NCBI RefSeq assembly: GCF_900156885.1
Contig: NZ_FTOY01000008.1
Location: forward strand, 209,977 to 273,976
Source: Limosilactobacillus caccae
GTDB taxonomy: Bacteria > Bacillota > Bacilli > Lactobacillales > Lactobacillaceae
Length of the DNA: 64,000 bases
Direction of reading: 5' to 3'
The position numbers and the translations under genes are program-made. Shown here piece after piece: positions 1 to 64,000 of this stretch; the stretch's first letter is position 1, and every line of letters starts with the position of its first letter. Under the pieces are notes generated by a model that was not told where the DNA came from, made no database searches, and worked only from the letters and a program-made list of their open reading frames with translations.

Positions 1-3000
1 GACAACCCGGCCGAATTACCAGATGGGCAAACCCCTGGAAATTACACAATTCCAGTAACGGTTACCTACCCAGACGGCACCAAGGACACCACAACCGTGA
101 CGGTTACCGTCCTTGATAAGATCATTGACGTAACTAACGACCCAAGTAAGCCAACGCCAGAAGGCTACGTCCGGGTAACCCTGGCAATCGGCGAAGGGGT
201 TGACGGTAACGGTAAGGTTTACGATGTTAAGAAGGGTGAAGCATTAACAGCGGATAACCTACCAACCATTACTGCCAAGGATGGCTACAAGGACGCCCAG
301 TGGCCAGCCGCTGCTACCCAGCCAGTTAGTGAAACCAGCACCTTTACGGCAACGGCTACTAAGATTACTGATGCAGAAACTAACACGCCGGCATACGATG
401 ATGTTAACGTGCCAGCCGGTTCGACTGCCACAACTGACCCAACCTTCACCGATCAAGACGGCAATAAGGTTACCCCACCAGCTGGGACTACGTTTACGGG
501 TGGTGAAGGTACTCCAGACTGGGCCACCGTTGATGGTTCAACCGGGACAGTAACAGTTGCGCCGTCAACTGAGACGCCAAGTGGTGACTACACCGTCCCA
601 GTCGAAGTTAAGTACCCAGACGGTAGCACTGACACAGTTGACGTTCACGTAACAATCACTAATGACGCCGCCGACTACACGGCTCAAGGTGGCGAGTTGA
701 CTAAGGGTTACGGCGAACCAACAACCGCTGACGACGTTACTAGTCAAGTAACGACTAACTACCCAGCAGACAAGGCTGACCAACCAGCAATTAACGTTGA
801 TGACCCAAGTACGTTACCAGATGGGCAAACTCCTGGGGATTACATAATTCCAGTAACGGTTACTTACCCAGACGGCACCAAGGACACCACAACGGTAACA
901 GTTACTGTCCTTGACAAGGTCATTGACGTAACTGATGACCCAAGCAAGCCAACACCAGAAGGCTACGTGCGGGTAACCTTGGCAATCGGCGACGGGGTTG
1001 ACGGTAACGGTAAGGTTTACGATGTTAAGAAGGGCGAAGCATTGACCGCGGATAACCTGCCAGCTATTACCGCTAAGGACGGCTACAAGGATGCTCAGTG
1101 GCCAGCTGCCGCTACCCAGCCAGTTAGTGAAACCAGCACCTTTACGGCAACGGCCACTAAGATTACCGATGCAGAGACCAACACGCCGGCATACGATGAT
1201 GTCAACGTACCTGCCGGGACTACCGCAACGACTGACCCAACCTTCACCGATCAGGACGGCAATAAGGTCACTCCACCAGCTGATACGACCTTCACCGGTG
1301 GCGACAACAATCCAGACTGGGCGAAGGTTGATGGCTCAACGGGGACGGTCACTGTCGCACCAGGAACGGATACACCAAGCGGTGATTACACTGTCTCAGT
1401 CGAGGTTAATTACCCAGACGGCAGCACCGACACTGTCGACGTTCACGTCACAATCACTAATGACGCCGCCGACTACACGGCTCAAGGGGGCACAGTAACT
1501 AAGGGTTATGGTGAACCAACAACCGCTGATGACGTGACTAGTCAAGTAATGACCAACTACCCGGCAGATAAGGCTGCTCAACCAACAATCACGGTGGACA
1601 ACCCGGCCGGCTTACCAGATGGCAAGACTGCCGGGAATTACACAATCCCGGTAACCGTCACTTACCCAGATGGCACCAAGGACACCACAACCGTGAAGGT
1701 TACTGTCCTCGATAAGGTCATTGACGTAACTGATGACCCAAGCAAGCCAACACCAGAAGGCTACGTGCGGGTCACCCTGGCAATTGGTGAAGGGGTTGAC
1801 GGTAGTGGCAAGATTTACGATGTTAAGAAGGGTGAAGCATTGACCGCTGACAACCTACCAGCCATTACTGCGAAGGACGGCTACAAGGACGCCCAATGGC
1901 CAGCCGCCGCTACCCAAGCAGTTAGCGAAAGTACAACCTTTACCGCAACGGCTACTAAGGTTGCGGATAATGAGTTAAACAACCCATCATACGATGACGT
2001 TAATGTACCCGCTGGTTCAACCGCAACGACTGACCCAACCTTCACCGATCAAGACGGCAATAAGGTTACTCCACCAGCTGACACGACCTTCACCGGTGGT
2101 AAAAACAATCCAGATTGGGCGAAGGTTGATGGCTCAACGGGAACGGTCACCGTCGCACCAGAAACGGATACACCAAGCGGTGATTACACTGTCTCAGTTG
2201 AGGTTAATTACCCAGACGGCAGCATCGACACCGTTGACGTTCACGTCACAATCACTAATGATGCCGCTGACTACACAGCCCAAGGTGGCACAGTAACTAA
2301 GGGTTATGGTGAACCAACAACTGCTGACGACGTTACTAGTCAAGTAACGACTAACTACCCAGCAGACAAGGCTGCTCAACCAGCAATTAACGTTGATGAC
2401 CCAAGTACGTTACCAGATGGCAAGACTGCCGGGGATTACACGATCCCGGTAACGGTAACCTACCCAGACGGCACCAAGGACACCGCGACGGTGACAGTTA
2501 CCATCCTTGATAAGGTTATTGACGTGACTAACGACCCAAGCAAGCCAACGCCAGAAGGCTACGTTCGCGTAAGCTTTGAAGCTGGTGACCATGGTAGCTT
2601 TGCGGCTGGGACAAGCACGGTCTTTGATGTAAAGAAGGGAACAACAGCGAGCGAATTGCCTGTTCCAACAGTTACCGCTGCCAAGGGTTACAACCATGAA
2701 GGCTGGAACCCAGCATTGCCGACGAATGTTGATGCTAGTGCTACTTACGTTGCCCAGTATGAAGCAACTAAGCCAGCTGGCAAGCCAATCATTGTTGATC
2801 CGGGCCAACAACCGGACCCAAGTGATGGGATCAGTAATAAGGATGACCTTCCAGACGGAACAAGCTTCGAATGGAAGGATCCGGTTGATACCAGCACAAC
2901 TGGTAAACAGGATGGGACGATTGTTGTTACTTACCCAGATGGGGCACAAGCAGAAGTGACGGTAACGATCACCGTAAACGGTGATGCCAGTGCCAACGAC

Positions 3001-3216
3001 GATGCCCAGACCCCTGAAGAAGAGCCAGCAGCGGAAGAAACAACTGTTACGCCTGCAAAGGAAAACCCAGCTGCTAGCCACAGCAACAATGCTGCTAAGC
3101 AAACCTTGCCACAGACAGGGAATGCAAATGAAGCGGGCATTGTCGCTCTGGGTGCCGCAACGGCCTTCTTTGCATTGTTTGGCTTGGCAAAGCGGAAAAA
3201 GAACAATGAAGATTAA
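1..3216 (+). CDS. Rib-like repeat surface adhesin, LPQTG-anchored (5' end outside window)
   Basis: The frame is open from base 1, so the gene begins upstream; 1071 residues are visible. The visible part is three tandem 266-residue units. The same landmark (the DVT(N/D)DPSKPTPEGYVRV segment) recurs at bases 127, 925, 1723 and 2521, exactly 798 bp apart with no indel. Each unit ends in Rib/alpha-type strands (TYPDGTKDTTTVTV). A fourth, diverged unit is followed by an acidic Pro/Glu/Ala stretch. The C-terminus is a sortase signal: LPQTG at bases 3106-3120, a hydrophobic segment and a KRKKN tail. It is therefore a cell-wall-anchored adhesin or spacer stalk. Ligand unknown. The signal peptide cannot be seen. 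Confidence 0.93.
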   Translation, partial: DNPAELPDGQTPGNYTIPVTVTYPDGTKDTTTVTVTVLDKIIDVTNDPSKPTPEGYVRVTLAIGEGVDGNGKVYDVKKGEALTADNLPTITAKDGYKDAQWPAAATQPVSETSTFTATATKITDAETNTPAYDDVNVPAGSTATTDPTFTDQDGNKVTPPAGTTFTGGEGTPDWATVDGSTGTVTVAPSTETPSGDYTVPVEVKYPDGSTDTVDVHVTITNDAADYTAQGGELTKGYGEPTTADDVTSQVTTNYPADKADQPAINVDDPSTLPDGQTPGDYIIPVTVTYPDGTKDTTTVTVTVLDKVIDVTDDPSKPTPEGYVRVTLAIGDGVDGNGKVYDVKKGEALTADNLPAITAKDGYKDAQWPAAATQPVSETSTFTATATKITDAETNTPAYDDVNVPAGTTATTDPTFTDQDGNKVTPPADTTFTGGDNNPDWAKVDGSTGTVTVAPGTDTPSGDYTVSVEVNYPDGSTDTVDVHVTITNDAADYTAQGGTVTKGYGEPTTADDVTSQVMTNYPADKAAQPTITVDNPAGLPDGKTAGNYTIPVTVTYPDGTKDTTTVKVTVLDKVIDVTDDPSKPTPEGYVRVTLAIGEGVDGSGKIYDVKKGEALTADNLPAITAKDGYKDAQWPAAATQAVSESTTFTATATKVADNELNNPSYDDVNVPAGSTATTDPTFTDQDGNKVTPPADTTFTGGKNNPDWAKVDGSTGTVTVAPETDTPSGDYTVSVEVNYPDGSIDTVDVHVTITNDAADYTAQGGTVTKGYGEPTTADDVTSQVTTNYPADKAAQPAINVDDPSTLPDGKTAGDYTIPVTVTYPDGTKDTATVTVTILDKVIDVTNDPSKPTPEGYVRVSFEAGDHGSFAAGTSTVFDVKKGTTASELPVPTVTAAKGYNHEGWNPALPTNVDASATYVAQYEATKPAGKPIIVDPGQQPDPSDGISNKDDLPDGTSFEWKDPVDTSTTGKQDGTIVVTYPDGAQAEVTVTITVNGDASANDDAQTPEEEPAAEETTVTPAKENPAASHSNNAAKQTLPQTGNANEAGIVALGAATAFFALFGLAKRKKNNED
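127..2520 (+). repeat. Three tandem 798-bp coding repeats
   Basis: Units 127-924, 925-1722 and 1723-2520 are in perfect register (266 codons each), highly similar but not identical, and begin again in diverged form at 2521. The sequence before base 127 looks like the end of a further unit, so the array probably continues upstream. Repeats like this commonly vary in copy number between strains. Confidence 0.9.
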
Positions 3217-3260
3217 TTAGTATTATGTAGGGTTAAATTGCTAACTTTAACAAAATAACG

Positions 3261-3305
3261 AAAGCCATGAACTATCTTTGCGCCAATAGTTCATGGCTTT
3301 TTTAT
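3261..3305 (+). terminator. Intrinsic terminator of the adhesin gene
   Basis: A 15-bp perfect stem (AAAGCCATGAACTAT at 3261-3275 with its complement at 3286-3300) is followed by a T run. Confidence 0.92.
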
Positions 3306-3320
3306 TACCCGCTAGGATAC

Positions 3321-3366
3321 AAAAAGCAGGATCTACAAGTCAATTGCTTATGAGATCCTGCTTTTT
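3321..3366. terminator. Bidirectional terminator between adhesin and PepSY gene
   Basis: A 14-bp stem, AAAAAGCAGGATCT at 3321-3334 with AGATCCTGCTTTTT at 3353-3366, has an A run on one side and a T run on the other. It can end transcripts from either strand, including the minus-strand PepSY gene. Confidence 0.8.
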
Positions 3367-3410
3367 GCTGATTTAAGTTAAGTGCCGGCGGCTGGACAAC
3401 CACTCAGTGA

Positions 3411-4040
3411 CTAGTTGTTATCCTTTTCAGTGCTGATCACGGCCTTTGAGCCAGCATCAATGGTTACCTCCGTAGCGTGGCGCCCGTCGACAACCTTAAC
3501 TTCCCAGACGGCCTTGTCCTTTTCCTGTTTTAGTTCCCATTCACGGCTCTTCCCCTTCTTAGCGGCATCTTCAGCAATCTTACTTGCTTCGTCCCTGCTG
3601 ATTGCCTTGCCCGGGTCGAGCTGGTATTCTTCTTCGCCGCGGTCACGCTTTTCACTCTCACTTTTTACGACCTTACCAGTCTTGGCGTTGACTTTTACCT
3701 CGTACTCCTTGGTATCGTCAAAGCCCTTGACTTCGTATACGTACTTGCCGTGTTCATCATCGAGTAAAATTTCGCTGAGCTGCTTGTTTTGGTACTTCTG
3801 GTTAAACTTGTCCACTGCCGTGTTTTGGTCAACCTTGATGTCGCTCAGCTTGGCCTGCTTCTTCGCCGCCATTACTGCAGGGTGGAAGTCTGTGTCAGCG
3901 GCCATCATGCCAATCGTCCCACCAGCACCCATGAGAAGGCCGGCGCAAACACCTAGGGTAATCATCGTCCGCTTGCTTAAGCCGTGCTTCTTTTCAGTTG
4001 CCGTGTCCTTGTTTTGAATTTGTTTTTGCTTGTCAGTCAT
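3411..4040 (-). CDS. Membrane-anchored PepSY-domain protein
   Basis: This is a protein of 209 residues with a charged N-terminus, one membrane segment (about residues 25-48) and an outer part holding two PepSY-like repeats (KYVYEVKGFDDTKEYEVKVNAKTGKVV and a C-terminal AVWEVKVVDG stretch). PepSY domains are extracytoplasmic modules often linked to peptidase inhibition or sensing; the role here is not known. The start is set by the ribosome site: AGGAGG at 4050-4055 touches an upstream in-frame ATG (4049), leaving no spacing, but lies 9 nt from the ATG at 4040. It follows the two-component genes in the same direction with a 110-bp gap, so it may be a target or partner of that system (inference). 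Confidence 0.8.
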   Translation of the reverse strand: MTDKQKQIQNKDTATEKKHGLSKRTMITLGVCAGLLMGAGGTIGMMAADTDFHPAVMAAKKQAKLSDIKVDQNTAVDKFNQKYQNKQLSEILLDDEHGKYVYEVKGFDDTKEYEVKVNAKTGKVVKSESEKRDRGEEEYQLDPGKAISRDEASKIAEDAAKKGKSREWELKQEKDKAVWEVKVVDGRHATEVTIDAGSKAVISTEKDNN

Positions 4041-4150
4041 TTTACTCATCCTCCTAAGTTCTTTTCTTAAGTTTGTAACTATATATTAACGGAGGAGCGC
4101 AAAAGAAAAACCAAAATTGGGTGAAAGTAAGATGAAGAAATCTTCATTTT

Positions 4151-5482
4151 TTATCGCGGTAGGGTCACGGTGAAAATGGTCCCCCGGGGCTGGTTAGCCG
4201 TGATCGTGATGTCACCACCGTGCTTATCGACAATCGCCTTAACGATGGCGAGGCCAATTCCTGAACCGGGGATCTTGCTTGAGTGGGACTGGTCTTCGCG
4301 AAAGAAGCGGTTAAAGACCTTTTCCCGGTTTGCTTTTGCAATCCCACAGCCCTCGTCAGCAACCGTCAAGACTAGCTGGAACCCAGTTGGTTGCAGACTG
4401 ACGGTGATTGTTGAAGCAGTGGGGGAGTACTTGGCGGCGTTGTCGACCAGGTTATGGATGAGCCGCTGAAAATCGCTGGCCGTCATCGGGTATTGGCAGT
4501 TAGCCGGAAGGTCTGTGACGAACTGGCGCTGGTACACCGCACGGAGGGAAGTGATTTCAGTCCTGATGACCGCAACGAGGTCCAGTGATTCGACAGGTGC
4601 GCGCGACCGGTGTCCCTCTAAGGTGAGCAGGTCGTTGATCATCCCCTGCATCCGCTGGCTCTCCTCGTCGATGTAACCGAGGGACTTACTGACCAGTTCC
4701 GGGTGGGCATCACCATGCCGCTTGATTAAGTTGACGTGTCCCATGATCGCCGACAGGGGGGTCTTCAACTCGTGCGAGGCATTGGCGATAAACTCCTTTT
4801 CCCGTTGCATCGCATGGGTTTGACGGTCGAGCAACTCATTGACCGACTCGGCGACGTTTTTGACTTCCACCGGTTCTGCCGGGACAGTGATCAACTGCTG
4901 GTCACTTCCGGTGGGGTCAAGTTGGTCAATCTCGGCATCCAGCTGGGTGAGGGGCGCAGTCCACCGCCGGGCCAACCGCCGGATCAGGGGAAGGGCGATG
5001 ATGGTTGCCAGGAGGTTGATGACAATCGTGACCCCGACCAGCCAGCCGGCGAGCCGGACGAGGTCATCGACGTTAATGGCAACGCAGACTTGGCCGCCAT
5101 GCAATTTTTGGCGTATCAGGTAGTAGACCCCGTCATCGGTGACCCGCAGATTCCTGACGGCCATCTGCTGCTGGCGGATTCGGAGAAAAATCTTCGGTGC
5201 CTTGGGGGAGGCAAAACGCTCTCCCTGGCTAGTGACGATCTCAATCGCGTCATCATCTTGGCGGGCAACATAGGCACTCAAAAGCGGCCCCCAGTCTTTT
5301 CCTGGTGCCCAGTCGTCGTCGATCGTTTCGATTACCTCGGCGGCTTGCTCATCGGCATAGTGGTAAACCAGCCCGGTAGCGGTAGTGATGAAGATGGCGT
5401 TAACGACCAGCAGGATAATGACAAATAAGCCAATGAATAGGTGGGTGAGTCTGCCCGCCGCGGTTGCGTTATTCCTGTTCAT
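4151..5482 (-). CDS. Two-component sensor histidine kinase
   Basis: This is a 443-residue membrane kinase. Membrane segments lie at about 12-39 and 145-166 with an extracytoplasmic sensor region between them. A HAMP-like linker follows, then the dimerisation box ANASHELKTPLSAI with phospho-acceptor His237, and a HATPase domain with N, G1 (DEGCGI) and G2 (GSGIGLAIVKAI) boxes. The ATG overlaps the end of the regulator gene by 14 bp, so the two are translationally coupled. The signal cannot be read from the sequence. Confidence 0.93.
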   Translation of the reverse strand: MNRNNATAAGRLTHLFIGLFVIILLVVNAIFITTATGLVYHYADEQAAEVIETIDDDWAPGKDWGPLLSAYVARQDDDAIEIVTSQGERFASPKAPKIFLRIRQQQMAVRNLRVTDDGVYYLIRQKLHGGQVCVAINVDDLVRLAGWLVGVTIVINLLATIIALPLIRRLARRWTAPLTQLDAEIDQLDPTGSDQQLITVPAEPVEVKNVAESVNELLDRQTHAMQREKEFIANASHELKTPLSAIMGHVNLIKRHGDAHPELVSKSLGYIDEESQRMQGMINDLLTLEGHRSRAPVESLDLVAVIRTEITSLRAVYQRQFVTDLPANCQYPMTASDFQRLIHNLVDNAAKYSPTASTITVSLQPTGFQLVLTVADEGCGIAKANREKVFNRFFREDQSHSSKIPGSGIGLAIVKAIVDKHGGDITITANQPRGTIFTVTLPR

Positions 5483-6164
5483 CAGCCTGCTCCGTTAAGA
5501 TGTAACCCACACCGCGTACTGTCTTGATCTGGTCCCGGTGTGCACCAAGTTTGTTGCGGAGGGCGCGGACATAGACGTCCACCGTATTTGTCTGGCCGTC
5601 AAAGTCGTAACCCCAAATTTGGTTGAGGAGGTCGTCGCGGGAGAGGACGGTGCCTGGCTTTTCAAGAAAGGCCTGCATCAGGGCAAATTCCTTCGGCGTT
5701 AGGTGGACCACGGCCCCGTCAAGGGTAAACTGGTGCTTGACCAGGTCAATTTTAAATGGCCCCTGCTGGTAAACGGGACTATTGTGCGGTTGGTCCTGCC
5801 TAAGCCGGCGGATGATCACCCTAATTCGGGCAAGTAGTTCTTCAATTGCAAAGGGCTTCGTGATGTAGTCGTCAAGGCCCTGGTCGAGCGCCATGCTGAT
5901 GTCGGAAGTTTGGCTGCGGGCGGTGATCATAATTACCGGAACATTACTGGTCTGGCGGATTCGTCGGAGGACCGTTAGCCCGTCATACACCGGCAGCATC
6001 CAGTCGAGGAGGATGAGGGTCGGTTGCTTTTGGGCGAAAAGTTCAAGGGCCTGGCGACCGTCTTGTGCCCAGATTACCTCGTAGCCCTCCAGCGATAGTT
6101 CGGTCTGGACAAAACTAGCCAAACTCTCTTCATCTTCTACTAATAAAATTGTTGCGTTATCCAT
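5469..6164 (-). CDS. OmpR/PhoB-family response regulator
   Basis: This is a 231-residue regulator. The receiver domain has acidic residues E10-D11, phospho-acceptor Asp54 (LILLDWMLP), Thr81 and Lys103. The C-terminal winged helix ends with the typical NTVDVYVRALRNKLG and IKTVRGVGYIL. The ATG at 6164 is preferred over longer readings because a GCGAGGT ribosome site lies 7-8 nt upstream and the receiver fold starts immediately (NATILLVEDEE). It is the first gene of a regulator-kinase pair, followed by the PepSY gene. Confidence 0.94.
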   Translation of the reverse strand: MDNATILLVEDEESLASFVQTELSLEGYEVIWAQDGRQALELFAQKQPTLILLDWMLPVYDGLTVLRRIRQTSNVPVIMITARSQTSDISMALDQGLDDYITKPFAIEELLARIRVIIRRLRQDQPHNSPVYQQGPFKIDLVKHQFTLDGAVVHLTPKEFALMQAFLEKPGTVLSRDDLLNQIWGYDFDGQTNTVDVYVRALRNKLGAHRDQIKTVRGVGYILTEQADEQE

Positions 6165-6218
6165 GCATATACCTCGCCGTAAATAATATAATGAAAGAAA
6201 AAAGGATCGGTGATTTGA

Positions 6219-6455
6219 ATGCGGACGATCAAAGTGTTTACGGAGCAGTTTTGCCCCGCCTGTACAATGACGAAGGACTACCTTGCCCACCATCAGATCG
6301 CTGCCCAGCTGATCGATGTGACAACCGATCACGCGGCTAGCGCGGCCCTGAAGCAACTTGGTTACACCAGCCTGCCACTGGTCTTAGTTGACGAAGATGG
6401 GCAGATGAGGGTGTGGACCGGCTACCGTCCGGACCTGTTGGCGACGCTATCGTAA
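6219..6455 (+). CDS. Glutaredoxin/NrdH-like redox protein
   Basis: This 78-residue thioredoxin-fold protein has a CPAC active site (Cys12, Cys15) directly after the first strand and a conserved TSLPLVLVD cis-proline region. Such proteins reduce ribonucleotide reductase or other disulfides. It is divergent from the response regulator (54-bp gap, containing AAAGGAT before the ATG and a TATAAT-like box). Its 3' end overlaps nagB tail to tail by 9 bp. Confidence 0.85.
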
Positions 6456-7151
6456 CTGACTAGCGGCTGGCCGGTCGATGATGATCGTGGCGTTGGGGTG
6501 GGTCTGCAAAACGGACGCCGGAACCGCGGGGGTTACTTCGCCATCGACGGTTGCCGCAATGGCAGCCGCCTTTTGCTCACCAAAGGCCATTAATATGATG
6601 TGCTTGGCCTGCATAATTGAGCCAATCCCCATCGTGTAGGCCTCACTCGGTACCTCTGCTGGGGAAGCAAAGAAGCGGGCATTTGCCGCAATTGTTGAGG
6701 CTGTTAATTGAACCTTGTGGGTTTGACTGTCGAAGGGCGTGCCCGGTTCGTTAAAACCGATGTGGCCGTTTTGCCCGATTCCCAGAATCTGGGTGTCAAT
6801 TGGGTGGTCCGCTAGCACCTGGTTGTATTCAGCGATTACCTCGTCGGCGTTGCGGTTGGTACCGTCGGGGATGAAACTTTGCTTAAATGGCTTCTTGCTA
6901 AACAAGTGCTGGTGCATGAAGTGGTGGTAGCTCTGTGGATTGGTCGGGGCAATTCCGACGTATTCGTCGAGATTGACGGCGGTCAAAGCAGAACAATCGA
7001 GTTCACTTGCACAAATTTCATCATAAAGGCCGACGGGGGTACTCCCAGTCGCTAGGCCGAGCACCGTGGCGCCCTGAGCAATATCTTGTTGCAGGAGGCT
7101 AAAGGCCTTCTTGCTGGCGGCAATTTTATTTTCTGTAATAATTACTTGCAT
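6447..7151 (-). CDS. nagB: Glucosamine-6-phosphate deaminase NagB
   Basis: This 234-residue enzyme converts glucosamine-6-phosphate to fructose-6-phosphate and ammonia. Visible hallmarks are [12 protein letters not shown] (phosphate binding), NLDEYVG with Asp62, and [14 protein letters not shown] with the catalytic His region. The ATG at 7151 is chosen over an in-frame GTG at 7160 because that GTG is part of the GAGGTG ribosome site. It lies downstream of the sucrose operon in the same direction, beyond a terminator. Confidence 0.95.
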
Positions 7152-7175
7152 ATTATTCACCTCACATTAATATTT

Positions 7176-7206
7176 TAACAAAAAAGAGCCCGCAACTGAC
7201 GGACTC
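7176..7206 (-). terminator. Terminator of the sucrose operon
   Basis: Read on the minus strand, GAGTCCG and CGGGCTC form a stem (7186-7192 with 7200-7206), followed by TTTTTT. It lies between the permease gene and nagB. Confidence 0.85.
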
Positions 7207-7216
7207 GAAAAAATTA

Positions 7217-8482
7217 TTAATTAAGTGGTTGACCATTAACGTCTTGGTCATCCTTTTTCAAAATAAAGGTGGCGTAAATCCCAGCAACTAACACGATTCC
7301 GGAAATTACCAGGAAGGTGTGGCTGTAACCGATGTGGTCACGAAGGTTACCGAGCGGTGTGGAGAAGATGATTTGACCAACCTGAGCGGCAATCTGGTAA
7401 CCAACCATGTAGAGGGTGGCGGAAACCTTTGGATCAAAGTGGAGGGTGAAGTAACGGAAGAGACCAAGGGCAAACAAAGCCGTTTCCGGTGCGTGGAGCA
7501 ACTTGATCAGTGATACGCCGAGCGGGTTAGTAACTAGCCCACAGCCACCGATCCGGAGAACCATGATGATGATCCCGAGGAGCAGGGTCTTTCGAACCCC
7601 GATCTTCTTCATGATCCATGGAACACAGGCCATCATGATTGCTTCCAGGAAGACTTCGATCGAGTTTAAGATCCCGTACATCTGTTGCCCAACAGCCTTT
7701 GAGGCAAAGAACTGGGTAAAGAATTGGGGGAACATCTGCTGGTCAAAGACGGTGTAGAATGTCCAACTCAAGATGATGTAGATAACGATTTGCCAGAGAG
7801 CTTTCATCTTAAAGACGGAGAGAATTTCATTGAATGATGGCGTTGTCTTTTCCCGTTCGTTTTCCTGCTGGTTAACGTACTTCTTGAAGGTCTCCGGGTT
7901 CTTGCCAGGATGGTCGAAGACAAGGATTAATAAGAGGACTAAGGAAATAACGGATGAGGTCCAAAAGACCAATTCCGGGTTAATCGTGAACAAGAAACCA
8001 GCGGCTAAGGCAGAAACAGCGTAACCAAATGATCCCCACGCCCGGGACTGCCCGTATTCAAAGCCGTAGCGCCGGCTAAACCGTTCTGTCAATGCTTCAA
8101 AGGTTGGCGAAGCAGCGAGGAAGGCGAATGAGAGATAGAGGGAACCGAGGATGGCACCGATGTAGAAGTTGCTGTGCAGCAGTGGCGCGTAGACCCAGGA
8201 GAAGAAGGGACCGAGCAACATTTGTAAGACTGCACAGACAATCAGCAGGTTCCGTTTAATCCCCAGTTTATCCTGGATTGCCCCGTAGACAAACATGAGG
8301 ACCAGGGTAATTGCGGAGTTAAAGGAGTAGATCGTCCCGACTTGTTCACCGGAGAAGCCCAGGGAGTTAGTCAACCAGATCTGGAAGAATGACCACCAGA
8401 TCCCCCAACCGGTGAAGAAGAGAAGGATTACTAACGAGGTTGAACGATAAAATGGATTTTTAAAAAGACTTTTCTTTTTCAT
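7217..8482 (-). CDS. Sucrose/oligosaccharide:proton symporter (LacY-type MFS)
   Basis: This is a 421-residue, 12-helix permease of the oligosaccharide:H+ symporter family. Helix 1 (GIWWSFFQIWLT) and the loop with FEYGQSRAWGSFGYA match the LacY/CscB pattern. The start lies 6 bp beyond the GH32 stop, so it is translated from the same message. Substrate assignment to sucrose or a fructo-oligosaccharide follows from the partner hydrolase. The imported sugar would be unphosphorylated. Confidence 0.88.
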   Translation of the reverse strand: MKKKSLFKNPFYRSTSLVILLFFTGWGIWWSFFQIWLTNSLGFSGEQVGTIYSFNSAITLVLMFVYGAIQDKLGIKRNLLIVCAVLQMLLGPFFSWVYAPLLHSNFYIGAILGSLYLSFAFLAASPTFEALTERFSRRYGFEYGQSRAWGSFGYAVSALAAGFLFTINPELVFWTSSVISLVLLLILVFDHPGKNPETFKKYVNQQENEREKTTPSFNEILSVFKMKALWQIVIYIILSWTFYTVFDQQMFPQFFTQFFASKAVGQQMYGILNSIEVFLEAIMMACVPWIMKKIGVRKTLLLGIIIMVLRIGGCGLVTNPLGVSLIKLLHAPETALFALGLFRYFTLHFDPKVSATLYMVGYQIAAQVGQIIFSTPLGNLRDHIGYSHTFLVISGIVLVAGIYATFILKKDDQDVNGQPLN

Positions 8483-8488
8483 TAAAAA

Positions 8489-9910
8489 TCATCCTTTCAT
8501 GTTATAAGCATCGATGGCGATTGGCAATGCGTGGTTACTTAAAAGGTGGGGAGTAACCGGCCCGTTAGCGTAATAGCGTTCGCTAAATGTCGCTTGGCCG
8601 TCGTTGATAAAGAACTCCACGGAACTAGTATCAACAAAGATCCGTAACCGCAACTGGTCACAGTGGCCGATTGTTGCATAGCGGTCAGTTGCTTGCCCGT
8701 GCTGGTGGACGGTGATTTCGCCCGCCGCCTTGTCATAGTGACAAGCGATCAATTGCTCGTCGCTCCCGGTGAGTGCCCAGCTGAACTGGTCATCGTCGCC
8801 AGTTGTGGTAACCGTGATATCCCATTCAGTATGTTGCGGGTCAGTGACAGCAAGTTGCTGGTCACCGTCAATAATCCGGGCAGAATGGATGACGCGCCCA
8901 GACCGCAGCAGGCTAACTTCCTTGGCCGGAATTGTCCCCAGCTGGTCGCCATTCATTATTAATTCACGAGGGAGGGTCAAGGCGCCTGCCCAGCCGTCAG
9001 CTTGTTCAGGCATTGCCTGGTCAAAGGAACTAAACCACCCAAACTGGATTTGCCGACCATCCGGCGTTAAGAATGACTGGGCAGCGTAGAAGTTATGCCC
9101 GTAGTCAAGCTCGTTAAAATTAAGATGGTGAAAAATTGCTTGTTGATAGTCGAGCTGACCGACAAAGTAGCCATTCTGGTTGAGGTTGAGGTAGTGGTGG
9201 CCGCATGCCTTGATGCCCATTGGTGAGCAGGCGATGACATCCTTGCCGTTGAGGCGGAAGAAGTCGGGGCATTCCCACATGTAGCCTTCGCTCTCCTGGC
9301 CGGTTGACTTCGTGATTGGTCCCACATATTTCCAATCGAGCAAGTCGGCGGACTGGTAGAGAAGAATCCGACCGAGGTTATCGTCCTTTGACCGGCTGCC
9401 TAAGACAAGGTAGTAGGTACCGTCATATTCCCAGACCTTGGGATCGCGGAAATCTTGTGAATTATCTTCCGGGGCGGAAATAACCGGGTTGCCCGCATAC
9501 TTGGTAAAATGAATCCCGTCGTCACTGTAAGCGACGTTTTGGTTTTCCCAGAAGTGATCCTGGTCGCCGTCATCATAGTAGTGGTGCCCGGTATACAGTA
9601 AGTACAAGCGCCCGTCCTTGACAATCGCTGACCCGGAGAAGCAGCCACCACTGTCTTCGGGGTCACCTGGGACAAGGGCGACCGGGAGACTTTCCCAGTG
9701 AACAAGGTCTTTGCTTCGCACGTGGCCCCAGTGCATCGGTCCCCATTCAGCTGAATAGGGGTGGAACTGGTAAAAGGCGTGGTAGTATCCCTTGAAAAAG
9801 CACAGGCCATTGGGATCGTTGAGCCAGCCACCATCGGTTTGGATATGGTAGTGTTCACGGTAACGGTCATTAGTAACCGTAATCGTCCGTGAGTGGTCGA
9901 TTTCGTTCAT
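8489..9910 (-). CDS. GH32 sucrose hydrolase (invertase/fructosidase)
   Basis: This 473-residue intracellular enzyme has the family-32 landmarks in order: WLNDPNG with nucleophile Asp32, the FSGSA region, FRDPKVW (transition-state Asp) and WECPDFF (acid/base Glu). A C-terminal beta-sandwich follows. No signal peptide is present. It hydrolyses sucrose or short fructans brought in by the adjacent permease and heads the operon. Confidence 0.94.
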   Translation of the reverse strand: MNEIDHSRTITVTNDRYREHYHIQTDGGWLNDPNGLCFFKGYYHAFYQFHPYSAEWGPMHWGHVRSKDLVHWESLPVALVPGDPEDSGGCFSGSAIVKDGRLYLLYTGHHYYDDGDQDHFWENQNVAYSDDGIHFTKYAGNPVISAPEDNSQDFRDPKVWEYDGTYYLVLGSRSKDDNLGRILLYQSADLLDWKYVGPITKSTGQESEGYMWECPDFFRLNGKDVIACSPMGIKACGHHYLNLNQNGYFVGQLDYQQAIFHHLNFNELDYGHNFYAAQSFLTPDGRQIQFGWFSSFDQAMPEQADGWAGALTLPRELIMNGDQLGTIPAKEVSLLRSGRVIHSARIIDGDQQLAVTDPQHTEWDITVTTTGDDDQFSWALTGSDEQLIACHYDKAAGEITVHQHGQATDRYATIGHCDQLRLRIFVDTSSVEFFINDGQATFSERYYANGPVTPHLLSNHALPIAIDAYNMKG

Positions 9911-9936
9911 CTTTCCGTAACTCCTTTTTTACTAGT

Positions 9937-9985
9937 TGAAAACGATTACAGTGCTGATTGTAGTTTCTTTAGTAAAAATTGTCAA
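9937..9985 (-). promoter_or_regulatory. Promoter and cre-type operator of the GH32 operon
   Basis: On the minus strand, TTGACA (9980-9985), a 17-nt spacer and TACAAT (9957-9962) form a near-consensus promoter. A perfect cre/LacI-type site, TGTAATCGTTTTCA on the minus strand (9937-9950), overlaps the expected transcription start. A repressor bound there would block initiation. No LacI gene lies next to it, so CcpA or a distant regulator is expected (inference). Confidence 0.85.
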
Positions 9986-10128
9986 GCGTTTATCAATTTT
10001 AAATGTGAATTGTTTTACATTTAAGCGTCCGGTAAAATAAGGGATTATAATGAAATTAATTTATAAAAAGACCTCCGCAAGGGAGAATTAATCGCCGTAA
10101 CGGATTGAACTTAGAAGAGGGAATAACA

Positions 10129-10644
10129 ATGAGGAAAATTAGTAAAATAATAATCGGGCTGTTAACTATTTTAGGCGTCCTTAACTTATCATCCGCCCAG
10201 GCAGCGACTGTCCGCCAGACTGACCTCAACGGCCATGTCTACATTGCCTCCTACCTTAATGCCAACGCCCTGCGAACGTCTTACCAGTATATCTTTTTCA
10301 CAAGGGACGGCCGGGCAATCACGGTCCCTGTTGCGGACGTTGATGCCAGTGGCAAACCACTAATCGACGAGGCGGCGACAAAAAAAGAGCGTCAGGGACC
10401 GGCAAAGGTTAAGCAATACACTGCTAACCGGCAATTTGTTGAACGCCAAGCGAAGGAGCGGCCGGTAAGGGTACTAGCTAAAAACAAGATTAGTGTTAAG
10501 GCTAATGGTGTCAAGGCTAAGCCGCTGGGAACGATTCAAGCAAAGGATAATAGCAAGGATTTCACCGTCACTTACCCTGATGGCGCGCAAAAGTATACCA
10601 GCATCCGCTTTAAGCTTGCGCCGGCTAATTACCAATATAAATAA
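10129..10644 (+). CDS. Small secreted protein of unknown function
   Basis: This 171-residue product has a clear signal peptide (MRKISKIIIGLLTILGVLNL, cleavage likely after AQA). I do not recognise the mature part; it is rich in Lys, Ala and Thr and has a TYPDG segment resembling those in surface proteins. The ATG at 10129 has GAGGG upstream; a TTG at 10105 is also in frame but precedes the ribosome site. A TATAAT box lies at 10046-10051. The stop codon lies within a strong terminator. Confidence 0.75.
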   Translation: MRKISKIIIGLLTILGVLNLSSAQAATVRQTDLNGHVYIASYLNANALRTSYQYIFFTRDGRAITVPVADVDASGKPLIDEAATKKERQGPAKVKQYTANRQFVERQAKERPVRVLAKNKISVKANGVKAKPLGTIQAKDNSKDFTVTYPDGAQKYTSIRFKLAPANYQYK

Positions 10645-10684
10645 GGAGTAGGCAGTCGCCATGACTGCGCTACTCCTTATTTTT
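10643..10684. terminator. Terminator between secreted protein and channel gene
   Basis: AAGGAGTAG-GCAGTC at 10643-10657 pairs with GACTGC-(G)-CTACTCCTT at 10663-10678 and is followed by a T run on the plus strand. It overlaps the 3' ends of both convergent genes. Confidence 0.88.
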
Positions 10685-11392
10685 TAGTAATTCTTTGATT
10701 TCATCGAGCTCTGCTTTTAGTTGCTTGTTCTCTTCACGGATACCCTTGAGCTGGTCGGCGAGTTCCTGTTCGTCCTTTTTGGAGAAAAACTCGGTGATCA
10801 TGCTGGTCAGCATCCCGATAAAACTGATTCCTAGTAGCATCAGGATGATCGCCGCAATCCTTCCTAACCCGGTCTTTGGGACGACATCCCCGTAACCAAT
10901 CGTCGTTGCGGTAGTAACTGCCCACCAGATAGCGGTGTTGAAGGAGGATTTTTCAGAAATACAAAACATTGCAGAAGTAATGATGATTACGGCAATGCTG
11001 ATATAGAGGTAGTACAAGAACTCACTGCGCTCAAAGAAGCTGCCGAGCCGGCCAGCCAAGCCAACCAGCCGCATTATCCGCAGCAGTTTAAGCAGGTGTA
11101 AAGTTCGCCCAATCTGGGCAATTCGGAAGAAGTAAAAGATACTGCTGGCGGGGATGATTGAGAGCAGGTCAAAGATGTTTTCCCGGATAAAGCGGCGCTT
11201 ATTGTCGGCCAATACGAGCCGGACGACGTAATCGGTAAAAAAGATTAGCCAGATCCAGTTATCAAACATGTCGTAGGGGTAGGCATCGATATTGATCTCG
11301 TTGGCGTAATAAGCAATCAGCATCACGATTGACGCAATCGCCAGCAGTGCCATCAAAACTTGGTAGATAATGTAAGTTATTTTCTTGTGCAC
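10670..11392 (-). CDS. Voltage-gated-type potassium channel
   Basis: This is a 240-residue channel. Helices S1-S3 are followed by an Arg-bearing S4-like segment (RTLHLLKLLRIMRLVGLAGR), S5, a pore loop with selectivity filter TIGYGD, S6 and a C-terminal coiled coil (EENKQLKAELDEIKELL) suited to tetramer assembly. The start is a GTG with a GGAAG-type ribosome site. It ends 18 bp from yfhO in the same direction, downstream of it, and is likely in the same operon. Confidence 0.9.
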   Translation of the reverse strand: MHKKITYIIYQVLMALLAIASIVMLIAYYANEINIDAYPYDMFDNWIWLIFFTDYVVRLVLADNKRRFIRENIFDLLSIIPASSIFYFFRIAQIGRTLHLLKLLRIMRLVGLAGRLGSFFERSEFLYYLYISIAVIIITSAMFCISEKSSFNTAIWWAVTTATTIGYGDVVPKTGLGRIAAIILMLLGISFIGMLTSMITEFFSKKDEQELADQLKGIREENKQLKAELDEIKELLKNKE

Positions 11393-11410
11393 AACATCCG
11401 CTTCCTAACA

Positions 11411-14305
11411 CTATTTATTGCGGTGTGACCGCTGAAGGTAAATGCTAATACCGGCCGCGACTGCCGTCCAGCAAAGGCCGAACAGGCTAACCAGCGCCCC
11501 CGCTTTTAACCCCGGCAAATGGTAGGTAAGGGTCAACTTATGCTGACCGGCAGGGAGAAAGACCCCGACAAAGGCCTGGTTGGTCCGCAATGTCGGCACC
11601 GTCTTGCCATTAACGCTCGCAACCCATCCCCGTGAATATGGGATTGACGAGGTTAAAATTCCCGGGCGATTAGTTGTAATCTGCCCGCTAACTTGGTTAT
11701 CCCGTAGGTGGAGCTTTTTCAGCCGGTTTTTCTGCAGTTGCTTAACCTCTTGATAATAGGAGTTATCCAGCTTTTCCGCAACCACCCGGTACTTCAGCTG
11801 GTAAGTCCCCAGCTTGCTTGGTTGGAAGCGGAGAGAAGTCGGCAGCTTGCCATCGTAGTAACCGATGTTAAGCGTTGAATCCTTGACAAACTTGAAGAGT
11901 GAGAGGGTGCTCTGCCGGGCCTGGTCGACCGTGGCTGTCCCAAACTTACTGCCGACATTTAGCTTAAAACTGATATCCGGCGACCCGTTGAGGACGTGAT
12001 AGCGCCAGTAACGGTACTGGTTAAAGCGGTGGTTGACGACACTACCAGGGTTAAGTGCCATCTCCTTTAGGTGAGCCTGCTCGTAAGCAATCTGCTGCTT
12101 CATCGTGAAGGGAGTGTACTTGATCTGGGAAAATTCAATGTGTAGCTCACTGCCACGGAGCTTCTTTTGCACGGCCTTCTTTTGCAGCTCTGGTAGCTGG
12201 ATGCGGTAATACGCCGTACTGTCGGTATGGCGCAGCTTGGCAGGGTTGACCGTGGTGAGGCGGTTAGAAACGAGGGTGCTCTTCAGTGGGTATACCTTGG
12301 TATCAAGCTTGGCCGCCCGCATCCCCTTAGGTCGTGCTGAATCGACAAGCACCCCCGCTGCCAGGGCCCGTTCCTTTTCTGTTGGTGACAACTTTTGGTA
12401 GGCCCGCTGGGGGATATACGTATCTTGCCAGTAGAGGAGGGGGAAGGCATAGTTTGTCTTATAGCGCAGCGTCTGCGTCGGAATAAAGTCTTCCGGCTTC
12501 TGCGGATTACTTGGCTGCCCCTGGTCGTAGTTGATGACCGGGTCGGTGGCCTGGTCAAGGAAGTAGCCCGCCGGAATCTTATTCGCATTCGCTCCGTTGC
12601 TCTGGACGAAGAGGTACTTGACCCCGAAGAAGTTGTTCATTACTGTCCGGTCGTCCGCCTGGCGGATGGGGATATTCGCCTGGTACTGGTTGTTTTGCAG
12701 GCTGGTGTTAAACTGGCCGAGGTATTTATTTTGCAGCGAATAATAAGAATCAATATTATGTAAACCAGACGTGAGGTCGTTGTCGAGTTTTGGACCGTCG
12801 ATGATTTGGTTTTGGCTAATTGTCGAGACCCGGTAGAAAGACTGGCGGTCAAGCCCCTTGTCGAGACCCCCGTAACGGTTGGCGGCAATGCTTTGGTACT
12901 GGCCCTTGCTCAGCATGTTACTGCTGAAGTCACCGTTATAGGGGAAAGCGGCATAGATAGCGTTAAAGCCGGCGTTAAGCATGACGATTGTTAATAGCCA
13001 CCGGTCGGGCAGCTTCACCTTGTGGAAGTTGATCAACCACAGGGCCATCAGTGACAGGATTAAGAAGATGACCGGCATGAAGATGTCATCCTTGCCTTCA
13101 AAGAAGAAGGTGGCAATCAAGACCAGCAGGTAAACTGCGGTCGCCCAGGTGAGGATCATCAGCTGGTGGTGGTTAAGGGTCGGGGCATCCTGGACGAGGA
13201 TACAGATTGCCGTTGCTAGTGGTAAGTAAATAAGCAAGGTCCAGCGGTTGGAGGCGGACATCATCCCGTTGAAGAAGGCACCGACAGCGGGGATGAGCAG
13301 CATCACTAGGGCAAGGGCAAGGCTGATTGTCAGCAGGGGGTACTTCTTTGCTTGGGAGTAGAGGTAAACGAGGGCGATGAAGCCGATTGAAACGATCCCC
13401 AAGGCTGACCAAAACATGAAGTACCACTGTCCCCCGTTGATCAATTGCTTGGGTAAAAAGAGGTAGTAGTAGAGGGGGTAGGTCTTCAAACCGTTGGCAA
13501 ACAGTGAGCCAGTCCGGGTTGAATTTGTGACAGCCATTAATTCGGGGATGATTAGGATGGCGGACAATAGGAGGCTAGTGACAGTGGCAAATGCTAATTT
13601 TAGTAGTGTTCGCCCATAGTCAAGCTGCTGGCGGTAGTGGGTGAGGACCCGTAAGACGAGGTAGGCAAATGAGCCGATTCCCAGCACGTAGGCTAGGTAG
13701 TAGTTGCTGATGAGCATCCAGGTGAAGGCCCCCGCCAGTGGCCATGCCGAGCCATTTTTCAAGATCCGCTCAAGCTGGACGACGATGAGCGGGAAGATAA
13801 TAAACGGGGTGGTGAAGAAGGGCTGGGCAATACAGGCGTAAAGTAAAAATGAGTTTACCAAGTAGGCGGTCGCCCCGACCAGGATTACGTGGTCGCGGAA
13901 GTTAAAGTGCTGGGCAAAGTAAACAAAGGCTAAGCCGACACAATACATCCGGACGACGTTGATGACCTGGTAGGCCAGGGTGATCTTTGCGGCAGGAAAG
14001 AGGAGGGCCAGGTAGGCAAAGACGTCCCCAATCGTGTAGTAGGAATATACCTGGAAGGTGTCACTACCGAGGCCCATCTGCCAGGACCAGAAATTAAAGT
14101 GCCCGGGATGGTGGAAAAATTCCACCAGTGCAGCCCGGTACTTGGCGAGTAGGGGCAGGTGCTGGTTTAGGGCATCTTTGCTGAGAATAAAGGAATTGCC
14201 AAATACTAAGTAGGTCCCGAAGATACAGGCGGCGAGGAAGATAAATACCAGGCTGTATTCCAGGTACAGTTTTTTAACGTTGCGTTTGCCAAATGAAAAA
14301 TCCAT
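11411..14305 (-). CDS. yfhO: YfhO-family membrane protein (GT-C-like)
   Basis: This is a 964-residue polytopic protein with about 12 membrane segments in the first half and one at the C-terminus. A large extracytoplasmic region lies between them, with SRGWVASVNGKTV and QAFVGVFLPAGQHKLTLTY typical of YfhO. Relatives are GT-C-type glycosyltransferase candidates acting on lipid-linked sugars, for example in teichoic acid or glycolipid decoration. The acceptor here is unknown. The ATG has TAAGGAG upstream. An AT-rich hairpin at 14318-14346 lies just 5' of it. Confidence 0.88.
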   Translation of the reverse strand: MDFSFGKRNVKKLYLEYSLVFIFLAACIFGTYLVFGNSFILSKDALNQHLPLLAKYRAALVEFFHHPGHFNFWSWQMGLGSDTFQVYSYYTIGDVFAYLALLFPAAKITLAYQVINVVRMYCVGLAFVYFAQHFNFRDHVILVGATAYLVNSFLLYACIAQPFFTTPFIIFPLIVVQLERILKNGSAWPLAGAFTWMLISNYYLAYVLGIGSFAYLVLRVLTHYRQQLDYGRTLLKLAFATVTSLLLSAILIIPELMAVTNSTRTGSLFANGLKTYPLYYYLFLPKQLINGGQWYFMFWSALGIVSIGFIALVYLYSQAKKYPLLTISLALALVMLLIPAVGAFFNGMMSASNRWTLLIYLPLATAICILVQDAPTLNHHQLMILTWATAVYLLVLIATFFFEGKDDIFMPVIFLILSLMALWLINFHKVKLPDRWLLTIVMLNAGFNAIYAAFPYNGDFSSNMLSKGQYQSIAANRYGGLDKGLDRQSFYRVSTISQNQIIDGPKLDNDLTSGLHNIDSYYSLQNKYLGQFNTSLQNNQYQANIPIRQADDRTVMNNFFGVKYLFVQSNGANANKIPAGYFLDQATDPVINYDQGQPSNPQKPEDFIPTQTLRYKTNYAFPLLYWQDTYIPQRAYQKLSPTEKERALAAGVLVDSARPKGMRAAKLDTKVYPLKSTLVSNRLTTVNPAKLRHTDSTAYYRIQLPELQKKAVQKKLRGSELHIEFSQIKYTPFTMKQQIAYEQAHLKEMALNPGSVVNHRFNQYRYWRYHVLNGSPDISFKLNVGSKFGTATVDQARQSTLSLFKFVKDSTLNIGYYDGKLPTSLRFQPSKLGTYQLKYRVVAEKLDNSYYQEVKQLQKNRLKKLHLRDNQVSGQITTNRPGILTSSIPYSRGWVASVNGKTVPTLRTNQAFVGVFLPAGQHKLTLTYHLPGLKAGALVSLFGLCWTAVAAGISIYLQRSHRNK

Positions 14306-14374
14306 AGTCGACTCCTTAAAATAAAAAAGTACATCTTTTTTATTTTAGCAAATAATGGCTGGGGGGAGCAGGCG

Positions 14375-14411
14375 CAAATAAAAAAGCCGGGATGATTTCT
14401 CCGGCTTTTGC
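14375..14411 (-). terminator. Terminator after the sigma-factor gene
   Basis: The stem AAAAAGCCGG/CCGGCTTTT (14381-14390 with 14401-14409) gives GCTTTTTTATTT on the minus strand, directly downstream of the sigma-like gene. Confidence 0.85.
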
Positions 14412-14470
14412 GTTAAGCTTAATTTTATTAAATAATTGCGAGAATCTTACAAGTAATAATCAGCGCCGAC

Positions 14471-15076
14471 TTAGTAGTCATGTGCTAACACTGCCAACAT
14501 CTTCTCCCGGCAACGGTGGACGGCACTTTGGATGCTCCGTTTCGAGCAGTTGAGACGGGTGGCGGCTTCACTAATCGAATAACCCTGGTGAAGGTAGCTG
14601 AGAACCTGGCACTCAAACGGTGAGCACTTGTGAAGCAGGGTTTCGACACTTTGATGGCAGTAGACGATTTCGTCTGGCTCGCCGCGCAAAGAATCGATGA
14701 AAGATTCAGCAAAGGTGGTATCCATCGGCATCACCTGGTGGGCGGGGATACGTTTGCTGGCGAGAGTCTGCCGGCGGATATCACGGATCCGGTTGGTCAG
14801 ACACTGCTTGAAAAAGCCAGAAAACATCTGTGGGCACTGGTCCTGGTATAGGGCCAAGACGTCGATCAAGACCACTTGCGCGTCTTGTTCCCAGTCAGCG
14901 AGTTCGTAGCCAGCAATAAAATGCTTTTGCCAGATCCGCCGAACAAGGGGGCGGTAACGGTGAAACAGTTCCGCAAACGCACTATTATTGCCTGCCTGGG
15001 CATCCTTGATCAGGGTGACGTATTGCTCCTCGTTTTCTTTAATTACATTGAATAAATCTTTTGTGTTGAAGCGCAC
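14471..15076 (-). CDS. Sigma-70-family factor, ComX/SigH-like
   Basis: This 201-residue protein has a region-2 helix set (AFAELFHRYRPLVRRIWQKH, DWEQDAQVVLIDVLALY, RIRDIRRQ) and a C-terminal region-4 helix-turn-helix (GYSISEAATRLNCSKRSIQSAVHRCREK). It resembles the competence sigma factor of lactobacilli and streptococci or a SigH-type alternative factor. The GTG at 15076 lies about 11 nt after AAAGGAG. A competence role is inference only. Confidence 0.72.
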   Translation of the reverse strand: MRFNTKDLFNVIKENEEQYVTLIKDAQAGNNSAFAELFHRYRPLVRRIWQKHFIAGYELADWEQDAQVVLIDVLALYQDQCPQMFSGFFKQCLTNRIRDIRRQTLASKRIPAHQVMPMDTTFAESFIDSLRGEPDEIVYCHQSVETLLHKCSPFECQVLSYLHQGYSISEAATRLNCSKRSIQSAVHRCREKMLAVLAHDY

Positions 15077-15420
15077 TGGAAAATGCTCTCCTTTATAACC
15101 TTATTTACGCGATAAGACTTCCCATCATCACGGATGCTATTATTTAACCTCCCAAATAGCAAGATGACGACCTGTTCAACAGGGGTTCATCCCTGCTGTT
15201 AGGCAAGCGAAAACGGTTTCGTGTTTTAGCAACCAGTTCGTCCCGCGCAGGTCATAATTTATCAAATGTCTTATATTGCAACAACGAGAAAGCGGATACA
15301 TTATGAACGACCGATCGAACGCTAACATAAGCAGGACGGTAGGCGCGGCCCCAATAAGAAAATTTATAATGTTTGCCCAGAATAAAAAAGATCAATTAAT
15401 AAAATAGTGAAAGGCCTTAA
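15077..15420. other. 344-bp intergenic region upstream of the sigma gene
   Basis: No gene is seen here. Read toward the sigma gene it has TTGCAA and, 17 nt on, ATTATG (weak promoter), then a hairpin (AACAG-CAGGG with CCCCTGTT near 15176-15200) and a GC-containing inverted repeat around CGAAACCGTTTTCG (near 15206-15222). A leader of about 200 nt is possible. The region may also hold the 3' end of the thioesterase transcript. Confidence 0.4.
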
Positions 15421-15804
15421 TCACTTGCTAGCTGGGCGCGGGCGGTTAGCGAGGGTGACGATACTGGTACTGGTTAGCCGCTTTTGGTTGTATAGCTTGA
15501 CTAACCATGTTTGGAGGGTTCGCCCTTGCTTGAGGGGGGTGGCGACCGCTTTAATTTTATCATTTGATACCGGTAACAAATGATCTGTGGTAATATTGAC
15601 GCCGAGGGCAATCTGTGCTTGATTTTGTTCAGCGAGCCACTTGTTTGCGCCCAGCGAAGCCGCTGTTTCTGCAAGGGTTGCATTAATGCCGCCGTGGACG
15701 ACGCCATACGGTTGCATTAACTTGTCAGTGACTTCAACGGTAACAATTGCTTCGGTGGCACTGACGGATTGGGGATGGATTCCTAGATTTTCTAACAGGT
15801 TCAT
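15421..15804 (-). CDS. Hotdog-fold acyl-CoA thioesterase (DHNA-CoA hydrolase candidate)
   Basis: This is a 127-residue hotdog protein of the PaaI/MenI type with the motif [17 protein letters not shown]. It probably hydrolyses 1,4-dihydroxy-2-naphthoyl-CoA to DHNA, given that menB and menE are divergent neighbours. The ATG at 15804 is preferred because an in-frame GTG at 15819 belongs to the GTGAGGT ribosome site. Confidence 0.82.
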
Positions 15805-15840
15805 TTTATAAGACCTCACTTACAAAGGAGACGATGTAAC
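15805..15840. promoter_or_regulatory. 36-bp divergent gap between thioesterase and menB
   Basis: Only 36 bases separate the two start codons, and they are almost filled by the two ribosome sites (GTGAGGTC on minus, AAAGGAG on plus). Promoters for each gene must therefore lie inside or at the edge of the opposite coding sequence. A weak TATAAG box is visible here on the plus strand. Confidence 0.6.
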
Positions 15841-16662
15841 ATGACAACAGTCGATTGGCAACCAGTAAAGGATTACTCAGAGATCATCTTTGAGCGGGCC
15901 GGTAAGATCGCAAAGATTACGATGAACCGGCCGGAAAAGATGAACGCCTTTACCCCGGTTACGATTCAAGAAATGATCGACGCGTTTAACATTTGTCGTG
16001 ATGATAGCACAATTGGGGTAATTATCCTAACTGGCGCTGGCGACAAGGCTTTCTCATCCGGTGGTGACCAGGGGGTTCGTGGCAACGGTGGTTATGTTGG
16101 GCCCGACCACATCGCCCGGCTAAACGTCTTGGACCTTCAGCACCTCATTAGAATCATCCCGAAGCCCGTCATTGCGATGGTTAAGGGCTGGTCAGTTGGG
16201 GGCGGAAATATCCTCCAGTTAGTCTGCGACCTGACGATTGCGGCGGATAATGCTAAGTTTGGCCAAACTGGACCAAAAGTCGGCAGTTTCGATGCCGGTT
16301 ACGGCTCCGGCTACCTTGCCCGGGTGATCGGTCACAAGCGGGCCAAGGAAGTATGGTTCTTAAACCACTTCTACAGCGCGGAAGAAGCCTACCAGATGAA
16401 CTGGATCAATAAGGTAGTTCCGTTAGACCAGGTTGAATCCGTCACCCTTGACTGGTGCAACGAAATCTTGAAGAAGTCCCCGACGGCGCTGCGCTTCATC
16501 AAGGCAGCGATGAACGCCGATACGGATGGTTTGGCCGGCCTGCAACAATTAGGCGGGGATGCCACAATGCTATTTTACACGACTGATGAAGGAAAGGAAG
16601 GGCGTGACGCATTCAACGAGAAGCGAGACCCTGACTTTGACCAATTCCCAAAGTTCCCATAG
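15841..16662 (+). CDS. menB: 1,4-dihydroxy-2-naphthoyl-CoA synthase MenB
   Basis: This is a 273-residue crotonase-fold enzyme, the usual MenB length. It has the MenB-specific [17 protein letters not shown] oxyanion region, the [17 protein letters not shown] helix and the [16 protein letters not shown] segment. It cyclises o-succinylbenzoyl-CoA to DHNA-CoA. It is followed after 12 bp by menE, with an AAAGGAG ribosome site upstream. Confidence 0.95.
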
Positions 16663-16674
16663 AAGGCGTCAACG

Positions 16675-18090
16675 ATGGAAACACAAAATTGGTTATTAAA
16701 ACAGGCCGCTACCCAGCCGAAGAAGGTGGCGGTCGATGACGGCAACCAGCAGTTGACATTTTGTCAGCTAAAGGCGATTGTCGAGGACTTTGCCTCCCGG
16801 TTGGACCAGCTCCACCCCGGAGAAAAAGTCGGCCTTCTTGCCAATAACGACTTGCAGAGCTACGAAATTGCCTTAGCAGTCCTGGCGAGTGGGCGGACGA
16901 TTGTTTGGTTAAACTGGCGGTTAGCCGATGAAGAATTGCAGAGGCAAATGAAGGACAGTGACCTAGCTGTTTGTCTCGTTGACGACCCCCTGTGGCGGGA
17001 AACAATGGACGAACGTTTTGTCAGTTACACTGATTTTCTTGCCTTATCCCAGGGAAGCAGGCCGCTTGTGGCAACCTTTGATTATGACCGGGTCGCCAGC
17101 ATCATGTATACCTCGGGCACGACGGGGAATCCGAAGGGTGTTTTGCAGACCTTTGGCAACCACTTTTACTCGGCGGTTTCGTCCGCCCTCAACCTGGGTT
17201 TAACCAGCAGTGATGAGTGGTTATGCGTCGCCCCCATTTTTCACATCAGCGGTTTTTCCATCATCATGCGGGGACTTATCTACGGGATGACGGTGCGGAT
17301 CGTTGATAAATTCCGGGTCGAAAACGTTGCTGCAATCCTGGCTGCTGAGCCGGTGACGATCATGTCGGTCGTACCATTCATGCTCAAAAAGCTAGTTGCC
17401 GAACAAGAGGCTACTGGTCGCCGCTATAACGCGGGCTTCCGTTGCATGCTTCTTGGTGGTGGAACGATCGACCGACCAACGCTAGTCAAGTGCCAGCAGA
17501 TGGCAATCCCGGTCGTCCAGTGTTACGGGATGACCGAGACTTGTTCGCAGATTGTTGCGCTCCGGGCTAGTGACGCCTTGGCAAAACTTGGGTCAGTCGG
17601 CCAGCCCCTGTTTACCACCCAATTGAAGCTGTCGGCTAAGGGGGAGATTCTATTGAAGACCCCGGCCCTGACCCCTGGTTATTTAAACTTACCGGATAAG
17701 CTGCCGGCTAAGATGGTCGATGGCTGGTATAAGACAGGCGATGTTGGTCACCTCGACCACGATGGCTACCTTTATATTGATGGCCGCCTTGACGAGATGC
17801 TGATTTCCGGCGGGGAGAACATCTTCCCCCAAGAAGTTGAGCAGGTCTACCTTGAGTATCCTGGGATTAAGGAGCTAGCGGTGGTGGCAAAGGCTGATCC
17901 TGAGTGGGGACAGGTCCCAGTCGCCTTTGTTGTGGCTGACCAGCGAGTAGCTGACCAGCAACTGATTGAATTTGGCTACCAGCACCTTGCCCATTACAAG
18001 GTGCCTCGCCAGTACATTTATGTTGACCACTTGCCAAAGAACGCGAGTGGCAAAGTCCAACGGTTTTTATTACGACAGAAATTATCCTAA
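16675..18090 (+). CDS. menE: o-Succinylbenzoate-CoA ligase MenE
   Basis: This 471-residue adenylate-forming enzyme has the P-loop YTSGTTGNPKGV, the motif CYGMTETCSQIV, GWYKTGDVGHLDHDGYLYIDGR and the C-terminal catalytic lysine region (PKNASGKVQR). It activates o-succinylbenzoate to its CoA ester for MenB. The assignment to MenE rests on the menB neighbour. No menF, menD, menH or menC is in this window, so the substrate must come from elsewhere in the genome or from outside. Confidence 0.9.
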   Translation: METQNWLLKQAATQPKKVAVDDGNQQLTFCQLKAIVEDFASRLDQLHPGEKVGLLANNDLQSYEIALAVLASGRTIVWLNWRLADEELQRQMKDSDLAVCLVDDPLWRETMDERFVSYTDFLALSQGSRPLVATFDYDRVASIMYTSGTTGNPKGVLQTFGNHFYSAVSSALNLGLTSSDEWLCVAPIFHISGFSIIMRGLIYGMTVRIVDKFRVENVAAILAAEPVTIMSVVPFMLKKLVAEQEATGRRYNAGFRCMLLGGGTIDRPTLVKCQQMAIPVVQCYGMTETCSQIVALRASDALAKLGSVGQPLFTTQLKLSAKGEILLKTPALTPGYLNLPDKLPAKMVDGWYKTGDVGHLDHDGYLYIDGRLDEMLISGGENIFPQEVEQVYLEYPGIKELAVVAKADPEWGQVPVAFVVADQRVADQQLIEFGYQHLAHYKVPRQYIYVDHLPKNASGKVQRFLLRQKLS

Positions 18091-18127
18091 TTACAAAATT
18101 TATACTATTGAGGAGTAAACCTAAATT

Positions 18128-19312
18128 ATGGAAAACTATGACAACCATTCAGTAGCAAAACGGTGGGGATCGTTCGTGCTGCTGTACCTGGGCTACATGC
18201 TATTATTTGCTGACCGGACGGTAATGAACATTTCCCTTGCTTATATCGGCAAGGACTTTCACGTCGGGGCAGCCGCGCTTGGAACGACTGCCAGTGCCTT
18301 TTTCCTGGGCTACACGCTGATGCAGATTCCCGGCGGGTACCTAACGGATAAGTTTGGTAGTAAGTATTTAATTATTATTTCCCTCTTTGCTTGGTCGCTG
18401 ATGACGATGGTAACAGGGTGGGCCTGGTCACTGGCCGCCTTGATCGTGATCCGTTTTCTCTTCGGGATTGCGGAAGGACCATACCCGTCGGCAGCCCTGA
18501 AGCGGATTTCCGAAAACTATGACAAGAGTGAAAAGTCGCAAGCAACCTCGGCCTTGATTTCGTCAAACTACGCGGGGGCTGCAGTGGCGCCACTGATCAT
18601 CGTGCCAATCATTGCTAGCAGTGGCTGGCGGAACGCCTTTGTCTGGCTCGGCATCGGTGGCCTGGTCGTAATGGTCGCCTACTACCTGGTCGAACGGCCG
18701 ATCAAGAACGAAAAGGCCGCTGGACAGGCGCGGCAAAAGATTGAATGGAAGAACATTGACTCCCGCGTCTGGGTCTTTGTTGTTATCGGGATGGCCCTTA
18801 ACATCATCACCAAGGGGCTGGAAACCTGGATGCCCGTTTACTTCCTCCAGGAACAGGGAATCAACCTGAAGAACCTTGCCTGGTTAGTGCCACTGCCAGT
18901 AATCTCTGGTGGGATCGCCGCCTTTGTCTCCGGCTTCATCATGGTACACCTCTTTAAGAAGCGCGAACGGTGGATGATCATTATTGCCTCACTGTTGACA
19001 CTGGTCTTCATGTTTGGCCTGTTTAAGTCGTCATCATTGACCGCCGTGGTTATCTTTGACGTCTTGATTTACTTTGTAAAGTCCCTGGCATTTACTGGGA
19101 TCTTTAGTTTTACCGCCCAGATCTTAAGCGAAAAGTCATACGGCTCATCGATTGGGATCGTCAACTTCGGTGGTCAGCTAGGGGGCTTCATCGGTCCACT
19201 GTTGATTGGGTGGATCGTCCAGCTCGCTGGTTCATACTCCGCCGCCTTCCTAGGCCTGGTAATCAGTGCATTACTAGCAGTAATTGCCTGCCTCTTTATT
19301 CGGAAGGGCTAA
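18128..19312 (+). CDS. MFS transporter, anion:cation symporter type
   Basis: This is a 394-residue, 12-helix carrier with the ACS-family signature (MNISLAYIGKDFHV, FLGYTLMQIPGGYLTDKFGSKY, RFLFGIAEGPYPSA). Family members move organic anions such as hexuronates, phthalate or sugar acids. It lies 37 bp after menE with a GAGGAG site and shares its terminator, so an aromatic acid such as o-succinylbenzoate or DHNA is a plausible substrate (inference). Confidence 0.85.
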   Translation: MENYDNHSVAKRWGSFVLLYLGYMLLFADRTVMNISLAYIGKDFHVGAAALGTTASAFFLGYTLMQIPGGYLTDKFGSKYLIIISLFAWSLMTMVTGWAWSLAALIVIRFLFGIAEGPYPSAALKRISENYDKSEKSQATSALISSNYAGAAVAPLIIVPIIASSGWRNAFVWLGIGGLVVMVAYYLVERPIKNEKAAGQARQKIEWKNIDSRVWVFVVIGMALNIITKGLETWMPVYFLQEQGINLKNLAWLVPLPVISGGIAAFVSGFIMVHLFKKRERWMIIIASLLTLVFMFGLFKSSSLTAVVIFDVLIYFVKSLAFTGIFSFTAQILSEKSYGSSIGIVNFGGQLGGFIGPLLIGWIVQLAGSYSAAFLGLVISALLAVIACLFIRKG

Positions 19313-19348
19313 GCAAGTTTTACTGATCGAAAAATGAATAACTATCTC

Positions 19349-19390
19349 AAGCAGCTTGTACCAGAATATTGGTATGAGTTGCTTTTTTAT
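19349..19390 (+). terminator. Terminator of the menB-menE-transporter operon
   Basis: An interrupted stem AAGCA-CT-TACCA with TGGTA-AG-TGCTT (19349-19385) is followed by TTTTTTATTA. Confidence 0.85.
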
Positions 19391-19516
19391 TACTGTGGGG
19401 GAAAGGTGATGCGGATTTACAAGCACAATTAGCAATTTTAACACCGCACAAATTTGGTTAATTTATCGGGTGTAATTTTCAGAGTTAGGTTTATTTTTCA
19501 GCGACGGTTAATTATT

Positions 19517-19557
19517 TTTAAAAGCGCTTTAAAAAATCTAATGGGAAGGGTTATAAT
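19517..19557 (+). promoter_or_regulatory. Promoter with cre-like palindrome for the surface protein gene
   Basis: TATAAT at 19552-19557 is preceded by a cre-like palindrome TTAAAAGCGCTTTAAA (about 19518-19533) that covers the weak -35 region. The palindrome departs from cre at the two outer G/C positions, so either CcpA or a LacI relative might bind. Confidence 0.55.
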
Positions 19558-19597
19558 GGGCGCGTTAATAGAATTAAAACTATTGGGGGAATTACAA

Positions 19598-22500
19598 TTG
19601 AATAGTAAAAAGTTAGTAACTACCGCAACCATGGCGGCTGCAGCTGTTGCCGGTGTTTCTGTTGCCACTAATGCACAAGCGGACGCAACACCAGCAAATG
19701 ACGAAAGTATTCAACAAAATGCACAGAGTTCTCGTCAAGCAGCAATCAGTCAAGCAGAAGCAGGGGTGAAAGATGCACAGGCTGCCCTAGATAGTGCGAA
19801 TGCAGGACTTGCTACAGCACAAACTAACTCAAACAACGCTGATACTCAGTTGAAGAGCGCTGGCAAGGCAGTTGACGACCAGCAAGCAGTTGTTAACAAG
19901 GTACAAGCGACGGTCACGTCCGCAAGTGCGGCTAATAGTGATGCACAAAAGGCCGTAGACGAGGCAAATAAGGATGCAGCGTCAGCTACGCCAGAGAATA
20001 TCGCAAAGGCACAACAAGATATTCAAAAGCAAACTGAGTTGGTTAAGGGAAACCAGGATAAGTTAACCAAGGCTCAAGCGGATGCGGATGCTTTTGCGAA
20101 AAACACTGTTAATTCAGCGCAAGAAAATGTAAATGTCGCAACTACTAAGCGTGATGCCCAACAAGCAGCTGTTGACCAGGCTAAGACTAACGTTAAAAAC
20201 GTGACTGATATTCTTAATAATAGTGCACAAGCCAAAGATAAGGCGCAAAATGATTTGAATGCTGCTAATGCTAAGGTTAAGACTGATAGCAACGCTGTTA
20301 GTGCTAAGCAAGAAGACGTAAATAACGCTACTACGGCTAAGGAGGGTGCGGATGCTGCTTTAGCTAAGGCTAAGGATGCTGAAAAGACTGCACAACAAGC
20401 CAAGGACGCTAAGCAGAAAGTAGCCGATGAAGCTAAAGCTGCCTTAGATGTTGCCAATGCAGCGGTTAAGGATGCTCAAGCTAAAGTTGATGCCATTAAT
20501 GATAAATTAGCTAACTTTAATACGATTACTTTACCTAGTGGCTATAAAGAAGCGATGAAAGAATATATCACCAATGGAGATAATTCTGCTGAGATAACTG
20601 AGTTAGGTAAAGATGGCAAAAAAAATAATAGTTATAAATCTAATAAAGAAGATCAGAAGATTAGCGTTGATTACAATAATTTAACTGAAAAGCAACGGAC
20701 AGAGTTGTCCATTTTTGCTACTGGTTTAGTAAATCAGATTCAAGCTCAAATGGGTACACCAAAGACAAAGGTTTCAGCTAAATCAGTAGAATTTGCTAAT
20801 AAGGTTGTTGATGAAGCTTATAATAAGCCTTCGTGGGATGCGTTTGGACCTCATATGAATGACGGAAAGAGCCATAATAATAGTGGACTACAAAAGGTTT
20901 CAGATGAAATGGGATCAGAAACTAAGCTAGAAAATATGAGTACTTCTATCCACAATTATACTTTTGATAATGGGAATATTGTATCGGGTAAAGTTGCACC
21001 ACAAACGATGGATTCATTAAAGAACGCCCTTTATAATGACATTATCAACATGATGTTTGATGACGCTGGTTCAAGATGGGGGCATGCATTAACATTCATT
21101 AACTTTGGTGATGCCTGGAGAAGTCAATCAATTGATAATGAGGTTATGGGTGTTGCTTTCGATAAATATGGCTATTCACACTTTGATTTCGCGGAAGCTA
21201 CTGAAACTAATGGCTTTGGTGATAATGAATTTCCTATTTTGCCTAATGATGATTCAGAAAATAAATTGTCTATAGCAAATAATGAATTGCAATCTGCAAA
21301 AACAGACCAAGCCACTAAACAAAAAGCAAATGATGATGCTCAAGATGCTTTGGGTGATATGCTTCAAGTCCTGGCTGCTGCCCAAAAGGATATTAAGGCC
21401 AAGACGACCAATGCTCAAACCGCTACTGATAGTTTAACTAAAGCTCAAAATGACTTGGCCAGCTTACAAACCCAATTACAAGCAGATCAAGTTGCTCAAA
21501 AGAAAGCTCAAGCTGGTTTAGATTCATTTACTGCTGATGTGGAGACTAAGCGAGCTAACCTGCAAAAAGCTAACGACCAACTTAAAGCTGAAGAAGGTAA
21601 GTTAGACACTACCCAAGCTAACCTGGAAACTGCTAACAAGGTTTTGAAAAATGCTCAGGATTCCTTGAAACAAAAGAAACAAGCTGTTGAAAATAATAAG
21701 GCAACGCTTAAAGCGAATAATGATAAGTTAGCTTTATTAAAGAATAAGCTTAACAGTTTACAAAATGCTCAGAAGGTGTTAGCTGCTGCTCAACAAACTG
21801 TTAAAAAGACGCAGAAGACGTTAGATGCTGCTCAACAAGAGCTAGCAAAGCAGCAAAAGCACCTTGCGGAACTTAAAGCAACCCACTCACAACGGCAAAA
21901 AGATGTCGATGCCGCAAAGGCTGCCGTTGCCAAAGCAACTGAAGACGTCAATGATGCCAAGAAGGCATTGCAAGAAGCAAAGGATGCCTTAGTCGAAGCC
22001 CAAAAGACTGATGCCGACAGGTACGGTAGTCTGGTTAAGATTGAACCCGTTACAGTGGTTGTTGGTCAAGAAATTCCGGACCCAGTAATTGCTAATGACG
22101 GAATCGTTGTAAGCACGCCAGCAGTGCAATCATTTATGTTAATGTCATTACCAGTGGTTACGCCGCAAGCCGCTGGGCAGTTACCAGATGGAACTAATGC
22201 AGAATGGGCTGATCGTGAAAAGGTCGAGCGTGATGCCAAAACAGTTGGTAGTTACGATGAAGACGTATTAGTTACATTCCCAGATAAGTCGACGTACAAG
22301 GTTAAGGGCGTCCACCTAATTGTTAATCCGGTAACGAAGCCAGGTGACAACAAGCCAACAGGGGATAAGACCCCAGCAGGAGAACCAGGCACGACGCCAA
22401 CGCCAGGGAAGGATGATACGTCAACAAAGACGCCATCTCAACAACCTGGAAAAGGCGAAGATAAGGGTTCAGCAAATCAACCAGGCAAGGACGAAGGCAC

Positions 22501-23311
22501 GTCAACCACCCCATCAAATGGGACGGAAACACCAAGCAATACGCCAGACCACAATGATGGTAATTCGGCTAAGCCAGATGACAACAAGTCAGCCGGAGAT
22601 AAGACTCCAACAGGAGAACCAAGCACGACGCCAACGCCAGGAAAGGATGACACGCCAACAAAGACGCCATCCGAACAACCTGGAAAAGACGGCGACGATA
22701 AGAGCTCAACCAATCAACCTGGTAAGGACAATGGCACAGTAACCACGCCAAGCAAGGACACGACGCCAGGTACCGAAGCACCTTCTCAACAACCTACCAA
22801 CGATGGTAACAATGGGTCAGCAAGTCAACCTGGAAACGATGCAAATGGTTCCACTAACATGGCCTCAACTGAACAACCAGCGCCGACTAACCACGGAACT
22901 GGTGCAACAACTACTGCACCGGCAGATAGCAAGCCAGCTCCTTCGGTAAATAAGGATACTGGTTCTTCAGCTAAGACGACCGCTCCATCAATGAGTAAGG
23001 GACAAGCAGGAATTGACCATTCACAGATGCCTAATGATGATGAAACGCAAAATATTAGCAACGAACCTGCTGCTAATAAGCAGGGCGCTGCAGTCGCTAA
23101 TGCCAACATGGCCAAGAGCGCTTCAGCAGTCCAAACGTCAATCACAAGCGCAAATGCAATGCCAACGCGGGAACAATCCCAAGCTAGCCAGCAGAACAAA
23201 CAGTTACCACAAACTGGTAATTCGCGTTCTAGCATCTTAACACTAGCAGGAATTGGTCTCGCCGCTGCAGCAAGCCTGTTTGGTTTAAGCTTAAAGAAGC
23301 GGGAAAACTAG
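19598..23311 (+). CDS. SEC10/PgrA-type LPQTG surface protein
   Basis: This is a 1237-residue protein. It starts at a TTG (GGGGGA ribosome site 7-8 nt upstream) with signal peptide MNSKKLVTTATMAAAAVAGV and cleavage after NAQA. A long Ala/Lys/Gln coiled coil follows. Next is a globular centre starting about LPSGYKEAMKEYI and including RWGHALTFINFGDAW, as in surface-exclusion SEC10/PgrA proteins. A second coiled coil, a Rib-like beta domain and a Pro/Thr/Lys spacer with two 78-residue repeats (bases 22346 and 22580) follow. It ends LPQTGNSRSS, membrane segment, KKREN. The central domain is more AT-rich than its flanks. Likely adhesion or aggregation. Confidence 0.88.
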   Translation: MNSKKLVTTATMAAAAVAGVSVATNAQADATPANDESIQQNAQSSRQAAISQAEAGVKDAQAALDSANAGLATAQTNSNNADTQLKSAGKAVDDQQAVVNKVQATVTSASAANSDAQKAVDEANKDAASATPENIAKAQQDIQKQTELVKGNQDKLTKAQADADAFAKNTVNSAQENVNVATTKRDAQQAAVDQAKTNVKNVTDILNNSAQAKDKAQNDLNAANAKVKTDSNAVSAKQEDVNNATTAKEGADAALAKAKDAEKTAQQAKDAKQKVADEAKAALDVANAAVKDAQAKVDAINDKLANFNTITLPSGYKEAMKEYITNGDNSAEITELGKDGKKNNSYKSNKEDQKISVDYNNLTEKQRTELSIFATGLVNQIQAQMGTPKTKVSAKSVEFANKVVDEAYNKPSWDAFGPHMNDGKSHNNSGLQKVSDEMGSETKLENMSTSIHNYTFDNGNIVSGKVAPQTMDSLKNALYNDIINMMFDDAGSRWGHALTFINFGDAWRSQSIDNEVMGVAFDKYGYSHFDFAEATETNGFGDNEFPILPNDDSENKLSIANNELQSAKTDQATKQKANDDAQDALGDMLQVLAAAQKDIKAKTTNAQTATDSLTKAQNDLASLQTQLQADQVAQKKAQAGLDSFTADVETKRANLQKANDQLKAEEGKLDTTQANLETANKVLKNAQDSLKQKKQAVENNKATLKANNDKLALLKNKLNSLQNAQKVLAAAQQTVKKTQKTLDAAQQELAKQQKHLAELKATHSQRQKDVDAAKAAVAKATEDVNDAKKALQEAKDALVEAQKTDADRYGSLVKIEPVTVVVGQEIPDPVIANDGIVVSTPAVQSFMLMSLPVVTPQAAGQLPDGTNAEWADREKVERDAKTVGSYDEDVLVTFPDKSTYKVKGVHLIVNPVTKPGDNKPTGDKTPAGEPGTTPTPGKDDTSTKTPSQQPGKGEDKGSANQPGKDEGTSTTPSNGTETPSNTPDHNDGNSAKPDDNKSAGDKTPTGEPSTTPTPGKDDTPTKTPSEQPGKDGDDKSSTNQPGKDNGTVTTPSKDTTPGTEAPSQQPTNDGNNGSASQPGNDANGSTNMASTEQPAPTNHGTGATTTAPADSKPAPSVNKDTGSSAKTTAPSMSKGQAGIDHSQMPNDDETQNISNEPAANKQGAAVANANMAKSASAVQTSITSANAMPTREQSQASQQNKQLPQTGNSRSSILTLAGIGLAAAASLFGLSLKKREN

Positions 23312-23320
23312 TTTGACGAC

Positions 23321-23356
23321 AAAAAGCTACCGGCAATCACGCCGCTAGCTTTTTTG
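23321..23356 (+). terminator. Terminator of the SEC10/PgrA-type gene
   Basis: AAAAAGCTA-C-CGGC at 23321-23334 pairs with GCCG-C-TAGCTTTTT at 23341-23354, followed by further T. Confidence 0.88.
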
Positions 23357-23385
23357 TTAGAATGAAAGAAAGGTGGGGATGGAAA

Positions 23386-24042
23386 ATGAAGTTTGCAATG
23401 GCCTATAGCTGTGGGAAGGATAGTACGCTTGCGCTGCATAAGATGATTGCGCAGGGGCATACCCCGGTCGCATTGATCGTGATGATTAATCAGCAAGTGG
23501 GTCGTTCTTACTTTCACGGTGCTGATGACCAACTACTGGCAGCATATTCTAGCGCCCTGGAGATTCCGCTGATCCGCTGCCAAACGGACGGGACTGACTA
23601 CGCTGTCGCATTTGAGCGGGGACTTGCTCAAGCCAAGGCAAAAGGGGCAGTGGCCGCCTGTTTCGGTGACATCGATCTTCAACAAAATCGCCAGTGGGAA
23701 GAGGAACGTTGCGAACATCGCGGGCTGGCGGCAGTTTTCCCCTTGTGGCATTGTGACCGCAGGCAAAACGTTTATGACCTCCTAGCTCACGGCTATAAGT
23801 GCCTGATCAAAAGCGCTAATACTAACTTATTGCCCAAAACAATTGCCGGAAAAAGCCTGGATGAAGCGACAATTGCGGTGATGAAGAAGGCCAATATTGA
23901 TATTTGCGGTGAAAATGGTGAGTACCATACCCTCGTCATTGACGGGCCGATTTTTCGACGGCCGCTCGGGGTCCAGGTCGGCCAAACTATGCAGTTTGGT
24001 GATTATGCGACTGCCGAGATTAGCTTGGCGGATTTTAAGTGA
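23386..24042 (+). CDS. DUF71/diphthine-ammonia-ligase-type ATP-binding protein
   Basis: This is a 218-residue protein of the PP-loop ATP pyrophosphatase family. MAYSCGKDSTLALHKM is the SGGKDS-type loop and GENGEYHTLVIDGP is the conserved C-terminal motif of the family. The eukaryotic relative amidates diphthine; bacterial function is not established. The ATG at 23386 follows AAAGGTGGGG; an ATG eight codons earlier lies before that site. It stands alone between two terminators. Confidence 0.8.
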   Translation: MKFAMAYSCGKDSTLALHKMIAQGHTPVALIVMINQQVGRSYFHGADDQLLAAYSSALEIPLIRCQTDGTDYAVAFERGLAQAKAKGAVAACFGDIDLQQNRQWEEERCEHRGLAAVFPLWHCDRRQNVYDLLAHGYKCLIKSANTNLLPKTIAGKSLDEATIAVMKKANIDICGENGEYHTLVIDGPIFRRPLGVQVGQTMQFGDYATAEISLADFK

Positions 24043-24055
24043 ATATTAACGAAGA

Positions 24056-24080
24056 GCGGCTATCTTTAGTCGCCCTTTTT
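24056..24080 (+). terminator. Terminator after the DUF71 gene
   Basis: The stem GCGGCTA/TAGTCGC (24056-24062 with 24067-24073) is followed by CCTTTTT. Confidence 0.75.
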
Positions 24081-24082
24081 GC

Positions 24083-24112
24083 TATAATATAATTACGATG
24101 AAAGCGCTACGA
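24083..24112 (+). promoter_or_regulatory. -10 box and cre-like site before the nucleoside hydrolase
   Basis: TATAAT at 24083-24088 is followed by TGAAAGCGCTACGA at 24099-24112, which fits cre except for one position (G for C near the end). The site overlaps the expected start of transcription. Confidence 0.6.
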
Positions 24113-24126
24113 CAGAAAGGACGCAT

Positions 24127-25068
24127 ATGATGACAAAAAAGATTATTTTCGACTGTGACCCTGGTCATGACGATGCCTTAGCATTAACCTTGGCGATTGC
24201 TTCACCCAAGCTTGACGTCTTGGCAGTAACGACCTCTGCAGGTAACCAAACACCTGATAAGACGTTAAACAACGCGATGCGGATGCTTACTCTGCTTCAT
24301 CGCGAAGATATTCCCGTTGCCCAGGGGAACCTGACACCGTTGGTAAAGCCTCTAGAGACAGCGCCCGAAGTACACGGGGAGACTGGCCTTGATGGCGCCG
24401 ACCTGCCAGACCCTGACTTTGCGGTCCAGGATGTTCCAGCGATTGACCTGATCGCCGCCACCCTCCGCAAGTGTGATGAAAAGGTCACCTTAGTAGTTAC
24501 TGGCCCGATGACCAACGCTGCCTTGTTCCTGCGGGTATATCCAGACTTGGCAAAAGAAAAGATTGACCAAATTGTCTACATGGGTGGGGCAATGGGCCTT
24601 GGTAACTGGCGGCCATCCGTTGAGTTTAACATTTTCGTTGATCCGGAGGCGGCTAAGATTGTGATGAACTTTGGCATCCCATTAGTAATGGCCCCGTTAA
24701 ACGTCACGCACAAGGCGCAGATAATGAAGGATGAGATTAAGCAGATCGGTGAGATTGATAACCCGGTTGGTCATGCCTTTTATGGCCTGTTAAACTTCTT
24801 CGAGCAGTACCACGAAAATCCAAAGTGGGGATTCACCGGCGCGCCGCTACATGACCCTTGCGCGATTGCCTGGCTGATTGACCCAACGATGTTTACGACC
24901 GAGAAAATGAATGTTGATGTCGAGACCCAGGGTGATTTGACCCGCGGCGAAACCGTTTGTGACTACTACGAACTGACTGGCAAGCCAAAGAACACGGAAG
25001 TCATGCTGGACATCGACCGGGAGAAGTTCATTAAGCTGATCATGGATTCAATTAAGAGCTTTTCATAA
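24127..25068 (+). CDS. Nucleoside hydrolase (IunH family)
   Basis: This 313-residue enzyme has the calcium-binding motif DCDPGHDDALAL near the N-terminus, the MGGA segment, NIFVDPEAAKIV and HDPCAIAWLI with the catalytic His. It hydrolyses N-ribosidic bonds of nucleosides to base and ribose. The start could be either of two consecutive ATGs after AAAGGA. Carbon-catabolite control is suggested by the cre-like site. Confidence 0.92.
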   Translation: MMTKKIIFDCDPGHDDALALTLAIASPKLDVLAVTTSAGNQTPDKTLNNAMRMLTLLHREDIPVAQGNLTPLVKPLETAPEVHGETGLDGADLPDPDFAVQDVPAIDLIAATLRKCDEKVTLVVTGPMTNAALFLRVYPDLAKEKIDQIVYMGGAMGLGNWRPSVEFNIFVDPEAAKIVMNFGIPLVMAPLNVTHKAQIMKDEIKQIGEIDNPVGHAFYGLLNFFEQYHENPKWGFTGAPLHDPCAIAWLIDPTMFTTEKMNVDVETQGDLTRGETVCDYYELTGKPKNTEVMLDIDREKFIKLIMDSIKSFS

Positions 25069-25076
25069 CTAATCGC

Positions 25077-25108
25077 GAGGCCGGAACTAATCGCCGGCCT
25101 CAATTTTT
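25077..25108 (+). terminator. Terminator of the nucleoside hydrolase gene
   Basis: GAGGCCGG at 25077-25084 pairs with CCGGCCTC at 25094-25101, then AATTTTT. Confidence 0.88.
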
Positions 25109-25117
25109 AAAAACTTA

Positions 25118-25131
25118 TGTTCACGTTAAAA
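25118..25131 (+). promoter_or_regulatory. TGTT-ACGT-type operator upstream of lacI-type gene
   Basis: TGTTCACGTTAAAA differs by one base from the TGTTCACGTTAACA found at 47257. It lies about 150 bp before the regulator gene, fitting self-regulation. Confidence 0.5.
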
Positions 25132-25251
25132 TCAAAAAGAGATAAAGTATCCACAATTACCTTCTGGCGCTGAGTTTAATAATTGACATGGCGCGTCATT
25201 TTCTTTATGATAAGGATAACTATTAAGCTGATATAAATATTTTGATATATT

Positions 25252-25261
25252 TAAGGCAACG
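25252..25261 (+). promoter_or_regulatory. Half-site of the GntR-type palindrome
   Basis: TTGATATATT equals the left half of the 20-bp palindrome at 37998-38017. It lies 15 bp before the LacI-type gene, hinting at cross-control by the GntR regulator. Confidence 0.4.
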
Positions 25262-25276
25262 AAAGAAGGAAGACTC

Positions 25277-26290
25277 TTGGAGGAAGAGAAGGTTACAATC
25301 AAAACAATTGCCAAGATTGCAAATGTTTCACACACGACTGTTTCGCGGGCCTTAAATGATAGCCCCCTAGTCAAGGAGGAGACAAAGAAGAAGATCCGCG
25401 AATTAGCGGCGAAGATGAATTATACGCCTAACTTAAACGCGAAGGCACTGGTTGAGCAGAAGTCGTTTATCATCGTTGTTTACTTCACGGATATGGCCGA
25501 TGGGACCTCACCAAGTTTCATGTCGGCAGTGATCCACCAGATCAAGGACCAGTTGCCGAAGGGGTACGAGATCGCGGTTGATAGTTTCGCTAGTCTGCGG
25601 CGGGCAAAGCAAAGTATTAACTTACGTTTCGACGGGGCCCTAGTAGTGAGCCAGTCGGCCAGTGATGATGAGTACATTGAGCAGTTGGCGGAGACTGGCA
25701 AGCCGGTGGTGGTATTAAATCGGAAGATCGACCGTGACGATTTATATAACTATTCATCAGACGATTACGCGGGAACGACGAGCGCGCTGAATTACTTGTT
25801 GCGGATGGGACACCGGGATATCGCAATGATTGCTGGACGGAAGGACTTTGCCTCGGCGAAGCTGCGTTGCCAGGCGTTCTATGATGTGCTGAAAGCAAAC
25901 GACATTGCAGTACGTCAGGATTGGATGCTGCAGGGAAATTACAGCATTGATTCTGGCTACAAGGCGATGGAGGATATCCTCAACGCGGGCGATTTACCCT
26001 CGTGCGTGTTTGCGGCCAATGACGATATGGCGATGGGCGCAATTCGGGCCTGTGAAGACTACGGCTTTAAGGTTCCGGAAGATATTTCATTTATCGGCTT
26101 CGATGACAACGCCTATTCGCAGTATTACAATCCGCGGATTACGACGATTAAGAAGCCGACAAGTGAGATTACCCATTATGGGATTGGTGTCTTGAAGGCC
26201 TTAATTGATAATAAGCAGCCAGAGCTACCACGATTTGAAAACTTGAAGCCAGCGTTGGTCGTCCGTGACTCAGTAAAAAAATTAAAATAG
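25277..26290 (+). CDS. LacI-family transcriptional regulator
   Basis: This 337-residue repressor has an N-terminal helix-turn-helix and hinge (TIKTIAKIANVSHTTVSRALNDS, NYTPNLNAKAL) and a periplasmic-binding-protein-like sensor with AANDDMAMGAIRACEDYGFKVPEDISFIGFDD. The start is a TTG after AAGGAAG. It opens the uronate region, so it is the best candidate to bind the TGTT-ACGT-AACA operators found in front of the GPH transporter, kdgK, the small peptide gene, uxaB and its own gene (inference). The inducer is probably a uronate intermediate. Confidence 0.9.
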   Translation: MEEEKVTIKTIAKIANVSHTTVSRALNDSPLVKEETKKKIRELAAKMNYTPNLNAKALVEQKSFIIVVYFTDMADGTSPSFMSAVIHQIKDQLPKGYEIAVDSFASLRRAKQSINLRFDGALVVSQSASDDEYIEQLAETGKPVVVLNRKIDRDDLYNYSSDDYAGTTSALNYLLRMGHRDIAMIAGRKDFASAKLRCQAFYDVLKANDIAVRQDWMLQGNYSIDSGYKAMEDILNAGDLPSCVFAANDDMAMGAIRACEDYGFKVPEDISFIGFDDNAYSQYYNPRITTIKKPTSEITHYGIGVLKALIDNKQPELPRFENLKPALVVRDSVKKLK

Positions 26291-26307
26291 TTAAATGATT
26301 TTAGCAG

Positions 26308-26340
26308 GGCTAGTTAAGAGATGGACTGGCCTTTTCTATT
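26308..26340 (+). terminator. Terminator after the LacI-type gene
   Basis: GGCTAGTT at 26308-26315 pairs with GACTGGCC at 26324-26331, followed by TTTTCTATTT. Confidence 0.7.
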
Positions 26341-26429
26341 TACCAATAAGAAAAATGAAAACCTTTTCAATGTGTTGGTGATGATGTATAATTGCCGTGA
26401 AAAGCGAAATGTGATTTCTTTATTGGTAA
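26340..26429 (+). promoter_or_regulatory. kduI promoter flanked by inverted operator copies
   Basis: TATAAT lies at 26387-26392. Downstream is a palindrome GAAATGTGATTTC (26406-26418) that runs on into TTTCTTTATTGGTAA (26415-26429). The near-complement TTACCAATAAGAAA sits upstream at 26340-26353. The two copies bracket the promoter and could support looping or cooperative repression. The core matches the palindrome in front of kduD. Confidence 0.6.
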
Positions 26430-26445
26430 CAAAGGAGCTGCTAAG

Positions 26446-27294
26446 ATGAGTTTTAAGATGGTAACGCGTTATGCACACAGTCCTAAGGATATTCAACATT
26501 ATGATACTGATGAGCTACGTCAGGAATTTTTAATGGATAAGATTTTTTCACTAGGCGATATTCTTTTGACGTATACCTATAATGATCGGATGATCTTCGG
26601 TGGGGTTACACCAAAAGCCGGGGAACCATTAGAAATTAAGCTTGATAAGGAATTAGGGGTAGACTTTTTCCTCCAACGTCGTGAATTAGGGTTCATTAAT
26701 ATCGGTGGTTCTGGATCAGTTACGATTGACGGCAAGAAGGACACGATCGTTACTCATGATGGCTACTACATTGGAATGGGTGCTAAGCATGTTGTGTTTG
26801 AATCAGATGATTCAGACAATCCTGCAAAGTTCTACGTTGTTTCTACACCTGCTCACAAGACATATCCAAATAAGAAGTTGCCATTCAAGGATGCAATTGC
26901 AATGCCAATGGGTGACCAAAAGAACATGAATAAGCGGACGATCTACAAGTACATCGACGCTTCTAGCATGGACACCTGTCAATTACAAATGGGTTACACT
27001 GTGCTTGAACCTGGTAATTCATGGAACACGATGCCTTGTCATACCCATGCACGGCGGATGGAAACTTACATGTACTGTGAATTTGGTGCCGATGACACAC
27101 GGGTATTCCACTTCATGGGCAAGCCTGACGAGAGCAAGCACATTGTAATGGAACCAGAACAAGCCGTTGTTAACCCTAGCTGGTCAATTCACTGTGGGGT
27201 TGGGACCACTAATTACGCCTTTATTTGGGCAATGTGTGGTGAAAACCAAACTTACGATGACATGGACATGGTTGATATGCATGATTTGAAGTAG
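26446..27294 (+). CDS. kduI: 5-keto-4-deoxyuronate isomerase KduI
   Basis: This 282-residue cupin enzyme carries the zinc site PCHTHARRMETYMYCEF and a distal His (WSIHCGVGTTNYAFIWAMCGEN). It converts 5-keto-4-deoxyuronate (from unsaturated uronates) to 2,5-diketo-3-deoxygluconate, the substrate of KduD. AAAGGAG precedes the ATG. It stands alone between terminators, under its own promoter with an IclR-type palindrome, and next to an IclR-family gene. Confidence 0.95.
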   Translation: MSFKMVTRYAHSPKDIQHYDTDELRQEFLMDKIFSLGDILLTYTYNDRMIFGGVTPKAGEPLEIKLDKELGVDFFLQRRELGFINIGGSGSVTIDGKKDTIVTHDGYYIGMGAKHVVFESDDSDNPAKFYVVSTPAHKTYPNKKLPFKDAIAMPMGDQKNMNKRTIYKYIDASSMDTCQLQMGYTVLEPGNSWNTMPCHTHARRMETYMYCEFGADDTRVFHFMGKPDESKHIVMEPEQAVVNPSWSIHCGVGTTNYAFIWAMCGENQTYDDMDMVDMHDLK

Positions 27295-27316
27295 TAAAAA
27301 ATAAAAGCAATCGTTT

Positions 27317-27369
27317 GATAGGATAACGTAATTCGCTCCTTCTTGGGAATTATGTTATCCTATCTTTTT
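27317..27369 (+). terminator. Terminator of kduI
   Basis: A long stem, GATAGGATAAC-GTAATTC at 27317-27334 with its complement ending GTTATCCTATC at 27364, is followed by TTTTT. Confidence 0.9.
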
Positions 27370-27372
27370 AAG

Positions 27373-27401
27373 TTGATTATCATCTTAGATAGGTTGATAA
27401 T
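27373..27401 (+). promoter_or_regulatory. Promoter of the IclR-type regulator
   Basis: TTGATT (27373-27378), a 17-nt spacer and GATAAT (27396-27401). Confidence 0.65.
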
Positions 27402-27431
27402 TAAAGTAATAAGCTAAATTAGGTGAAAAAC

Positions 27432-28190
27432 ATGGAAAACAAATTATACGGGACGGTTTTGCTCAAAGCCAAGCAAATCCTCGACTATATTGCACGCACC
27501 AAGGACGGTGTGACCCTCAATGATTTGAGCAAGAATTTGGACATCTCAAAGCCAACCATCTATAAGATTTTAAAAACGCTAGAATTTTGTGGTTATGTCC
27601 GGGTTGTTTTTGTCGGCGAAGAAAAATTCTACCACCTAGGTACAATTTTTCTCCAGTATGCCCAGTCGGTTAACGACTCAATTAACATTGTTGAAATTGC
27701 TAATCCTTTCCTCAAGAAATTGCGGGATGAAACCGCAGAGACTGTTAACTTAGGGATTGAAGAAGATAACAGTATTGTTTTACTTTCAAAAATGGAAAGT
27801 ACACATAGTATTAAGTTGGTTTCTGTGGTTGGTGGGAAGATGCACATGTTCTCCTCATCAATGGGAAAGGCTATTTTAGCAACATATTCGCAAGAACAGC
27901 TAGACGAGTACTTAGCAACGGTTGAATTTCAAAAAATGACGGAAAATACCATTACTAATAAGAAGGACTTAGTTGCTGACCTAGAAAAGACACGGGCACA
28001 GGGATTTTCAATTGATAATGTGGAAAACCAACCTGGAGTATACTGCTTAGGTTTTACGTTAACCGCAAACGGAAAGGTGTACGGGGCTTTTAGTATTAGT
28101 ACTCCTGAATTTAGGATGAACGCGGAAAAACGGGATCAGTTTATTGCATTAGGCAAACAAATTCAACAGGAAATAGAACAGCACTTATAA
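27432..28190 (+). CDS. IclR-family transcriptional regulator
   Basis: This 252-residue regulator has a winged helix (GVTLNDLSKNLDISKPTIYKILKTLEFCGYVRV) and an IclR effector domain (GKAILATYSQEQLDEYL, ENQPGVYCLGFTLTANGKVYGAFSIS). IclR-family KdgR of enterobacteria controls the same pathway and binds GAAA-containing palindromes. The matching palindromes here, before kduI and kduD, make this the likely Kdu regulator (inference). The ATG follows TTAGGTG; an in-frame GTG at 27423 overlaps that site. Confidence 0.9.
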   Translation: MENKLYGTVLLKAKQILDYIARTKDGVTLNDLSKNLDISKPTIYKILKTLEFCGYVRVVFVGEEKFYHLGTIFLQYAQSVNDSINIVEIANPFLKKLRDETAETVNLGIEEDNSIVLLSKMESTHSIKLVSVVGGKMHMFSSSMGKAILATYSQEQLDEYLATVEFQKMTENTITNKKDLVADLEKTRAQGFSIDNVENQPGVYCLGFTLTANGKVYGAFSISTPEFRMNAEKRDQFIALGKQIQQEIEQHL

Positions 28191-28219
28191 AAAAAGCGGA
28201 GGGAAACCTGCGCTTTTTA
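28188..28219 (+). terminator. Terminator after the IclR gene
   Basis: AAAAAGCGGAGG at 28191-28202 pairs with CCTGCGCTTTTT at 28207-28218 around a GAAA loop. Confidence 0.88.
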
Positions 28220-28228
28220 TAATTACCG

Positions 28229-28242
28229 TGAAAACGATCACA
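28229..28242 (+). promoter_or_regulatory. Perfect cre site upstream of the GPH transporter operon
   Basis: TGAAAACGATCACA fits the cre consensus at every fixed position and lies about 130 bp upstream of the promoter. Confidence 0.75.
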
Positions 28243-28365
28243 ATAATAAATCAAGCCTTAAATGCTCTTAAATTGCGATAATATACACTTTAGGAATCAC
28301 ATATTCATATACGATGAGAATATTTTCAATATCATTTGTGAATATGTTATTTTTTTCACAAAAAT

Positions 28366-28396
28366 TGTTAACGTTTTCAGTGAAATGTGCTAATAT
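28366..28396 (+). promoter_or_regulatory. Promoter and operator of the GPH transporter-uxaC operon
   Basis: TGTTAACGTTTTCA (28366-28379) overlaps a -35 element (TTAACG), and 17 nt on lies TAATAT (28391-28396) with an extended TGn. A bound LacI-type repressor would cover the -35 region. A second half-similar site, TGTTCACGTGTGTT, lies at 28540-28553 near the start codon. Confidence 0.6.
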
Positions 28397-28402
28397 GGAA
28401 AC

Positions 28403-28573
28403 TGTTGAAGGGATCGCTTATGTACTAACCGTTCAATAGGCGCACTTCCTTAATAGTTGTTTTGTTTCTTTTGGTTTTTGTTTTTTATATTGTTTACATG
28501 CGGACAAGGGCAATTATATTTTATTTTTTTGCTAGTAATTGTTCACGTGTGTTTTTAAAGGAGGGCTTACCTT
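28403..28573 (+). other. Long untranslated leader of the GPH transporter gene
   Basis: About 170 nt with no gene separate the promoter from the start codon. A TTGAA/TTCAA hairpin lies at the 5' end, followed by a very T-rich, purine-poor stretch (28455-28530). No known riboswitch was recognised. Confidence 0.4.
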
Positions 28574-30046
28574 ATGAGTGATCATGATAGCGCTGCTACT
28601 GCTACGACGGCAGTGCAGAGTAACGAGGGTAAGAAAGTAGATAATTATAATAAGCAAATTCCTACTCACCAGAAAATTTTCTATGGATTCGGTGATTTCG
28701 GGAATGGGTTTATGTTTGACCTTGGTCAGGCCTATCTGACTAAGTTCTGGATTGATGCTGCCGGCATTGGGGCCGGGGCTGTTGCCGGGATTTTCGCCTT
28801 TACGAAGATCTTTGATGCATTCATGGATCCAATCGCTGGTTCTTATGTTGATGGACGGAAGAATATCGGGAAACGAGGAAAGTTCCGTCCGGTAATGATG
28901 ATTTCTGCTATTATTTTGGGGATTATGACCGTCATTACCTTTACCATGCCGATGGGCTTGACTACTACCCAGAAGATTATCTACGCTTATGCAGTTTACA
29001 TGATCTGGGGTGTTGTTTATTCATTTACTAATGACCCGTATGGATCGCTAGCGTCGGTTATGTCGCGGAACCCGCAAGACCGGAGTTTCATGGCGACGAC
29101 GCGGCAAGTTGGTTCTGTTGGTGCCCAGTTTATCGCTGGGGTTGCCTTTATTCCACTGATGGAATTAGTCGGCGGTGGAATGAGTAGCAAGGACCAACTT
29201 CATGGTTACTTCTTCGCTGCATCTGTCTTTGCAATTATTGGGATTGCGATGTTTGCCGTTTGTTACTTCGGGACAAAGGAAAACGTTAAGGTTCACCGTG
29301 ACCAAAATGCTAAGCGTGAAGGTTTTAAGGATTACATTAAAGTTATCTTCACCAATGGTCCTTTGGGTGCCTTGATTTTGATGACCTTGTTTACTATTTC
29401 TGCAATGAACACCAACAACCAAATGATGGTCTTCTATGCACAATACAACTTAGGTAACATTGGTCTTCAGCCAGTTATCAACGCTGTTATGATGGGTTGC
29501 TCAATTGTTGGTGTGTTCATGATTCCTACACTGACTAAGCACTTCGGCCAAAAGCGGACTGCAATGTGGTCATTTGTTGTCGGTGCAATTGCTAACATCT
29601 TGAACTTCTTCTTGCCAACTAACGTAATTACTTTTATCGTTTTAGTTACGATTGGTTACACCGCCTTAGCTATTCCAAATGGGATCACTTGGGCCATGGT
29701 TTCTAACGCCATCGATTATGGTGAATGGCACACGGGAATGCGGAAGGAAGGTATTACTTACGCCGCCTTCAACTTCTCACGGAAGATTGCGCAGTCAATC
29801 GCTGCCTTAGTCAGTGCCGGTGTTCTTGCCGTTACTGGTTACGTTGCTAACGCACAACAATCAGCTAAGACCCTTCAAGGGATAAAGGCTGCGATGACCC
29901 TTTACCCTGGTTTCTGCTTAATTATGGCCGCTATTATCATTGGTTTCTTATACAAGATCAGTGATGACAAGTTCAAGCAAATTGCTACTGACCTTGATAA
30001 TGGTAAGTGGGAACACGGTGTTATCGGTGACGAAGATGTTAAGTAA
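28574..30046 (+). CDS. GPH-family hexuronide/uronate:cation symporter
   Basis: This is a 490-residue, 12-helix carrier of the glycoside-pentoside-hexuronide family: KIFYGFGDFGNGFMFDLGQAYL at the N-terminus, FDAFMDPIAGSYVDGR, GKRGKFRPVM, and NDPYGSLASVMSRNPQDRSFMATTRQVGS. UidB/UxuP-type members import glucuronides or uronates. It is 27 bp upstream of uxaC and probably co-transcribed with it. The ribosome site is AAAGGAGGG. Confidence 0.9.
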   Translation: MSDHDSAATATTAVQSNEGKKVDNYNKQIPTHQKIFYGFGDFGNGFMFDLGQAYLTKFWIDAAGIGAGAVAGIFAFTKIFDAFMDPIAGSYVDGRKNIGKRGKFRPVMMISAIILGIMTVITFTMPMGLTTTQKIIYAYAVYMIWGVVYSFTNDPYGSLASVMSRNPQDRSFMATTRQVGSVGAQFIAGVAFIPLMELVGGGMSSKDQLHGYFFAASVFAIIGIAMFAVCYFGTKENVKVHRDQNAKREGFKDYIKVIFTNGPLGALILMTLFTISAMNTNNQMMVFYAQYNLGNIGLQPVINAVMMGCSIVGVFMIPTLTKHFGQKRTAMWSFVVGAIANILNFFLPTNVITFIVLVTIGYTALAIPNGITWAMVSNAIDYGEWHTGMRKEGITYAAFNFSRKIAQSIAALVSAGVLAVTGYVANAQQSAKTLQGIKAAMTLYPGFCLIMAAIIIGFLYKISDDKFKQIATDLDNGKWEHGVIGDEDVK

Positions 30047-30073
30047 TTTGAATCTTGCTTAGGAGGATTTATT

Positions 30074-31543
30074 ATGACTTTATTAGATAAGAACTTTTTG
30101 CTGACGAATGAATGGGCGAAGAAGTTATTCTTTGACTATGCTAAGGACATGCCAATCATTGACTTCCACTGTCACCTTAATCCAGAAGAAATTTATGAAA
30201 ACAAGAATTACGAAAATATCACGCGGGTATGGATTAACGAAGACCACTATGGTGACCACTACAAGTGGCGTTTAATGCGGGCTAATGGTGTTCCCGAAGA
30301 ATTAATCACTGGTGACGGTGACGATTATGAAAAGTTCCTTGCCTGGGCTGGTACGATTGAAAAGGCCGTTGGGAACCCGGTTTATGAATGGACACACCTT
30401 GAATTACGGCGTTTCTTTGGCATTGATGAACCGTTGACTCGCAAGAATGCGCCCGAAGTTTGGAAGAAGGCAAATGCCCTTTTACAAACTGAAGACTTCA
30501 AGCCACGCAACTTGATCAAGCTTTCTAACGTTAAGGCTGTCTGCACCACGGATGATCCTGCATCAGACCTTCATTACCACAAGCTATTAAAGAAGGAAGA
30601 AAAGGAAAACGGCTTCCGGACACTGCCTGCAATGCGGCCGGATAACTTAATTCAAATTAATAAGCCAACATTTGCAGAATACATTAAGCAATTAAGCGAC
30701 GTTTCTGGCGTTGAAATTAACTCCTTCCGTGATTTGATTAAGGCAATGGATCAACGTTTCCAATACTTCAATGACATGGGCGGTCGTCTTTCAGACCACT
30801 CTCTCTTGACTTACCACTTTGCTGAAGCCACTGATGATGAACTTGATGCGATCATGAAGAAGGCAGAAGCTAACGAGGAAGTTACCGGGATTGAATACGA
30901 CAAGTGGTTGACGATGTTCCTTGAAGAAATGATGAAGTTGAACACCAAGTACAACTGGACAATGCAGTTCCACATTAACTCTATTCGTGACCTTAACCAC
31001 CCAATGTTCAAGCAACTTGGTCAAGATACTGGTTACGATGCAATGGGGACTCAACCAGATATTGTGGCCCAAATGCAACAACTCTACTCTAAGATGCGGG
31101 ATACCAATGATATTCCAAAGACCATCTTCTACTCACTTAATCCAAATGACTGGATGCAGTTAGTAACCTTGATGGGTTGCTTCCTTGAAGGTGGCAAGCA
31201 ACGGATGCAATTAGGTGCTGCATGGTGGTTCAACGACACTGCCGAAGGGATGACTACCCAATTACGTGACTTTGCACAACAAAGTCTGCTGCCAAACTTT
31301 GTCGGAATGCTGACTGACTCACGGAGCTTCTTGTCATACCCACGTCACGAATACTTCCGGCGGGTACTTTGCAACTTCTTCGGTAACCTGGTTGAACAAG
31401 GACGGGCACCAGAAGACGAAGAATACCTTGGTAAGATTATTCAAGACATTGCTTACAACAATGCTTACGAATACTTCGGCTTCTTTGGTGATGCTAAGCC
31501 AGAAGAATTGTTTGAAAAGCATGACAATCCTTTCCAATACTAA
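30074..31543 (+). CDS. uxaC: Glucuronate isomerase UxaC
   Basis: This is a 489-residue amidohydrolase-fold isomerase. It has [34 protein letters not shown] near the N-terminus, [17 protein letters not shown], and the late [21 protein letters not shown] segment. It interconverts glucuronate with fructuronate and galacturonate with tagaturonate, so it feeds both later branches. A strong TAGGAGGA site precedes the ATG, and a terminator lies 16 bp after the stop. Confidence 0.96.
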
Positions 31544-31558
31544 TTGAATAGGATCAGA

Positions 31559-31583
31559 GGTTGGGATTTCCCCAGCCTTTTTT
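31559..31583 (+). terminator. Intercistronic terminator between uxaC and the condensation-like gene
   Basis: GGTTGGG/CCCAGCC (31559-31565 with 31571-31577) is followed by TTTTTT. AAGGAGG and the next ATG come only 4 and 19 bases later, leaving no room for a promoter, so the next gene must depend on readthrough. Confidence 0.85.
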
Positions 31584-31602
31584 GTTAAGGAGGTGTTTAT
31601 TC

Positions 31603-32820
31603 ATGGTTGCATATCCGGGAGAACCATTAAATATTTTGCATACAATTGGCCTAAAGGAACTCTATCCAATTATCCGCGTGCACTTTTGTGTAGCGGGGAG
31701 CTTTGACGAAGCCCGCTTTGAAGACGCACTAATGAAATGCGCGCAGGTAGCGCCAGAAATATTCTGTAAGTACGTTCTTGCAGATAATTCATTTGTCCCG
31801 GTTGTCGATGACTTAGAAGGGGTTGTCTATCAAAATCTCGATCCTGACATTGATATCTCGCGGTGGGACCTTTTTATGGATCCGCAGATTCGCGTTTATC
31901 TCAATCACCATGGTGAGGAGGCTGACGTCACAATCTTTCTCAGCCACATCTTGACTGACGGGGCCGGGGCTAAGCAGCTATTGCAGCTCTTAGCAACTGC
32001 TTACAATACTAGAACGGTAGAAGGAATAGTAAACCACCAGGACATTGATTGGTTGCGGAAGTTGCTAGCCGAACACCAGGTAGAAGTTAAAAAGGAAACT
32101 GACCATCCAGCCAAGCCATTAACGATGCCGAAGTTAACTAGCAATAAGGAACAGCAGACGAGGAGAACACACCGGCTTACCTTAAGCAAGAAACTTACCG
32201 CCCAGTTAATTAAGACCAGTCATAAGACAGGCGTTACCATCAATGACCTCTTAATGGCAGCGTATGGGCAGGCTGTCCAGCGTTTTTCTGCGACTGACCA
32301 AATTTCTCTTGCCTGTCCGACGGATATGCGGAAGTTTATCCCTGGACCCGAGGAGTTACGGGTGGCGAACCATACCTCGCGTTATAACATTAGCGTTTAT
32401 TCTGACGTGCAACAGCCGTTTGCCCAAGCTGTGCGCGCTGTCCATGATGCGATGGTCGCTAATAAGCAGAGCTTTCAGTGCCTCGCGTCAGTTAAGACCC
32501 TGGTTGACAACTACGATCGCTATTCGCTCGCAAAGTTGCAACAGATTTGCGAAGACAATTACCATGTGCGGACGATTTCGTATACTAATTTTGGGATTGT
32601 TGATTTTGCTTTTGCTGGTTGTCAAATCAGCGACTTTGACATGCTTGGTAGTTATCGGCGGGCACCGATGTTCCAGGTTGCGGTTAGCACCTATGAAGCA
32701 CAACTTATCTTTGCTTTCGCGATGATTGGGACCGCGGAAGAAGAACGTGTCGGCAACGTGGTAATGCTAACAATGAAAGATTTACTGGAAAAATATGTTC
32801 TTGAATTTAGTGAAAACTAG
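31603..32820 (+). CDS. Condensation/acyltransferase-fold protein of unknown substrate
   Basis: This is a 405-residue protein of the chloramphenicol-acetyltransferase/condensation superfamily. The motif SHILTDGAG (His115, Asp119, Gly120) matches HHxxxDG with Ser for the first His, and LACPTDMRKFIPGPEELRVANHTSRYNIS fits the second half. Such enzymes move acyl groups to hydroxyls or amines. Nothing in uronate breakdown needs this, so its role is unknown; deacylation or acetylation of uronosides is one idea. The ATG at 31603 follows AAGGAGGTG, overruling longer frames. Confidence 0.75.
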   Translation: MVAYPGEPLNILHTIGLKELYPIIRVHFCVAGSFDEARFEDALMKCAQVAPEIFCKYVLADNSFVPVVDDLEGVVYQNLDPDIDISRWDLFMDPQIRVYLNHHGEEADVTIFLSHILTDGAGAKQLLQLLATAYNTRTVEGIVNHQDIDWLRKLLAEHQVEVKKETDHPAKPLTMPKLTSNKEQQTRRTHRLTLSKKLTAQLIKTSHKTGVTINDLLMAAYGQAVQRFSATDQISLACPTDMRKFIPGPEELRVANHTSRYNISVYSDVQQPFAQAVRAVHDAMVANKQSFQCLASVKTLVDNYDRYSLAKLQQICEDNYHVRTISYTNFGIVDFAFAGCQISDFDMLGSYRRAPMFQVAVSTYEAQLIFAFAMIGTAEEERVGNVVMLTMKDLLEKYVLEFSEN

Positions 32821-32822
32821 TT

Positions 32823-32850
32823 TTGTTAACGTTCACAAAACTGTTATAAT
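32823..32850 (+). promoter_or_regulatory. kdgK promoter with TGTT-ACGT operator
   Basis: TTGTTA (32823-32828), a 16-nt spacer and TATAAT (32845-32850). The operator TGTTAACGTTCACA (32824-32837) covers the -35 element. Confidence 0.7.
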
Positions 32851-32882
32851 GATGGAAAAGAATAGAAGAGGAGTTTTTAACC

Positions 32883-33908
32883 ATGAAAAAAATTGTTACC
32901 TTTGGTGAGATGATGATGCGACTCAACCCGACAAATATGAAGCGGGTACTCCAAGCGGACCAATTTGATGTTAACTATGGTGGCTCGGAAGCAAACGTTG
33001 CGGTTTCTCTAAGCTTATTCGGTGATAACGCGGCTTACGTTACTAAGCTGCCAAAGAACATCCTGGGTCAAGCAGCTGCTAACAAGTTACGTGAGTTTGG
33101 GGTCGATACTTCACTGATCCAATACGGTGGTCCACGTCTGGGGATGTACGTGTTTGAAAAGGGTCACAGTATTCGCTCAACTAATGTCACTTACGACCGG
33201 GCAGGTAGTTCATTTGCAATTTCTACGGCTGCTGAATATGATTGGGCTAAGTTATTAGCTGGCGCTGATTACTTCTACTTCAGTGGTGTTACGCCAGCCT
33301 TGTCAGCAGAATTGCGGCAGGCGGTGCTGAGTGCTTGTGAGTATTGCCAGGAAAACGATATTAAGGTTGTTTGTGACCTTAACTTCCGTGGCAAACTGTG
33401 GACACCAGCGGAAGCTCAAGAATTTATGAAGAAGGCCATGCCGTACGTGACGATTTGCTTAGCAAACGATGAAGACTTTGAACAGTCACTAGGGATTCAT
33501 GCATTTGATGGTGATATGACCCACGGGATTGAGCAAAAGGCAATGTTTGAAAAGGGAATGCAAGAAATTACCAAGCAGTACCCGAACGTAAAAGTAGTTG
33601 CTAGTGTATTACGGAATATTCAGTCCGTTGATAAGTCAACGTGGATGGGACTAGTATTTAAAGATGGCAAGTTTACTGAAAGTCCTGCTTACGATGTCGA
33701 CGTCCTTGAAGGTGTTGCCGGCGGGGATGCCTTTGGTGGCGGTCTGATGCACGGGATTCTTAACGACTTTGATGACCAAGAGTTGATTGATTACGCAATC
33801 GCAGCTAGTGTCCTTAAGCTAACTGTTCTTGGTGACTTGAACATTACAACCGAAGCAGACGTCCGGAGCGTAATGGAAGGCGGCGCTGGTGTGCGCGTCT
33901 CACGTTAA
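32883..33908 (+). CDS. kdgK: 2-keto-3-deoxygluconate kinase KdgK
   Basis: This 341-residue PfkB-family kinase has GEMMMRLNP and YGGSEANVAVSLSLFG at the N-terminus and VAGGDAFGGGLMHGI, the anion hole with catalytic Asp, near the C-terminus. It phosphorylates KDG to KDPG, the point where all three uronate branches meet, before KdgA. It is a single-gene unit with its own operator-bearing promoter and terminator. Confidence 0.93.
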   Translation: MKKIVTFGEMMMRLNPTNMKRVLQADQFDVNYGGSEANVAVSLSLFGDNAAYVTKLPKNILGQAAANKLREFGVDTSLIQYGGPRLGMYVFEKGHSIRSTNVTYDRAGSSFAISTAAEYDWAKLLAGADYFYFSGVTPALSAELRQAVLSACEYCQENDIKVVCDLNFRGKLWTPAEAQEFMKKAMPYVTICLANDEDFEQSLGIHAFDGDMTHGIEQKAMFEKGMQEITKQYPNVKVVASVLRNIQSVDKSTWMGLVFKDGKFTESPAYDVDVLEGVAGGDAFGGGLMHGILNDFDDQELIDYAIAASVLKLTVLGDLNITTEADVRSVMEGGAGVRVSR

Positions 33909-33922
33909 AGTATTTTAATAGG

Positions 33923-33967
33923 ATAGCTAAGATGCATGAATTAAGTGCGTCCTAGCTATTTTTTTGT
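33923..33967 (+). terminator. Terminator of kdgK
   Basis: ATAGCTA/TAGCTAT outer stem (33923-33929 with 33953-33959), an inner GATGCA/TGCGTC stem, and a run of T. Confidence 0.8.
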
Positions 33968-34002
33968 GGACAAAATTTAAAGTTTAATTTTGCACAAACT
34001 TG

Positions 34003-34071
34003 TCGAAAGCGCTTGCTTATTTTTCAGTCTATGTTATTATAATAATGAAATAAGAAATATGATTTCTTATT
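34003..34071 (+). promoter_or_regulatory. kduD promoter: cre-like site and 23-bp IclR-type palindrome
   Basis: A cre with one mismatch (TCGAAAGCGCTTGCT, 34003-34017) overlaps the -35 region. TATAAT lies at 34038-34043. Immediately downstream is a perfect inverted repeat with 10-bp arms AATAAGAAAT and ATTTCTTATT around ATG (34049-34071), positioned to block elongation or initiation. Confidence 0.72.
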
Positions 34072-34132
34072 AGGAAATAGCAATAAGGATCCAAATGTTG
34101 CAATGCAATTATAAAGAAGAAGGTATATTATT

Positions 34133-34948
34133 ATGGCTCAATCACAAGAAGAAATTAAACAAAATGAAGCAGCACTCGATAAGTTCAAGATGTCATTCTT
34201 TGACCTAAGTGGCAAAGTTGCCATTATTACGGGTGGTAATACAGGATTAGGACAAGGTTATGCTGTTGCTTTGGCAGAAGCTGGAGCAGACATCTTTATC
34301 GCTACTCACGGGACTCAAGGCTGGGATGCAACTCGTGAAATGATCGAAAAGCGTGGCCGCAAAGTTGAATTTATGGAAATCGACTTAACTGAAGATGGCG
34401 CTGCTGATAAGGTCATTAATGAAGCACTTGCTAAGTTTGGTCACATTGATATTTTGATCAATAATGCAGGAATGATTAAGCGTAACCCAATCCTTGAATC
34501 AAAAGATGAAGACTGGAAGAACGTTATCAACATTAACTTGAACGCGGTTTACCACTTATCAATGGCAGCTGCAAAGGTCTTTGCAGAACAAAAGCATGGG
34601 AAGATCATCAACATTGGTTCAATGCTTTCATTCCAAGGTGGTAAGTTTATCCCTTCATACACCGCATCTAAGCACGGGGTTGCTGGTTTAACAAAGGCAT
34701 TTGCTAGTGAGATGGGGGCATACAATGTCCAAGTTAATGCCATTGCTCCTGGTTACATTAAGACTGCTAATACCGCCCCAATTCGTGCAGACAAGGCTCG
34801 TAACCAAGAAATCTTGAGTCGGATTCCTGCTGGTCACTGGGCAGAACCACACGAATTAATGGGTGCAGCGGTCTTCTTGGCTAGTGATGCTGCTAACTAC
34901 GTTAATGGGACAATCATGCCAGTTGACGGTGGTTACTTAGTACGGTAA
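34133..34948 (+). CDS. kduD: 2-dehydro-3-deoxy-D-gluconate 5-dehydrogenase KduD
   Basis: This 271-residue short-chain dehydrogenase has the nucleotide motif TGGNTGLGQGYAVALAEAGAD, NNAG, a catalytic Ser in NIGSMLSFQGG and YTASKHG, and the C-terminal VNGTIMPVDGGYLVR. It reduces 2,5-diketo-3-deoxygluconate from KduI to KDG. It is followed by an orphan PTS IIC gene after a terminator. Confidence 0.93.
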   Translation: MAQSQEEIKQNEAALDKFKMSFFDLSGKVAIITGGNTGLGQGYAVALAEAGADIFIATHGTQGWDATREMIEKRGRKVEFMEIDLTEDGAADKVINEALAKFGHIDILINNAGMIKRNPILESKDEDWKNVININLNAVYHLSMAAAKVFAEQKHGKIINIGSMLSFQGGKFIPSYTASKHGVAGLTKAFASEMGAYNVQVNAIAPGYIKTANTAPIRADKARNQEILSRIPAGHWAEPHELMGAAVFLASDAANYVNGTIMPVDGGYLVR

Positions 34949-34965
34949 TTAATTAGTGTTGCTTT

Positions 34966-35014
34966 GAGGCTCGATAAAAGCAGGAGAGAAGACTTTTAGT
35001 CGAGCTTCTTTTCT
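34966..35014 (+). terminator. Terminator between kduD and the PTS IIC gene
   Basis: GAGGCTCGA (34966-34974) pairs with TCGAGCTTC (35000-35008), with an inner AAAAG/CTTTT, followed by TTTTC. The next start codon is 40 bp on. Confidence 0.75.
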
Positions 35015-35054
35015 TTGGCAACTTTGTGAAAGATATCATAAAGGGTGAATAAAA

Positions 35055-36404
35055 ATGGGAGTCATTAATTACATTATGTCTCTTGGTGCCAGCGTTATGA
35101 TGCCAATTATTTTCTTAATTTTTGGGATCTGTCTTGGCATGGGAGTCGGTAAATCATTAAAATCAGGTTTGTCTGTCGGGGTAGGTTTTGTTGGTCTAAA
35201 TGTTATTACCCAGCTGTTATCTGATAACATCGGTCCAGCAGTTAACTCAATGGTAAAGATTTACGGGTTAAATCTTCATTCATTAGATATCGGTTGGCCA
35301 GCTGCTTCAGCTGTTGCCTTTGGGACGCAAGTCGGCGCGATCATTATTCCATTAGGACTGTTGATTAACGTTATTATGTTGTTGACCCAGACGACAAAAA
35401 CACTGGATGTCGACCTTTGGAACTACTGGCACTTTGCTTTTATTGGGTCTATCGTTTCAATTGCAACCCACAGTTTCGTTTTAGGGTTGATTGCTTCAAT
35501 CGTAACGATTGCTGTTACCTTGGTTGGTGCTGACCGTTCACAAAAGCGACTTCAAAGTTTTTACGGGAAAGACTTAGAAGGGATTTCAATTCCACAGGCA
35601 TTCTGTGTTAGTTTTATTCCGTTTGCAATTGTTGTTAACTGGATCTGTGAAAAGATTCCGGGATTAAACAAGGTTGACTTTGATGCAGAAAAGATGTCGA
35701 AAAAGTTCGGGATTCTTGGTGACCCAATGTTCTTAGGGGTTATTGTTGGTGTGATCATTGGTTTCTTAGCTCACTATTCAGTTGCAAAAGTTTTGCAATT
35801 AGGGGTTATCTTAAGTGCCGTAATGGTTCTTATTCCACGGATTACTAAACTTTTCATCGAAGGGTTAGCGCCAATTTCCCAACGTGCACAAGAAATTATT
35901 TCTAAGCATACCAAAGGGAAGTCATTCAATATTGGGATGACACCAGCGTTAGTTATTGGACACCCAACTACTTTGTTCTGCTCATTGCTGTTGATCCCAA
36001 TCATTTTGTTCTTAGCTGTTATCATTCCAGGAAACCAATTCTTACCATTGGCAAGTTTGTCTGGATTAATTTACATCTTCCCACTGGTATTACCTTACAC
36101 AAAGGGGAATGTTTTACGGACATTTTTAACTGGTTTGGTAAGTATGATCTTCGGTGTATTATCAGCAACGATGTTAGCGGGCATCTTTACCACTGCCGTT
36201 AAGATTGTTCACAAGTCATTTATTCCTGCTGGTACTAGTTCCGTTGCAAGTATTGACTTTGCGGCTAGTCCATTAGCATGGGTAGTATACGAATTAACTG
36301 CTAATGCTACGGTAATCGGGGTTGTTGTCATTGTCGTATTAACATTAGGTTTAATGCTCTGGAACCGGAAGCACATCGTTAGTGAATCAAAGAATGCAAA
36401 ATAA
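35055..36404 (+). CDS. Orphan galactitol-family PTS IIC protein
   Basis: This is a 449-residue protein with about 10 membrane segments. Its sequence style (MGVINYIMSLGASVMMPIIF, DIGWPAASAVAFGTQVGAIIIP, the HPTTLFCSLLLIPI loop, PLVLPYTKGNVLRTF) matches GatC/SgcC-type IIC subunits. No IIA or IIB gene is nearby. It may use subunits encoded elsewhere or transport without phosphorylation. Its place between kduD and kdgA suggests a uronate or unsaturated uronide substrate (inference). Confidence 0.85.
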   Translation: MGVINYIMSLGASVMMPIIFLIFGICLGMGVGKSLKSGLSVGVGFVGLNVITQLLSDNIGPAVNSMVKIYGLNLHSLDIGWPAASAVAFGTQVGAIIIPLGLLINVIMLLTQTTKTLDVDLWNYWHFAFIGSIVSIATHSFVLGLIASIVTIAVTLVGADRSQKRLQSFYGKDLEGISIPQAFCVSFIPFAIVVNWICEKIPGLNKVDFDAEKMSKKFGILGDPMFLGVIVGVIIGFLAHYSVAKVLQLGVILSAVMVLIPRITKLFIEGLAPISQRAQEIISKHTKGKSFNIGMTPALVIGHPTTLFCSLLLIPIILFLAVIIPGNQFLPLASLSGLIYIFPLVLPYTKGNVLRTFLTGLVSMIFGVLSATMLAGIFTTAVKIVHKSFIPAGTSSVASIDFAASPLAWVVYELTANATVIGVVVIVVLTLGLMLWNRKHIVSESKNAK

Positions 36405-36445
36405 GCTAGAACGGTTAGTAATCTAGGCAACTATTTAGATAATTA

Positions 36446-36481
36446 TTGATATTTCTTGGTTAGAAGATTAATATATCAATT
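36446..36481 (+). promoter_or_regulatory. GntR-type half-sites before kdgA copy 1
   Basis: TTGATAT (36446-36452) and TTAATATATCAA (36468-36479) equal the outer parts of the 20-bp palindrome at 37998-38017. Confidence 0.5.
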
Positions 36482-36517
36482 GCAAGGCAAATTAAGTTTG
36501 AAAAGAGGAAATATTTG

Positions 36518-37171
36518 ATGTTACCAAAGTATGAAGCATTAAAAGCAGTTGAAGAAGCTGGTGTCTTGGCCGTTGTCCGTGGCCGGAGTGAAGAAAACTC
36601 CTACGAGATTTCAAAGGCCAGCATTAAGGGTGGGGTAAAGGCCATCGAATTAGCCTTCACTTCCCCCAACGCCGATGTAACGATTAAGCGGTTAAACGAG
36701 GAATTTGCCGATGACCCCGAAGTAGTTGTCGGTGCCGGAACGGTCTTAGACCCGGCAACGGCGCGGATGACGATGGTTGCTGGTGCCAAGTTTATCGTTA
36801 GCCCATCCTACAACGAAGAAGTTGCGAAGTTATGTAACCTGTATGCAGTGCCATACATGCCAGGTTGCTTCACCCCAACCGAAGTACAAACGGCTTTAAT
36901 GGCGGGTGCCGATGTCGTTAAGATCTTCCCTGGGGCAATTGCCGGCCAAAAGATGATTCCGGAACTGCAAGGACCATTCCCACAAGCTAATATCATGCCA
37001 AGTGGTGGGGTATCCCTTGACAACATGAAGGACTGGTTTGCGGCTGGGGCCTTCTGTGTCGGTGCTGGTGGGAGCCTCGTTGGCCCAGGTGCTGACGGCG
37101 ATTACGACCAAGTAACGGCCAATGCCAAGAAGTTCCACGAAGAATTAATGCGGATTCGCAGTGCAAAGTAA
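36518..37171 (+). CDS. kdgA: KDPG/KDGal-P aldolase KdgA, copy 1
   Basis: This 217-residue class I aldolase has GVLAVVRGRS, the catalytic Glu in IELAFTSP, GAGTVLDPATA, the Schiff-base lysine in VVKIFPGA and PSGGV. It splits KDPG to pyruvate and glyceraldehyde-3-phosphate. The ATG is at 36518 (AGAGGAA upstream). It differs from copy 2 (51615) by two residues only. Confidence 0.94.
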   Translation: MLPKYEALKAVEEAGVLAVVRGRSEENSYEISKASIKGGVKAIELAFTSPNADVTIKRLNEEFADDPEVVVGAGTVLDPATARMTMVAGAKFIVSPSYNEEVAKLCNLYAVPYMPGCFTPTEVQTALMAGADVVKIFPGAIAGQKMIPELQGPFPQANIMPSGGVSLDNMKDWFAAGAFCVGAGGSLVGPGADGDYDQVTANAKKFHEELMRIRSAK

Positions 37172-37190
37172 GTTATTAAAATATTGCCAA

Positions 37191-37232
37191 AATAAAAACG
37201 TCTACTGAAAAATTCAGTAGGCGTTTTTATTT
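37191..37232. terminator. Bidirectional terminator between kdgA and the GntR gene
   Basis: AAAAACGTCTACTGAA (37194-37209) pairs with TTCAGTAGGCGTTTTT (37213-37228), with an A run and a T run on either side; it serves both convergent genes. Confidence 0.9.
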
Positions 37233-37904
37233 TTGGTAATTTTCAAAGAAGTCAGGGAATGTATCGATTAAGTTGTGTTCTTCCTTTAACATTCGGTGCA
37301 TGTGGTTGGCGGTTAGACGATCAACCTCGTTAATGTCCTTGGACTTTACAGCATCGAGGATCGCTTCATGCTCTTCCACAAGGCCACTCCACGACAGCCC
37401 TTCGACCTTGAGTCGTAAGAAGCGGAAGCGGTCGAATTGAATATTAATCTTTTTCATCCAGTTCCAAATTCGTTCACGGTTAGTGATTACGTAGAAGTAG
37501 CGGTGAAATTCGTCATCACTTGTTAAGAACTTTGGGAAGTCATCCACACGCATCAAGGCCCGTTCCTTATCTAATATATTTTCAAATTGAAAGAGCTGCT
37601 CAGCCGTCATATCTACAGCCGCAGCATTCCGCATGATTCGCTGCTCCACGCTAGCACGAACAAAGCGAGCATCGAGAACTTCTTGCATATCAATTTTTGA
37701 TATATAAGTTCCTGACTGGGGAACAATGTTTAACAGGTTTTCCTGCCGTAGTTGGATGAAGGCTTCCCGGACTGGTGTGCGGCCAATGCCGAGTTCCGCT
37801 TCTACTTGCTTTTCAGTAACCCGTTGGCCCGGTTTATAGTCAGCATCAATTATTTTTTTCATAATTAAATGGTAGGCCTGACTGGTTAAATTCTGTTTTT
37901 CCAT
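37227..37904 (-). CDS. GntR-family (FadR subfamily) regulator, UxuR-like
   Basis: This 225-residue regulator has an N-terminal winged helix (KPGQRVTEKQVEAELGIGRTPVREAFIQLRQENLLNIVPQSGTYIS) and an all-helical FCD effector domain (ARFVRASVEQRIMRNAA, DDEFHRYFY). It is divergent from uxuB; the intergenic palindrome TTGATATATTAATATATCAA is its likely operator. The name UxuR is a guess from context. The ATG follows AAAGGAAA. Confidence 0.9.
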   Translation of the reverse strand: MEKQNLTSQAYHLIMKKIIDADYKPGQRVTEKQVEAELGIGRTPVREAFIQLRQENLLNIVPQSGTYISKIDMQEVLDARFVRASVEQRIMRNAAAVDMTAEQLFQFENILDKERALMRVDDFPKFLTSDDEFHRYFYVITNRERIWNWMKKINIQFDRFRFLRLKVEGLSWSGLVEEHEAILDAVKSKDINEVDRLTANHMHRMLKEEHNLIDTFPDFFENYQK

Positions 37905-37958
37905 ATCAATTTCCTTTCTTGCTAGTTTCTATTATATCATTCTTTTTCCTGAATTTTC

Positions 37959-38017
37959 TTGACAGCTGCCTTGGAAGCGTTTACTATAATAAGTGAATTG
38001 ATATATTAATATATCAA
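37959..38017 (+). promoter_or_regulatory. uxuB promoter with cre in the spacer and 20-bp palindrome
   Basis: TTGACA (37959-37964), a 17-nt spacer and TACTAT (37982-37987). A perfect cre, TTGGAAGCGTTTACT (37971-37985), sits inside the promoter. A fully self-complementary 20-mer, TTGATATATTAATATATCAA (37998-38017), follows the start point. The arrangement fits double repression by CcpA and the GntR protein. Confidence 0.82.
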
Positions 38018-38037
38018 ATAGGAAGGAGAGCTTGTCG

Positions 38038-39669
38038 ATGGTGAAATTATTAGATGACTACCAAAAAGACAAGGATGCTTTTCAAAAGGCCGGAATTAAG
38101 GTTCCAGAGTTTGATCAGTCACGAATGGTTGAAGAAACCGCAAAGAACCCGGTATGGGTACACTTTGGTGGCGGAAATTTATTCCGTTGCTTCCACTCGA
38201 TGATTGCTCAAGACTTGCTGAATAGCGGTGATATGAAGAGCGGAATTATCGTTGCAGAGACTTACGGTGACCAAGTAGTAAATAAGCTTTACAAGCCGTA
38301 CAATAACCGTTTCTTATCAGTAGAAATGAAGAGTGACGGCAGCTTGGATAAGACCCTGGTTGCTAGTGTAGCTGACAGCATTTATGCTGGCGCGGATAGT
38401 AAGGAGGGCCGGGAAAAGTTAAGGAAGGTCTTTGAACAGCCATCCTTACAATTTGTCACCTTTTCAATTACGGAAAAGGGGTATGCCTTAAAGGACATGA
38501 ACGGTGAATTGACTGCTGATGCTGTTAGCGACATTAAGAATGGTCCACAAAAGCCGCTTACTAACATGGGCTTTATCGCAAGCCTCCTCTTAGCACGGTT
38601 TAAGGCAAATCAAGCACCGCTTGCCCTAGTAAGTACTGATAACTTTTCACAAAACGGGCAACGGTTGCAGGATGCGGTAATGTTAATTGCTAATGGCTGG
38701 CTCAAAAACGGGTATGTCGACCAATCCTTTATCGATTACTTATCAGATCCGACGAAGGTTACGTTCCCGTGGAGCATGATTGACCGGATTACACCAAACC
38801 CTTCAGCAAATGTTTCTGCTGAATTAAAGGCAAGTGGCTTTGAAGATGGTGAAATTCTGCATACGTCCAATTCTAACTTTGCCCCGTTTGGCAACACGGA
38901 AGAGACCCACTACTTAGTGATTGAAGATTCCTTCCCTAATGGCCGTCCCGCACTAGAAAAGGCGGGAGTGATGATGACTGATCGGGAGACAGTCAATGAC
39001 GCTGACCAGATGAAGGTTACGGCCTGCTTGAACCCCCTGCACACTTCGCTGGCGATCTTTGGCTGCCTTCTCGGCTTTGACTCGATAGCTGCAGAGGCGA
39101 ATGATGACGACCTGCTTAAGCTAATTAAAAACCTCGGCTACGGTGAAGACTTACCAGTGGTAAAGGATCCAGGAATTATCAACCCCAAGGAATTTATCGA
39201 TACGTTAATTACGAAGCGGTTGCCAAATAAGAATATTCCTGATACGCCACAGCGGATTGCCTCCGATACTTCGCAAAAGGTTGGTATTCGTTATGGGGTC
39301 ACCCTCCAGAACTATGTTGATGATCCGCAATTAGATCCCGCCAAGCTTGAATTTATTCCCCTGATTATTGCCGGTTGGTGTCGTTACTTGATGGCAATTG
39401 ATGATCGTGGTCAGGAGTTTACGCCAAGTCCAGACCCACTTTACGACCAATTACATGAATACGTTGCAACGATCAAATTAGGTGATGGTAGTGTTGATGT
39501 TCATGAAAAGCTGCAACCAATTCTTAGCAATAAGGCAATCTTTGGTAACGACCTTTATGAAATTGGTGTTGGTCAAAAGGTAGAGGGCTACTTCAAGCAG
39601 CTGATTGCCAAGCCGGGTGCGGTTCGTGCAACCATTGAAAATACGGTAGATAAATATGGTAAATATTAA
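38038..39669 (+). CDS. uxuB: Fructuronate reductase (mannonate oxidoreductase) UxuB
   Basis: This 543-residue member of the mannitol/polyol dehydrogenase family has VHFGGGNLFRCFHS (nucleotide binding), STDNFSQNG, and the catalytic Lys/Asn region MKVTACLNPLHTSLAIFGCLLG. It reduces fructuronate to mannonate for UxuA. The ATG at 38038 is chosen because it lies 9-10 nt from the AAGGAG site; an in-frame TTG at 38032 is too close. It heads an operon with uxuA 22 bp downstream. Confidence 0.93.
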   Translation: MVKLLDDYQKDKDAFQKAGIKVPEFDQSRMVEETAKNPVWVHFGGGNLFRCFHSMIAQDLLNSGDMKSGIIVAETYGDQVVNKLYKPYNNRFLSVEMKSDGSLDKTLVASVADSIYAGADSKEGREKLRKVFEQPSLQFVTFSITEKGYALKDMNGELTADAVSDIKNGPQKPLTNMGFIASLLLARFKANQAPLALVSTDNFSQNGQRLQDAVMLIANGWLKNGYVDQSFIDYLSDPTKVTFPWSMIDRITPNPSANVSAELKASGFEDGEILHTSNSNFAPFGNTEETHYLVIEDSFPNGRPALEKAGVMMTDRETVNDADQMKVTACLNPLHTSLAIFGCLLGFDSIAAEANDDDLLKLIKNLGYGEDLPVVKDPGIINPKEFIDTLITKRLPNKNIPDTPQRIASDTSQKVGIRYGVTLQNYVDDPQLDPAKLEFIPLIIAGWCRYLMAIDDRGQEFTPSPDPLYDQLHEYVATIKLGDGSVDVHEKLQPILSNKAIFGNDLYEIGVGQKVEGYFKQLIAKPGAVRATIENTVDKYGKY

Positions 39670-39691
39670 TTAAAAAGGAAGTTTTTGACAT

Positions 39692-40765
39692 ATGAAAAAT
39701 ATGGGATTTCGCTGGTATGGCGATGGCAACGACTCGATCAAGTTGTCAGACATTCGTCAGATTCCAGGGACAACGCAAGTAGTTGGTGCATTATTTGATA
39801 TACCAGTTGGTGAAGTGTGGCCAAAAGAACGGATTGCGGCACTGAAGAAGGAAGTAGAAGATGCTGGCCTCAAACTTGAAGTGATTGAATCTGTTAATAT
39901 CCATGACGATATTAAGATTGGCCTGCCAACACGTGACAAGTACATTGAAAACTACAAAGAAACAATTAAAAACCTTGCTGCCTATGGCATTAAGGTTATC
40001 TGTTATAACTTCATGCCAATCTTTGACTGGGTGCGGACAGATCTTCATTATCCGCTTCCTGATGGCTCAACGGATATGGCTTTCCAGCATAAGTATGTTG
40101 AGGGGTCACCAGAAGACATTATTAAGTCTGTCGAAAAGAATTCCAACGGGTATGTTCTTCCTGGCTGGGAACCAGAACGGTTAGCGGAAGTTAAGCGGTT
40201 ATTTGAAGCCTACAAGGACGTTGATGAAGCTAAGCTCCGCGAGAACTTAAAGTACTTCTTAGATGCAATCATCCCGACGTGTGAAAAATATGATGTGCGG
40301 ATGGCAATGCACCCGGATGATCCGCCAATGCCATTATTTGGCCTGCCACGGATTTACAAGAACCGGGAAGACATGATCAAGATTGAACAAATGCACGAAT
40401 CAAAGTACAACGGCTTTACGATTTGTACAGGTAGTCTCGGTGAGAACCCGAAGAATGATGTGCCAGCCATTATCCGTGAATTCGTGAAGAAGGATCGGGC
40501 ACCATTTATCCATGCGCGGAACATCAAGTTTATGGAAAATGGGGACTTCCATGAATCAGCCCACTTATCATCCGAAGGTTCATTGGATATGTATGAAATC
40601 ATGAAAGCCTTGTATGACACCGGCTTTGATGGCTACATTCGACCAGACCACGGTCGTGACATCTGGGGTGAAGAAGGTCGTCCAGGCTATGGTTTGTATG
40701 ACCGTGCACTTGGTGCAACATACTTGAATGGCTTATGGGAGGCGATTGAGAAAGATAATAAGTGA
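39692..40765 (+). CDS. uxuA: Mannonate dehydratase UxuA
   Basis: This 357-residue TIM-barrel enzyme starts MGFRWYGDGNDSIKLSDIRQIPG and carries CYNFMPIFDWVRTDLHYPLPDG, MHPDDPPMPLFGLPRI and FIHARN, with YIRPDHGRDIWGE near the end. It dehydrates mannonate to KDG. It is followed by a large stem-loop and then the transporter/glucuronidase operon. Confidence 0.96.
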   Translation: MKNMGFRWYGDGNDSIKLSDIRQIPGTTQVVGALFDIPVGEVWPKERIAALKKEVEDAGLKLEVIESVNIHDDIKIGLPTRDKYIENYKETIKNLAAYGIKVICYNFMPIFDWVRTDLHYPLPDGSTDMAFQHKYVEGSPEDIIKSVEKNSNGYVLPGWEPERLAEVKRLFEAYKDVDEAKLRENLKYFLDAIIPTCEKYDVRMAMHPDDPPMPLFGLPRIYKNREDMIKIEQMHESKYNGFTICTGSLGENPKNDVPAIIREFVKKDRAPFIHARNIKFMENGDFHESAHLSSEGSLDMYEIMKALYDTGFDGYIRPDHGRDIWGEEGRPGYGLYDRALGATYLNGLWEAIEKDNK

Positions 40766-40775
40766 AGTGGTGGTA

Positions 40776-40812
40776 AGGAAACTATCATTTTACAAAGTGG
40801 TAGTTTCCTATA
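40776..40812 (+). terminator. 16-bp stem-loop after uxuA
   Basis: AGGAAACTATCATTTT pairs over 16 positions (with G-T pairs) with AAAGTGGTAGTTTCCT around a 2-nt loop. The T run is poor and the right arm runs into a TATAAT (40809-40814), so terminator and next promoter overlap. Confidence 0.6.
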
Positions 40813-40840
40813 ATTTGTGGTTAAAATGAAAGCGCTATCT
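40809..40840 (+). promoter_or_regulatory. Promoter -10 and perfect cre before the glucuronide transporter
   Basis: TATAAT (40809-40814) is followed by ATGAAAGCGCTATCT (40826-40840), a match to cre at all fixed positions, lying over the start of transcription. Confidence 0.72.
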
Positions 40841-40871
40841 TATAGAGGAGTTCATGAGGAGAGTGAAAAAT

Positions 40872-42152
40872 ATGAGTAAAGATAAGCCAGAATCGAGCGT
40901 TATCGGCGAGATAACTAATGCAAAAGTTAAAGATGAAGAACAACCCAAACTTCCTTGGCTAGTTTCGTCCGCGATGTTTCTTGCGCCACTTTGTTGGTAC
41001 GGGCCAATCGGTTCAACAAGAAGCGTCTTAATTCCGCAATTATTTAGTCAAATTGATCCCGTTCATAAGGTGTGGGCTGTTGGTATCTTAGCAACGGTAG
41101 CTTCAATTACCGGTGCAATTGCTAATCTTTTGTTTGGTGCCTTGTCTGATGTTACACGGACACGTTTTGGGAAGCGTAAGCCATACATTGTTTTAGGAAC
41201 GCTTTTTATTGCAATTTCACTTTGTATTATTGCTAATATGAGGTCGGTTGTTGGAATTATCTTTGTGTGGATTGTCGCGGCTGCGGCTGAAAATGCGATT
41301 GCCGCAGCAATTTACCCGCAAATTTCGGACCGGGTCGCGCCTAAGTGGCGGGGGACTGTTTCGACATTTTATGGTGTTGGTTTTACTATCGCTCAACAAG
41401 GTTTTGCACTCTTAGCAGCCCAGTTCCTTGGAAATGTTAAGTTTGGTATTTATGTAATGGCCGGATGTACGGTTGTCTTAGCAATTATTCACGAATTATT
41501 AATTCAAGAAAAAGGTAACCTAGATGAACCTAAAGTTAATTTTGATAAAGAATCACTGAAGAAGTATTTCTTCTTCCCAACTAAGGGGGCACGGGATTTC
41601 TACCTTGCCCTTTCAGGTAAGTTCTGTATGGTTGTTGGTTCAACAATTGTTACAACTTTTGAATTATATATCTTTACTGATTATATCGGTCAAAGTACCA
41701 AGGATGCCGCTAATTCAATTTCAATTTTCTCAATGATTATGTTAATCATCGGTGTAATCTTTGCCTTAGTTGGTGGACCACTTGCTGATAAAATGAAGCG
41801 TGTTAAGGGACCGGTTGTTTTAGCTACCTTTGCTTTAGGTGCCGCAGCCTTATTCCCACTGTTTGTTCAAAAGCCATGGGCAATGTTTGTTTATGCTATT
41901 ATTGCTGCCTTTGGTAATGGTCTTTATAACTCTGTCGATGGTGCTTTAAACATGGACGTATTGCCATCAGCTGATACAGCTGGTAAGGATCTTGGCTTAA
42001 TCAACCTTGCCAATACTCTTGGTCAGATGCTTGGTGCCATGGTTGCCTCAGCGGTTGTTGCCGGTTTTGGTTACAAAGGAATTTTCATCTTTGCTGTTAT
42101 TATGGAAATTGCTGGTGCAATTTTAATTTACCTTATTAAGCGTGTACGTTAA
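40872..42152 (+). CDS. SLC45-like MFS transporter, glucuronide candidate
   Basis: This is a 426-residue, 12-helix carrier with the SLC45-type loop FGALSDVTRTRFGKRKPYIVLGT. It is followed by two GH30 genes and a GH2 glucuronidase in one direction, so it most likely imports intact glucuronides or aldobiouronic acids for intracellular cleavage (inference). An ATG at 40854 is also in frame, but the one at 40872 has the better-spaced AGGAGAG site. Confidence 0.82.
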   Translation: MSKDKPESSVIGEITNAKVKDEEQPKLPWLVSSAMFLAPLCWYGPIGSTRSVLIPQLFSQIDPVHKVWAVGILATVASITGAIANLLFGALSDVTRTRFGKRKPYIVLGTLFIAISLCIIANMRSVVGIIFVWIVAAAAENAIAAAIYPQISDRVAPKWRGTVSTFYGVGFTIAQQGFALLAAQFLGNVKFGIYVMAGCTVVLAIIHELLIQEKGNLDEPKVNFDKESLKKYFFFPTKGARDFYLALSGKFCMVVGSTIVTTFELYIFTDYIGQSTKDAANSISIFSMIMLIIGVIFALVGGPLADKMKRVKGPVVLATFALGAAALFPLFVQKPWAMFVYAIIAAFGNGLYNSVDGALNMDVLPSADTAGKDLGLINLANTLGQMLGAMVASAVVAGFGYKGIFIFAVIMEIAGAILIYLIKRVR

Positions 42153-42173
42153 TTGATAAGAGGATGTAATTTT

Positions 42174-43727
42174 ATGAAATATAAAAATGAATTTTGGACA
42201 GCAACAGCTGGAGATTTAAGTGAAAAACGTACCCAAATAGCGGCACCAGAATATGTTGATAGAGTTATTGATGGTTACAAGATTGTAATTGATCCTTCTA
42301 AAAAGAAGCAAGATTGGCTTGGTGCTGGTGCTGCGATTACAGATGCTGCCGCTTCACTTATTTGGAAACAAAATGCGGAGCAACGTAGTGCATTGTTGCA
42401 TGAATTGTTTGATCCTGCAGAGGGAAACTTCTCTGCAATTAGAATACCAATTGGCTCTTGTGACTTTGGTTCCGGTGAATCGTCGACAGAAGAATATTAT
42501 AGTTATGATGATGTGCCATTTGGTGAGCATGATTCAAGCCTAGCAAAATTTTCGATTGGAAAAGGCGAGCCCGGTAGCCCAAATGCAACTAAGGATTTGA
42601 AATATATTGTTCCGGTTGTTCAGGAAATTTTAAGAATTAATCCTGCAGTAAAGGTTTTAGCTTCACCGTGGTCTGGTCCAGCATGGATGAAAAACACAGG
42701 GAGCATGAAGATGGGTGGTCATCTTCGCTTTGGCGAATTTACTGGTAATGGTTATGCTGATAAAGACCGCTTTGAAGGAGTTTATGCTAATTACTTTATT
42801 AAGTTTATTGAGGCTTATGCTAAGCTTGGGATTCCAATTTATGCGTTAACGATTCAAAATGAGCCATCAAATGCAGCTGCTTGGCCGGCGATGATTTGGA
42901 GTGTAAAGGAATTGGCAGAGTTTGGCGCTCACTATCTTCGACCAGCACTTGACGAAAACTTTCCAGATATAAAACTTTACTTTTGGGACGGAAGCCTTAA
43001 CGTCTTGAATGAGCCGTTAACGGAATCTATTACTCCTGAAGAAGCTAACGCTTTTGATGGTTTTGCTTTCCATACTTATGATGGACCTTATACAAACTTG
43101 TTTAAGGCTAGTCGCCTTAATCCCAATTGGAAGCTTGCAATGACAGAGCGACGGTGCATGCTTGAAGAAACAGTGGATGATGCTTCCCATATTATGTTTG
43201 GTTTAATTGGCAATTGGCTAGTCAGACAAGGCCTTTCATCCATTTATCTTTGGAACATGGCCTTAGATGAACGAGGACTTCCTAATATTGCAGGATCGAC
43301 TGGTCGGCGAGGCGTTGTCACGATTGACCATAAGACAGGCAAAGTTCAACGTAATTTGGAATATTACATGTTGCGTAACTTTACCCAGGATGTTGAACCG
43401 GGATCGGTAGTTATTGGCTCAAGTAATTATACACAAAATGGCTATTCTGGCGGTTTAGGATCAGTAGCGTTTTTAAGCCCAACTGGTGGGATTGCCGCGC
43501 ACATTTATAATCCAACAGCAGAAACAATGGTTGCTAATGTTATGGTAAATGGTGAAAGTAATCAATGGCAAAGGGTTGAAGTTCCAGCATATGGTACAGT
43601 TACCCTGCATAAATCGAACTACCCAATCAATGAAAGCTCACCACGACAAGATGAAAAATTTAAACTAAACCCTCGTCCAGCTAACTTGATGGATGACTAT
43701 GCGCCTGGTAAGGGAGTCAACAAATAG
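42174..43727 (+). CDS. GH30 glycosidase, beta-glucuronidase candidate 1
   Basis: This is a 517-residue intracellular GH30 enzyme: acid/base Glu230 in LTIQNEPSNAAAWPAM, nucleophile Glu325 in LAMTERRCM, and a C-terminal beta-sandwich. No signal peptide is present. A beta-glucuronidase of this family is known from Lactobacillus brevis, and the uronate context supports that activity rather than a glucosylceramidase or xylanase. It is paralogous to the next gene. Codon use is more AT-rich than in the flanking uxu/uxa genes. The ATG follows AAGAGGA. Confidence 0.87.
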   Translation: MKYKNEFWTATAGDLSEKRTQIAAPEYVDRVIDGYKIVIDPSKKKQDWLGAGAAITDAAASLIWKQNAEQRSALLHELFDPAEGNFSAIRIPIGSCDFGSGESSTEEYYSYDDVPFGEHDSSLAKFSIGKGEPGSPNATKDLKYIVPVVQEILRINPAVKVLASPWSGPAWMKNTGSMKMGGHLRFGEFTGNGYADKDRFEGVYANYFIKFIEAYAKLGIPIYALTIQNEPSNAAAWPAMIWSVKELAEFGAHYLRPALDENFPDIKLYFWDGSLNVLNEPLTESITPEEANAFDGFAFHTYDGPYTNLFKASRLNPNWKLAMTERRCMLEETVDDASHIMFGLIGNWLVRQGLSSIYLWNMALDERGLPNIAGSTGRRGVVTIDHKTGKVQRNLEYYMLRNFTQDVEPGSVVIGSSNYTQNGYSGGLGSVAFLSPTGGIAAHIYNPTAETMVANVMVNGESNQWQRVEVPAYGTVTLHKSNYPINESSPRQDEKFKLNPRPANLMDDYAPGKGVNK

Positions 43728-43738
43728 GAGGACTAATG

Positions 43739-45286
43739 ATGACAGCTTTTAAAAATGAATTTTGGACTGTTACTGCGGGTGATTTAAGTAGCAAACGAAA
43801 GCACTTAGCAACTCCTGAAATGAAAGAACACGGCGGGGATGGTTACAAGATTGTAATTGATCCTTCGCAAAAGGAACAAGAATGGATTGGTGCTGGGGCA
43901 GCAATTACTGATGCTGCTGCGTCACTCATTTGGAAGCAAAGTAAAGAGCAACGGAGTGCCTTACTACACGAATTATTCGATCCTAAAGAAGGTAACTTTT
44001 CAACAATCAGGATTCCTCTCGGGGCTTGTGAACCATCAAGCCAGCCATACTATAGTTATGATGACGTGCCATTTGGTGAGCATGATTCTAGTCTTGCTAA
44101 ATTCTCTATCGGTGAGGGGAAGCCTGGTGCAGATAATGCAACAAAAGATTTAAAGTACATTGTTCCAGTAGTTCAAGAAATATTACAAATCAACCCTGCG
44201 GTTAAGATTATGGCTTCCCCATGGTCAGCACCAGCTTGGATGAAGAATACAGGTAATATGCGGATGGGTGGACATCTCCGGTTCGGTGAATTTACTGGTA
44301 ATGGTTATGCTGACAAAGATCGCTTTGAAGGTGTATATGCGCAATACTTTATTCGCTACATTGAAGAATACAGGAAACTTGGTATTCCAATCTATGCTAT
44401 TACGATTCAAAATGAACCGTCGAACGCGGCTGCTTGGCCAGCGATGATTTGGAATATTAAAGAATTAGCACACTTTGGCTATAAGTACTTACGACCAGCG
44501 CTAGATGAGAACTTTCCTGACACTAAGCTTTATTTCTGGGATGGTAGTCTAAATGTACTCAATGAGTCATTGAGCGATGCGATTAATCCTGAGGAAGCTA
44601 ATGCTTTTGATGGCTTTGCTTTCCATACTTATGATGGTCCTTACACCAATATTTTTAAGGCGCGGCGATTCAATCCAAGATGGCAACTAGCAATGACTGA
44701 ACGGCGTTGCATGTTGGAAGAAACAGTTGAAGATGCTTCCCATATTATGTTTGGTTTAATTGGTAATTGGTTAGTAAGACAAGGACTTTCATCGATCTAT
44801 CTTTGGAATATGGCTTTAGATGAACGTGGCTTGCCAAATATGGTAGGTTCAACTGGCCGGCGGGGTGTTGTTACGATTGATCATACAACTGGTAAAGTCC
44901 AACGTAACCTGGAATATTACATGCTGAGAAACTTTACTCAAGATGTTAAGCCAGGTTCTGTAGTTGTTGGTTCAACTAACTATACCCAAGATGGTTATAC
45001 CGGTGGCCTAGGCTCGGTAGCCTTTTTAGGGCCTGATGGTTCAATTGCTGCTCATATTTATAATCCAACGGACAAGCCATTAAAGGCTTCGGTTATGGTA
45101 AATGGTTTTGAAAATAAATGGCAAGATGTTACAGTTCCCGCATACGGGACTGTGACATTACATAAAGCTAATGATGAAATAAATGAAAGTTCGCCACGTG
45201 AGGATGAGGCCTTTAAACTAAATCCATCACCAGCAAACCTGATGGATGACTATGCACCTGGAAAGGGGGTAAACAAGAAGAATTAG
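43739..45286 (+). CDS. GH30 glycosidase, beta-glucuronidase candidate 2
   Basis: This 515-residue tandem paralogue of the previous gene shares most residues, including TIQNEPSNAAAWPAM and LAMTERRCM (catalytic Glu pair). The largest difference is a short deletion: SCDFGSGESSTEEYYS in copy 1 corresponds to ACEPSSQPYYS here. The stretch forms part of the substrate-side loops, so the two may prefer different aglycones (inference). It starts 11 bp after copy 1; two adjacent ATGs follow GGAGG, the second better spaced. Confidence 0.87.
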   Translation: MTAFKNEFWTVTAGDLSSKRKHLATPEMKEHGGDGYKIVIDPSQKEQEWIGAGAAITDAAASLIWKQSKEQRSALLHELFDPKEGNFSTIRIPLGACEPSSQPYYSYDDVPFGEHDSSLAKFSIGEGKPGADNATKDLKYIVPVVQEILQINPAVKIMASPWSAPAWMKNTGNMRMGGHLRFGEFTGNGYADKDRFEGVYAQYFIRYIEEYRKLGIPIYAITIQNEPSNAAAWPAMIWNIKELAHFGYKYLRPALDENFPDTKLYFWDGSLNVLNESLSDAINPEEANAFDGFAFHTYDGPYTNIFKARRFNPRWQLAMTERRCMLEETVEDASHIMFGLIGNWLVRQGLSSIYLWNMALDERGLPNMVGSTGRRGVVTIDHTTGKVQRNLEYYMLRNFTQDVKPGSVVVGSTNYTQDGYTGGLGSVAFLGPDGSIAAHIYNPTDKPLKASVMVNGFENKWQDVTVPAYGTVTLHKANDEINESSPREDEAFKLNPSPANLMDDYAPGKGVNKKN

Positions 45287-45312
45287 GATCAATAAAATAT
45301 CTTACATTAAAG

Positions 45313-45349
45313 CCTACTAGCTATCTACTCTCCAGCTGGTAGGTTTTTT
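45313..45349 (+). terminator. Intercistronic terminator between GH30 copy 2 and gusA
   Basis: CCTACTAGCT (45313-45322) pairs with AGCTGGTAGG (45334-45343), followed by TTTTTT. AAGGAGG follows 6-7 bases later and no promoter fits in between, so gusA depends on readthrough. Confidence 0.85.
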
Positions 45350-45367
45350 CAAAAAGGAGGAACTATG

Positions 45368-47122
45368 ATGCTTTATCCAGAACAAACGGCAACGAGAACG
45401 CTTGCAGATTTAACTGGTTTATGGAAATTTAAAATTGAGGATGGACATGTTGATCCAGCAAAGCCATTACGAGGATATGAGTGGATGGCTGTACCAGCTT
45501 CATATAATGATCAAGTAACAGACTTGGGGAAACGGAATCGTGTTGGTTATTTTTGGTATGAAACAAATTTTAGTGTACCCGTTGATCAACTAAAGAAGCG
45601 AAATGTCCTGCGTTTTGGATCAGTAACACAAAATGCTGAAGTCTTTTTAAATGGACAAGAAGTTGGAAAGCATATTGGTGGCTTTACTCCCTTTGAATTT
45701 GAAGTTAATAAGTACCTAAAAGCTGGAGATAATAACTTAAAGATTCGCCTGAATAATTTGCTTGATAATACGACAGTTCCCTCTGCTTTGCAAAAAAATG
45801 AGAATGGAGAACTTAGCCAGCAAAATCGTTTTGATTTCTATAACTATGCCGGTATTCATCGCAAAGTCCAACTTTATACCACTGCGCAAACATATCTCGA
45901 ATATGTTGCGGTTAATTATAAAATAGATGGAGAAAAGACTTTCGTTCACCCAGATATAAAGATTATTGGTGGTTATGATCAAGTTGTAGTTACTATCCTT
46001 GATGAAGAGGGTAAAGTAGTGGCTCGTGGTGATGAAGAAGCCACGTTAACTATTAATAGCACTCATCGTTGGCAACCATTAAATGCTTACCTTTATCGTC
46101 TGCAGGTAAAGATATATGTTGCTGATAAATTAGTGGACTCTTATAATCAAGAGTTTGGTGTTCGAACAATTGAAGTTAAGCAACATCAATTCTTTATTAA
46201 TGGTAAACCTTTCTATTTCAAGGGCTTCGGTTGGCATGAAGACTCAGTAGCTCACGGAAAAGGAGAAAACCTCCCGCAGGTTAATCTTGACCTTAACATC
46301 ATGGAAAAGATGGGTGCTAACTCGTTTCGAACTTCTCATTATCCCTACTCGGAAGAGACGATGCGGCTCGCTGACCGAAAAGGATTTGTTGTTATTGATG
46401 AAGTCCCGGCAGTAGGCTTATATGAAAATTTTGCTGTTACTTTAGGCGGCAGTTTCAAGGAAGGCAAAACGTGGAAAAATTTAGATCCTCAAGCTAATCA
46501 TAAGCTTGCTTTACGTGAAATGATTGAGCGGGACCATGACCATCCAAGTGTTGTGATGTGGTCAGTAGCTAATGAGCCAGCAAGCCATGAACCGGGAGCA
46601 CATGAATATTTTGCTGATATAATTAGATGTGCTAAACAAATGGATCCGCAAAAACGGCCGGTAACAGTTGTTAATATCATGAATGCTGATGCTGAAAAAG
46701 ACTTAATTGGTGATTTAGTAGATGTTATTTGCTTAAATCGTTACTATGGGTGGTATGTTGACTTTGGCAAGCTTGAATTAGCAAAGAAACAATTAAAAGT
46801 GGAACTCGAGAAGTGGCACAAGAAGTTTCCAGAGAAACCAATATTATTTACGGAATTTGGAGCCGATACTATCGCCGGAATGCATTCTTTATACCATGCC
46901 CCATATTCGGAAGAGTATCAGGTTGATTATTATCAGGCTAACTTTGCGGTGTTTGATTCTTGTGAGTATGTTCAAGGAGAACAATTATGGAACTTTGCAG
47001 ATTTTGTTACTGAGCCGGGGATGATTCGGGTTGGTGCTGAGAATCGTAAAGGCGTATTTACTCGCGATCGCCGGCCAAAACAAGTTGTGCAATTATTAAG
47101 GCAGCGTTGGCGTAATAAGTAG
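45368..47122 (+). CDS. gusA: GH2 beta-glucuronidase
   Basis: This 584-residue enzyme has the GH2 sugar-binding domain, immunoglobulin-like domain and barrel. Acid/base Glu403 (SVANEPAS) and nucleophile Glu496 (LFTEFGAD) are present, and the N-x-K motif (Asn559, Lys561 in AENRKGVF) that recognises the glucuronate carboxylate. LNRYYGWYV and GEQLWNFADF match E. coli UidA. It is cytoplasmic and releases glucuronate for UxaC. The second of two adjacent ATGs after AAGGAGG is preferred. Confidence 0.94.
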   Translation: MLYPEQTATRTLADLTGLWKFKIEDGHVDPAKPLRGYEWMAVPASYNDQVTDLGKRNRVGYFWYETNFSVPVDQLKKRNVLRFGSVTQNAEVFLNGQEVGKHIGGFTPFEFEVNKYLKAGDNNLKIRLNNLLDNTTVPSALQKNENGELSQQNRFDFYNYAGIHRKVQLYTTAQTYLEYVAVNYKIDGEKTFVHPDIKIIGGYDQVVVTILDEEGKVVARGDEEATLTINSTHRWQPLNAYLYRLQVKIYVADKLVDSYNQEFGVRTIEVKQHQFFINGKPFYFKGFGWHEDSVAHGKGENLPQVNLDLNIMEKMGANSFRTSHYPYSEETMRLADRKGFVVIDEVPAVGLYENFAVTLGGSFKEGKTWKNLDPQANHKLALREMIERDHDHPSVVMWSVANEPASHEPGAHEYFADIIRCAKQMDPQKRPVTVVNIMNADAEKDLIGDLVDVICLNRYYGWYVDFGKLELAKKQLKVELEKWHKKFPEKPILFTEFGADTIAGMHSLYHAPYSEEYQVDYYQANFAVFDSCEYVQGEQLWNFADFVTEPGMIRVGAENRKGVFTRDRRPKQVVQLLRQRWRNK

Positions 47123-47136
47123 ATTAACAGTGACTG

Positions 47137-47167
47137 AAGGTAGTGTTTCAATAACGCTATCTTTTTA
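47137..47167 (+). terminator. Terminator of the glucuronidase operon
   Basis: AAGGTAGTGTT (47137-47147) pairs with AACGCTATCTT (47153-47163), then TTTTATTTT. Confidence 0.82.
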
Positions 47168-47211
47168 TTTTAAAAAGAAAACGCTTACTGCTAAAAAGTA
47201 AGCAAAACCTC

Positions 47212-47270
47212 TTGAATCTTAATCTAAATATAGTAGAATACAAGATGTTGATTTACTGTTCACGTTAACA
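47212..47270 (+). promoter_or_regulatory. Promoter and TGTTCACGTTAACA operator of the small peptide gene
   Basis: TTGAAT (47212-47217), a 16-nt spacer and TAGAAT (47234-47239). TGTTCACGTTAACA (47257-47270), the most symmetrical member of this operator family, lies just after the start point, as a roadblock would. Confidence 0.72.
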
Positions 47271-47307
47271 TTTAATGGGACGTTTTCTGTGAGAGGAGAG
47301 AATTAAA

Positions 47308-47484
47308 ATGAACTTAATTAAGACTTTTGTATTTTTTATCGTAGCGAGTGTTGCTTTAGCAGGGGTTGCTAGCGCAAGTTCCTTGTACACGACCTCAACG
47401 GTGAATAACCACAGTGTAAGCCAACAAATGGCTAATGTTATCAGCAAAAATAACGAAGCTGTTAACCACCAATTTAATAAGTAA
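47308..47484 (+). CDS. 58-residue secreted peptide in the uronate regulon
   Basis: This short gene begins MNLIKTFVFF and has a clear signal peptide (one Lys, hydrophobic core, cleavage likely after ASA at residue 23). The mature peptide is about 35 residues, polar, rich in Asn, Ser, Val and Thr, and has no Cys. It has GAGGAG 9-10 nt upstream, its own promoter and a uronate-type operator, and a modest GGGCTG/CAGCCC hairpin after the stop. I recognise no family. It could be a signal, a bacteriocin-like peptide, or a protein that assists uronate uptake. The frame is convincing because promoter, operator, ribosome site and signal peptide agree. Confidence 0.72.
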   Translation: MNLIKTFVFFIVASVALAGVASASSLYTTSTVNNHSVSQQMANVISKNNEAVNHQFNK

Positions 47485-47572
47485 AAGCAAGATAATTGAG
47501 GGCTGCTATCTGCGAGACAGCCCCATTTCTTCGCCCCAACTTGATCAATTATAAACAAATTATGGAAAAGCA

Positions 47573-47601
47573 TTGAATGTTTCACGTTAACATTCTATAA
47601 T
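47573..47601 (+). promoter_or_regulatory. uxaB promoter with operator inside the spacer
   Basis: TTGAAT (47573-47578), a 17-nt spacer and TATAAT (47596-47601). The spacer holds TTTCACGTTAACA, and the arms GAATGTT/AACATTC flank it, so a LacI-type repressor would sit between the two promoter boxes. Confidence 0.75.
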
Positions 47602-47778
47602 GTAATTGTATTGATAGCGTATCCATTTACCGCAAGGGCGGCAATAGTGGCTGCACGTCAAATATGAGGCAGGCTTTGCTATAAGATGCACATCACCTCT
47701 CACAGATGCAGATTAGGTAGGCTACAAGTCCTGATTACTAAATGATGTTAATTAATCAAGTTTTGGAGGGTTTCTAAC
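47602..47778 (+). other. Long untranslated leader of uxaB
   Basis: About 170 nt lie between the promoter and the start codon, with no gene. It is GC-richer than the surroundings and contains CCGC-AAGG-GCGG and repeated GCAGG/TGCA pieces that could pair. It is not a tRNA, and no named riboswitch was recognised. Confidence 0.4.
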
Positions 47779-49200
47779 ATGGAAAGTCTTAATAATAGTT
47801 TTCGTAAATTGCCACAATATCCTAATAAGGTAATTCAATTTGGTGAAGGTAACTTCTTGCGGGCATTCATTGACTGGCAGATTCACCAGATGAATAAGCA
47901 GGGCCTGTTCAAGGGTGGCGTGCAAATTGTCCAGCCATTGCCAACTGGCCGGGTTAAGGAACTTGATAAGCAAGATGACCTCTATACTGTTTTGCTTGAA
48001 GGAATCCTAGATGGTAAGAAGATCCAAAGCCATGAGATTATTGAGTCAATCAACGGGACAGTTAACCCCTACACTGAATATGACAAGTACATTAAGTTAG
48101 CAGAAGATGACAATATCGAAGTAATCTTCTCTAACACCACTGAAGCGGGGATTGAATTTGTTCCAGAAGATACACTTGATGCTATTAAAAACGGGGAAAA
48201 GAGTTCATACCCTGCTAAGTTGACGGCATTACTTTACCACCGGTTTGAATTAGGGAAGAAGGGCTTCCACATTATCCCTTGCGAACTAATTAACCACAAT
48301 GGGGATGCCCTCAAGAAGGCAATCTTGCAATATGCCGACTTATGGAACCTTGGTCAAGACTTTGTCGATTGGATTAACAACGATAACGAATTCTACTCAA
48401 CCCTAGTTGATCGGATTGTTCCCGGTTACCCACGCGACCGGGCGACTGACCTCGAAAAAGAGTGGGGTTACAAGGACCAAAACATGGTTAAGACGGAACC
48501 ATTCTTAATCTTCGTTGTTGAAGGAAATAAGGATATTGAAAAGGTCTTACCACTTAAGGAAGCCGGCATTAACCTGGTTGTCACTGATGATATGCAGCCA
48601 TACCGGAACCGGAAAGTATCAATCTTAAATGGCCCGCACACGACGATGTCACCAATTGGTCGCCTCGCTGGCCTTGAAACAGTTGGTCAAGTAATGGACG
48701 ACAAGGACTTCTACAAGTTCATTGACGATGAAATGCACAAGGAAATTATCCCAGTGGTTCCATTACCAAAGGACGAACTAGAAAGCTATGCGAAGGGGAT
48801 CCAAGAACGGTTTGAAAACCCATACGTTAAGCACCAACTGAGTGCCCTTGCCCTCAACAGTATTTCTAAGTATGCTGCCCGGTTGTTGCCAAACTACAAG
48901 CGCTACTACGACAAATTTGGCAAGTTACCTAAGCGGATGACCCTCGCGCTTGCTGCTTACCTGTGGATCTACAATGGCAAGTCCGAATTTGACATTAATG
49001 ATACTGCGGATATTACAGCCGGCTTTAAGAAGATTCAGGGGGATGACAATTACATCCACGAAGCGCTCAGCAATGACGCCTTCTGGGGTGAAGATTTGAC
49101 GAAGATTCCGGGCTTGGAAGAATTAGTAACGAAGTACTACAACGAAATTGCCGAGAAGGGTACCCGGGCAATTGTCCAAGAAATTAACGCAGAGGAGTAG
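47779..49200 (+). CDS. uxaB: Tagaturonate reductase (altronate oxidoreductase) UxaB
   Basis: This 473-residue polyol-dehydrogenase-family enzyme has VIQFGEGNFLRAFIDWQIHQMN at the N-terminus, IFSNTTEAGIEF, and the catalytic region VSILNGPHTTMSPIGRLAGLETVG. It reduces tagaturonate to altronate for UxaA. It heads the five-gene operon uxaB-uxaA1-epimerase-kdgA2-uxaA2. Ribosome site GGAGGG. Confidence 0.95.
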   Translation: MESLNNSFRKLPQYPNKVIQFGEGNFLRAFIDWQIHQMNKQGLFKGGVQIVQPLPTGRVKELDKQDDLYTVLLEGILDGKKIQSHEIIESINGTVNPYTEYDKYIKLAEDDNIEVIFSNTTEAGIEFVPEDTLDAIKNGEKSSYPAKLTALLYHRFELGKKGFHIIPCELINHNGDALKKAILQYADLWNLGQDFVDWINNDNEFYSTLVDRIVPGYPRDRATDLEKEWGYKDQNMVKTEPFLIFVVEGNKDIEKVLPLKEAGINLVVTDDMQPYRNRKVSILNGPHTTMSPIGRLAGLETVGQVMDDKDFYKFIDDEMHKEIIPVVPLPKDELESYAKGIQERFENPYVKHQLSALALNSISKYAARLLPNYKRYYDKFGKLPKRMTLALAAYLWIYNGKSEFDINDTADITAGFKKIQGDDNYIHEALSNDAFWGEDLTKIPGLEELVTKYYNEIAEKGTRAIVQEINAEE

Positions 49201-49207
49201 TAGTTTC

Positions 49208-50701
49208 ATGGAAAAACTAGTTATCTTAAATGGCAGTGACAATGTTGCTGTTGCAACGACTGACTTGACTGCCGAAGATACAATTGATGTTAATGGCAGC
49301 CAATTAAAGCTGGTTAACGATGTTCCTGCTGGTAACAAGCTTGCGCTAAGAAACCTTTCTGCTGGTGCAAATATCGTTAAGCTCGGCCAAGTGATTGGGC
49401 ACTTAACCGCTGATGTCCGCGCTGGGCAACTGGTCAATGAAGATAACTTGGCTAGTAGTCTCAACTCTGACCGGCAGTCAGTCATGAACATGAACCTTGA
49501 CCTTGCTGATTATATTAGTAAAAAGACGTTCATGGGCTACCGGCGGAAAAGCGGGAAGGTCGGAATTAGAAACGACCTGTTTATCGTCCCAACCGTTGGA
49601 TGTATTACTCCACTGATGGATGTGATGGTCCAACAATTTAAGGCTGCCCACCCTGATAATGGTTCCTTTGACAATATTGTTTTATTGAAGCACCCATACG
49701 GCTGTTCGCAACTCGGGGAAGACTTTGAACAAACCCGGCAAATCCTGTGTGATGCGGCACTGCACCCGAACGCAGGGGGAGTCTTCGTCTTTGGCCTGGG
49801 CTGTGAAAACAACCAGATGGCTGGAATGAAGGAAACGATTGACCAGATGGCCGGAATTGATCCTCACCGAATGAAATTCCTCGTTGCCCAAGAAGTTAAG
49901 GATGAGTTTGCCAATGCGCAGCAGATGCTAGAAGAATTAAACGAAGCAGCTGCCAATGACCATCGTGAACCAGTTCCGTTGAGCGAATTAAAAGTCGGCT
50001 TGCAAAGTGTCAAGCCTGATGCACTAGCACCGGTTACTGCTGACCGCCTGCTCGCTAACCTGGCGGATACGATTAATGCTAATGGCGGGAGCACGGTCCT
50101 TACCGGTGTTCCTGAATTAGCAGCGGCACAGGGCAACTTGCTTGCCCGGAGTAACGACAGGGAAACAGCCGAAAAGGTTGCCGATGTCTTTGACCACATG
50201 CAACACTACTACGGTGAATTTGATCAAGAGCTGGTCAAAAAGCCCGGTGCAAAGGATAAGGCTAATGGGGTGACAACAGCTGAAGAATTAGCGGCTAATG
50301 CGACGCAAAAGGCTGGTCATGCCCTGATTACTGATGCCTTGCGCTATGGGCATAAAGTAACGAAGGCCGGTTTGAACTTGCTGGAAGCGCCAGATAATGA
50401 CTTGATTGATTCATCAGCGGAAGCGGCGGCTGACTGCCAGATGGTGGTTGTCAGCACCGGGGTCGCAACGCCGTATGCTAGCTTTGTGCCGTCAATCAAG
50501 GTTGCCACCAATTCTGAATTGGCGACGAAGAAGCAGCTGTGGATTGACTTTGATGGTGGAAAAGTACTCACGAAGCCGTTTGCGGAAGTTGCAGCTGAGT
50601 TTATTGACTACATTATTGCCGTTGCTAGCGGCACGGCGACTAATAATGAAAAGGCTGGTTTACATGGCTTGGCAATCTTTAAGATTGGGGTCACTGAATA
50701 G
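49208..50701 (+). CDS. uxaA: Altronate dehydratase-family protein, paralogue 1 (C-terminal motifs lost)
   Basis: This is a 497-residue UxaA-family protein: N-terminal SAF domain, then the dehydratase body. The first cysteine motifs are kept: YGCSQLG (Cys166) and GLGCENNQ (Cys199). Two later motifs that I recall as conserved in UxaA are gone: the CGGSDGLSGITANP region reads SVKPDALAPVTAD (Ser267 for Cys), and SLGCTQKAG reads ANATQKAG (Ala365 for Cys). PEMFGAE and NPSPGNKAGG are also altered. Alone it is probably not an ordinary altronate dehydratase. The start is the ATG after GAGGAG, 8 bp from uxaB. Confidence 0.88.
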   Translation: MEKLVILNGSDNVAVATTDLTAEDTIDVNGSQLKLVNDVPAGNKLALRNLSAGANIVKLGQVIGHLTADVRAGQLVNEDNLASSLNSDRQSVMNMNLDLADYISKKTFMGYRRKSGKVGIRNDLFIVPTVGCITPLMDVMVQQFKAAHPDNGSFDNIVLLKHPYGCSQLGEDFEQTRQILCDAALHPNAGGVFVFGLGCENNQMAGMKETIDQMAGIDPHRMKFLVAQEVKDEFANAQQMLEELNEAAANDHREPVPLSELKVGLQSVKPDALAPVTADRLLANLADTINANGGSTVLTGVPELAAAQGNLLARSNDRETAEKVADVFDHMQHYYGEFDQELVKKPGAKDKANGVTTAEELAANATQKAGHALITDALRYGHKVTKAGLNLLEAPDNDLIDSSAEAAADCQMVVVSTGVATPYASFVPSIKVATNSELATKKQLWIDFDGGKVLTKPFAEVAAEFIDYIIAVASGTATNNEKAGLHGLAIFKIGVTE

Positions 50702-50718
50702 TAAGGAAGTTATTTATA

Positions 50719-51600
50719 ATGATAAAAATTGAAAATGCTGACTTTTGTGCTGAAATTGATGAACACGGGGCACAATTAACCCACCTGGTAAATAAGAAAG
50801 CCAACTTTGACTACATCTGGAATGGTGAAGAATGGGGCAAGCATGCACCGGTCCTCTTCCCCGCAATTGGTCGGTCTAATAAGGACCAGTACGTTTTGGA
50901 TGGGCAGACTTATGAAATGCCCCAGCATGGTTTTGCCGGCGACCAGGAGTTCACGGTGACTTACCATGCCGCAAATGTGGCTGTCTTTGAACTGACCGCT
51001 AATGCTGCGACAAAGAAGCTGTACCCGTTTGATTTTAAGCTGACCGTTGCCTTTACCCTCCTAAGTACTGGGCTATCAGTAAGCTTTACTGTTGAAAATC
51101 AGTCTGACAAGCAAATGCCATACTCGCTTGGTTCACACCCGGCATTCAACGTGCCGATTAACGGGGTATCCAAGTTTGATAATTACCGGGTTAAGTTTAC
51201 CGGGATTGAAGGGCCGGTTAACGTTTACGAAATCGTCAAGACACCTAACCCATACCGGACGGGGAAGGAAGAATTACTCACCAGCAGTGAAGGTAATGAA
51301 TTGAGCCTTAACTACGATGTCTTTAAGCCCGGCTTACGGATTATTAGCAATCCCGGAATTAAGAGTGTTAAGCTCTATTCACCGTTGACATCGCGTTCCA
51401 TTGAGATGGACATCAGTGAATTTAAGAACGTTTGTCTGTGGACAAAGGAAGATCAAGACTGCAAGTTCTTATGCATGGAACCATTTAACGGTCTCCCAGA
51501 TGTCCTTGGTGAACCGGTAGATTGGATGAAGAAGCCAGGAAATATCATTTTGCCTGCCCACGCAAGCAAGGTATCACAGTACGAAATGCATTTATCATAA
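50719..51600 (+). CDS. Aldose 1-epimerase-like protein
   Basis: This 293-residue galactose-mutarotase-fold protein has GAQLTHL, FPAIGRSNKDQYVLDGQTYEMPQHGFA (conserved His), and SLGSHPAFNVPI with a second His and a late Glu (MEPFNGLPD). It may interconvert anomers of uronates or their oligomers released in the cell. It is embedded between uxaA1 and kdgA2, so it belongs to the pathway by context. Confidence 0.88.
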   Translation: MIKIENADFCAEIDEHGAQLTHLVNKKANFDYIWNGEEWGKHAPVLFPAIGRSNKDQYVLDGQTYEMPQHGFAGDQEFTVTYHAANVAVFELTANAATKKLYPFDFKLTVAFTLLSTGLSVSFTVENQSDKQMPYSLGSHPAFNVPINGVSKFDNYRVKFTGIEGPVNVYEIVKTPNPYRTGKEELLTSSEGNELSLNYDVFKPGLRIISNPGIKSVKLYSPLTSRSIEMDISEFKNVCLWTKEDQDCKFLCMEPFNGLPDVLGEPVDWMKKPGNIILPAHASKVSQYEMHLS

Positions 51601-51614
51601 GGAGAGTTTGAAAC

Positions 51615-52268
51615 ATGTTACCAAAGTATGAAGCATTAAAAGCAGTTGAAGAAGCCGGTGTCTTGGCCGTTGTCCGTGGCCGGAGTGAAGAAAACGCCTA
51701 CGAGATTTCAAAGGCCAGCATTAAGGGTGGGGTAAAGGCCATCGAATTAGCCTTTACTTCTCCTAACGCCGATGTAACGATTAAGCGGTTAAACGAGGAA
51801 TTTGCCGATGACCCCGAAGTAGTTGTTGGTGCCGGAACGGTCTTAGACCCGGCAACGGCGCGGATGGCGATGGTTGCTGGTGCTAAGTTTATCGTTAGTC
51901 CATCCTACAACGAAGAAGTTGCGAAGTTATGTAACCTGTATGCAGTGCCATATATGCCAGGCTGCTTCACCCCAACCGAAGTACAAACGGCTTTAATGGC
52001 GGGTGCCGACGTCGTTAAGATCTTCCCTGGGGCAATTGCCGGCCAAAAGATGATTCCGGAACTGCAAGGACCATTCCCACAAGCTAATATCATGCCAAGT
52101 GGTGGGGTATCCCTTGACAACATGAAGGACTGGTTTGCGGCTGGGGCCTTCTGTGTCGGTGCTGGTGGGAGCCTCGTTGGCCCAGGTGCTGACGGCGATT
52201 ACGACCAAGTAACGGCCAATGCCAAGAAGTTCCACGAAGAATTAATGCGGATTCGCAGTGCAAAGTAA
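51615..52268 (+). CDS. kdgA: KDPG aldolase KdgA, copy 2
   Basis: This 217-residue aldolase is identical to copy 1 except for Ala instead of Ser in SEEN(A)YEIS and Ala instead of Thr in ARM(A)MVAG. The DNA differs at about 12 positions, all in the first 60 percent; the last 260 bp are the same. The Schiff-base lysine motif VVKIFPGA is present. Here it is in the galacturonate branch operon, while copy 1 is next to kduD. Confidence 0.95.
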   Translation: MLPKYEALKAVEEAGVLAVVRGRSEENAYEISKASIKGGVKAIELAFTSPNADVTIKRLNEEFADDPEVVVGAGTVLDPATARMAMVAGAKFIVSPSYNEEVAKLCNLYAVPYMPGCFTPTEVQTALMAGADVVKIFPGAIAGQKMIPELQGPFPQANIMPSGGVSLDNMKDWFAAGAFCVGAGGSLVGPGADGDYDQVTANAKKFHEELMRIRSAK

Positions 52269-52283
52269 AAGGAGTTATGAATA

Positions 52284-53789
52284 ATGAATAATTTCATTAT
52301 TTTAGACGAACATGATTCCGTAGCAGTGGCATTACAAGATCTGCCGAAAGGGACGGTCTTAAAGACAACGAACCACGGCGATGTTACCACCACCGAGGAT
52401 ATTACCCGCGGTCACAAGATCGCCTTAGAAGATATTAAGGAGGGCGCCGATGTGATCAAGTACGGTTACCCAATCGGTCACGCCACCCAAGATATCAAGC
52501 GGGGGGAACATGTTCACATTCACAATATTGCTACCAACCTTTCGGGCGAATTAAAGTACCACTATGACTCGATTAAAGTTACCAACAAAGTAGCGAAGGA
52601 TGACCGTCACTTTATGGGCTACAAGCGGCCAAATGGGAAGGTCGGGATCAGAAATGACCTCTACATTATCCCGGTCGTGGGCTCAGTTAGTGAATTGCTT
52701 GACCCACTGGTTACACAGTTTAAAGCCCTGCACCCCGACAACGGGAATTTTGACAACATTGTGCCCCTTAAGCACACTTACGGGATTGAGACGTCTCAGG
52801 ATAACTACGAACACGCGCGCAAGATCCTCCTTGACGCGGCATTACAACCCAATGCCGGCGCTGTTTTGATCTGTGGCCTGGGCTGTGCGGATGACGATGA
52901 GTTAGCCCGGATGAAAGAGATGCTAACAGGAGCAACTGGTTCGCTTGATACCGATCGGATTAAGTTCTTATCATCTGCTGATAGTGATGATGAGCTTACT
53001 GATGGCTTAGCGATGCTTGAGGAACTCAATGCGGCGGTTAAGGATGACCAACGGACGCCGCAACCATTGAGTGAATTGAAGATTGGGCTAAAGTGTGGTG
53101 GCTCTGATGGTTTATCAGGGGTTACTGCTAACCCATTGCTCGGTCGGCTGTCTGACTTTGTTGCTGCCCAGGGCGGGACAACGGTGTTATCAGAAGTTCC
53201 AGAAATGTTTGGGGCAGAAACAATCCTGATGTCGCGGGCGAAGGATGAAGCGACCTTTGACAAGACTGTTGACTTGATTAACAATTTCAAGGAGTACTTC
53301 GAACGGTTCCACCAACCAATTTACGAAAATCCTTCTCCTGGTAACAAGGCCGGGGGGATCTCAACCCTTGAAGATAAGTCCCTTGGGTGTACGCAAAAGT
53401 CAGGAACATCGGCGGTTAATGATGTTTTGAAATACGGTGATAAGATTAAGACGAAGGGCTTGAACTTATTGCAGGCACCAGGGAATGACCTCGTTTCATC
53501 ATCAGCGGAAGCATCGGCGGATTGTCAGATGGTCCTCTTCACTACTGGTCGGGGGACACCATTTGCCACCTATGTTCCAACGGTGAAGGTATCATCGAAT
53601 TCATACATCGCTAACCTCAAGCCACGCTGGATTGACTTTGATGCAGGCCAATTGATGAACGAATCAATGAATGACTTGGCTGCCAAGTTTATCCAGTACA
53701 TCATTGATGTGGCAAGCGGTAAGAAGACGAATAATGAAAAATACGATGTCCACGGAATCGCAATTTTCAAGACCGGAGTAACAAATTAA
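52284..53789 (+). CDS. uxaA: Altronate dehydratase-family protein, paralogue 2 (first Cys motif lost)
   Basis: This is a 501-residue UxaA-family protein with SAF domain and body. The C-terminal motifs are intact: GLKCGGSDGLSGVTANPLLG (Cys271), PEMFGAE, NPSPGNKAGG, SLGCTQKSG (Cys369) and TGRGTP. The first motif, YGCSQLG in family members, reads YGIETSQ (Ile168 for Cys), and GLGCENNQ reads GLGCADDD. This is the mirror image of the loss in paralogue 1. It is last in the operon, followed by a terminator. Confidence 0.9.
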   Translation: MNNFIILDEHDSVAVALQDLPKGTVLKTTNHGDVTTTEDITRGHKIALEDIKEGADVIKYGYPIGHATQDIKRGEHVHIHNIATNLSGELKYHYDSIKVTNKVAKDDRHFMGYKRPNGKVGIRNDLYIIPVVGSVSELLDPLVTQFKALHPDNGNFDNIVPLKHTYGIETSQDNYEHARKILLDAALQPNAGAVLICGLGCADDDELARMKEMLTGATGSLDTDRIKFLSSADSDDELTDGLAMLEELNAAVKDDQRTPQPLSELKIGLKCGGSDGLSGVTANPLLGRLSDFVAAQGGTTVLSEVPEMFGAETILMSRAKDEATFDKTVDLINNFKEYFERFHQPIYENPSPGNKAGGISTLEDKSLGCTQKSGTSAVNDVLKYGDKIKTKGLNLLQAPGNDLVSSSAEASADCQMVLFTTGRGTPFATYVPTVKVSSNSYIANLKPRWIDFDAGQLMNESMNDLAAKFIQYIIDVASGKKTNNEKYDVHGIAIFKTGVTN

Positions 53790-53815
53790 AGTTTGACTAT
53801 TAATTGGATAATGGG

Positions 53816-53842
53816 AAAAGCTGGGGTATCCCCGGCTTTTTT
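53816..53842 (+). terminator. Terminator of the uxaB operon
   Basis: AAAAGCTGGGG pairs with CCCCGGCTTTT around a TAT loop, ending in TTTTTT. Confidence 0.92.
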
Positions 53843-53863
53843 AGTTACTTCCCATTAATGTTA

Positions 53864-53915
53864 ATGAAAGCGATCACAAATAACTATTGAACACGCTTTC
53901 TTGCCTGTGTATAAT
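53864..53915 (+). promoter_or_regulatory. Promoter and upstream cre of the histidine phosphatase gene
   Basis: TTGAAC (53887-53892), a 17-nt spacer and TATAAT (53910-53915). A perfect cre, ATGAAAGCGATCACA (53864-53878), lies just upstream of the -35, a position more typical of activation than of repression by CcpA. Confidence 0.78.
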
Positions 53916-53960
53916 AAAAATGCTGCTGAATAGGTTTTGAAAGAAATTGAGGAATAATTG

Positions 53961-54794
53961 ATGAAGATTAAAAAATTTACAGTAATGTGTGCAGTTTTTT
54001 CCGGCCTTTTAGTTGGTAGTACCGCGACCGCTGTTGTTCCAGCGACCGCCTCTGCTGCTGATAAAGACCAAGTTACCATTTACCTCACTCGCCATGGGGA
54101 GACGACTGGTAATGTGATGCAACGGGTTCAGGGTTCCAGCGACTTCCCACTGACGAAGAACGGGATTAAGGTTGCTAATGACCTGGGCTACGGCTTAAAG
54201 GGGATTAAGTTCAAACACGCATACACTGGTAACTTAACTCGTCAAGAAGTCACTGCAGAACATGCGCTTAAGTACTCTGGCAATAAGGATACCAAGATCA
54301 CGACGACGCCGAAGCTCCGCGAAGGTGGCTACGGTAGTTTTGAAGGGGACAGCATTGAAGCTGACAACCAAAAGATTGCTAATGTATACGGCTATTCTGA
54401 TGGTAAGCAATTCCAGGAACAGACTGGGAAGGACTACTGGAACCGTCTCCAGGATGCCTACCACACTCTTGATAAGCAAAACTCTGAAAATACTAAGTTA
54501 GCCAAGAGCGACCGGGCAGAAAGTTCAAAGCAAGTGCAAAACCGGATGAATTCAGAATTGCTTCACATCGCCAAGACCACCCAAAAGCAAGGTGGCGGGA
54601 ATGTTCTGGTTGTTAGTTCCGGAATGTCAATCAACGAATATCTTTCGACAATTAGTGACAAGTACGAAGGGAAGCCAATGCAAAACGCCGCAGTGACAAA
54701 GCTCGTTTACAAGAACGGCAAGCTTCATGTCCAGGGGCCGATTGGTACCTTGCACTATGTCAACAAGGGACAAAAGATCGCCGACGGCAAATAA
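53961..54794 (+). CDS. Secreted histidine phosphatase (phosphoglycerate mutase-like)
   Basis: This 277-residue protein has a signal peptide (MKIKKFTVMCAVFSGLLVG, cleavage after ASA), then the catalytic motif YLTRHGET of the histidine phosphatase superfamily, LREGGYGSFEG, and a late VSSGMS instead of the usual second His (SHG). The loss of that His may lower activity. Secreted members act on outside phosphate esters or bind cell surfaces. The start is the ATG after a GAGGA site; a TTG directly before it is unlikely. Confidence 0.85.
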   Translation: MKIKKFTVMCAVFSGLLVGSTATAVVPATASAADKDQVTIYLTRHGETTGNVMQRVQGSSDFPLTKNGIKVANDLGYGLKGIKFKHAYTGNLTRQEVTAEHALKYSGNKDTKITTTPKLREGGYGSFEGDSIEADNQKIANVYGYSDGKQFQEQTGKDYWNRLQDAYHTLDKQNSENTKLAKSDRAESSKQVQNRMNSELLHIAKTTQKQGGGNVLVVSSGMSINEYLSTISDKYEGKPMQNAAVTKLVYKNGKLHVQGPIGTLHYVNKGQKIADGK

Positions 54795-54874
54795 TTTAGC
54801 AGCGAACTGACGGATATTCAGCAGCAGGTTAATTAGAAATTATTGAGGATATCTTTTTTGGTGTCCACTAAAAG

Positions 54875-54918
54875 AGTAGCTTGACCGCTAACGGGAAGGC
54901 TACTTTTTATTTTTAAAT
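54875..54918 (+). terminator. Terminator of the histidine phosphatase gene
   Basis: AGTAGC-TT pairs with AAG-GCTACT (one bulge), followed by TTTTATTTTT. Confidence 0.75.
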
Positions 54919-54930
54919 CTAAATTAAAAC

Positions 54931-54959
54931 TTGACAACTTAAAATGAGAATGTTTTAAT
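54931..54959 (+). promoter_or_regulatory. Promoter of the aromatic amino acid operon
   Basis: TTGACA (54931-54936), a 17-nt spacer and TTTAAT (54954-54959), about 35 bp before the leader peptide start. Confidence 0.82.
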
Positions 54960-54992
54960 AATTGCAACAAGTATTGAAAGGAAGAAGAAACA

Positions 54993-55055
54993 ATGACATT
55001 ATCAACATTAAATAACGTTAAGAACTTCTATTATAACTTTGCTTACTTTATTTAG
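54993..55055 (+). CDS. Aromatic leader peptide of the aro operon attenuator
   Basis: This 20-codon reading frame (ATG after GAAAGGAAG, ending TAG) contains the stretch FYYNFAYF at residues 12-19, six Phe/Tyr codons in eight. It stands between the operon promoter and a strong terminator hairpin ahead of chorismate-pathway genes. This is the design of a ribosome-stalling attenuator that senses charged tRNA-Phe and tRNA-Tyr. The call rests on codon content, ribosome site and position. Confidence 0.85.
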   Translation: MTLSTLNNVKNFYYNFAYFI

Positions 55056-55195
55056 CGTCCGTGCGACTGCGTGCGGACGGGGGCGTTCGCACCAGGAGCA
55101 AGGTTTGTTTAATGTTGACTTTGCTAGGTGCATCAATCTAGCAAAGCGTTTATTTGTTCTATACTTTCTAAAACCTCCTCAAGAATTTTAGAAAA
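55056..55195 (+). promoter_or_regulatory. Alternative hairpins of the aro attenuator
   Basis: Several hairpins follow the leader peptide: CGTCCG/CGGACG directly after the stop (55056-55079), CTTTGCTAG/CTAGCAAAG (55119-55127 with 55138-55146), and TTTCTAAAA/TTTTAGAAA (55165-55173 with 55186-55194). The last has CCTCCTC in its loop, able to pair with the AAGGAG ribosome site of the first structural gene. They are candidates for pause and antiterminator elements. Confidence 0.6.
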
Positions 55196-55241
55196 CGCCA
55201 ACTAGGTTGAGAAATGTCTCAGTTTAGTTGGCGCTTTTTTA
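55196..55241 (+). terminator. Attenuator terminator of the aro operon
   Basis: A 17-bp stem (55196-55212 with 55217-55233, three G-T pairs) with a 4-nt loop is followed by TTTTTT (55235-55240). It lies 23 bp before the first structural gene, so it must be bypassed for expression. Confidence 0.92.
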
Positions 55242-55263
55242 TTAGATTTTAAGGAGAAAAAAG

Positions 55264-56469
55264 ATGGAACTAGCAGTAACAGAAAACAACGTTAATAAAA
55301 AACACTTGTCGTTAAGCCTCTACCTTAATTACCTGATCCATGGCTTCGGAATCATTATCCTTGCGCAAAACATGGTTGACCTTGCTGGCGGCTGGCAGGT
55401 GCCAATCAAGACGGTTTCCTTTGTTATCTCAGGGATCGGGATTGGCCGCCTGCTGGCTTACTTGATTACCGGTGCCCTTGCCGACCTTTTTAGCCGGAAA
55501 TTATTCGTTTACATCGGGATGGTTGCTTACCTTATCTTTGCGCTTGGGATGGTGATGACCCGCAGTGTGCCGGTTGCCTACTGCCTGGCGATTCTTGCCG
55601 GGATTGCTAATTCTGCCCTGGATGCGGGGACCTACACCACCCTGGTTGAGATGAACGATGGTAAGGGTTACGACACAGTCTTGATCAAGGGATTTGTCTC
55701 GATTGGTGAGTTTATCTTACCGTTAATCGTTGCGGTCCTTGCCGCGCGGAACTGGTGGTTTGGTTGGTCATTCATTGCGATGGCCGGGCTGATTGTCGTC
55801 AACTTAGTCAACATGACGACCGTTAAATTCCCCCAGCTTAGTCAGCGGGTTAACCAGGGCAAAACCGTTGCTGATGACACGGGGCACTACTCGCTAAGAC
55901 GGGGTATCCAAACAGCAATCCTCCTATTATACGGTTACAGCTCGATGGCATTGATGATCTGGTTCACCCAGTGGATCACGTTATTTGCCCAGCAGAGTTT
56001 GCACTACGGCAATGTGGCAGCCCATACCTTGATGTCTTTATACAGCATTGGCTCGCTAGTCGGGGTGGTGACCCTCTTTATCATGTTAAAACGCGCAGTT
56101 AGTGAAATGAAATTACTGGTAAGCCTAAATGTTATTGCGGTCGCGGCACTTGCTGCAATCGTCTTCGCTGGACAAAACCTGCTTGTTGCTAATATCGCTA
56201 GCCTCATCTTCGGCTTTAGCGCCGCGAGCGGGGTAATGCAGACGGGGTTGACGGTCTTTATGAACTTGTACCCCCAACACCGGGGAATGGTTACCGGGGC
56301 ATTCTACTTTTTCGGAAGCATTGCTTCATTTACCGTCCCACTGATTACCGGGTTCTTATCCGCGATTAGTATTCAGTTAGCATTTTCAATGAACCTAGTG
56401 GTCGGCGTTAGCGGAATTATCTTGATGGTTGCTTTAGCAGTTTTACAACAGACAAAAGGAGAAGATTAA
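55264..56469 (+). CDS. MFS transporter of the aromatic amino acid operon
   Basis: This is a 401-residue, 12-helix MFS carrier (GFGIIILAQNMVDLAGGW, GIGIGRLLAYLITGALADLFSRKLF, AGIANSALDAGTYTTL). It is the first structural gene after the attenuator and ends 1 bp before aroE, so it is made with the pathway. Import of shikimate, quinate or dehydroquinate is the simplest role. Export of an aromatic product is the alternative. Confidence 0.82.
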   Translation: MELAVTENNVNKKHLSLSLYLNYLIHGFGIIILAQNMVDLAGGWQVPIKTVSFVISGIGIGRLLAYLITGALADLFSRKLFVYIGMVAYLIFALGMVMTRSVPVAYCLAILAGIANSALDAGTYTTLVEMNDGKGYDTVLIKGFVSIGEFILPLIVAVLAARNWWFGWSFIAMAGLIVVNLVNMTTVKFPQLSQRVNQGKTVADDTGHYSLRRGIQTAILLLYGYSSMALMIWFTQWITLFAQQSLHYGNVAAHTLMSLYSIGSLVGVVTLFIMLKRAVSEMKLLVSLNVIAVAALAAIVFAGQNLLVANIASLIFGFSAASGVMQTGLTVFMNLYPQHRGMVTGAFYFFGSIASFTVPLITGFLSAISIQLAFSMNLVVGVSGIILMVALAVLQQTKGED

Positions 56470-56470
56470 G

Positions 56471-57352
56471 ATGGAACGAATTGATGGACACACGATTTTA
56501 ATTGGTTTGATGGCGCACCCGATCCGGCATTCAATGTCACCAACAATGCATAATAATGCCTTTGCCAAACTGGGCTTAAACTTTGCTTACCTGGCATTTG
56601 AAATTGATTGCGACCGCCTGGCAGCCGGGGTTGAAGCAATCCGGACATTAGATATGCGGGGGGCCAATATTTCAATGCCGAACAAGCAAAAGATCCTACC
56701 ATTACTCGACCAGCTTTCACCAGCAGCAAAGTTAGCGGGGGCGGTAAATACGGTTGTAAATGACCACGGGGTACTTACCGGCTACACAACCGATGGGACC
56801 GGCTTTATGAAAGCACTTGAGGATGAGGGCTTGGATATCCGGGGAAAGAAGATGGTGCTGACCGGTGCCGGTGGGGCCGGGACACCAATTGCGATCCAGG
56901 CCGCGTTAGACGGCGTTGCAGAGATTGCAATCTTTAACAACCAGGATAGTCACTGGGAGCAGGCAAAGAAAAACGTCGCAATTATTAATGAACAGACGAA
57001 CGGTCACGCGAGCCTGCATCGCTTAGAGGACCAGGCTGACTTTAAACAGGAGCTAGCGACAGCTGATATTTACTGTGATGCAACGGGGGTGGGGATGAAG
57101 CCGCTGGAGGATAAAACCCTGGTTGAAGACCCCTCATGGTTCCATCAGGACATGATTGTGTTCGACACGGTCTACGCGCCACGGACAACCAAGTTAATGA
57201 AGGTGGCTAAAGCGGCGAACGTGAAGCATGTTTTAAACGGCCTGGGGATGATGCTTGAGCAGGGGGCCGAAGCATTCAAATTATGGACTGGCAAGGAGAT
57301 GCCGGTGGAATACATCCGCCAGTTACTCTTTGCTGATGAGGAGGAGCGCTAA
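56471..57352 (+). CDS. aroE: Shikimate/quinate dehydrogenase AroE
   Basis: This 293-residue enzyme has the substrate motif HPIRHSMSPTMHNNAF, the catalytic lysine region NISMPNKQKILPLLDQL, AVNTVV, the nucleotide motif LTGAGGAGTPIAIQAALDGV, and NGLGMMLEQGAEAFKLWTG. It reduces 3-dehydroshikimate to shikimate. The length and sequence style are like YdiB, so quinate use is possible. Its stop overlaps aroD by one base. Confidence 0.93.
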   Translation: MERIDGHTILIGLMAHPIRHSMSPTMHNNAFAKLGLNFAYLAFEIDCDRLAAGVEAIRTLDMRGANISMPNKQKILPLLDQLSPAAKLAGAVNTVVNDHGVLTGYTTDGTGFMKALEDEGLDIRGKKMVLTGAGGAGTPIAIQAALDGVAEIAIFNNQDSHWEQAKKNVAIINEQTNGHASLHRLEDQADFKQELATADIYCDATGVGMKPLEDKTLVEDPSWFHQDMIVFDTVYAPRTTKLMKVAKAANVKHVLNGLGMMLEQGAEAFKLWTGKEMPVEYIRQLLFADEEER

Positions 57353-58107
57353 TGGCAGAAGTTAAAGTAAATGGTTTAACGATTGGCACGGGGATGCCGA
57401 AGATTGCTGCGCCAGTAGTTGGGACAAATAAGGAAGAAATCTTGGCTGCTGTCCGCCAAGTATGTGCCAGCCCGGTTGACCTGCTAGAATGGCGGGTTGA
57501 CTTCTTTGACCAGCTAACAAGCCCCACCGCGGTTGCTGAACTTGGCCTCGCAATTAAAAGGATCATTGCAAACAGGCCGTTACTAATTACCCTGCGGACG
57601 AGTGCCGAGGGTGGTCAGCAACCGATTAGCAGCGAAAGCTACCAAGAAGTGTACCAGCGGGTAATTGAAGCTTGTGCGGCTGATATCATCGACCTTGAGG
57701 TGGCCCGCGACCAGCAGCTAATCACGGCACTGACAGAGAAGGCCCATGAAAATGGGATCAAGGTAATCATGAGCAGCCATGACTTTACGAAAACACCGGC
57801 TGCCACTGAACTACTGGCCCGGCTCGGCAAGATGACCGCCTTAAATGCGGATATTGTCAAGTTTGCGGTCATGCCCCACAACCGTGATGACCTGTTGACG
57901 ATTTTGACGGTAAATGCGCATTATGCGGCCCTGCCAGGGAGCAAGTCGATTATTGCAATCGGGATGGGCCGGCTCGGGAAGATTATTCGGGTTGGTGGTG
58001 AAACATTTGGCTCCTGCATTAGCTTTGGTAGTGTCGGCCAGTCATCGGCACCCGGGCAAGTGGAAGTTCACCAGCTTCACGAAATATTGACGGAATTGCA
58101 CCAGTAG
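57352..58107 (+). CDS. aroD: 3-Dehydroquinate dehydratase, type I
   Basis: This 251-residue TIM-barrel enzyme has LEWRVDFFD, TLRTSAEGGQQ, the catalytic His in VIMSSHDF, the Schiff-base lysine in DIVKFAVMP, and SFGSVGQSSAPGQV. It converts 3-dehydroquinate to 3-dehydroshikimate. Overlap with aroE by one base implies translational coupling. Confidence 0.95.
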   Translation: MAEVKVNGLTIGTGMPKIAAPVVGTNKEEILAAVRQVCASPVDLLEWRVDFFDQLTSPTAVAELGLAIKRIIANRPLLITLRTSAEGGQQPISSESYQEVYQRVIEACAADIIDLEVARDQQLITALTEKAHENGIKVIMSSHDFTKTPAATELLARLGKMTALNADIVKFAVMPHNRDDLLTILTVNAHYAALPGSKSIIAIGMGRLGKIIRVGGETFGSCISFGSVGQSSAPGQVEVHQLHEILTELHQ

Positions 58108-58119
58108 GAGGCGGCGACA

Positions 58120-58404
58120 ATGAGCAATCAATTAGCGACAGCACGGGACGAAATCAACGCGATTGACCAGCAGTTAGTCCAGCTATTAGAAAGACGCTTC
58201 AAGGCGGTGGTGAAGGTGAATGCTTACAAGCGAAGCCATCAGCTACCAGTCCTTGATAGTAAGCGAGAAAGCCAAGTGTTAGCAAGGGTCGCGGAGTCGG
58301 TGGGTGACCAGCAACTGACAAGTTATCTACAGGCAATCTTTACGGAAATCATGCACCAGTCCCGAAAATACCAGGAACAGCAGAGAAAGGAAGAAGAAAA
58401 ATGA
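58120..58404 (+). CDS. Chorismate mutase (AroQ type)
   Basis: This 94-residue all-helical protein has ARDEINAIDQQLVQLLERRFKAVVKVNAYK and the PVLDSKRESQVLARV motif. It converts chorismate to prephenate. It is a free-standing domain, not fused to a dehydratase. The stop overlaps the aroC start (ATGA). Confidence 0.92.
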   Translation: MSNQLATARDEINAIDQQLVQLLERRFKAVVKVNAYKRSHQLPVLDSKRESQVLARVAESVGDQQLTSYLQAIFTEIMHQSRKYQEQQRKEEEK

Positions 58405-59567
58405 ACTACATTACTGCCGGTGAATCCCACGGCCCACAACTTACCGGGATTTTAGAAGGAATCCCCGCGGGGCTCCACCTTGATATTGAACAAATCAATG
58501 CTGCTCTGGCGGCGCGCCAGGGTGGGTACGGTCGTGGCAACCGCCAACAGATAGAACATGACCAGGTCGAAATTGTTGGTGGCCTTCGTCACGGTGTCAC
58601 CCTCGGTTCCCCCTTGGCGTTAGTGGTGAAAAATCGCGATCACGCGCACTGGGCGGAAATTATGAACCCCACAAGCCCCGCCACCCCGGAAAACTCGGTG
58701 CGGCGGGTTGAACATCCCCGCCCCGGTCACGCGGACTTAGTCGGGGGGATGAAGTACCACCACCGCGACCTCCGCAATGTCTTAGAACGGTCATCGGCCC
58801 GGGAAACGGCGATGCGGGTCGCGATTGGTAATATTTGTGAGCAACTGTTGGCCGCGTTGGATATCAAGCTGGTCGGCTACGTTCAACGTGTAGGGGCAAT
58901 CTCAATTGATGAACCAGTAACGACAACGGTTGATGAAATTAAGCAGGCAATTGCTTGCAATGACTTACGGATCATTGACCAGCAACGCGTCACCGCAATT
59001 CATGACTTGATCGACCAGACGAAAAAGGCCGGGGATAGTCTTGGCGGCATTATCCGGGTGGTTGTGGAAAATGTTCCAGCGGGGCTAGGCAGCTACATTA
59101 GCTGGGATACCAAGTTTGATGCGCAATTAGCCGGGGCCGTAATGGGCGTGAATGCAATTAAGGGGGTTAGCTTTGGCGATGGCTTTGCGGATACGAAGGT
59201 CCCGGGGAGCAAGGTGATGGATCAGATAGACTATCAAGCAGAAAAGGGCTTTACCCGTTTGAGTAACCACCTGGGCGGTTTTGAAGGCGGGATGACTAAC
59301 GGAATGCCGATTGTCATCAACGCGGCAATGAAGCCAATCCCGACCCTTTACAAGCCCTTGCAAACAGTGGATATCAACACTAAGAAACCGTTAAAAGCAA
59401 ACGTGGAACGGTCTGATACGACGGCAATTGTCCCCGCATCAATCGTAGTCGAAAACGTGGTCGCAATCGAGCTCGCCAAGAAGATTACCGCAACCTTTGA
59501 ATCAGCTAACATGGACCGTTTGAAGGACGAAGTTACCCGCTACCGGCAAGCCTTGGCTGCTTTTTAA
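58401..59567 (+). CDS. aroC: Chorismate synthase
   Basis: This 388-residue enzyme has the three family signatures: TAGESHGPQL at the N-terminus, VRRVEHPRPGHADLVGGMKY with the RSSARETAMRVA helix, and ERSDTTAIVPASIVVENVVA. It converts EPSP to chorismate with reduced FMN. The length is normal. Confidence 0.96.
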   Translation: MNYITAGESHGPQLTGILEGIPAGLHLDIEQINAALAARQGGYGRGNRQQIEHDQVEIVGGLRHGVTLGSPLALVVKNRDHAHWAEIMNPTSPATPENSVRRVEHPRPGHADLVGGMKYHHRDLRNVLERSSARETAMRVAIGNICEQLLAALDIKLVGYVQRVGAISIDEPVTTTVDEIKQAIACNDLRIIDQQRVTAIHDLIDQTKKAGDSLGGIIRVVVENVPAGLGSYISWDTKFDAQLAGAVMGVNAIKGVSFGDGFADTKVPGSKVMDQIDYQAEKGFTRLSNHLGGFEGGMTNGMPIVINAAMKPIPTLYKPLQTVDINTKKPLKANVERSDTTAIVPASIVVENVVAIELAKKITATFESANMDRLKDEVTRYRQALAAF

Positions 59568-59568
59568 A

Positions 59569-60090
59569 ATGCGACTACACACCCTTGGCCCACGTCAAAC
59601 TGATAGTTATGCGGCCGCAAAGGAGTACCTTGCAAAACAAAAGAATGCCGGTGAAATTATTTTGCACCGCTCCTTTGCGGAAATTTACGGTCACTTAGCA
59701 TCGCTTAGGGGTGACTACATGATTGTTCCCGCTGCCTATCAGAATAATGACCAGGAAGGTTGGGGCCAGCTCCACTACCGCTATTTTTCACAGCTAGAAC
59801 TAGTAGACGGCATCGTGACAACACTAAGCCCACTGGTGTTATGCGAAAAAGACGCGCGTGAAGAGATTGCCTATACCCATCCAGCGACAGTGGAATTAAT
59901 TAGGCAGTATTGTGGTGAAAATACACTTGTCCGGCTAAGCTCAAGCAAGGTGGATGCCTACCACGACTTCTTGGTCGACGGTCGTTACGTCATCACCAGT
60001 AAGAAACTCATTAAGCCAGCTGATAATGTAACGATTATTAAAAGCTTTAATACCCGGATGCTCTGGGCGATTTATCAGATAGGAGGATAA
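59569..60090 (+). CDS. Short prephenate dehydratase-like protein
   Basis: This 173-residue protein starts MRLHTLGPRQTDSYAAAKEYL, which resembles the GPxGT(F/Y)S..AA start of prephenate dehydratase. It ends SFNTRMLWAIYQ, in the place of the N-x-TRF motif (Thr162, Arg163, Met164). It lacks the ACT domain and is shorter than the usual catalytic part (about 180-190). A prephenate decarboxylase or a degraded or regulatory protein is possible. It has no clear ribosome site and starts 1 bp after the aroC stop, so coupling is likely. Confidence 0.6.
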   Translation: MRLHTLGPRQTDSYAAAKEYLAKQKNAGEIILHRSFAEIYGHLASLRGDYMIVPAAYQNNDQEGWGQLHYRYFSQLELVDGIVTTLSPLVLCEKDAREEIAYTHPATVELIRQYCGENTLVRLSSSKVDAYHDFLVDGRYVITSKKLIKPADNVTIIKSFNTRMLWAIYQIGG

Positions 60091-60091
60091 T

Positions 60092-61387
60092 ATGAAAACA
60101 CTACATCCTGTAACGAAGGGGCTCCACGGCCGCCTCATCGTCCCCGGTGATAAGAGTATTTCTCACCGGGCAGTAATGATTGGCGCACTGAGTGACGGGC
60201 CCACCGAGATTAGTCATTTTTTAACGGGGGATGATTGCGAATCGACAATCAACGCATTTCGGGCGCTCGGCGTTCAGATTGAACAAGATGGTGAACGGGT
60301 CCTAGTACATGGCAAGGGGATATCAGGGCTGAAAAAGCCGACCCACCCGTTAGCGATGGGAAATTCAGGAACGACCACCCGGTTGATGATGGGGATCCTT
60401 GCCGGGACGAACTTCACCAGCGAACTAATCGGTGACCAATCGCTACAACGGCGGCCGATGGAACGGGTCAGCATCCCCTTGCAAATGTTCGGTGGGGAAG
60501 TGGTGTTAAGCCCCCACGGAACCCTCCCAGCAAAGGTGATTGGTCATCAGCTCCACCACGCTAACTACCAGATGACGGTTGCCAGTGCGCAGGTAAAGAG
60601 TGCCCTGATCTTCGCTGCCCTACAAGCGGACGGCCCATCGACGATTATTGAGAAATTACCGACGCGTGACCACACCGAAATCATGCTGCGACAGTTTGGC
60701 GCTGATATTAAGACGGTTGACCACCAGAGGATAATTGTGAGACCACAGCCACATTTGCGGGGGCAAGCAGTAGAAGTGCCGGGGGATGTTTCTTCCGCCG
60801 CGTTTTTCCTTGTCGCAGGCGCGATTATTCCTCATTCCGACATCACCCTGGAGCATGTCAACCTTAACCCTACGCGGACGGGGATTATTCGGGTCTTACA
60901 AAAGATGGGCGCTAGGATTGTGGTTGAAGAAGTGCCGTCAGCCGGTGAACCATTGGGCAATATTCGAATTATGACAAGTGAGTTGTCACCGATTGAGATT
61001 GGTGCTGCAGATATTCCATCCGTGATTGATGAGCTACCCCTAGTTGCCCTGCTGGCAGCGTGTGCAGGAGGGCAAAGCAAGATCACGGGGGCACAGGAAT
61101 TACGGGTGAAGGAAACTGACCGGATTAAGACGGTGGTCACCGAGCTACGGAAATTTGGGGTTACTGTCACTGAACTTGCGGATGGAATGATCATTGAAGG
61201 TCGCCAGGAATGGGCGGAAGAAACGGTGAAGTTGGATAGCTATGGTGACCACCGAATTGGGATGATGGACGTTATTGCTTCATTAAAGGCTCATCAGGAA
61301 ATGCTACTAGCGAATGACCAGGCCATCAATGTTTCATACCCAGGCTTTTTTGCTGATTTATCTTTATTAGGAGGAAAAACAAAATGA
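60092..61387 (+). CDS. aroA: EPSP synthase (3-phosphoshikimate 1-carboxyvinyltransferase)
   Basis: This 431-residue enzyme has VPGDKSISHRAVMIGALS, MGNSGTTTRLMMGILAG, RRPMERV and the late VKETDRIKTV motif. It joins shikimate-3-phosphate and phosphoenolpyruvate. A GGAGG site precedes the ATG. It overlaps tyrA by four bases. Confidence 0.96.
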   Translation: MKTLHPVTKGLHGRLIVPGDKSISHRAVMIGALSDGPTEISHFLTGDDCESTINAFRALGVQIEQDGERVLVHGKGISGLKKPTHPLAMGNSGTTTRLMMGILAGTNFTSELIGDQSLQRRPMERVSIPLQMFGGEVVLSPHGTLPAKVIGHQLHHANYQMTVASAQVKSALIFAALQADGPSTIIEKLPTRDHTEIMLRQFGADIKTVDHQRIIVRPQPHLRGQAVEVPGDVSSAAFFLVAGAIIPHSDITLEHVNLNPTRTGIIRVLQKMGARIVVEEVPSAGEPLGNIRIMTSELSPIEIGAADIPSVIDELPLVALLAACAGGQSKITGAQELRVKETDRIKTVVTELRKFGVTVTELADGMIIEGRQEWAEETVKLDSYGDHRIGMMDVIASLKAHQEMLLANDQAINVSYPGFFADLSLLGGKTK

Positions 61388-62460
61388 CGACGGTGTTTAT
61401 CAAGGGACTGGGCCTTATCGGTAGCTCACTCGCCCGGGCAATAAAAAGGGTCCACCCCTCTTACAAGATCATGGCGAGTGACATTGATTCGGCGGCGATT
61501 GAATATGCGTTAGCAAATGAGTTGATTGATGAGGGCGTCACGGGCTTTCACGGGGTGAACCAAGCTGACTTTATTATTCTCGCCAGCCCGGTTTCGCAAA
61601 TAATTACAGACATTACGGCCCTGGCAAAGGAGCAATTAAAAGCGGGCGTGATTGTCACCGACGTCGGGAGCACCAAGGCGACGATCATGGCGGCAGCAAA
61701 GCAGCTTGCAAGCAACAAAGTTACCTTTATCGGTGGTCACCCGATGGCCGGGTCGCATAAGTCGGGAGTTGCCGCCGGAAAAGCGGACTTGATTGAGAAT
61801 GCATACTACTTTTTAATTCCGTTGGTAGACGGTAAGGGGGTTGCGGCGATAAAAGACCTGTTAGCTGGGACGGGGGCTAAGTGGTTACTTACCAATGCCA
61901 GCAAGCATGACTTGATCGTTACCCAGATAAGCGACCTCCCCCACGTAATTGCTGCTGCATTGGTTAATAACACTGAAGATGTGTTTGCAGCGGACCCCCT
62001 TGGGATGCGGGTAGCGGCCGGGGGATTCAAGTCCGTCACGAGAATTGCGGCATCTAATCCCGTCATGTGGAGTGCCATTATGCTGAACAACCAACGCTTA
62101 ATCACTGCCCACCTTCAAAGCTACATTGATGACTTAGCGCGGATTAAGGCACTAATTGCAGCGGGAGATAAGCAGGCCATCCACCAATTCTTTACGCGGG
62201 CGAAGGCTGGGCGGGAGAGTTTGAACGCGACAACGAGAGCGCCATTTTACGACCTCTTCCTTAATATCCCTGACCGCCCGGGTGAAATTGCCCGGGTGAC
62301 CCACGTAGTTGCCGCGGCTGGAATCTCGCTAGTCAACCTGCAAATCTTAGAAGTTCGCGAAGACATTAACGGGATTTTGCAGCTTGTCTTTGCTCGCGAG
62401 GATGAACGGGAGCGAGCTGCCACAGTATTAAAGAAGGACTACGAAATTGTGACGAGGTGA
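61384..62460 (+). CDS. tyrA: Prephenate dehydrogenase TyrA with ACT domain
   Basis: This 358-residue enzyme has an N-terminal nucleotide fold (IKGLGLIGSSLARAIKR), ILASPVSQI, TDVGSTKA, and the catalytic region GGHPMAGSHKSGV. A C-terminal ACT domain (LNIPDRPGEIARVTHVVAAAGISLVNLQI, about residues 295-358) suggests feedback by tyrosine. It makes 4-hydroxyphenylpyruvate from prephenate. Confidence 0.95.
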   Translation: MTTVFIKGLGLIGSSLARAIKRVHPSYKIMASDIDSAAIEYALANELIDEGVTGFHGVNQADFIILASPVSQIITDITALAKEQLKAGVIVTDVGSTKATIMAAAKQLASNKVTFIGGHPMAGSHKSGVAAGKADLIENAYYFLIPLVDGKGVAAIKDLLAGTGAKWLLTNASKHDLIVTQISDLPHVIAAALVNNTEDVFAADPLGMRVAAGGFKSVTRIAASNPVMWSAIMLNNQRLITAHLQSYIDDLARIKALIAAGDKQAIHQFFTRAKAGRESLNATTRAPFYDLFLNIPDRPGEIARVTHVVAAAGISLVNLQILEVREDINGILQLVFAREDERERAATVLKKDYEIVTR

Positions 62461-62465
62461 GATAA

Positions 62466-62969
62466 ATGAAGTTAATTTTAATTGGGTTTATGGCTAGTGG
62501 AAAGACATCCGTAAGCCACTTCTTGCACCAGAAACTAGGCTTGCCGCTGTTAGACCTTGACCAGGAAATCGAACGACGAACAGGCCAGACAATCCCCAAA
62601 ATTTTTGCGACTGGTGGTGAGGAGCAGTTCCGTCAGATCGAACACCAAACGCTCAGCCAGGTTGCTGCTTTCCCTGGGATCTTGGCAACGGGCGGCGGAA
62701 CGCCATTGCGCGTCGATAACCAGCAGATTTTAGCAGCGACTGCAGCACCAGTGGTGTTACTTAAGGCAAGTCCGGAAGTAACGTATGCCCGCTTGCGGAG
62801 ACAAACAGGGCGGCCACTAGCAGATAATTTGACAATCGACGGGATTAGTCAGCTGCAAGAACAACGTCAGGCAGCATACGATCGCTGTGCTGATATAACG
62901 ATTAATACGGATGACTTAGCAGTGACGGAAATTGCTAAGCAAATTATGCCATTAATTCACTTGCCCTGA
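62466..62969 (+). CDS. aroK: Shikimate kinase
   Basis: This 167-residue P-loop kinase has Walker A GFMASGKTSV, LDLDQEIERRTG, ATGGEEQFRQIEHQTL and ILATGGGTPLR (substrate GGG), and the lid RRQTGRPLADN. It phosphorylates shikimate for AroA and is the last recognised gene of the operon. Confidence 0.95.
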   Translation: MKLILIGFMASGKTSVSHFLHQKLGLPLLDLDQEIERRTGQTIPKIFATGGEEQFRQIEHQTLSQVAAFPGILATGGGTPLRVDNQQILAATAAPVVLLKASPEVTYARLRRQTGRPLADNLTIDGISQLQEQRQAAYDRCADITINTDDLAVTEIAKQIMPLIHLP

Positions 62970-63027
62970 GATTGTGTTAGACTAGAGGAGTTAAGCCGCA
63001 CCTAATTGATAAACTGAGGTGGAAAAC

Positions 63028-63519
63028 GTGGAAAAGGTAAAACAAAAACGTCATCTAAGCTTGATTATCTTTTTAGTCGTCTTAATCGGCTTATTGGTTG
63101 TCCTGGGGATGAATGTTAAGCAGTTTAGTCAAAAACAATTAAACCCAGTTGTTGAAACGAGCAAGAAGGCCGCACAACAATCTTCGGCAACGAGGAGTGA
63201 CGTGGAAGCGATCGTCGGGGCATACCGTGATGATGAAGATGGTGCCGCAATTGTCTTGAATGAAGACGGAACTGGGCGGTATGTATATGCGGATAAGCAT
63301 AATCCCGATACTGATGATCAGCTGACGTGGAAAAAGGATGGCGACCAGTATCAAATTGATTTGCGCGATAAGGATGTTGTCAATCCACTGACTGCTAAGC
63401 TAACAGGTAAGCAGTTGGTGATTAGCGGTAATGGTGGTTGGAACACGGAAAGTTTCCAGCAGGTTGCCGGTCAGTTAGACTTAACTACCTTTCTTCGCCA
63501 GCAGCATGGTGAAAAATAA
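63028..63519 (+). CDS. Membrane-anchored protein of unknown function
   Basis: This 163-residue product has an N-terminal membrane anchor (LIIFLVVLIGLLVVLGMNV), a short linker and an outer domain with ILNEDGTG-like and DGDQYQIDLRD strands, like small lipocalin/DUF-type domains that read X-DGTGRYVY. No function is known to me. The GTG at 63028 lies 6-7 nt after GAGGTG; an earlier GTG at 63019 is part of that site. It lies 58 bp after aroK and may be read from the same message. Confidence 0.72.
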   Translation: MEKVKQKRHLSLIIFLVVLIGLLVVLGMNVKQFSQKQLNPVVETSKKAAQQSSATRSDVEAIVGAYRDDEDGAAIVLNEDGTGRYVYADKHNPDTDDQLTWKKDGDQYQIDLRDKDVVNPLTAKLTGKQLVISGNGGWNTESFQQVAGQLDLTTFLRQQHGEK

Positions 63520-63720
63520 TTTTAGTTTTTTAAAATTTACTCTTGCATGAAGGGGAGGAGGTATGTATAATTTATATCTGTTGTCACCACAGAGTTTCAA
63601 CTAGACCAATTTTAACTTTCGTATCATTGAACAATTTTGTTCATCAGTGATAGAGATGAATGAACGTTCATGAGCGATGAATTGTGATGGCTGATGTAAC
63701 GGTGCTGATGGTAATTAATT
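63520..63720. other. Region between aro operon and rRNA promoters: promoter and palindromes without a gene
   Basis: An extended -10 promoter is visible: TTGCAT (63543-63548), a 17-nt spacer and TATG-TATAAT (63566-63571). Downstream lie TGAACA/TGTTCA (63628-63633 with 63639-63644) and the palindrome ATGAACGTTCAT (63660-63671). No coding frame of useful length follows. A small RNA or a regulated upstream rRNA promoter is possible. Confidence 0.5.
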
Positions 63721-63731
63721 AAAAATTATTG

Positions 63732-63760
63732 TTGACATCAAGTTGACGACATGATATTAT
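63732..63760 (+). promoter_or_regulatory. rRNA-type promoter P1
   Basis: TTGACA (63732-63737), a 17-nt spacer and TATTAT (63755-63760), preceded by an A/T tract (AATTAATTAAAAATTATTG) like an UP element. Confidence 0.7.
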
Positions 63761-63820
63761 AATAAAGTTGCTGATTGAGTTATCGATCAAAAGAAATTCT
63801 GAATTAATTAAAATTTCTTC

Positions 63821-63850
63821 TTGACAAACCAATCAACGTTATGATAAAAT
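63821..63850 (+). promoter_or_regulatory. rRNA-type promoter P2
   Basis: TTGACA (63821-63826), an 18-nt spacer and TAAAAT (63845-63850), preceded by an A/T-rich tract. Tandem strong promoters are typical of rRNA operons. Confidence 0.72.
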
Positions 63851-63856
63851 ATAAAT

Positions 63857-64000
63857 GTTGATTGGCTGCTTAGTTAGCCAACAAGGTAGACCTTTGAAAA
63901 CTGAACAAAGTTTCGACGAATCAAATGTGTAGGGTCTTCAATCATTTATGATTTGAAGCAAAACATTTGCGAAGTCAATTCGCTTAATAATTAATTTATT
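63857..64000 (+). other. Leader of an rRNA operon (16S gene just outside window)
   Basis: The stretch CCTTTGAAAACTGAACAAAG (63891-63910) is the familiar pre-16S/antitermination leader motif of lactobacilli, and the following AT-rich, gene-free sequence fits the 5' precursor of 16S rRNA. The mature 16S start is not in the window, so this is inference from the leader. Confidence 0.75.

Follow-up and report, generated by a model that had tools for sequence, protein, structure and literature searches.

Two copies of uxaA lie in one run of genes in Limosilactobacillus caccae, and each lacks motifs that the other keeps. Do they encode two enzymes, an enzyme and its helper, or the two parts of a single enzyme? 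An earlier note on the 64,000-nucleotide stretch of DNA analysed here (hereafter the window) took the mirror-image loss as a sign that the two copies form an obligate heteromer and share an active site, and the sequence comparisons described below support that view. We conclude that P1 and P2, as we call these complementary UxaA paralogues, probably function only in combination, as one heteromeric altronate dehydratase, with the candidate iron cysteines split three (P1) to one (P2).

Gene content of the locus

All genes of the run are on the + strand. The tagaturonate reductase gene uxaB (47779..49200, +; NCBIfam NF002969, 583.8 bits vs. a cut-off of 359) ends 8 bp before P1, an intact gene (49208..50701, +) for a protein of 497 aa, and this link to uxaB is also present in 5/5 related loci. 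Between P1 and P2 lie mro (aldose 1-epimerase-like; 50719..51600, +; PF01263, 105.5 bits) and eda (KDPG/KHG aldolase; 51615..52268, +; PF01081, 146.7 bits; NF005119, 294.1 bits vs. a cut-off of 238), and P2 follows as a second intact gene (52284..53789, +; 501 aa). Altronate, which UxaB would make, is the expected substrate of P1/P2. A promoter/terminator scan of positions 47100-54000 gave counts hardly above those in shuffled sequence (15 vs. 11.3 and 10 vs. 8.0) and is therefore neutral on operon structure. Because the same region also encodes the mannonate dehydratase UxuA, the P1/P2 enzyme may be dispensable for growth on glucuronate.

In both proteins, SAF is followed by GD_AH_second and then by GD_AH_C, and each domain scores above its Pfam cut-off (PF08666, PF04295 and PF20629: 27.2, 139.2 and 181.5 bits in P1; 48.8, 93.6 and 322.8 bits in P2). 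A SuyAB-type split into a small, SAF-only subunit and a large subunit without SAF was ruled out, since P1 and P2 each have three domains, and both proteins fall short of the TIGR03248 equivalog cut-off for galactarate dehydratase (198.6 and 280.7 bits vs. 730.85). AF2 models were confident over the full length of both chains (mean pLDDT 91.5 for P1 and 89.2 for P2) and matched GarD (6u7l) with E values of 1e-34 to 1e-36 and TM-scores of 0.74-0.79 by query length; the alignments behind them held 51 (A1) and 43 (A2) of 164 proteins, plus the window protein. Comparison with the GarD structure, which the earlier note had proposed, thus predicts that P1 and P2 both keep the GarD fold.

Reciprocal losses in P1 and P2

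The enzymes of the UxaA/GarD family are linked to iron, and four conserved cysteines are the proposed ligands, a proposal that rests on EPR and conservation according to PMC6336799. In our final comparison of 31 distinct P1-type, 20 distinct P2-type and 133 distinct canonical UxaA rows, the last mostly near relatives because they were retrieved as matches of P1 or P2, Cys132, Cys166, Cys199 and the cysteine of CGGSD were each present in 133/133 canonical rows, as were Cys369 and Arg423 (P2 numbering). This bears out the statement in the earlier note that one canonical chain carries every motif. The four cysteines were complete in all 133 canonical and all 5 GarD-like rows, and partial sets occurred only in the P1 and P2 types. 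In the chain sequence of GarD 6u7l, the four are Cys147, Cys182, Cys218 and Cys291. P1 holds the first three; the fourth is in P2, which in most rows also retains the third, and only the two chains together supply all four. The residues lost thus include conserved candidate iron ligands (PMC6336799).

Pfam and motif tables place the intact part of P1 in domain 2 (residues 110-248; 49535..49951, +; Pfam boundaries), the proposed iron half-site, where Cys132 (49601-49603, +), Cys166 (49703-49705, +) and Cys199 (49802-49804, +) are each kept in 31/31 distinct P1-type rows. Its SAF and C-terminal domains are degenerate. In the motif tables Ser267 (50006..50008, +) stands at the fourth invariant cysteine, that of CGGSDG, which is absent in 31/31 P1-type rows and present in 20/20 P2-type and 133/133 canonical rows, and Ala365 replaces the cysteine that canonical UxaA and P2 have at Cys369 (P2 numbering). 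P2 has intact PEMFGAE and NPSPGNKAGG segments, both of which have degenerated in P1. The SAF residues His43, Tyr59 and His77 are also gone, a loss that the earlier note had not recorded.

P2 shows the opposite pattern in the same tables. Its SAF domain (residues 13-82; 52320..52529, +) keeps His44, Tyr60 and His78, each in 20/20 distinct P2-type rows, and its C-terminal domain (residues 262-499; 53067..53780, +) keeps CGGSDG, PEMFGAE, NPSPGN, Cys369 and Arg423, the tested positions being kept in 20/20 rows, as is Cys271 within CGGSDG (53094-53096, +). Candidate ligands are missing from domain 2 (residues 112-252; 52617..53039, +; Pfam boundaries): Ser134 (52683-52685, +; Ser in 20/20 P2-type rows) replaces Cys132, another loss absent from the earlier note, and Ile168 (52785-52787, +; Ile or Phe in 20/20) replaces Cys166. 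Cys201 is present, directly followed by ADDD, and is retained in 17/20 P2-type rows; His164 is retained in 20/20.

Every residue and segment that the earlier note had named in either protein (Cys166, Cys199, Ser267 and Ala365 in P1; Ile168, Cys271, Cys369 and ADDD in P2; PEMFGAE and NPSPGNKAGG) was found as described, and the mirror-image loss proved stronger than it had claimed; the reciprocal pattern holds in 31/31 P1-type and 20/20 P2-type rows. We considered columns with ≥95% invariance in canonical UxaA and scored one as lost when ≥90% of the rows of a type no longer had the residue. By this measure, the P1 type has lost 6/21 columns in the SAF domain plus linker, 1/42 in domain 2 and 39/115 in the C-terminal domain (45/136 outside domain 2), and the P2 type 0/21, 12/42 and 0/115 (0/136 outside domain 2). 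One column is lost in both types. The contrast between the two types exceeds chance (Fisher p 1.5e-11, although the columns are not independent). An earlier, smaller alignment of 181 columns, which used 28 of 47 canonical or GarD-like frames (19 were dropped as near duplicates or as additional outliers within these groups), had 60 columns lost in P1, 15 in P2 and 1 in both; the hypergeometric p of an overlap this small is 0.016. The 390-aa fragment P0132 was left out of the later motif table.

In the heteromer that we favor, three of the iron-site cysteines would come from domain 2 of P1. The fourth would come from P2, as would the SAF and C-terminal domains, the predicted holders of the substrate. 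P1 would bind P2, the complete site would form between the chains, and the enzyme would convert altronate to 2-keto-3-deoxygluconate downstream of UxaB. Of the two sites in a simple heterodimer, one would then be live and the other dead. A wider claim is that a homomeric iron dehydratase became such an obligate heterodimer, its four-cysteine iron site split three to one, through reciprocal degeneration after duplication, and that the pair thereby reveals an active site formed in trans across the UxaA/GarD superfamily, where domain 2 would face the SAF and C-terminal domains of the partner chain; this claim seems to us about evenly poised. In GarD, the dimer interface is reportedly made by domain 2, and the C-terminal domain reportedly contains a calcium site; these features do not demonstrate a site formed between chains.

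Evolutionary rates and the role of P1

Among six species, mean dN of P1 was 0.369 in the SAF domain, 0.067 in domain 2 and 0.274 in the C-terminal domain, and that of P2 was 0.125, 0.125 and 0.031, respectively. The slow domains of P1 and P2 evolve as slowly as uxaB (0.053). Identity to 15 canonical rows followed the same borders (domain 2, C-terminal and SAF: 73, 46 and 34% for the P1 type; 59, 86 and 55% for the P2 type). The two degenerate domains of P1, SAF and C-terminal, had a dN/dS of 0.09-0.17 in two pairs, at high dS, and so are still constrained. In the tree, the P1-type (11 rows) and P2-type (10 rows) sequences each form a single clade with support of 100/100, the P1 branch is long (1.15), and a test of P1 and P2 as each other's nearest copies neither supported nor rejected that placement (AU p 0.40).

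These rates bear on the best of the alternatives, which we nevertheless consider unlikely: that P2 alone is a working altronate dehydratase without the domain-2 cysteines, and that P1, without contributing to the active site, serves as its stabilizer or activator. P2 does retain its SAF and C-terminal motifs and His164 in every P2-type row and Cys201 in most, and sulfolactate sulfo-lyase lacks the conserved cysteine set according to PMC6336799. SuyB was active even alone (1.9 vs. 4.5 mU/mg for SuyAB; PMC6278857), so a protein that has lost the cysteines need not be dead. Activation of a partner by a dead paralogue has a precedent in the deoxyhypusine synthase of trypanosomatids (PMC3663545). 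However, a helper of this kind fails to explain why domain 2 is the slowest part of P1, and a mere scaffold would not need the three cysteines kept in 31/31 rows.

Occurrence and gene order in relatives

Both genes occur in 9 of the 50 genomes from the genus; 1 has P2 only, none has P1 only and 40 have no match. The order uxaB-P1-mro-eda-P2 was found in 5/5 related loci long enough to display it, and related species with the pair share the same losses, as the heteromer proposed in the earlier note would have it. Its expectation that relatives always carry both genes held in 9/10 genomes; in the tenth, P2 occurs without P1, but the contig ends just upstream of mro, inside the operon, and the assembly lacks uxaB too. 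Reciprocal loss, joint presence and a joint operon, as expected of an obligate heteromer of complementary paralogues, are found, with P2 alone in 1 of the 10 genomes. In canonical Lactobacillaceae loci, uxaB lies directly before a single uxaA in 5/6.

No further PF04295 gene besides P1 and P2 and no UxaE was found in the genome, ruling out a complete third UxaA elsewhere and a bypass through UxaE. If P1 and P2 were instead separate enzymes, each with a new substrate or reaction, UxaB would be left without a partner, and neither the non-overlapping losses that tile the three domains nor the joint presence in 9/10 genomes would be predicted. Both chains are predicted to fold and are under constraint, and other UxaA/GarD members use other sugar acids (PMC6336799); even so, we regard this possibility as rather improbable. 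Least plausible by far is that the altronate branch is on its way out and that P1, P2 or both are its decaying remnants: the P2-only genome without uxaB and the 40/50 genomes without a match would fit, but every collected row has an open frame, the losses are fixed and shared between species, the degenerate P1 domains are constrained, the slow domains match uxaB and gene order is conserved, so decay of one copy was rejected, in agreement with the earlier note, which had thought it a poor explanation.

In wider searches, the family search gave a match in 25/396 genomes (23 over the cut-off); G050, G081 and G108 each had one UxaA-like and one GarD-like gene, and in G362 two of the five matches were looked at. 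A PF20629 search across the class gave matches in 122/398 genomes. Among the matches listed, the lowest scored 297 bits and none came near the 181 of P1, and four genomes with a poor best match had partial or broken matches and no pairs. A search of 318 plasmid records with P2 gave no match at ≥60% identity.

Significance and comparison with known systems

Since the losses track domain borders, evolution has separated the domains that are required in the same chain from those that a partner can supply, which makes P1/P2 a clean natural experiment in subfunctionalization. The pair also offers a handle on where the iron and active site of UxaA/GarD dehydratases lie, between chains or not. Annotation would need correction as well: current database names for both copies include UxaA family hydrolase and altronate dehydratase, whereas either copy by itself probably has little or no activity.

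P1 and P2 resemble the UxaA/GarD dehydratases, e.g., the altronate dehydratase LguB (PMC12632266) and GarD (6u7l), in their three domains, predicted fold and operon partners uxaB and eda, and in the four invariant cysteines if both chains are pooled. They differ in that each carries only part of what every canonical UxaA chain has (all four cysteines and the motifs; 133/133 distinct rows). In PMC6336799, SuyAB is the sole heteromeric enzyme of the four functional ones listed, and a heteromeric L-fuconate dehydratase is also inferred. SuyAB belongs to the same superfamily and also consists of two gene products; however, SuyA is small (~15 kDa with tag) and SuyB is ~46 kDa (PMC6278857), whereas P1 and P2 are both full length and appear to be split by lost residues, one chain having a putatively functional domain 2 and the other putatively functional SAF and C-terminal domains. 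The deoxyhypusine synthase heterotetramer of trypanosomatids, as described in PMC3663545, likewise has impaired paralogous subunits that are both needed, but it is an unrelated eukaryotic enzyme in which one paralogue is catalytically dead and activation is allosteric, whereas P1 and P2 belong to a family of iron-linked dehydratases, are bacterial, and have reciprocal losses that respect the borders of the domains.

Organization of the operon

Within a uronate gene region of the window, we found five genes in a tight run on the + strand, separated by 8-18 bases each: uxaB (47779-49200), a first UxaA paralogue (P1; 49208-50701), an aldose-epimerase-like gene (50719-51600), a KDPG aldolase gene (eda; 51615-52268), and a second UxaA paralogue (P2; 52284-53789). 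UxaB and the KDPG aldolase scored over their curated cut-offs, as did uronate isomerase (30074-31543) and mannonate dehydratase (39692-40765), and the SAF, GD_AH_second (domain 2), and C-terminal GD_AH_C domains were each over cut-off in both P1 and P2. A fructuronate reductase-like gene (38032-39669) showed resemblance below cut-off only, and KDG kinase, KduI, and KduD are putative assignments within the region, read from the sequence. The order uxaB-P1-epimerase-eda-P2 recurred in all five related loci that span the region (L031, L033, L034, L035, and L059). Since the single uxaA of canonical Lactobacillaceae loci is directly preceded by uxaB in five of six cases (L037-L042), P1 occupies the slot of the single gene elsewhere.

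Two KDPG aldolase genes ~15 kb apart (36518-37171 and 51615-52268) are identical at 642 of 654 bases and differ by 2 amino acids, which suggests a recent duplication or gene conversion. GH30-like glycosidase paralogues lie in tandem (42174-43727 and 43736-45286; 83% identical) and adjoin a beta-glucuronidase; L033 and L035 have tandem GH30-like matches also downstream of the operon. Directly after the operon, 53958-54794 encodes a histidine phosphatase family protein (PF00300) with a signal-peptide-like N-terminus.

Complementary losses in P1 and P2

P1 and P2 are 46% identical. An earlier note had named residues kept in one and lost from the other, and all of these proved correct. Four cysteines (P1 positions 132, 166, and 199; P2 position 271) occurred in 133/133 distinct canonical, i.e., single-chain, UxaA rows and in 5/5 GarD-like rows. 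Homologues with P1's pattern (P1-type) kept the first three and lacked the fourth in all 31 distinct rows. Those with P2's pattern (P2-type; 20 rows) invariably kept the fourth, had Ser at the first position and Ile or Phe at the second throughout, and had Cys at the third in 17. SAF residues His43, Tyr59, and His77 and C-terminal residues Glu304, Asn354, Cys369, and Arg423 (P2 numbering) were missing from P1-type rows and kept in 20/20 P2-type rows. Near-invariant columns lost in SAF plus linker, domain 2, and the C-terminal domain numbered 6/21, 1/42, and 39/115 for P1-type and 0/21, 12/42, and 0/115 for P2-type. Pfam scores mirror these losses (domain 2 and C-terminal: 139 and 182 bits in P1; 94 and 323 in P2).

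The degenerate halves are probably still folded, since AlphaFold2 models were confident for both chains, degenerate domains included (mean pLDDT 91.5 for P1 and 89.2 for P2), and aligned from end to end with the solved GarD structure 6u7l (rmsd 4.4-6.0; TM-score normalized to the query, 0.74-0.79). Mean dN across six species was 0.369, 0.067, and 0.274 for the SAF, second, and C-terminal domains of P1 and 0.125, 0.125, and 0.031 for those of P2 (uxaB, 0.053; epimerase, 0.176). Degenerate P1 domains are still constrained, as dN/dS was 0.09-0.17 in two pairs, many dS values being saturated. In a tree of 63 rows, P1-type and P2-type each formed one clade (100/100), within which shared species branched alike; sisterhood of P1 and P2 gave an AU p of 0.40, with a long P1 branch of uncertain placement. 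One P1-type and one P2-type protein (P0017 and P0131; longest contigs both 9597 bases) had terminal branches longer than any others in their respective clades, a hint that the two may have accelerated together.

Distribution of the pair

A P2 scan of 84,980 species genomes by six short peptide patterns, whose counts are lower bounds, fetched at least 29 loci, seven of them P2-type at 85-93% identity. Five of these had P1 upstream on the same contig, and in L032 and L036 the contig ended upstream of P2. The named sequences nearest to P1 and P2 came from Limosilactobacillus species, so the genus is probably Limosilactobacillus. Among the best 120 protein database matches of each paralogue, P1-type extended down to 58% identity, with canonical from 53%, and full-length P2-type down to 81%, with canonical from 74%. 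Twice, the longest contig of a P1-type cluster equalled that of a P2-type cluster in size (111182 bases in one case, 9597 in the other), as would be expected if the genes occur together.

A PF04295 search of 50 genomes of the genus (nine outside the class of >=90% completeness and <=5% contamination) gave no match in 40 and a match in 10, nine with one P1-type and one P2-type gene. The earlier note had proposed that P1 and P2 form an obligate heteromer with a shared active site; against this stands the tenth genome, G409, with P2 only. UxaB was also absent from G409, and because its contig matches L036, which starts 59 bases before the epimerase gene, either an assembly gap or partial operon loss is possible. 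L036 (1-1631) is an L. panis DSM 6035 contig that begins just before that gene, P1 and uxaB missing from the draft; near-identical KDPG aldolase repeats may hamper assembly there.

A candidate shared iron site

Altronate would be the product of UxaB. Since no UxaE was found in the genome (the control genome, Thermotoga maritima, gave a match), altronate dehydratase would be expected to act next, as in the canonical pathway (PMC6978723). The whole genome held no PF04295 genes besides P1 and P2. A D-arabinonate dehydratase of the superfamily is brown, with ferric EPR signals as in UxaA, and its Cys134, Cys173, Cys208, and Cys276, described as the only ones conserved superfamily-wide, sulfolactate sulfo-lyase excepted, were proposed as common iron ligands (PMC6336799). 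Exactly four cysteine columns were invariant in our rows of both UxaA and GarD-like proteins; they share the order of that set and resemble it in spacing, and we infer from the alignment, rather than from that paper, that these correspond. Under the ligand proposal, P1 would carry three iron ligands and P2 the fourth. Because SAF and C-terminal motifs survive in P2 only, a complete site would require P1's domain 2 to come together with the SAF and C-terminal domains of its partner P2. We favour this explanation, in which the chains would bind each other and the site would form between them.

Our literature search, which covered open-licence papers, turned up no description of a complementary pair of full-length UxaA proteins and no biochemical support for a P1/P2 heteromer. 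LguB, a single-chain altronate dehydratase, is active with FeSO4 and DTT (PMC12632266). SuyB lacks the conserved cysteine set (PMC6336799) yet is active, so ligand loss is no proof of inactivity; its activity was 1.9 mU/mg alone and 4.5 mU/mg with SuyA (PMC6278857). Complementary paralogues as an idea are already known, for example from the deoxyhypusine synthase of trypanosomatids (PMC3663545).
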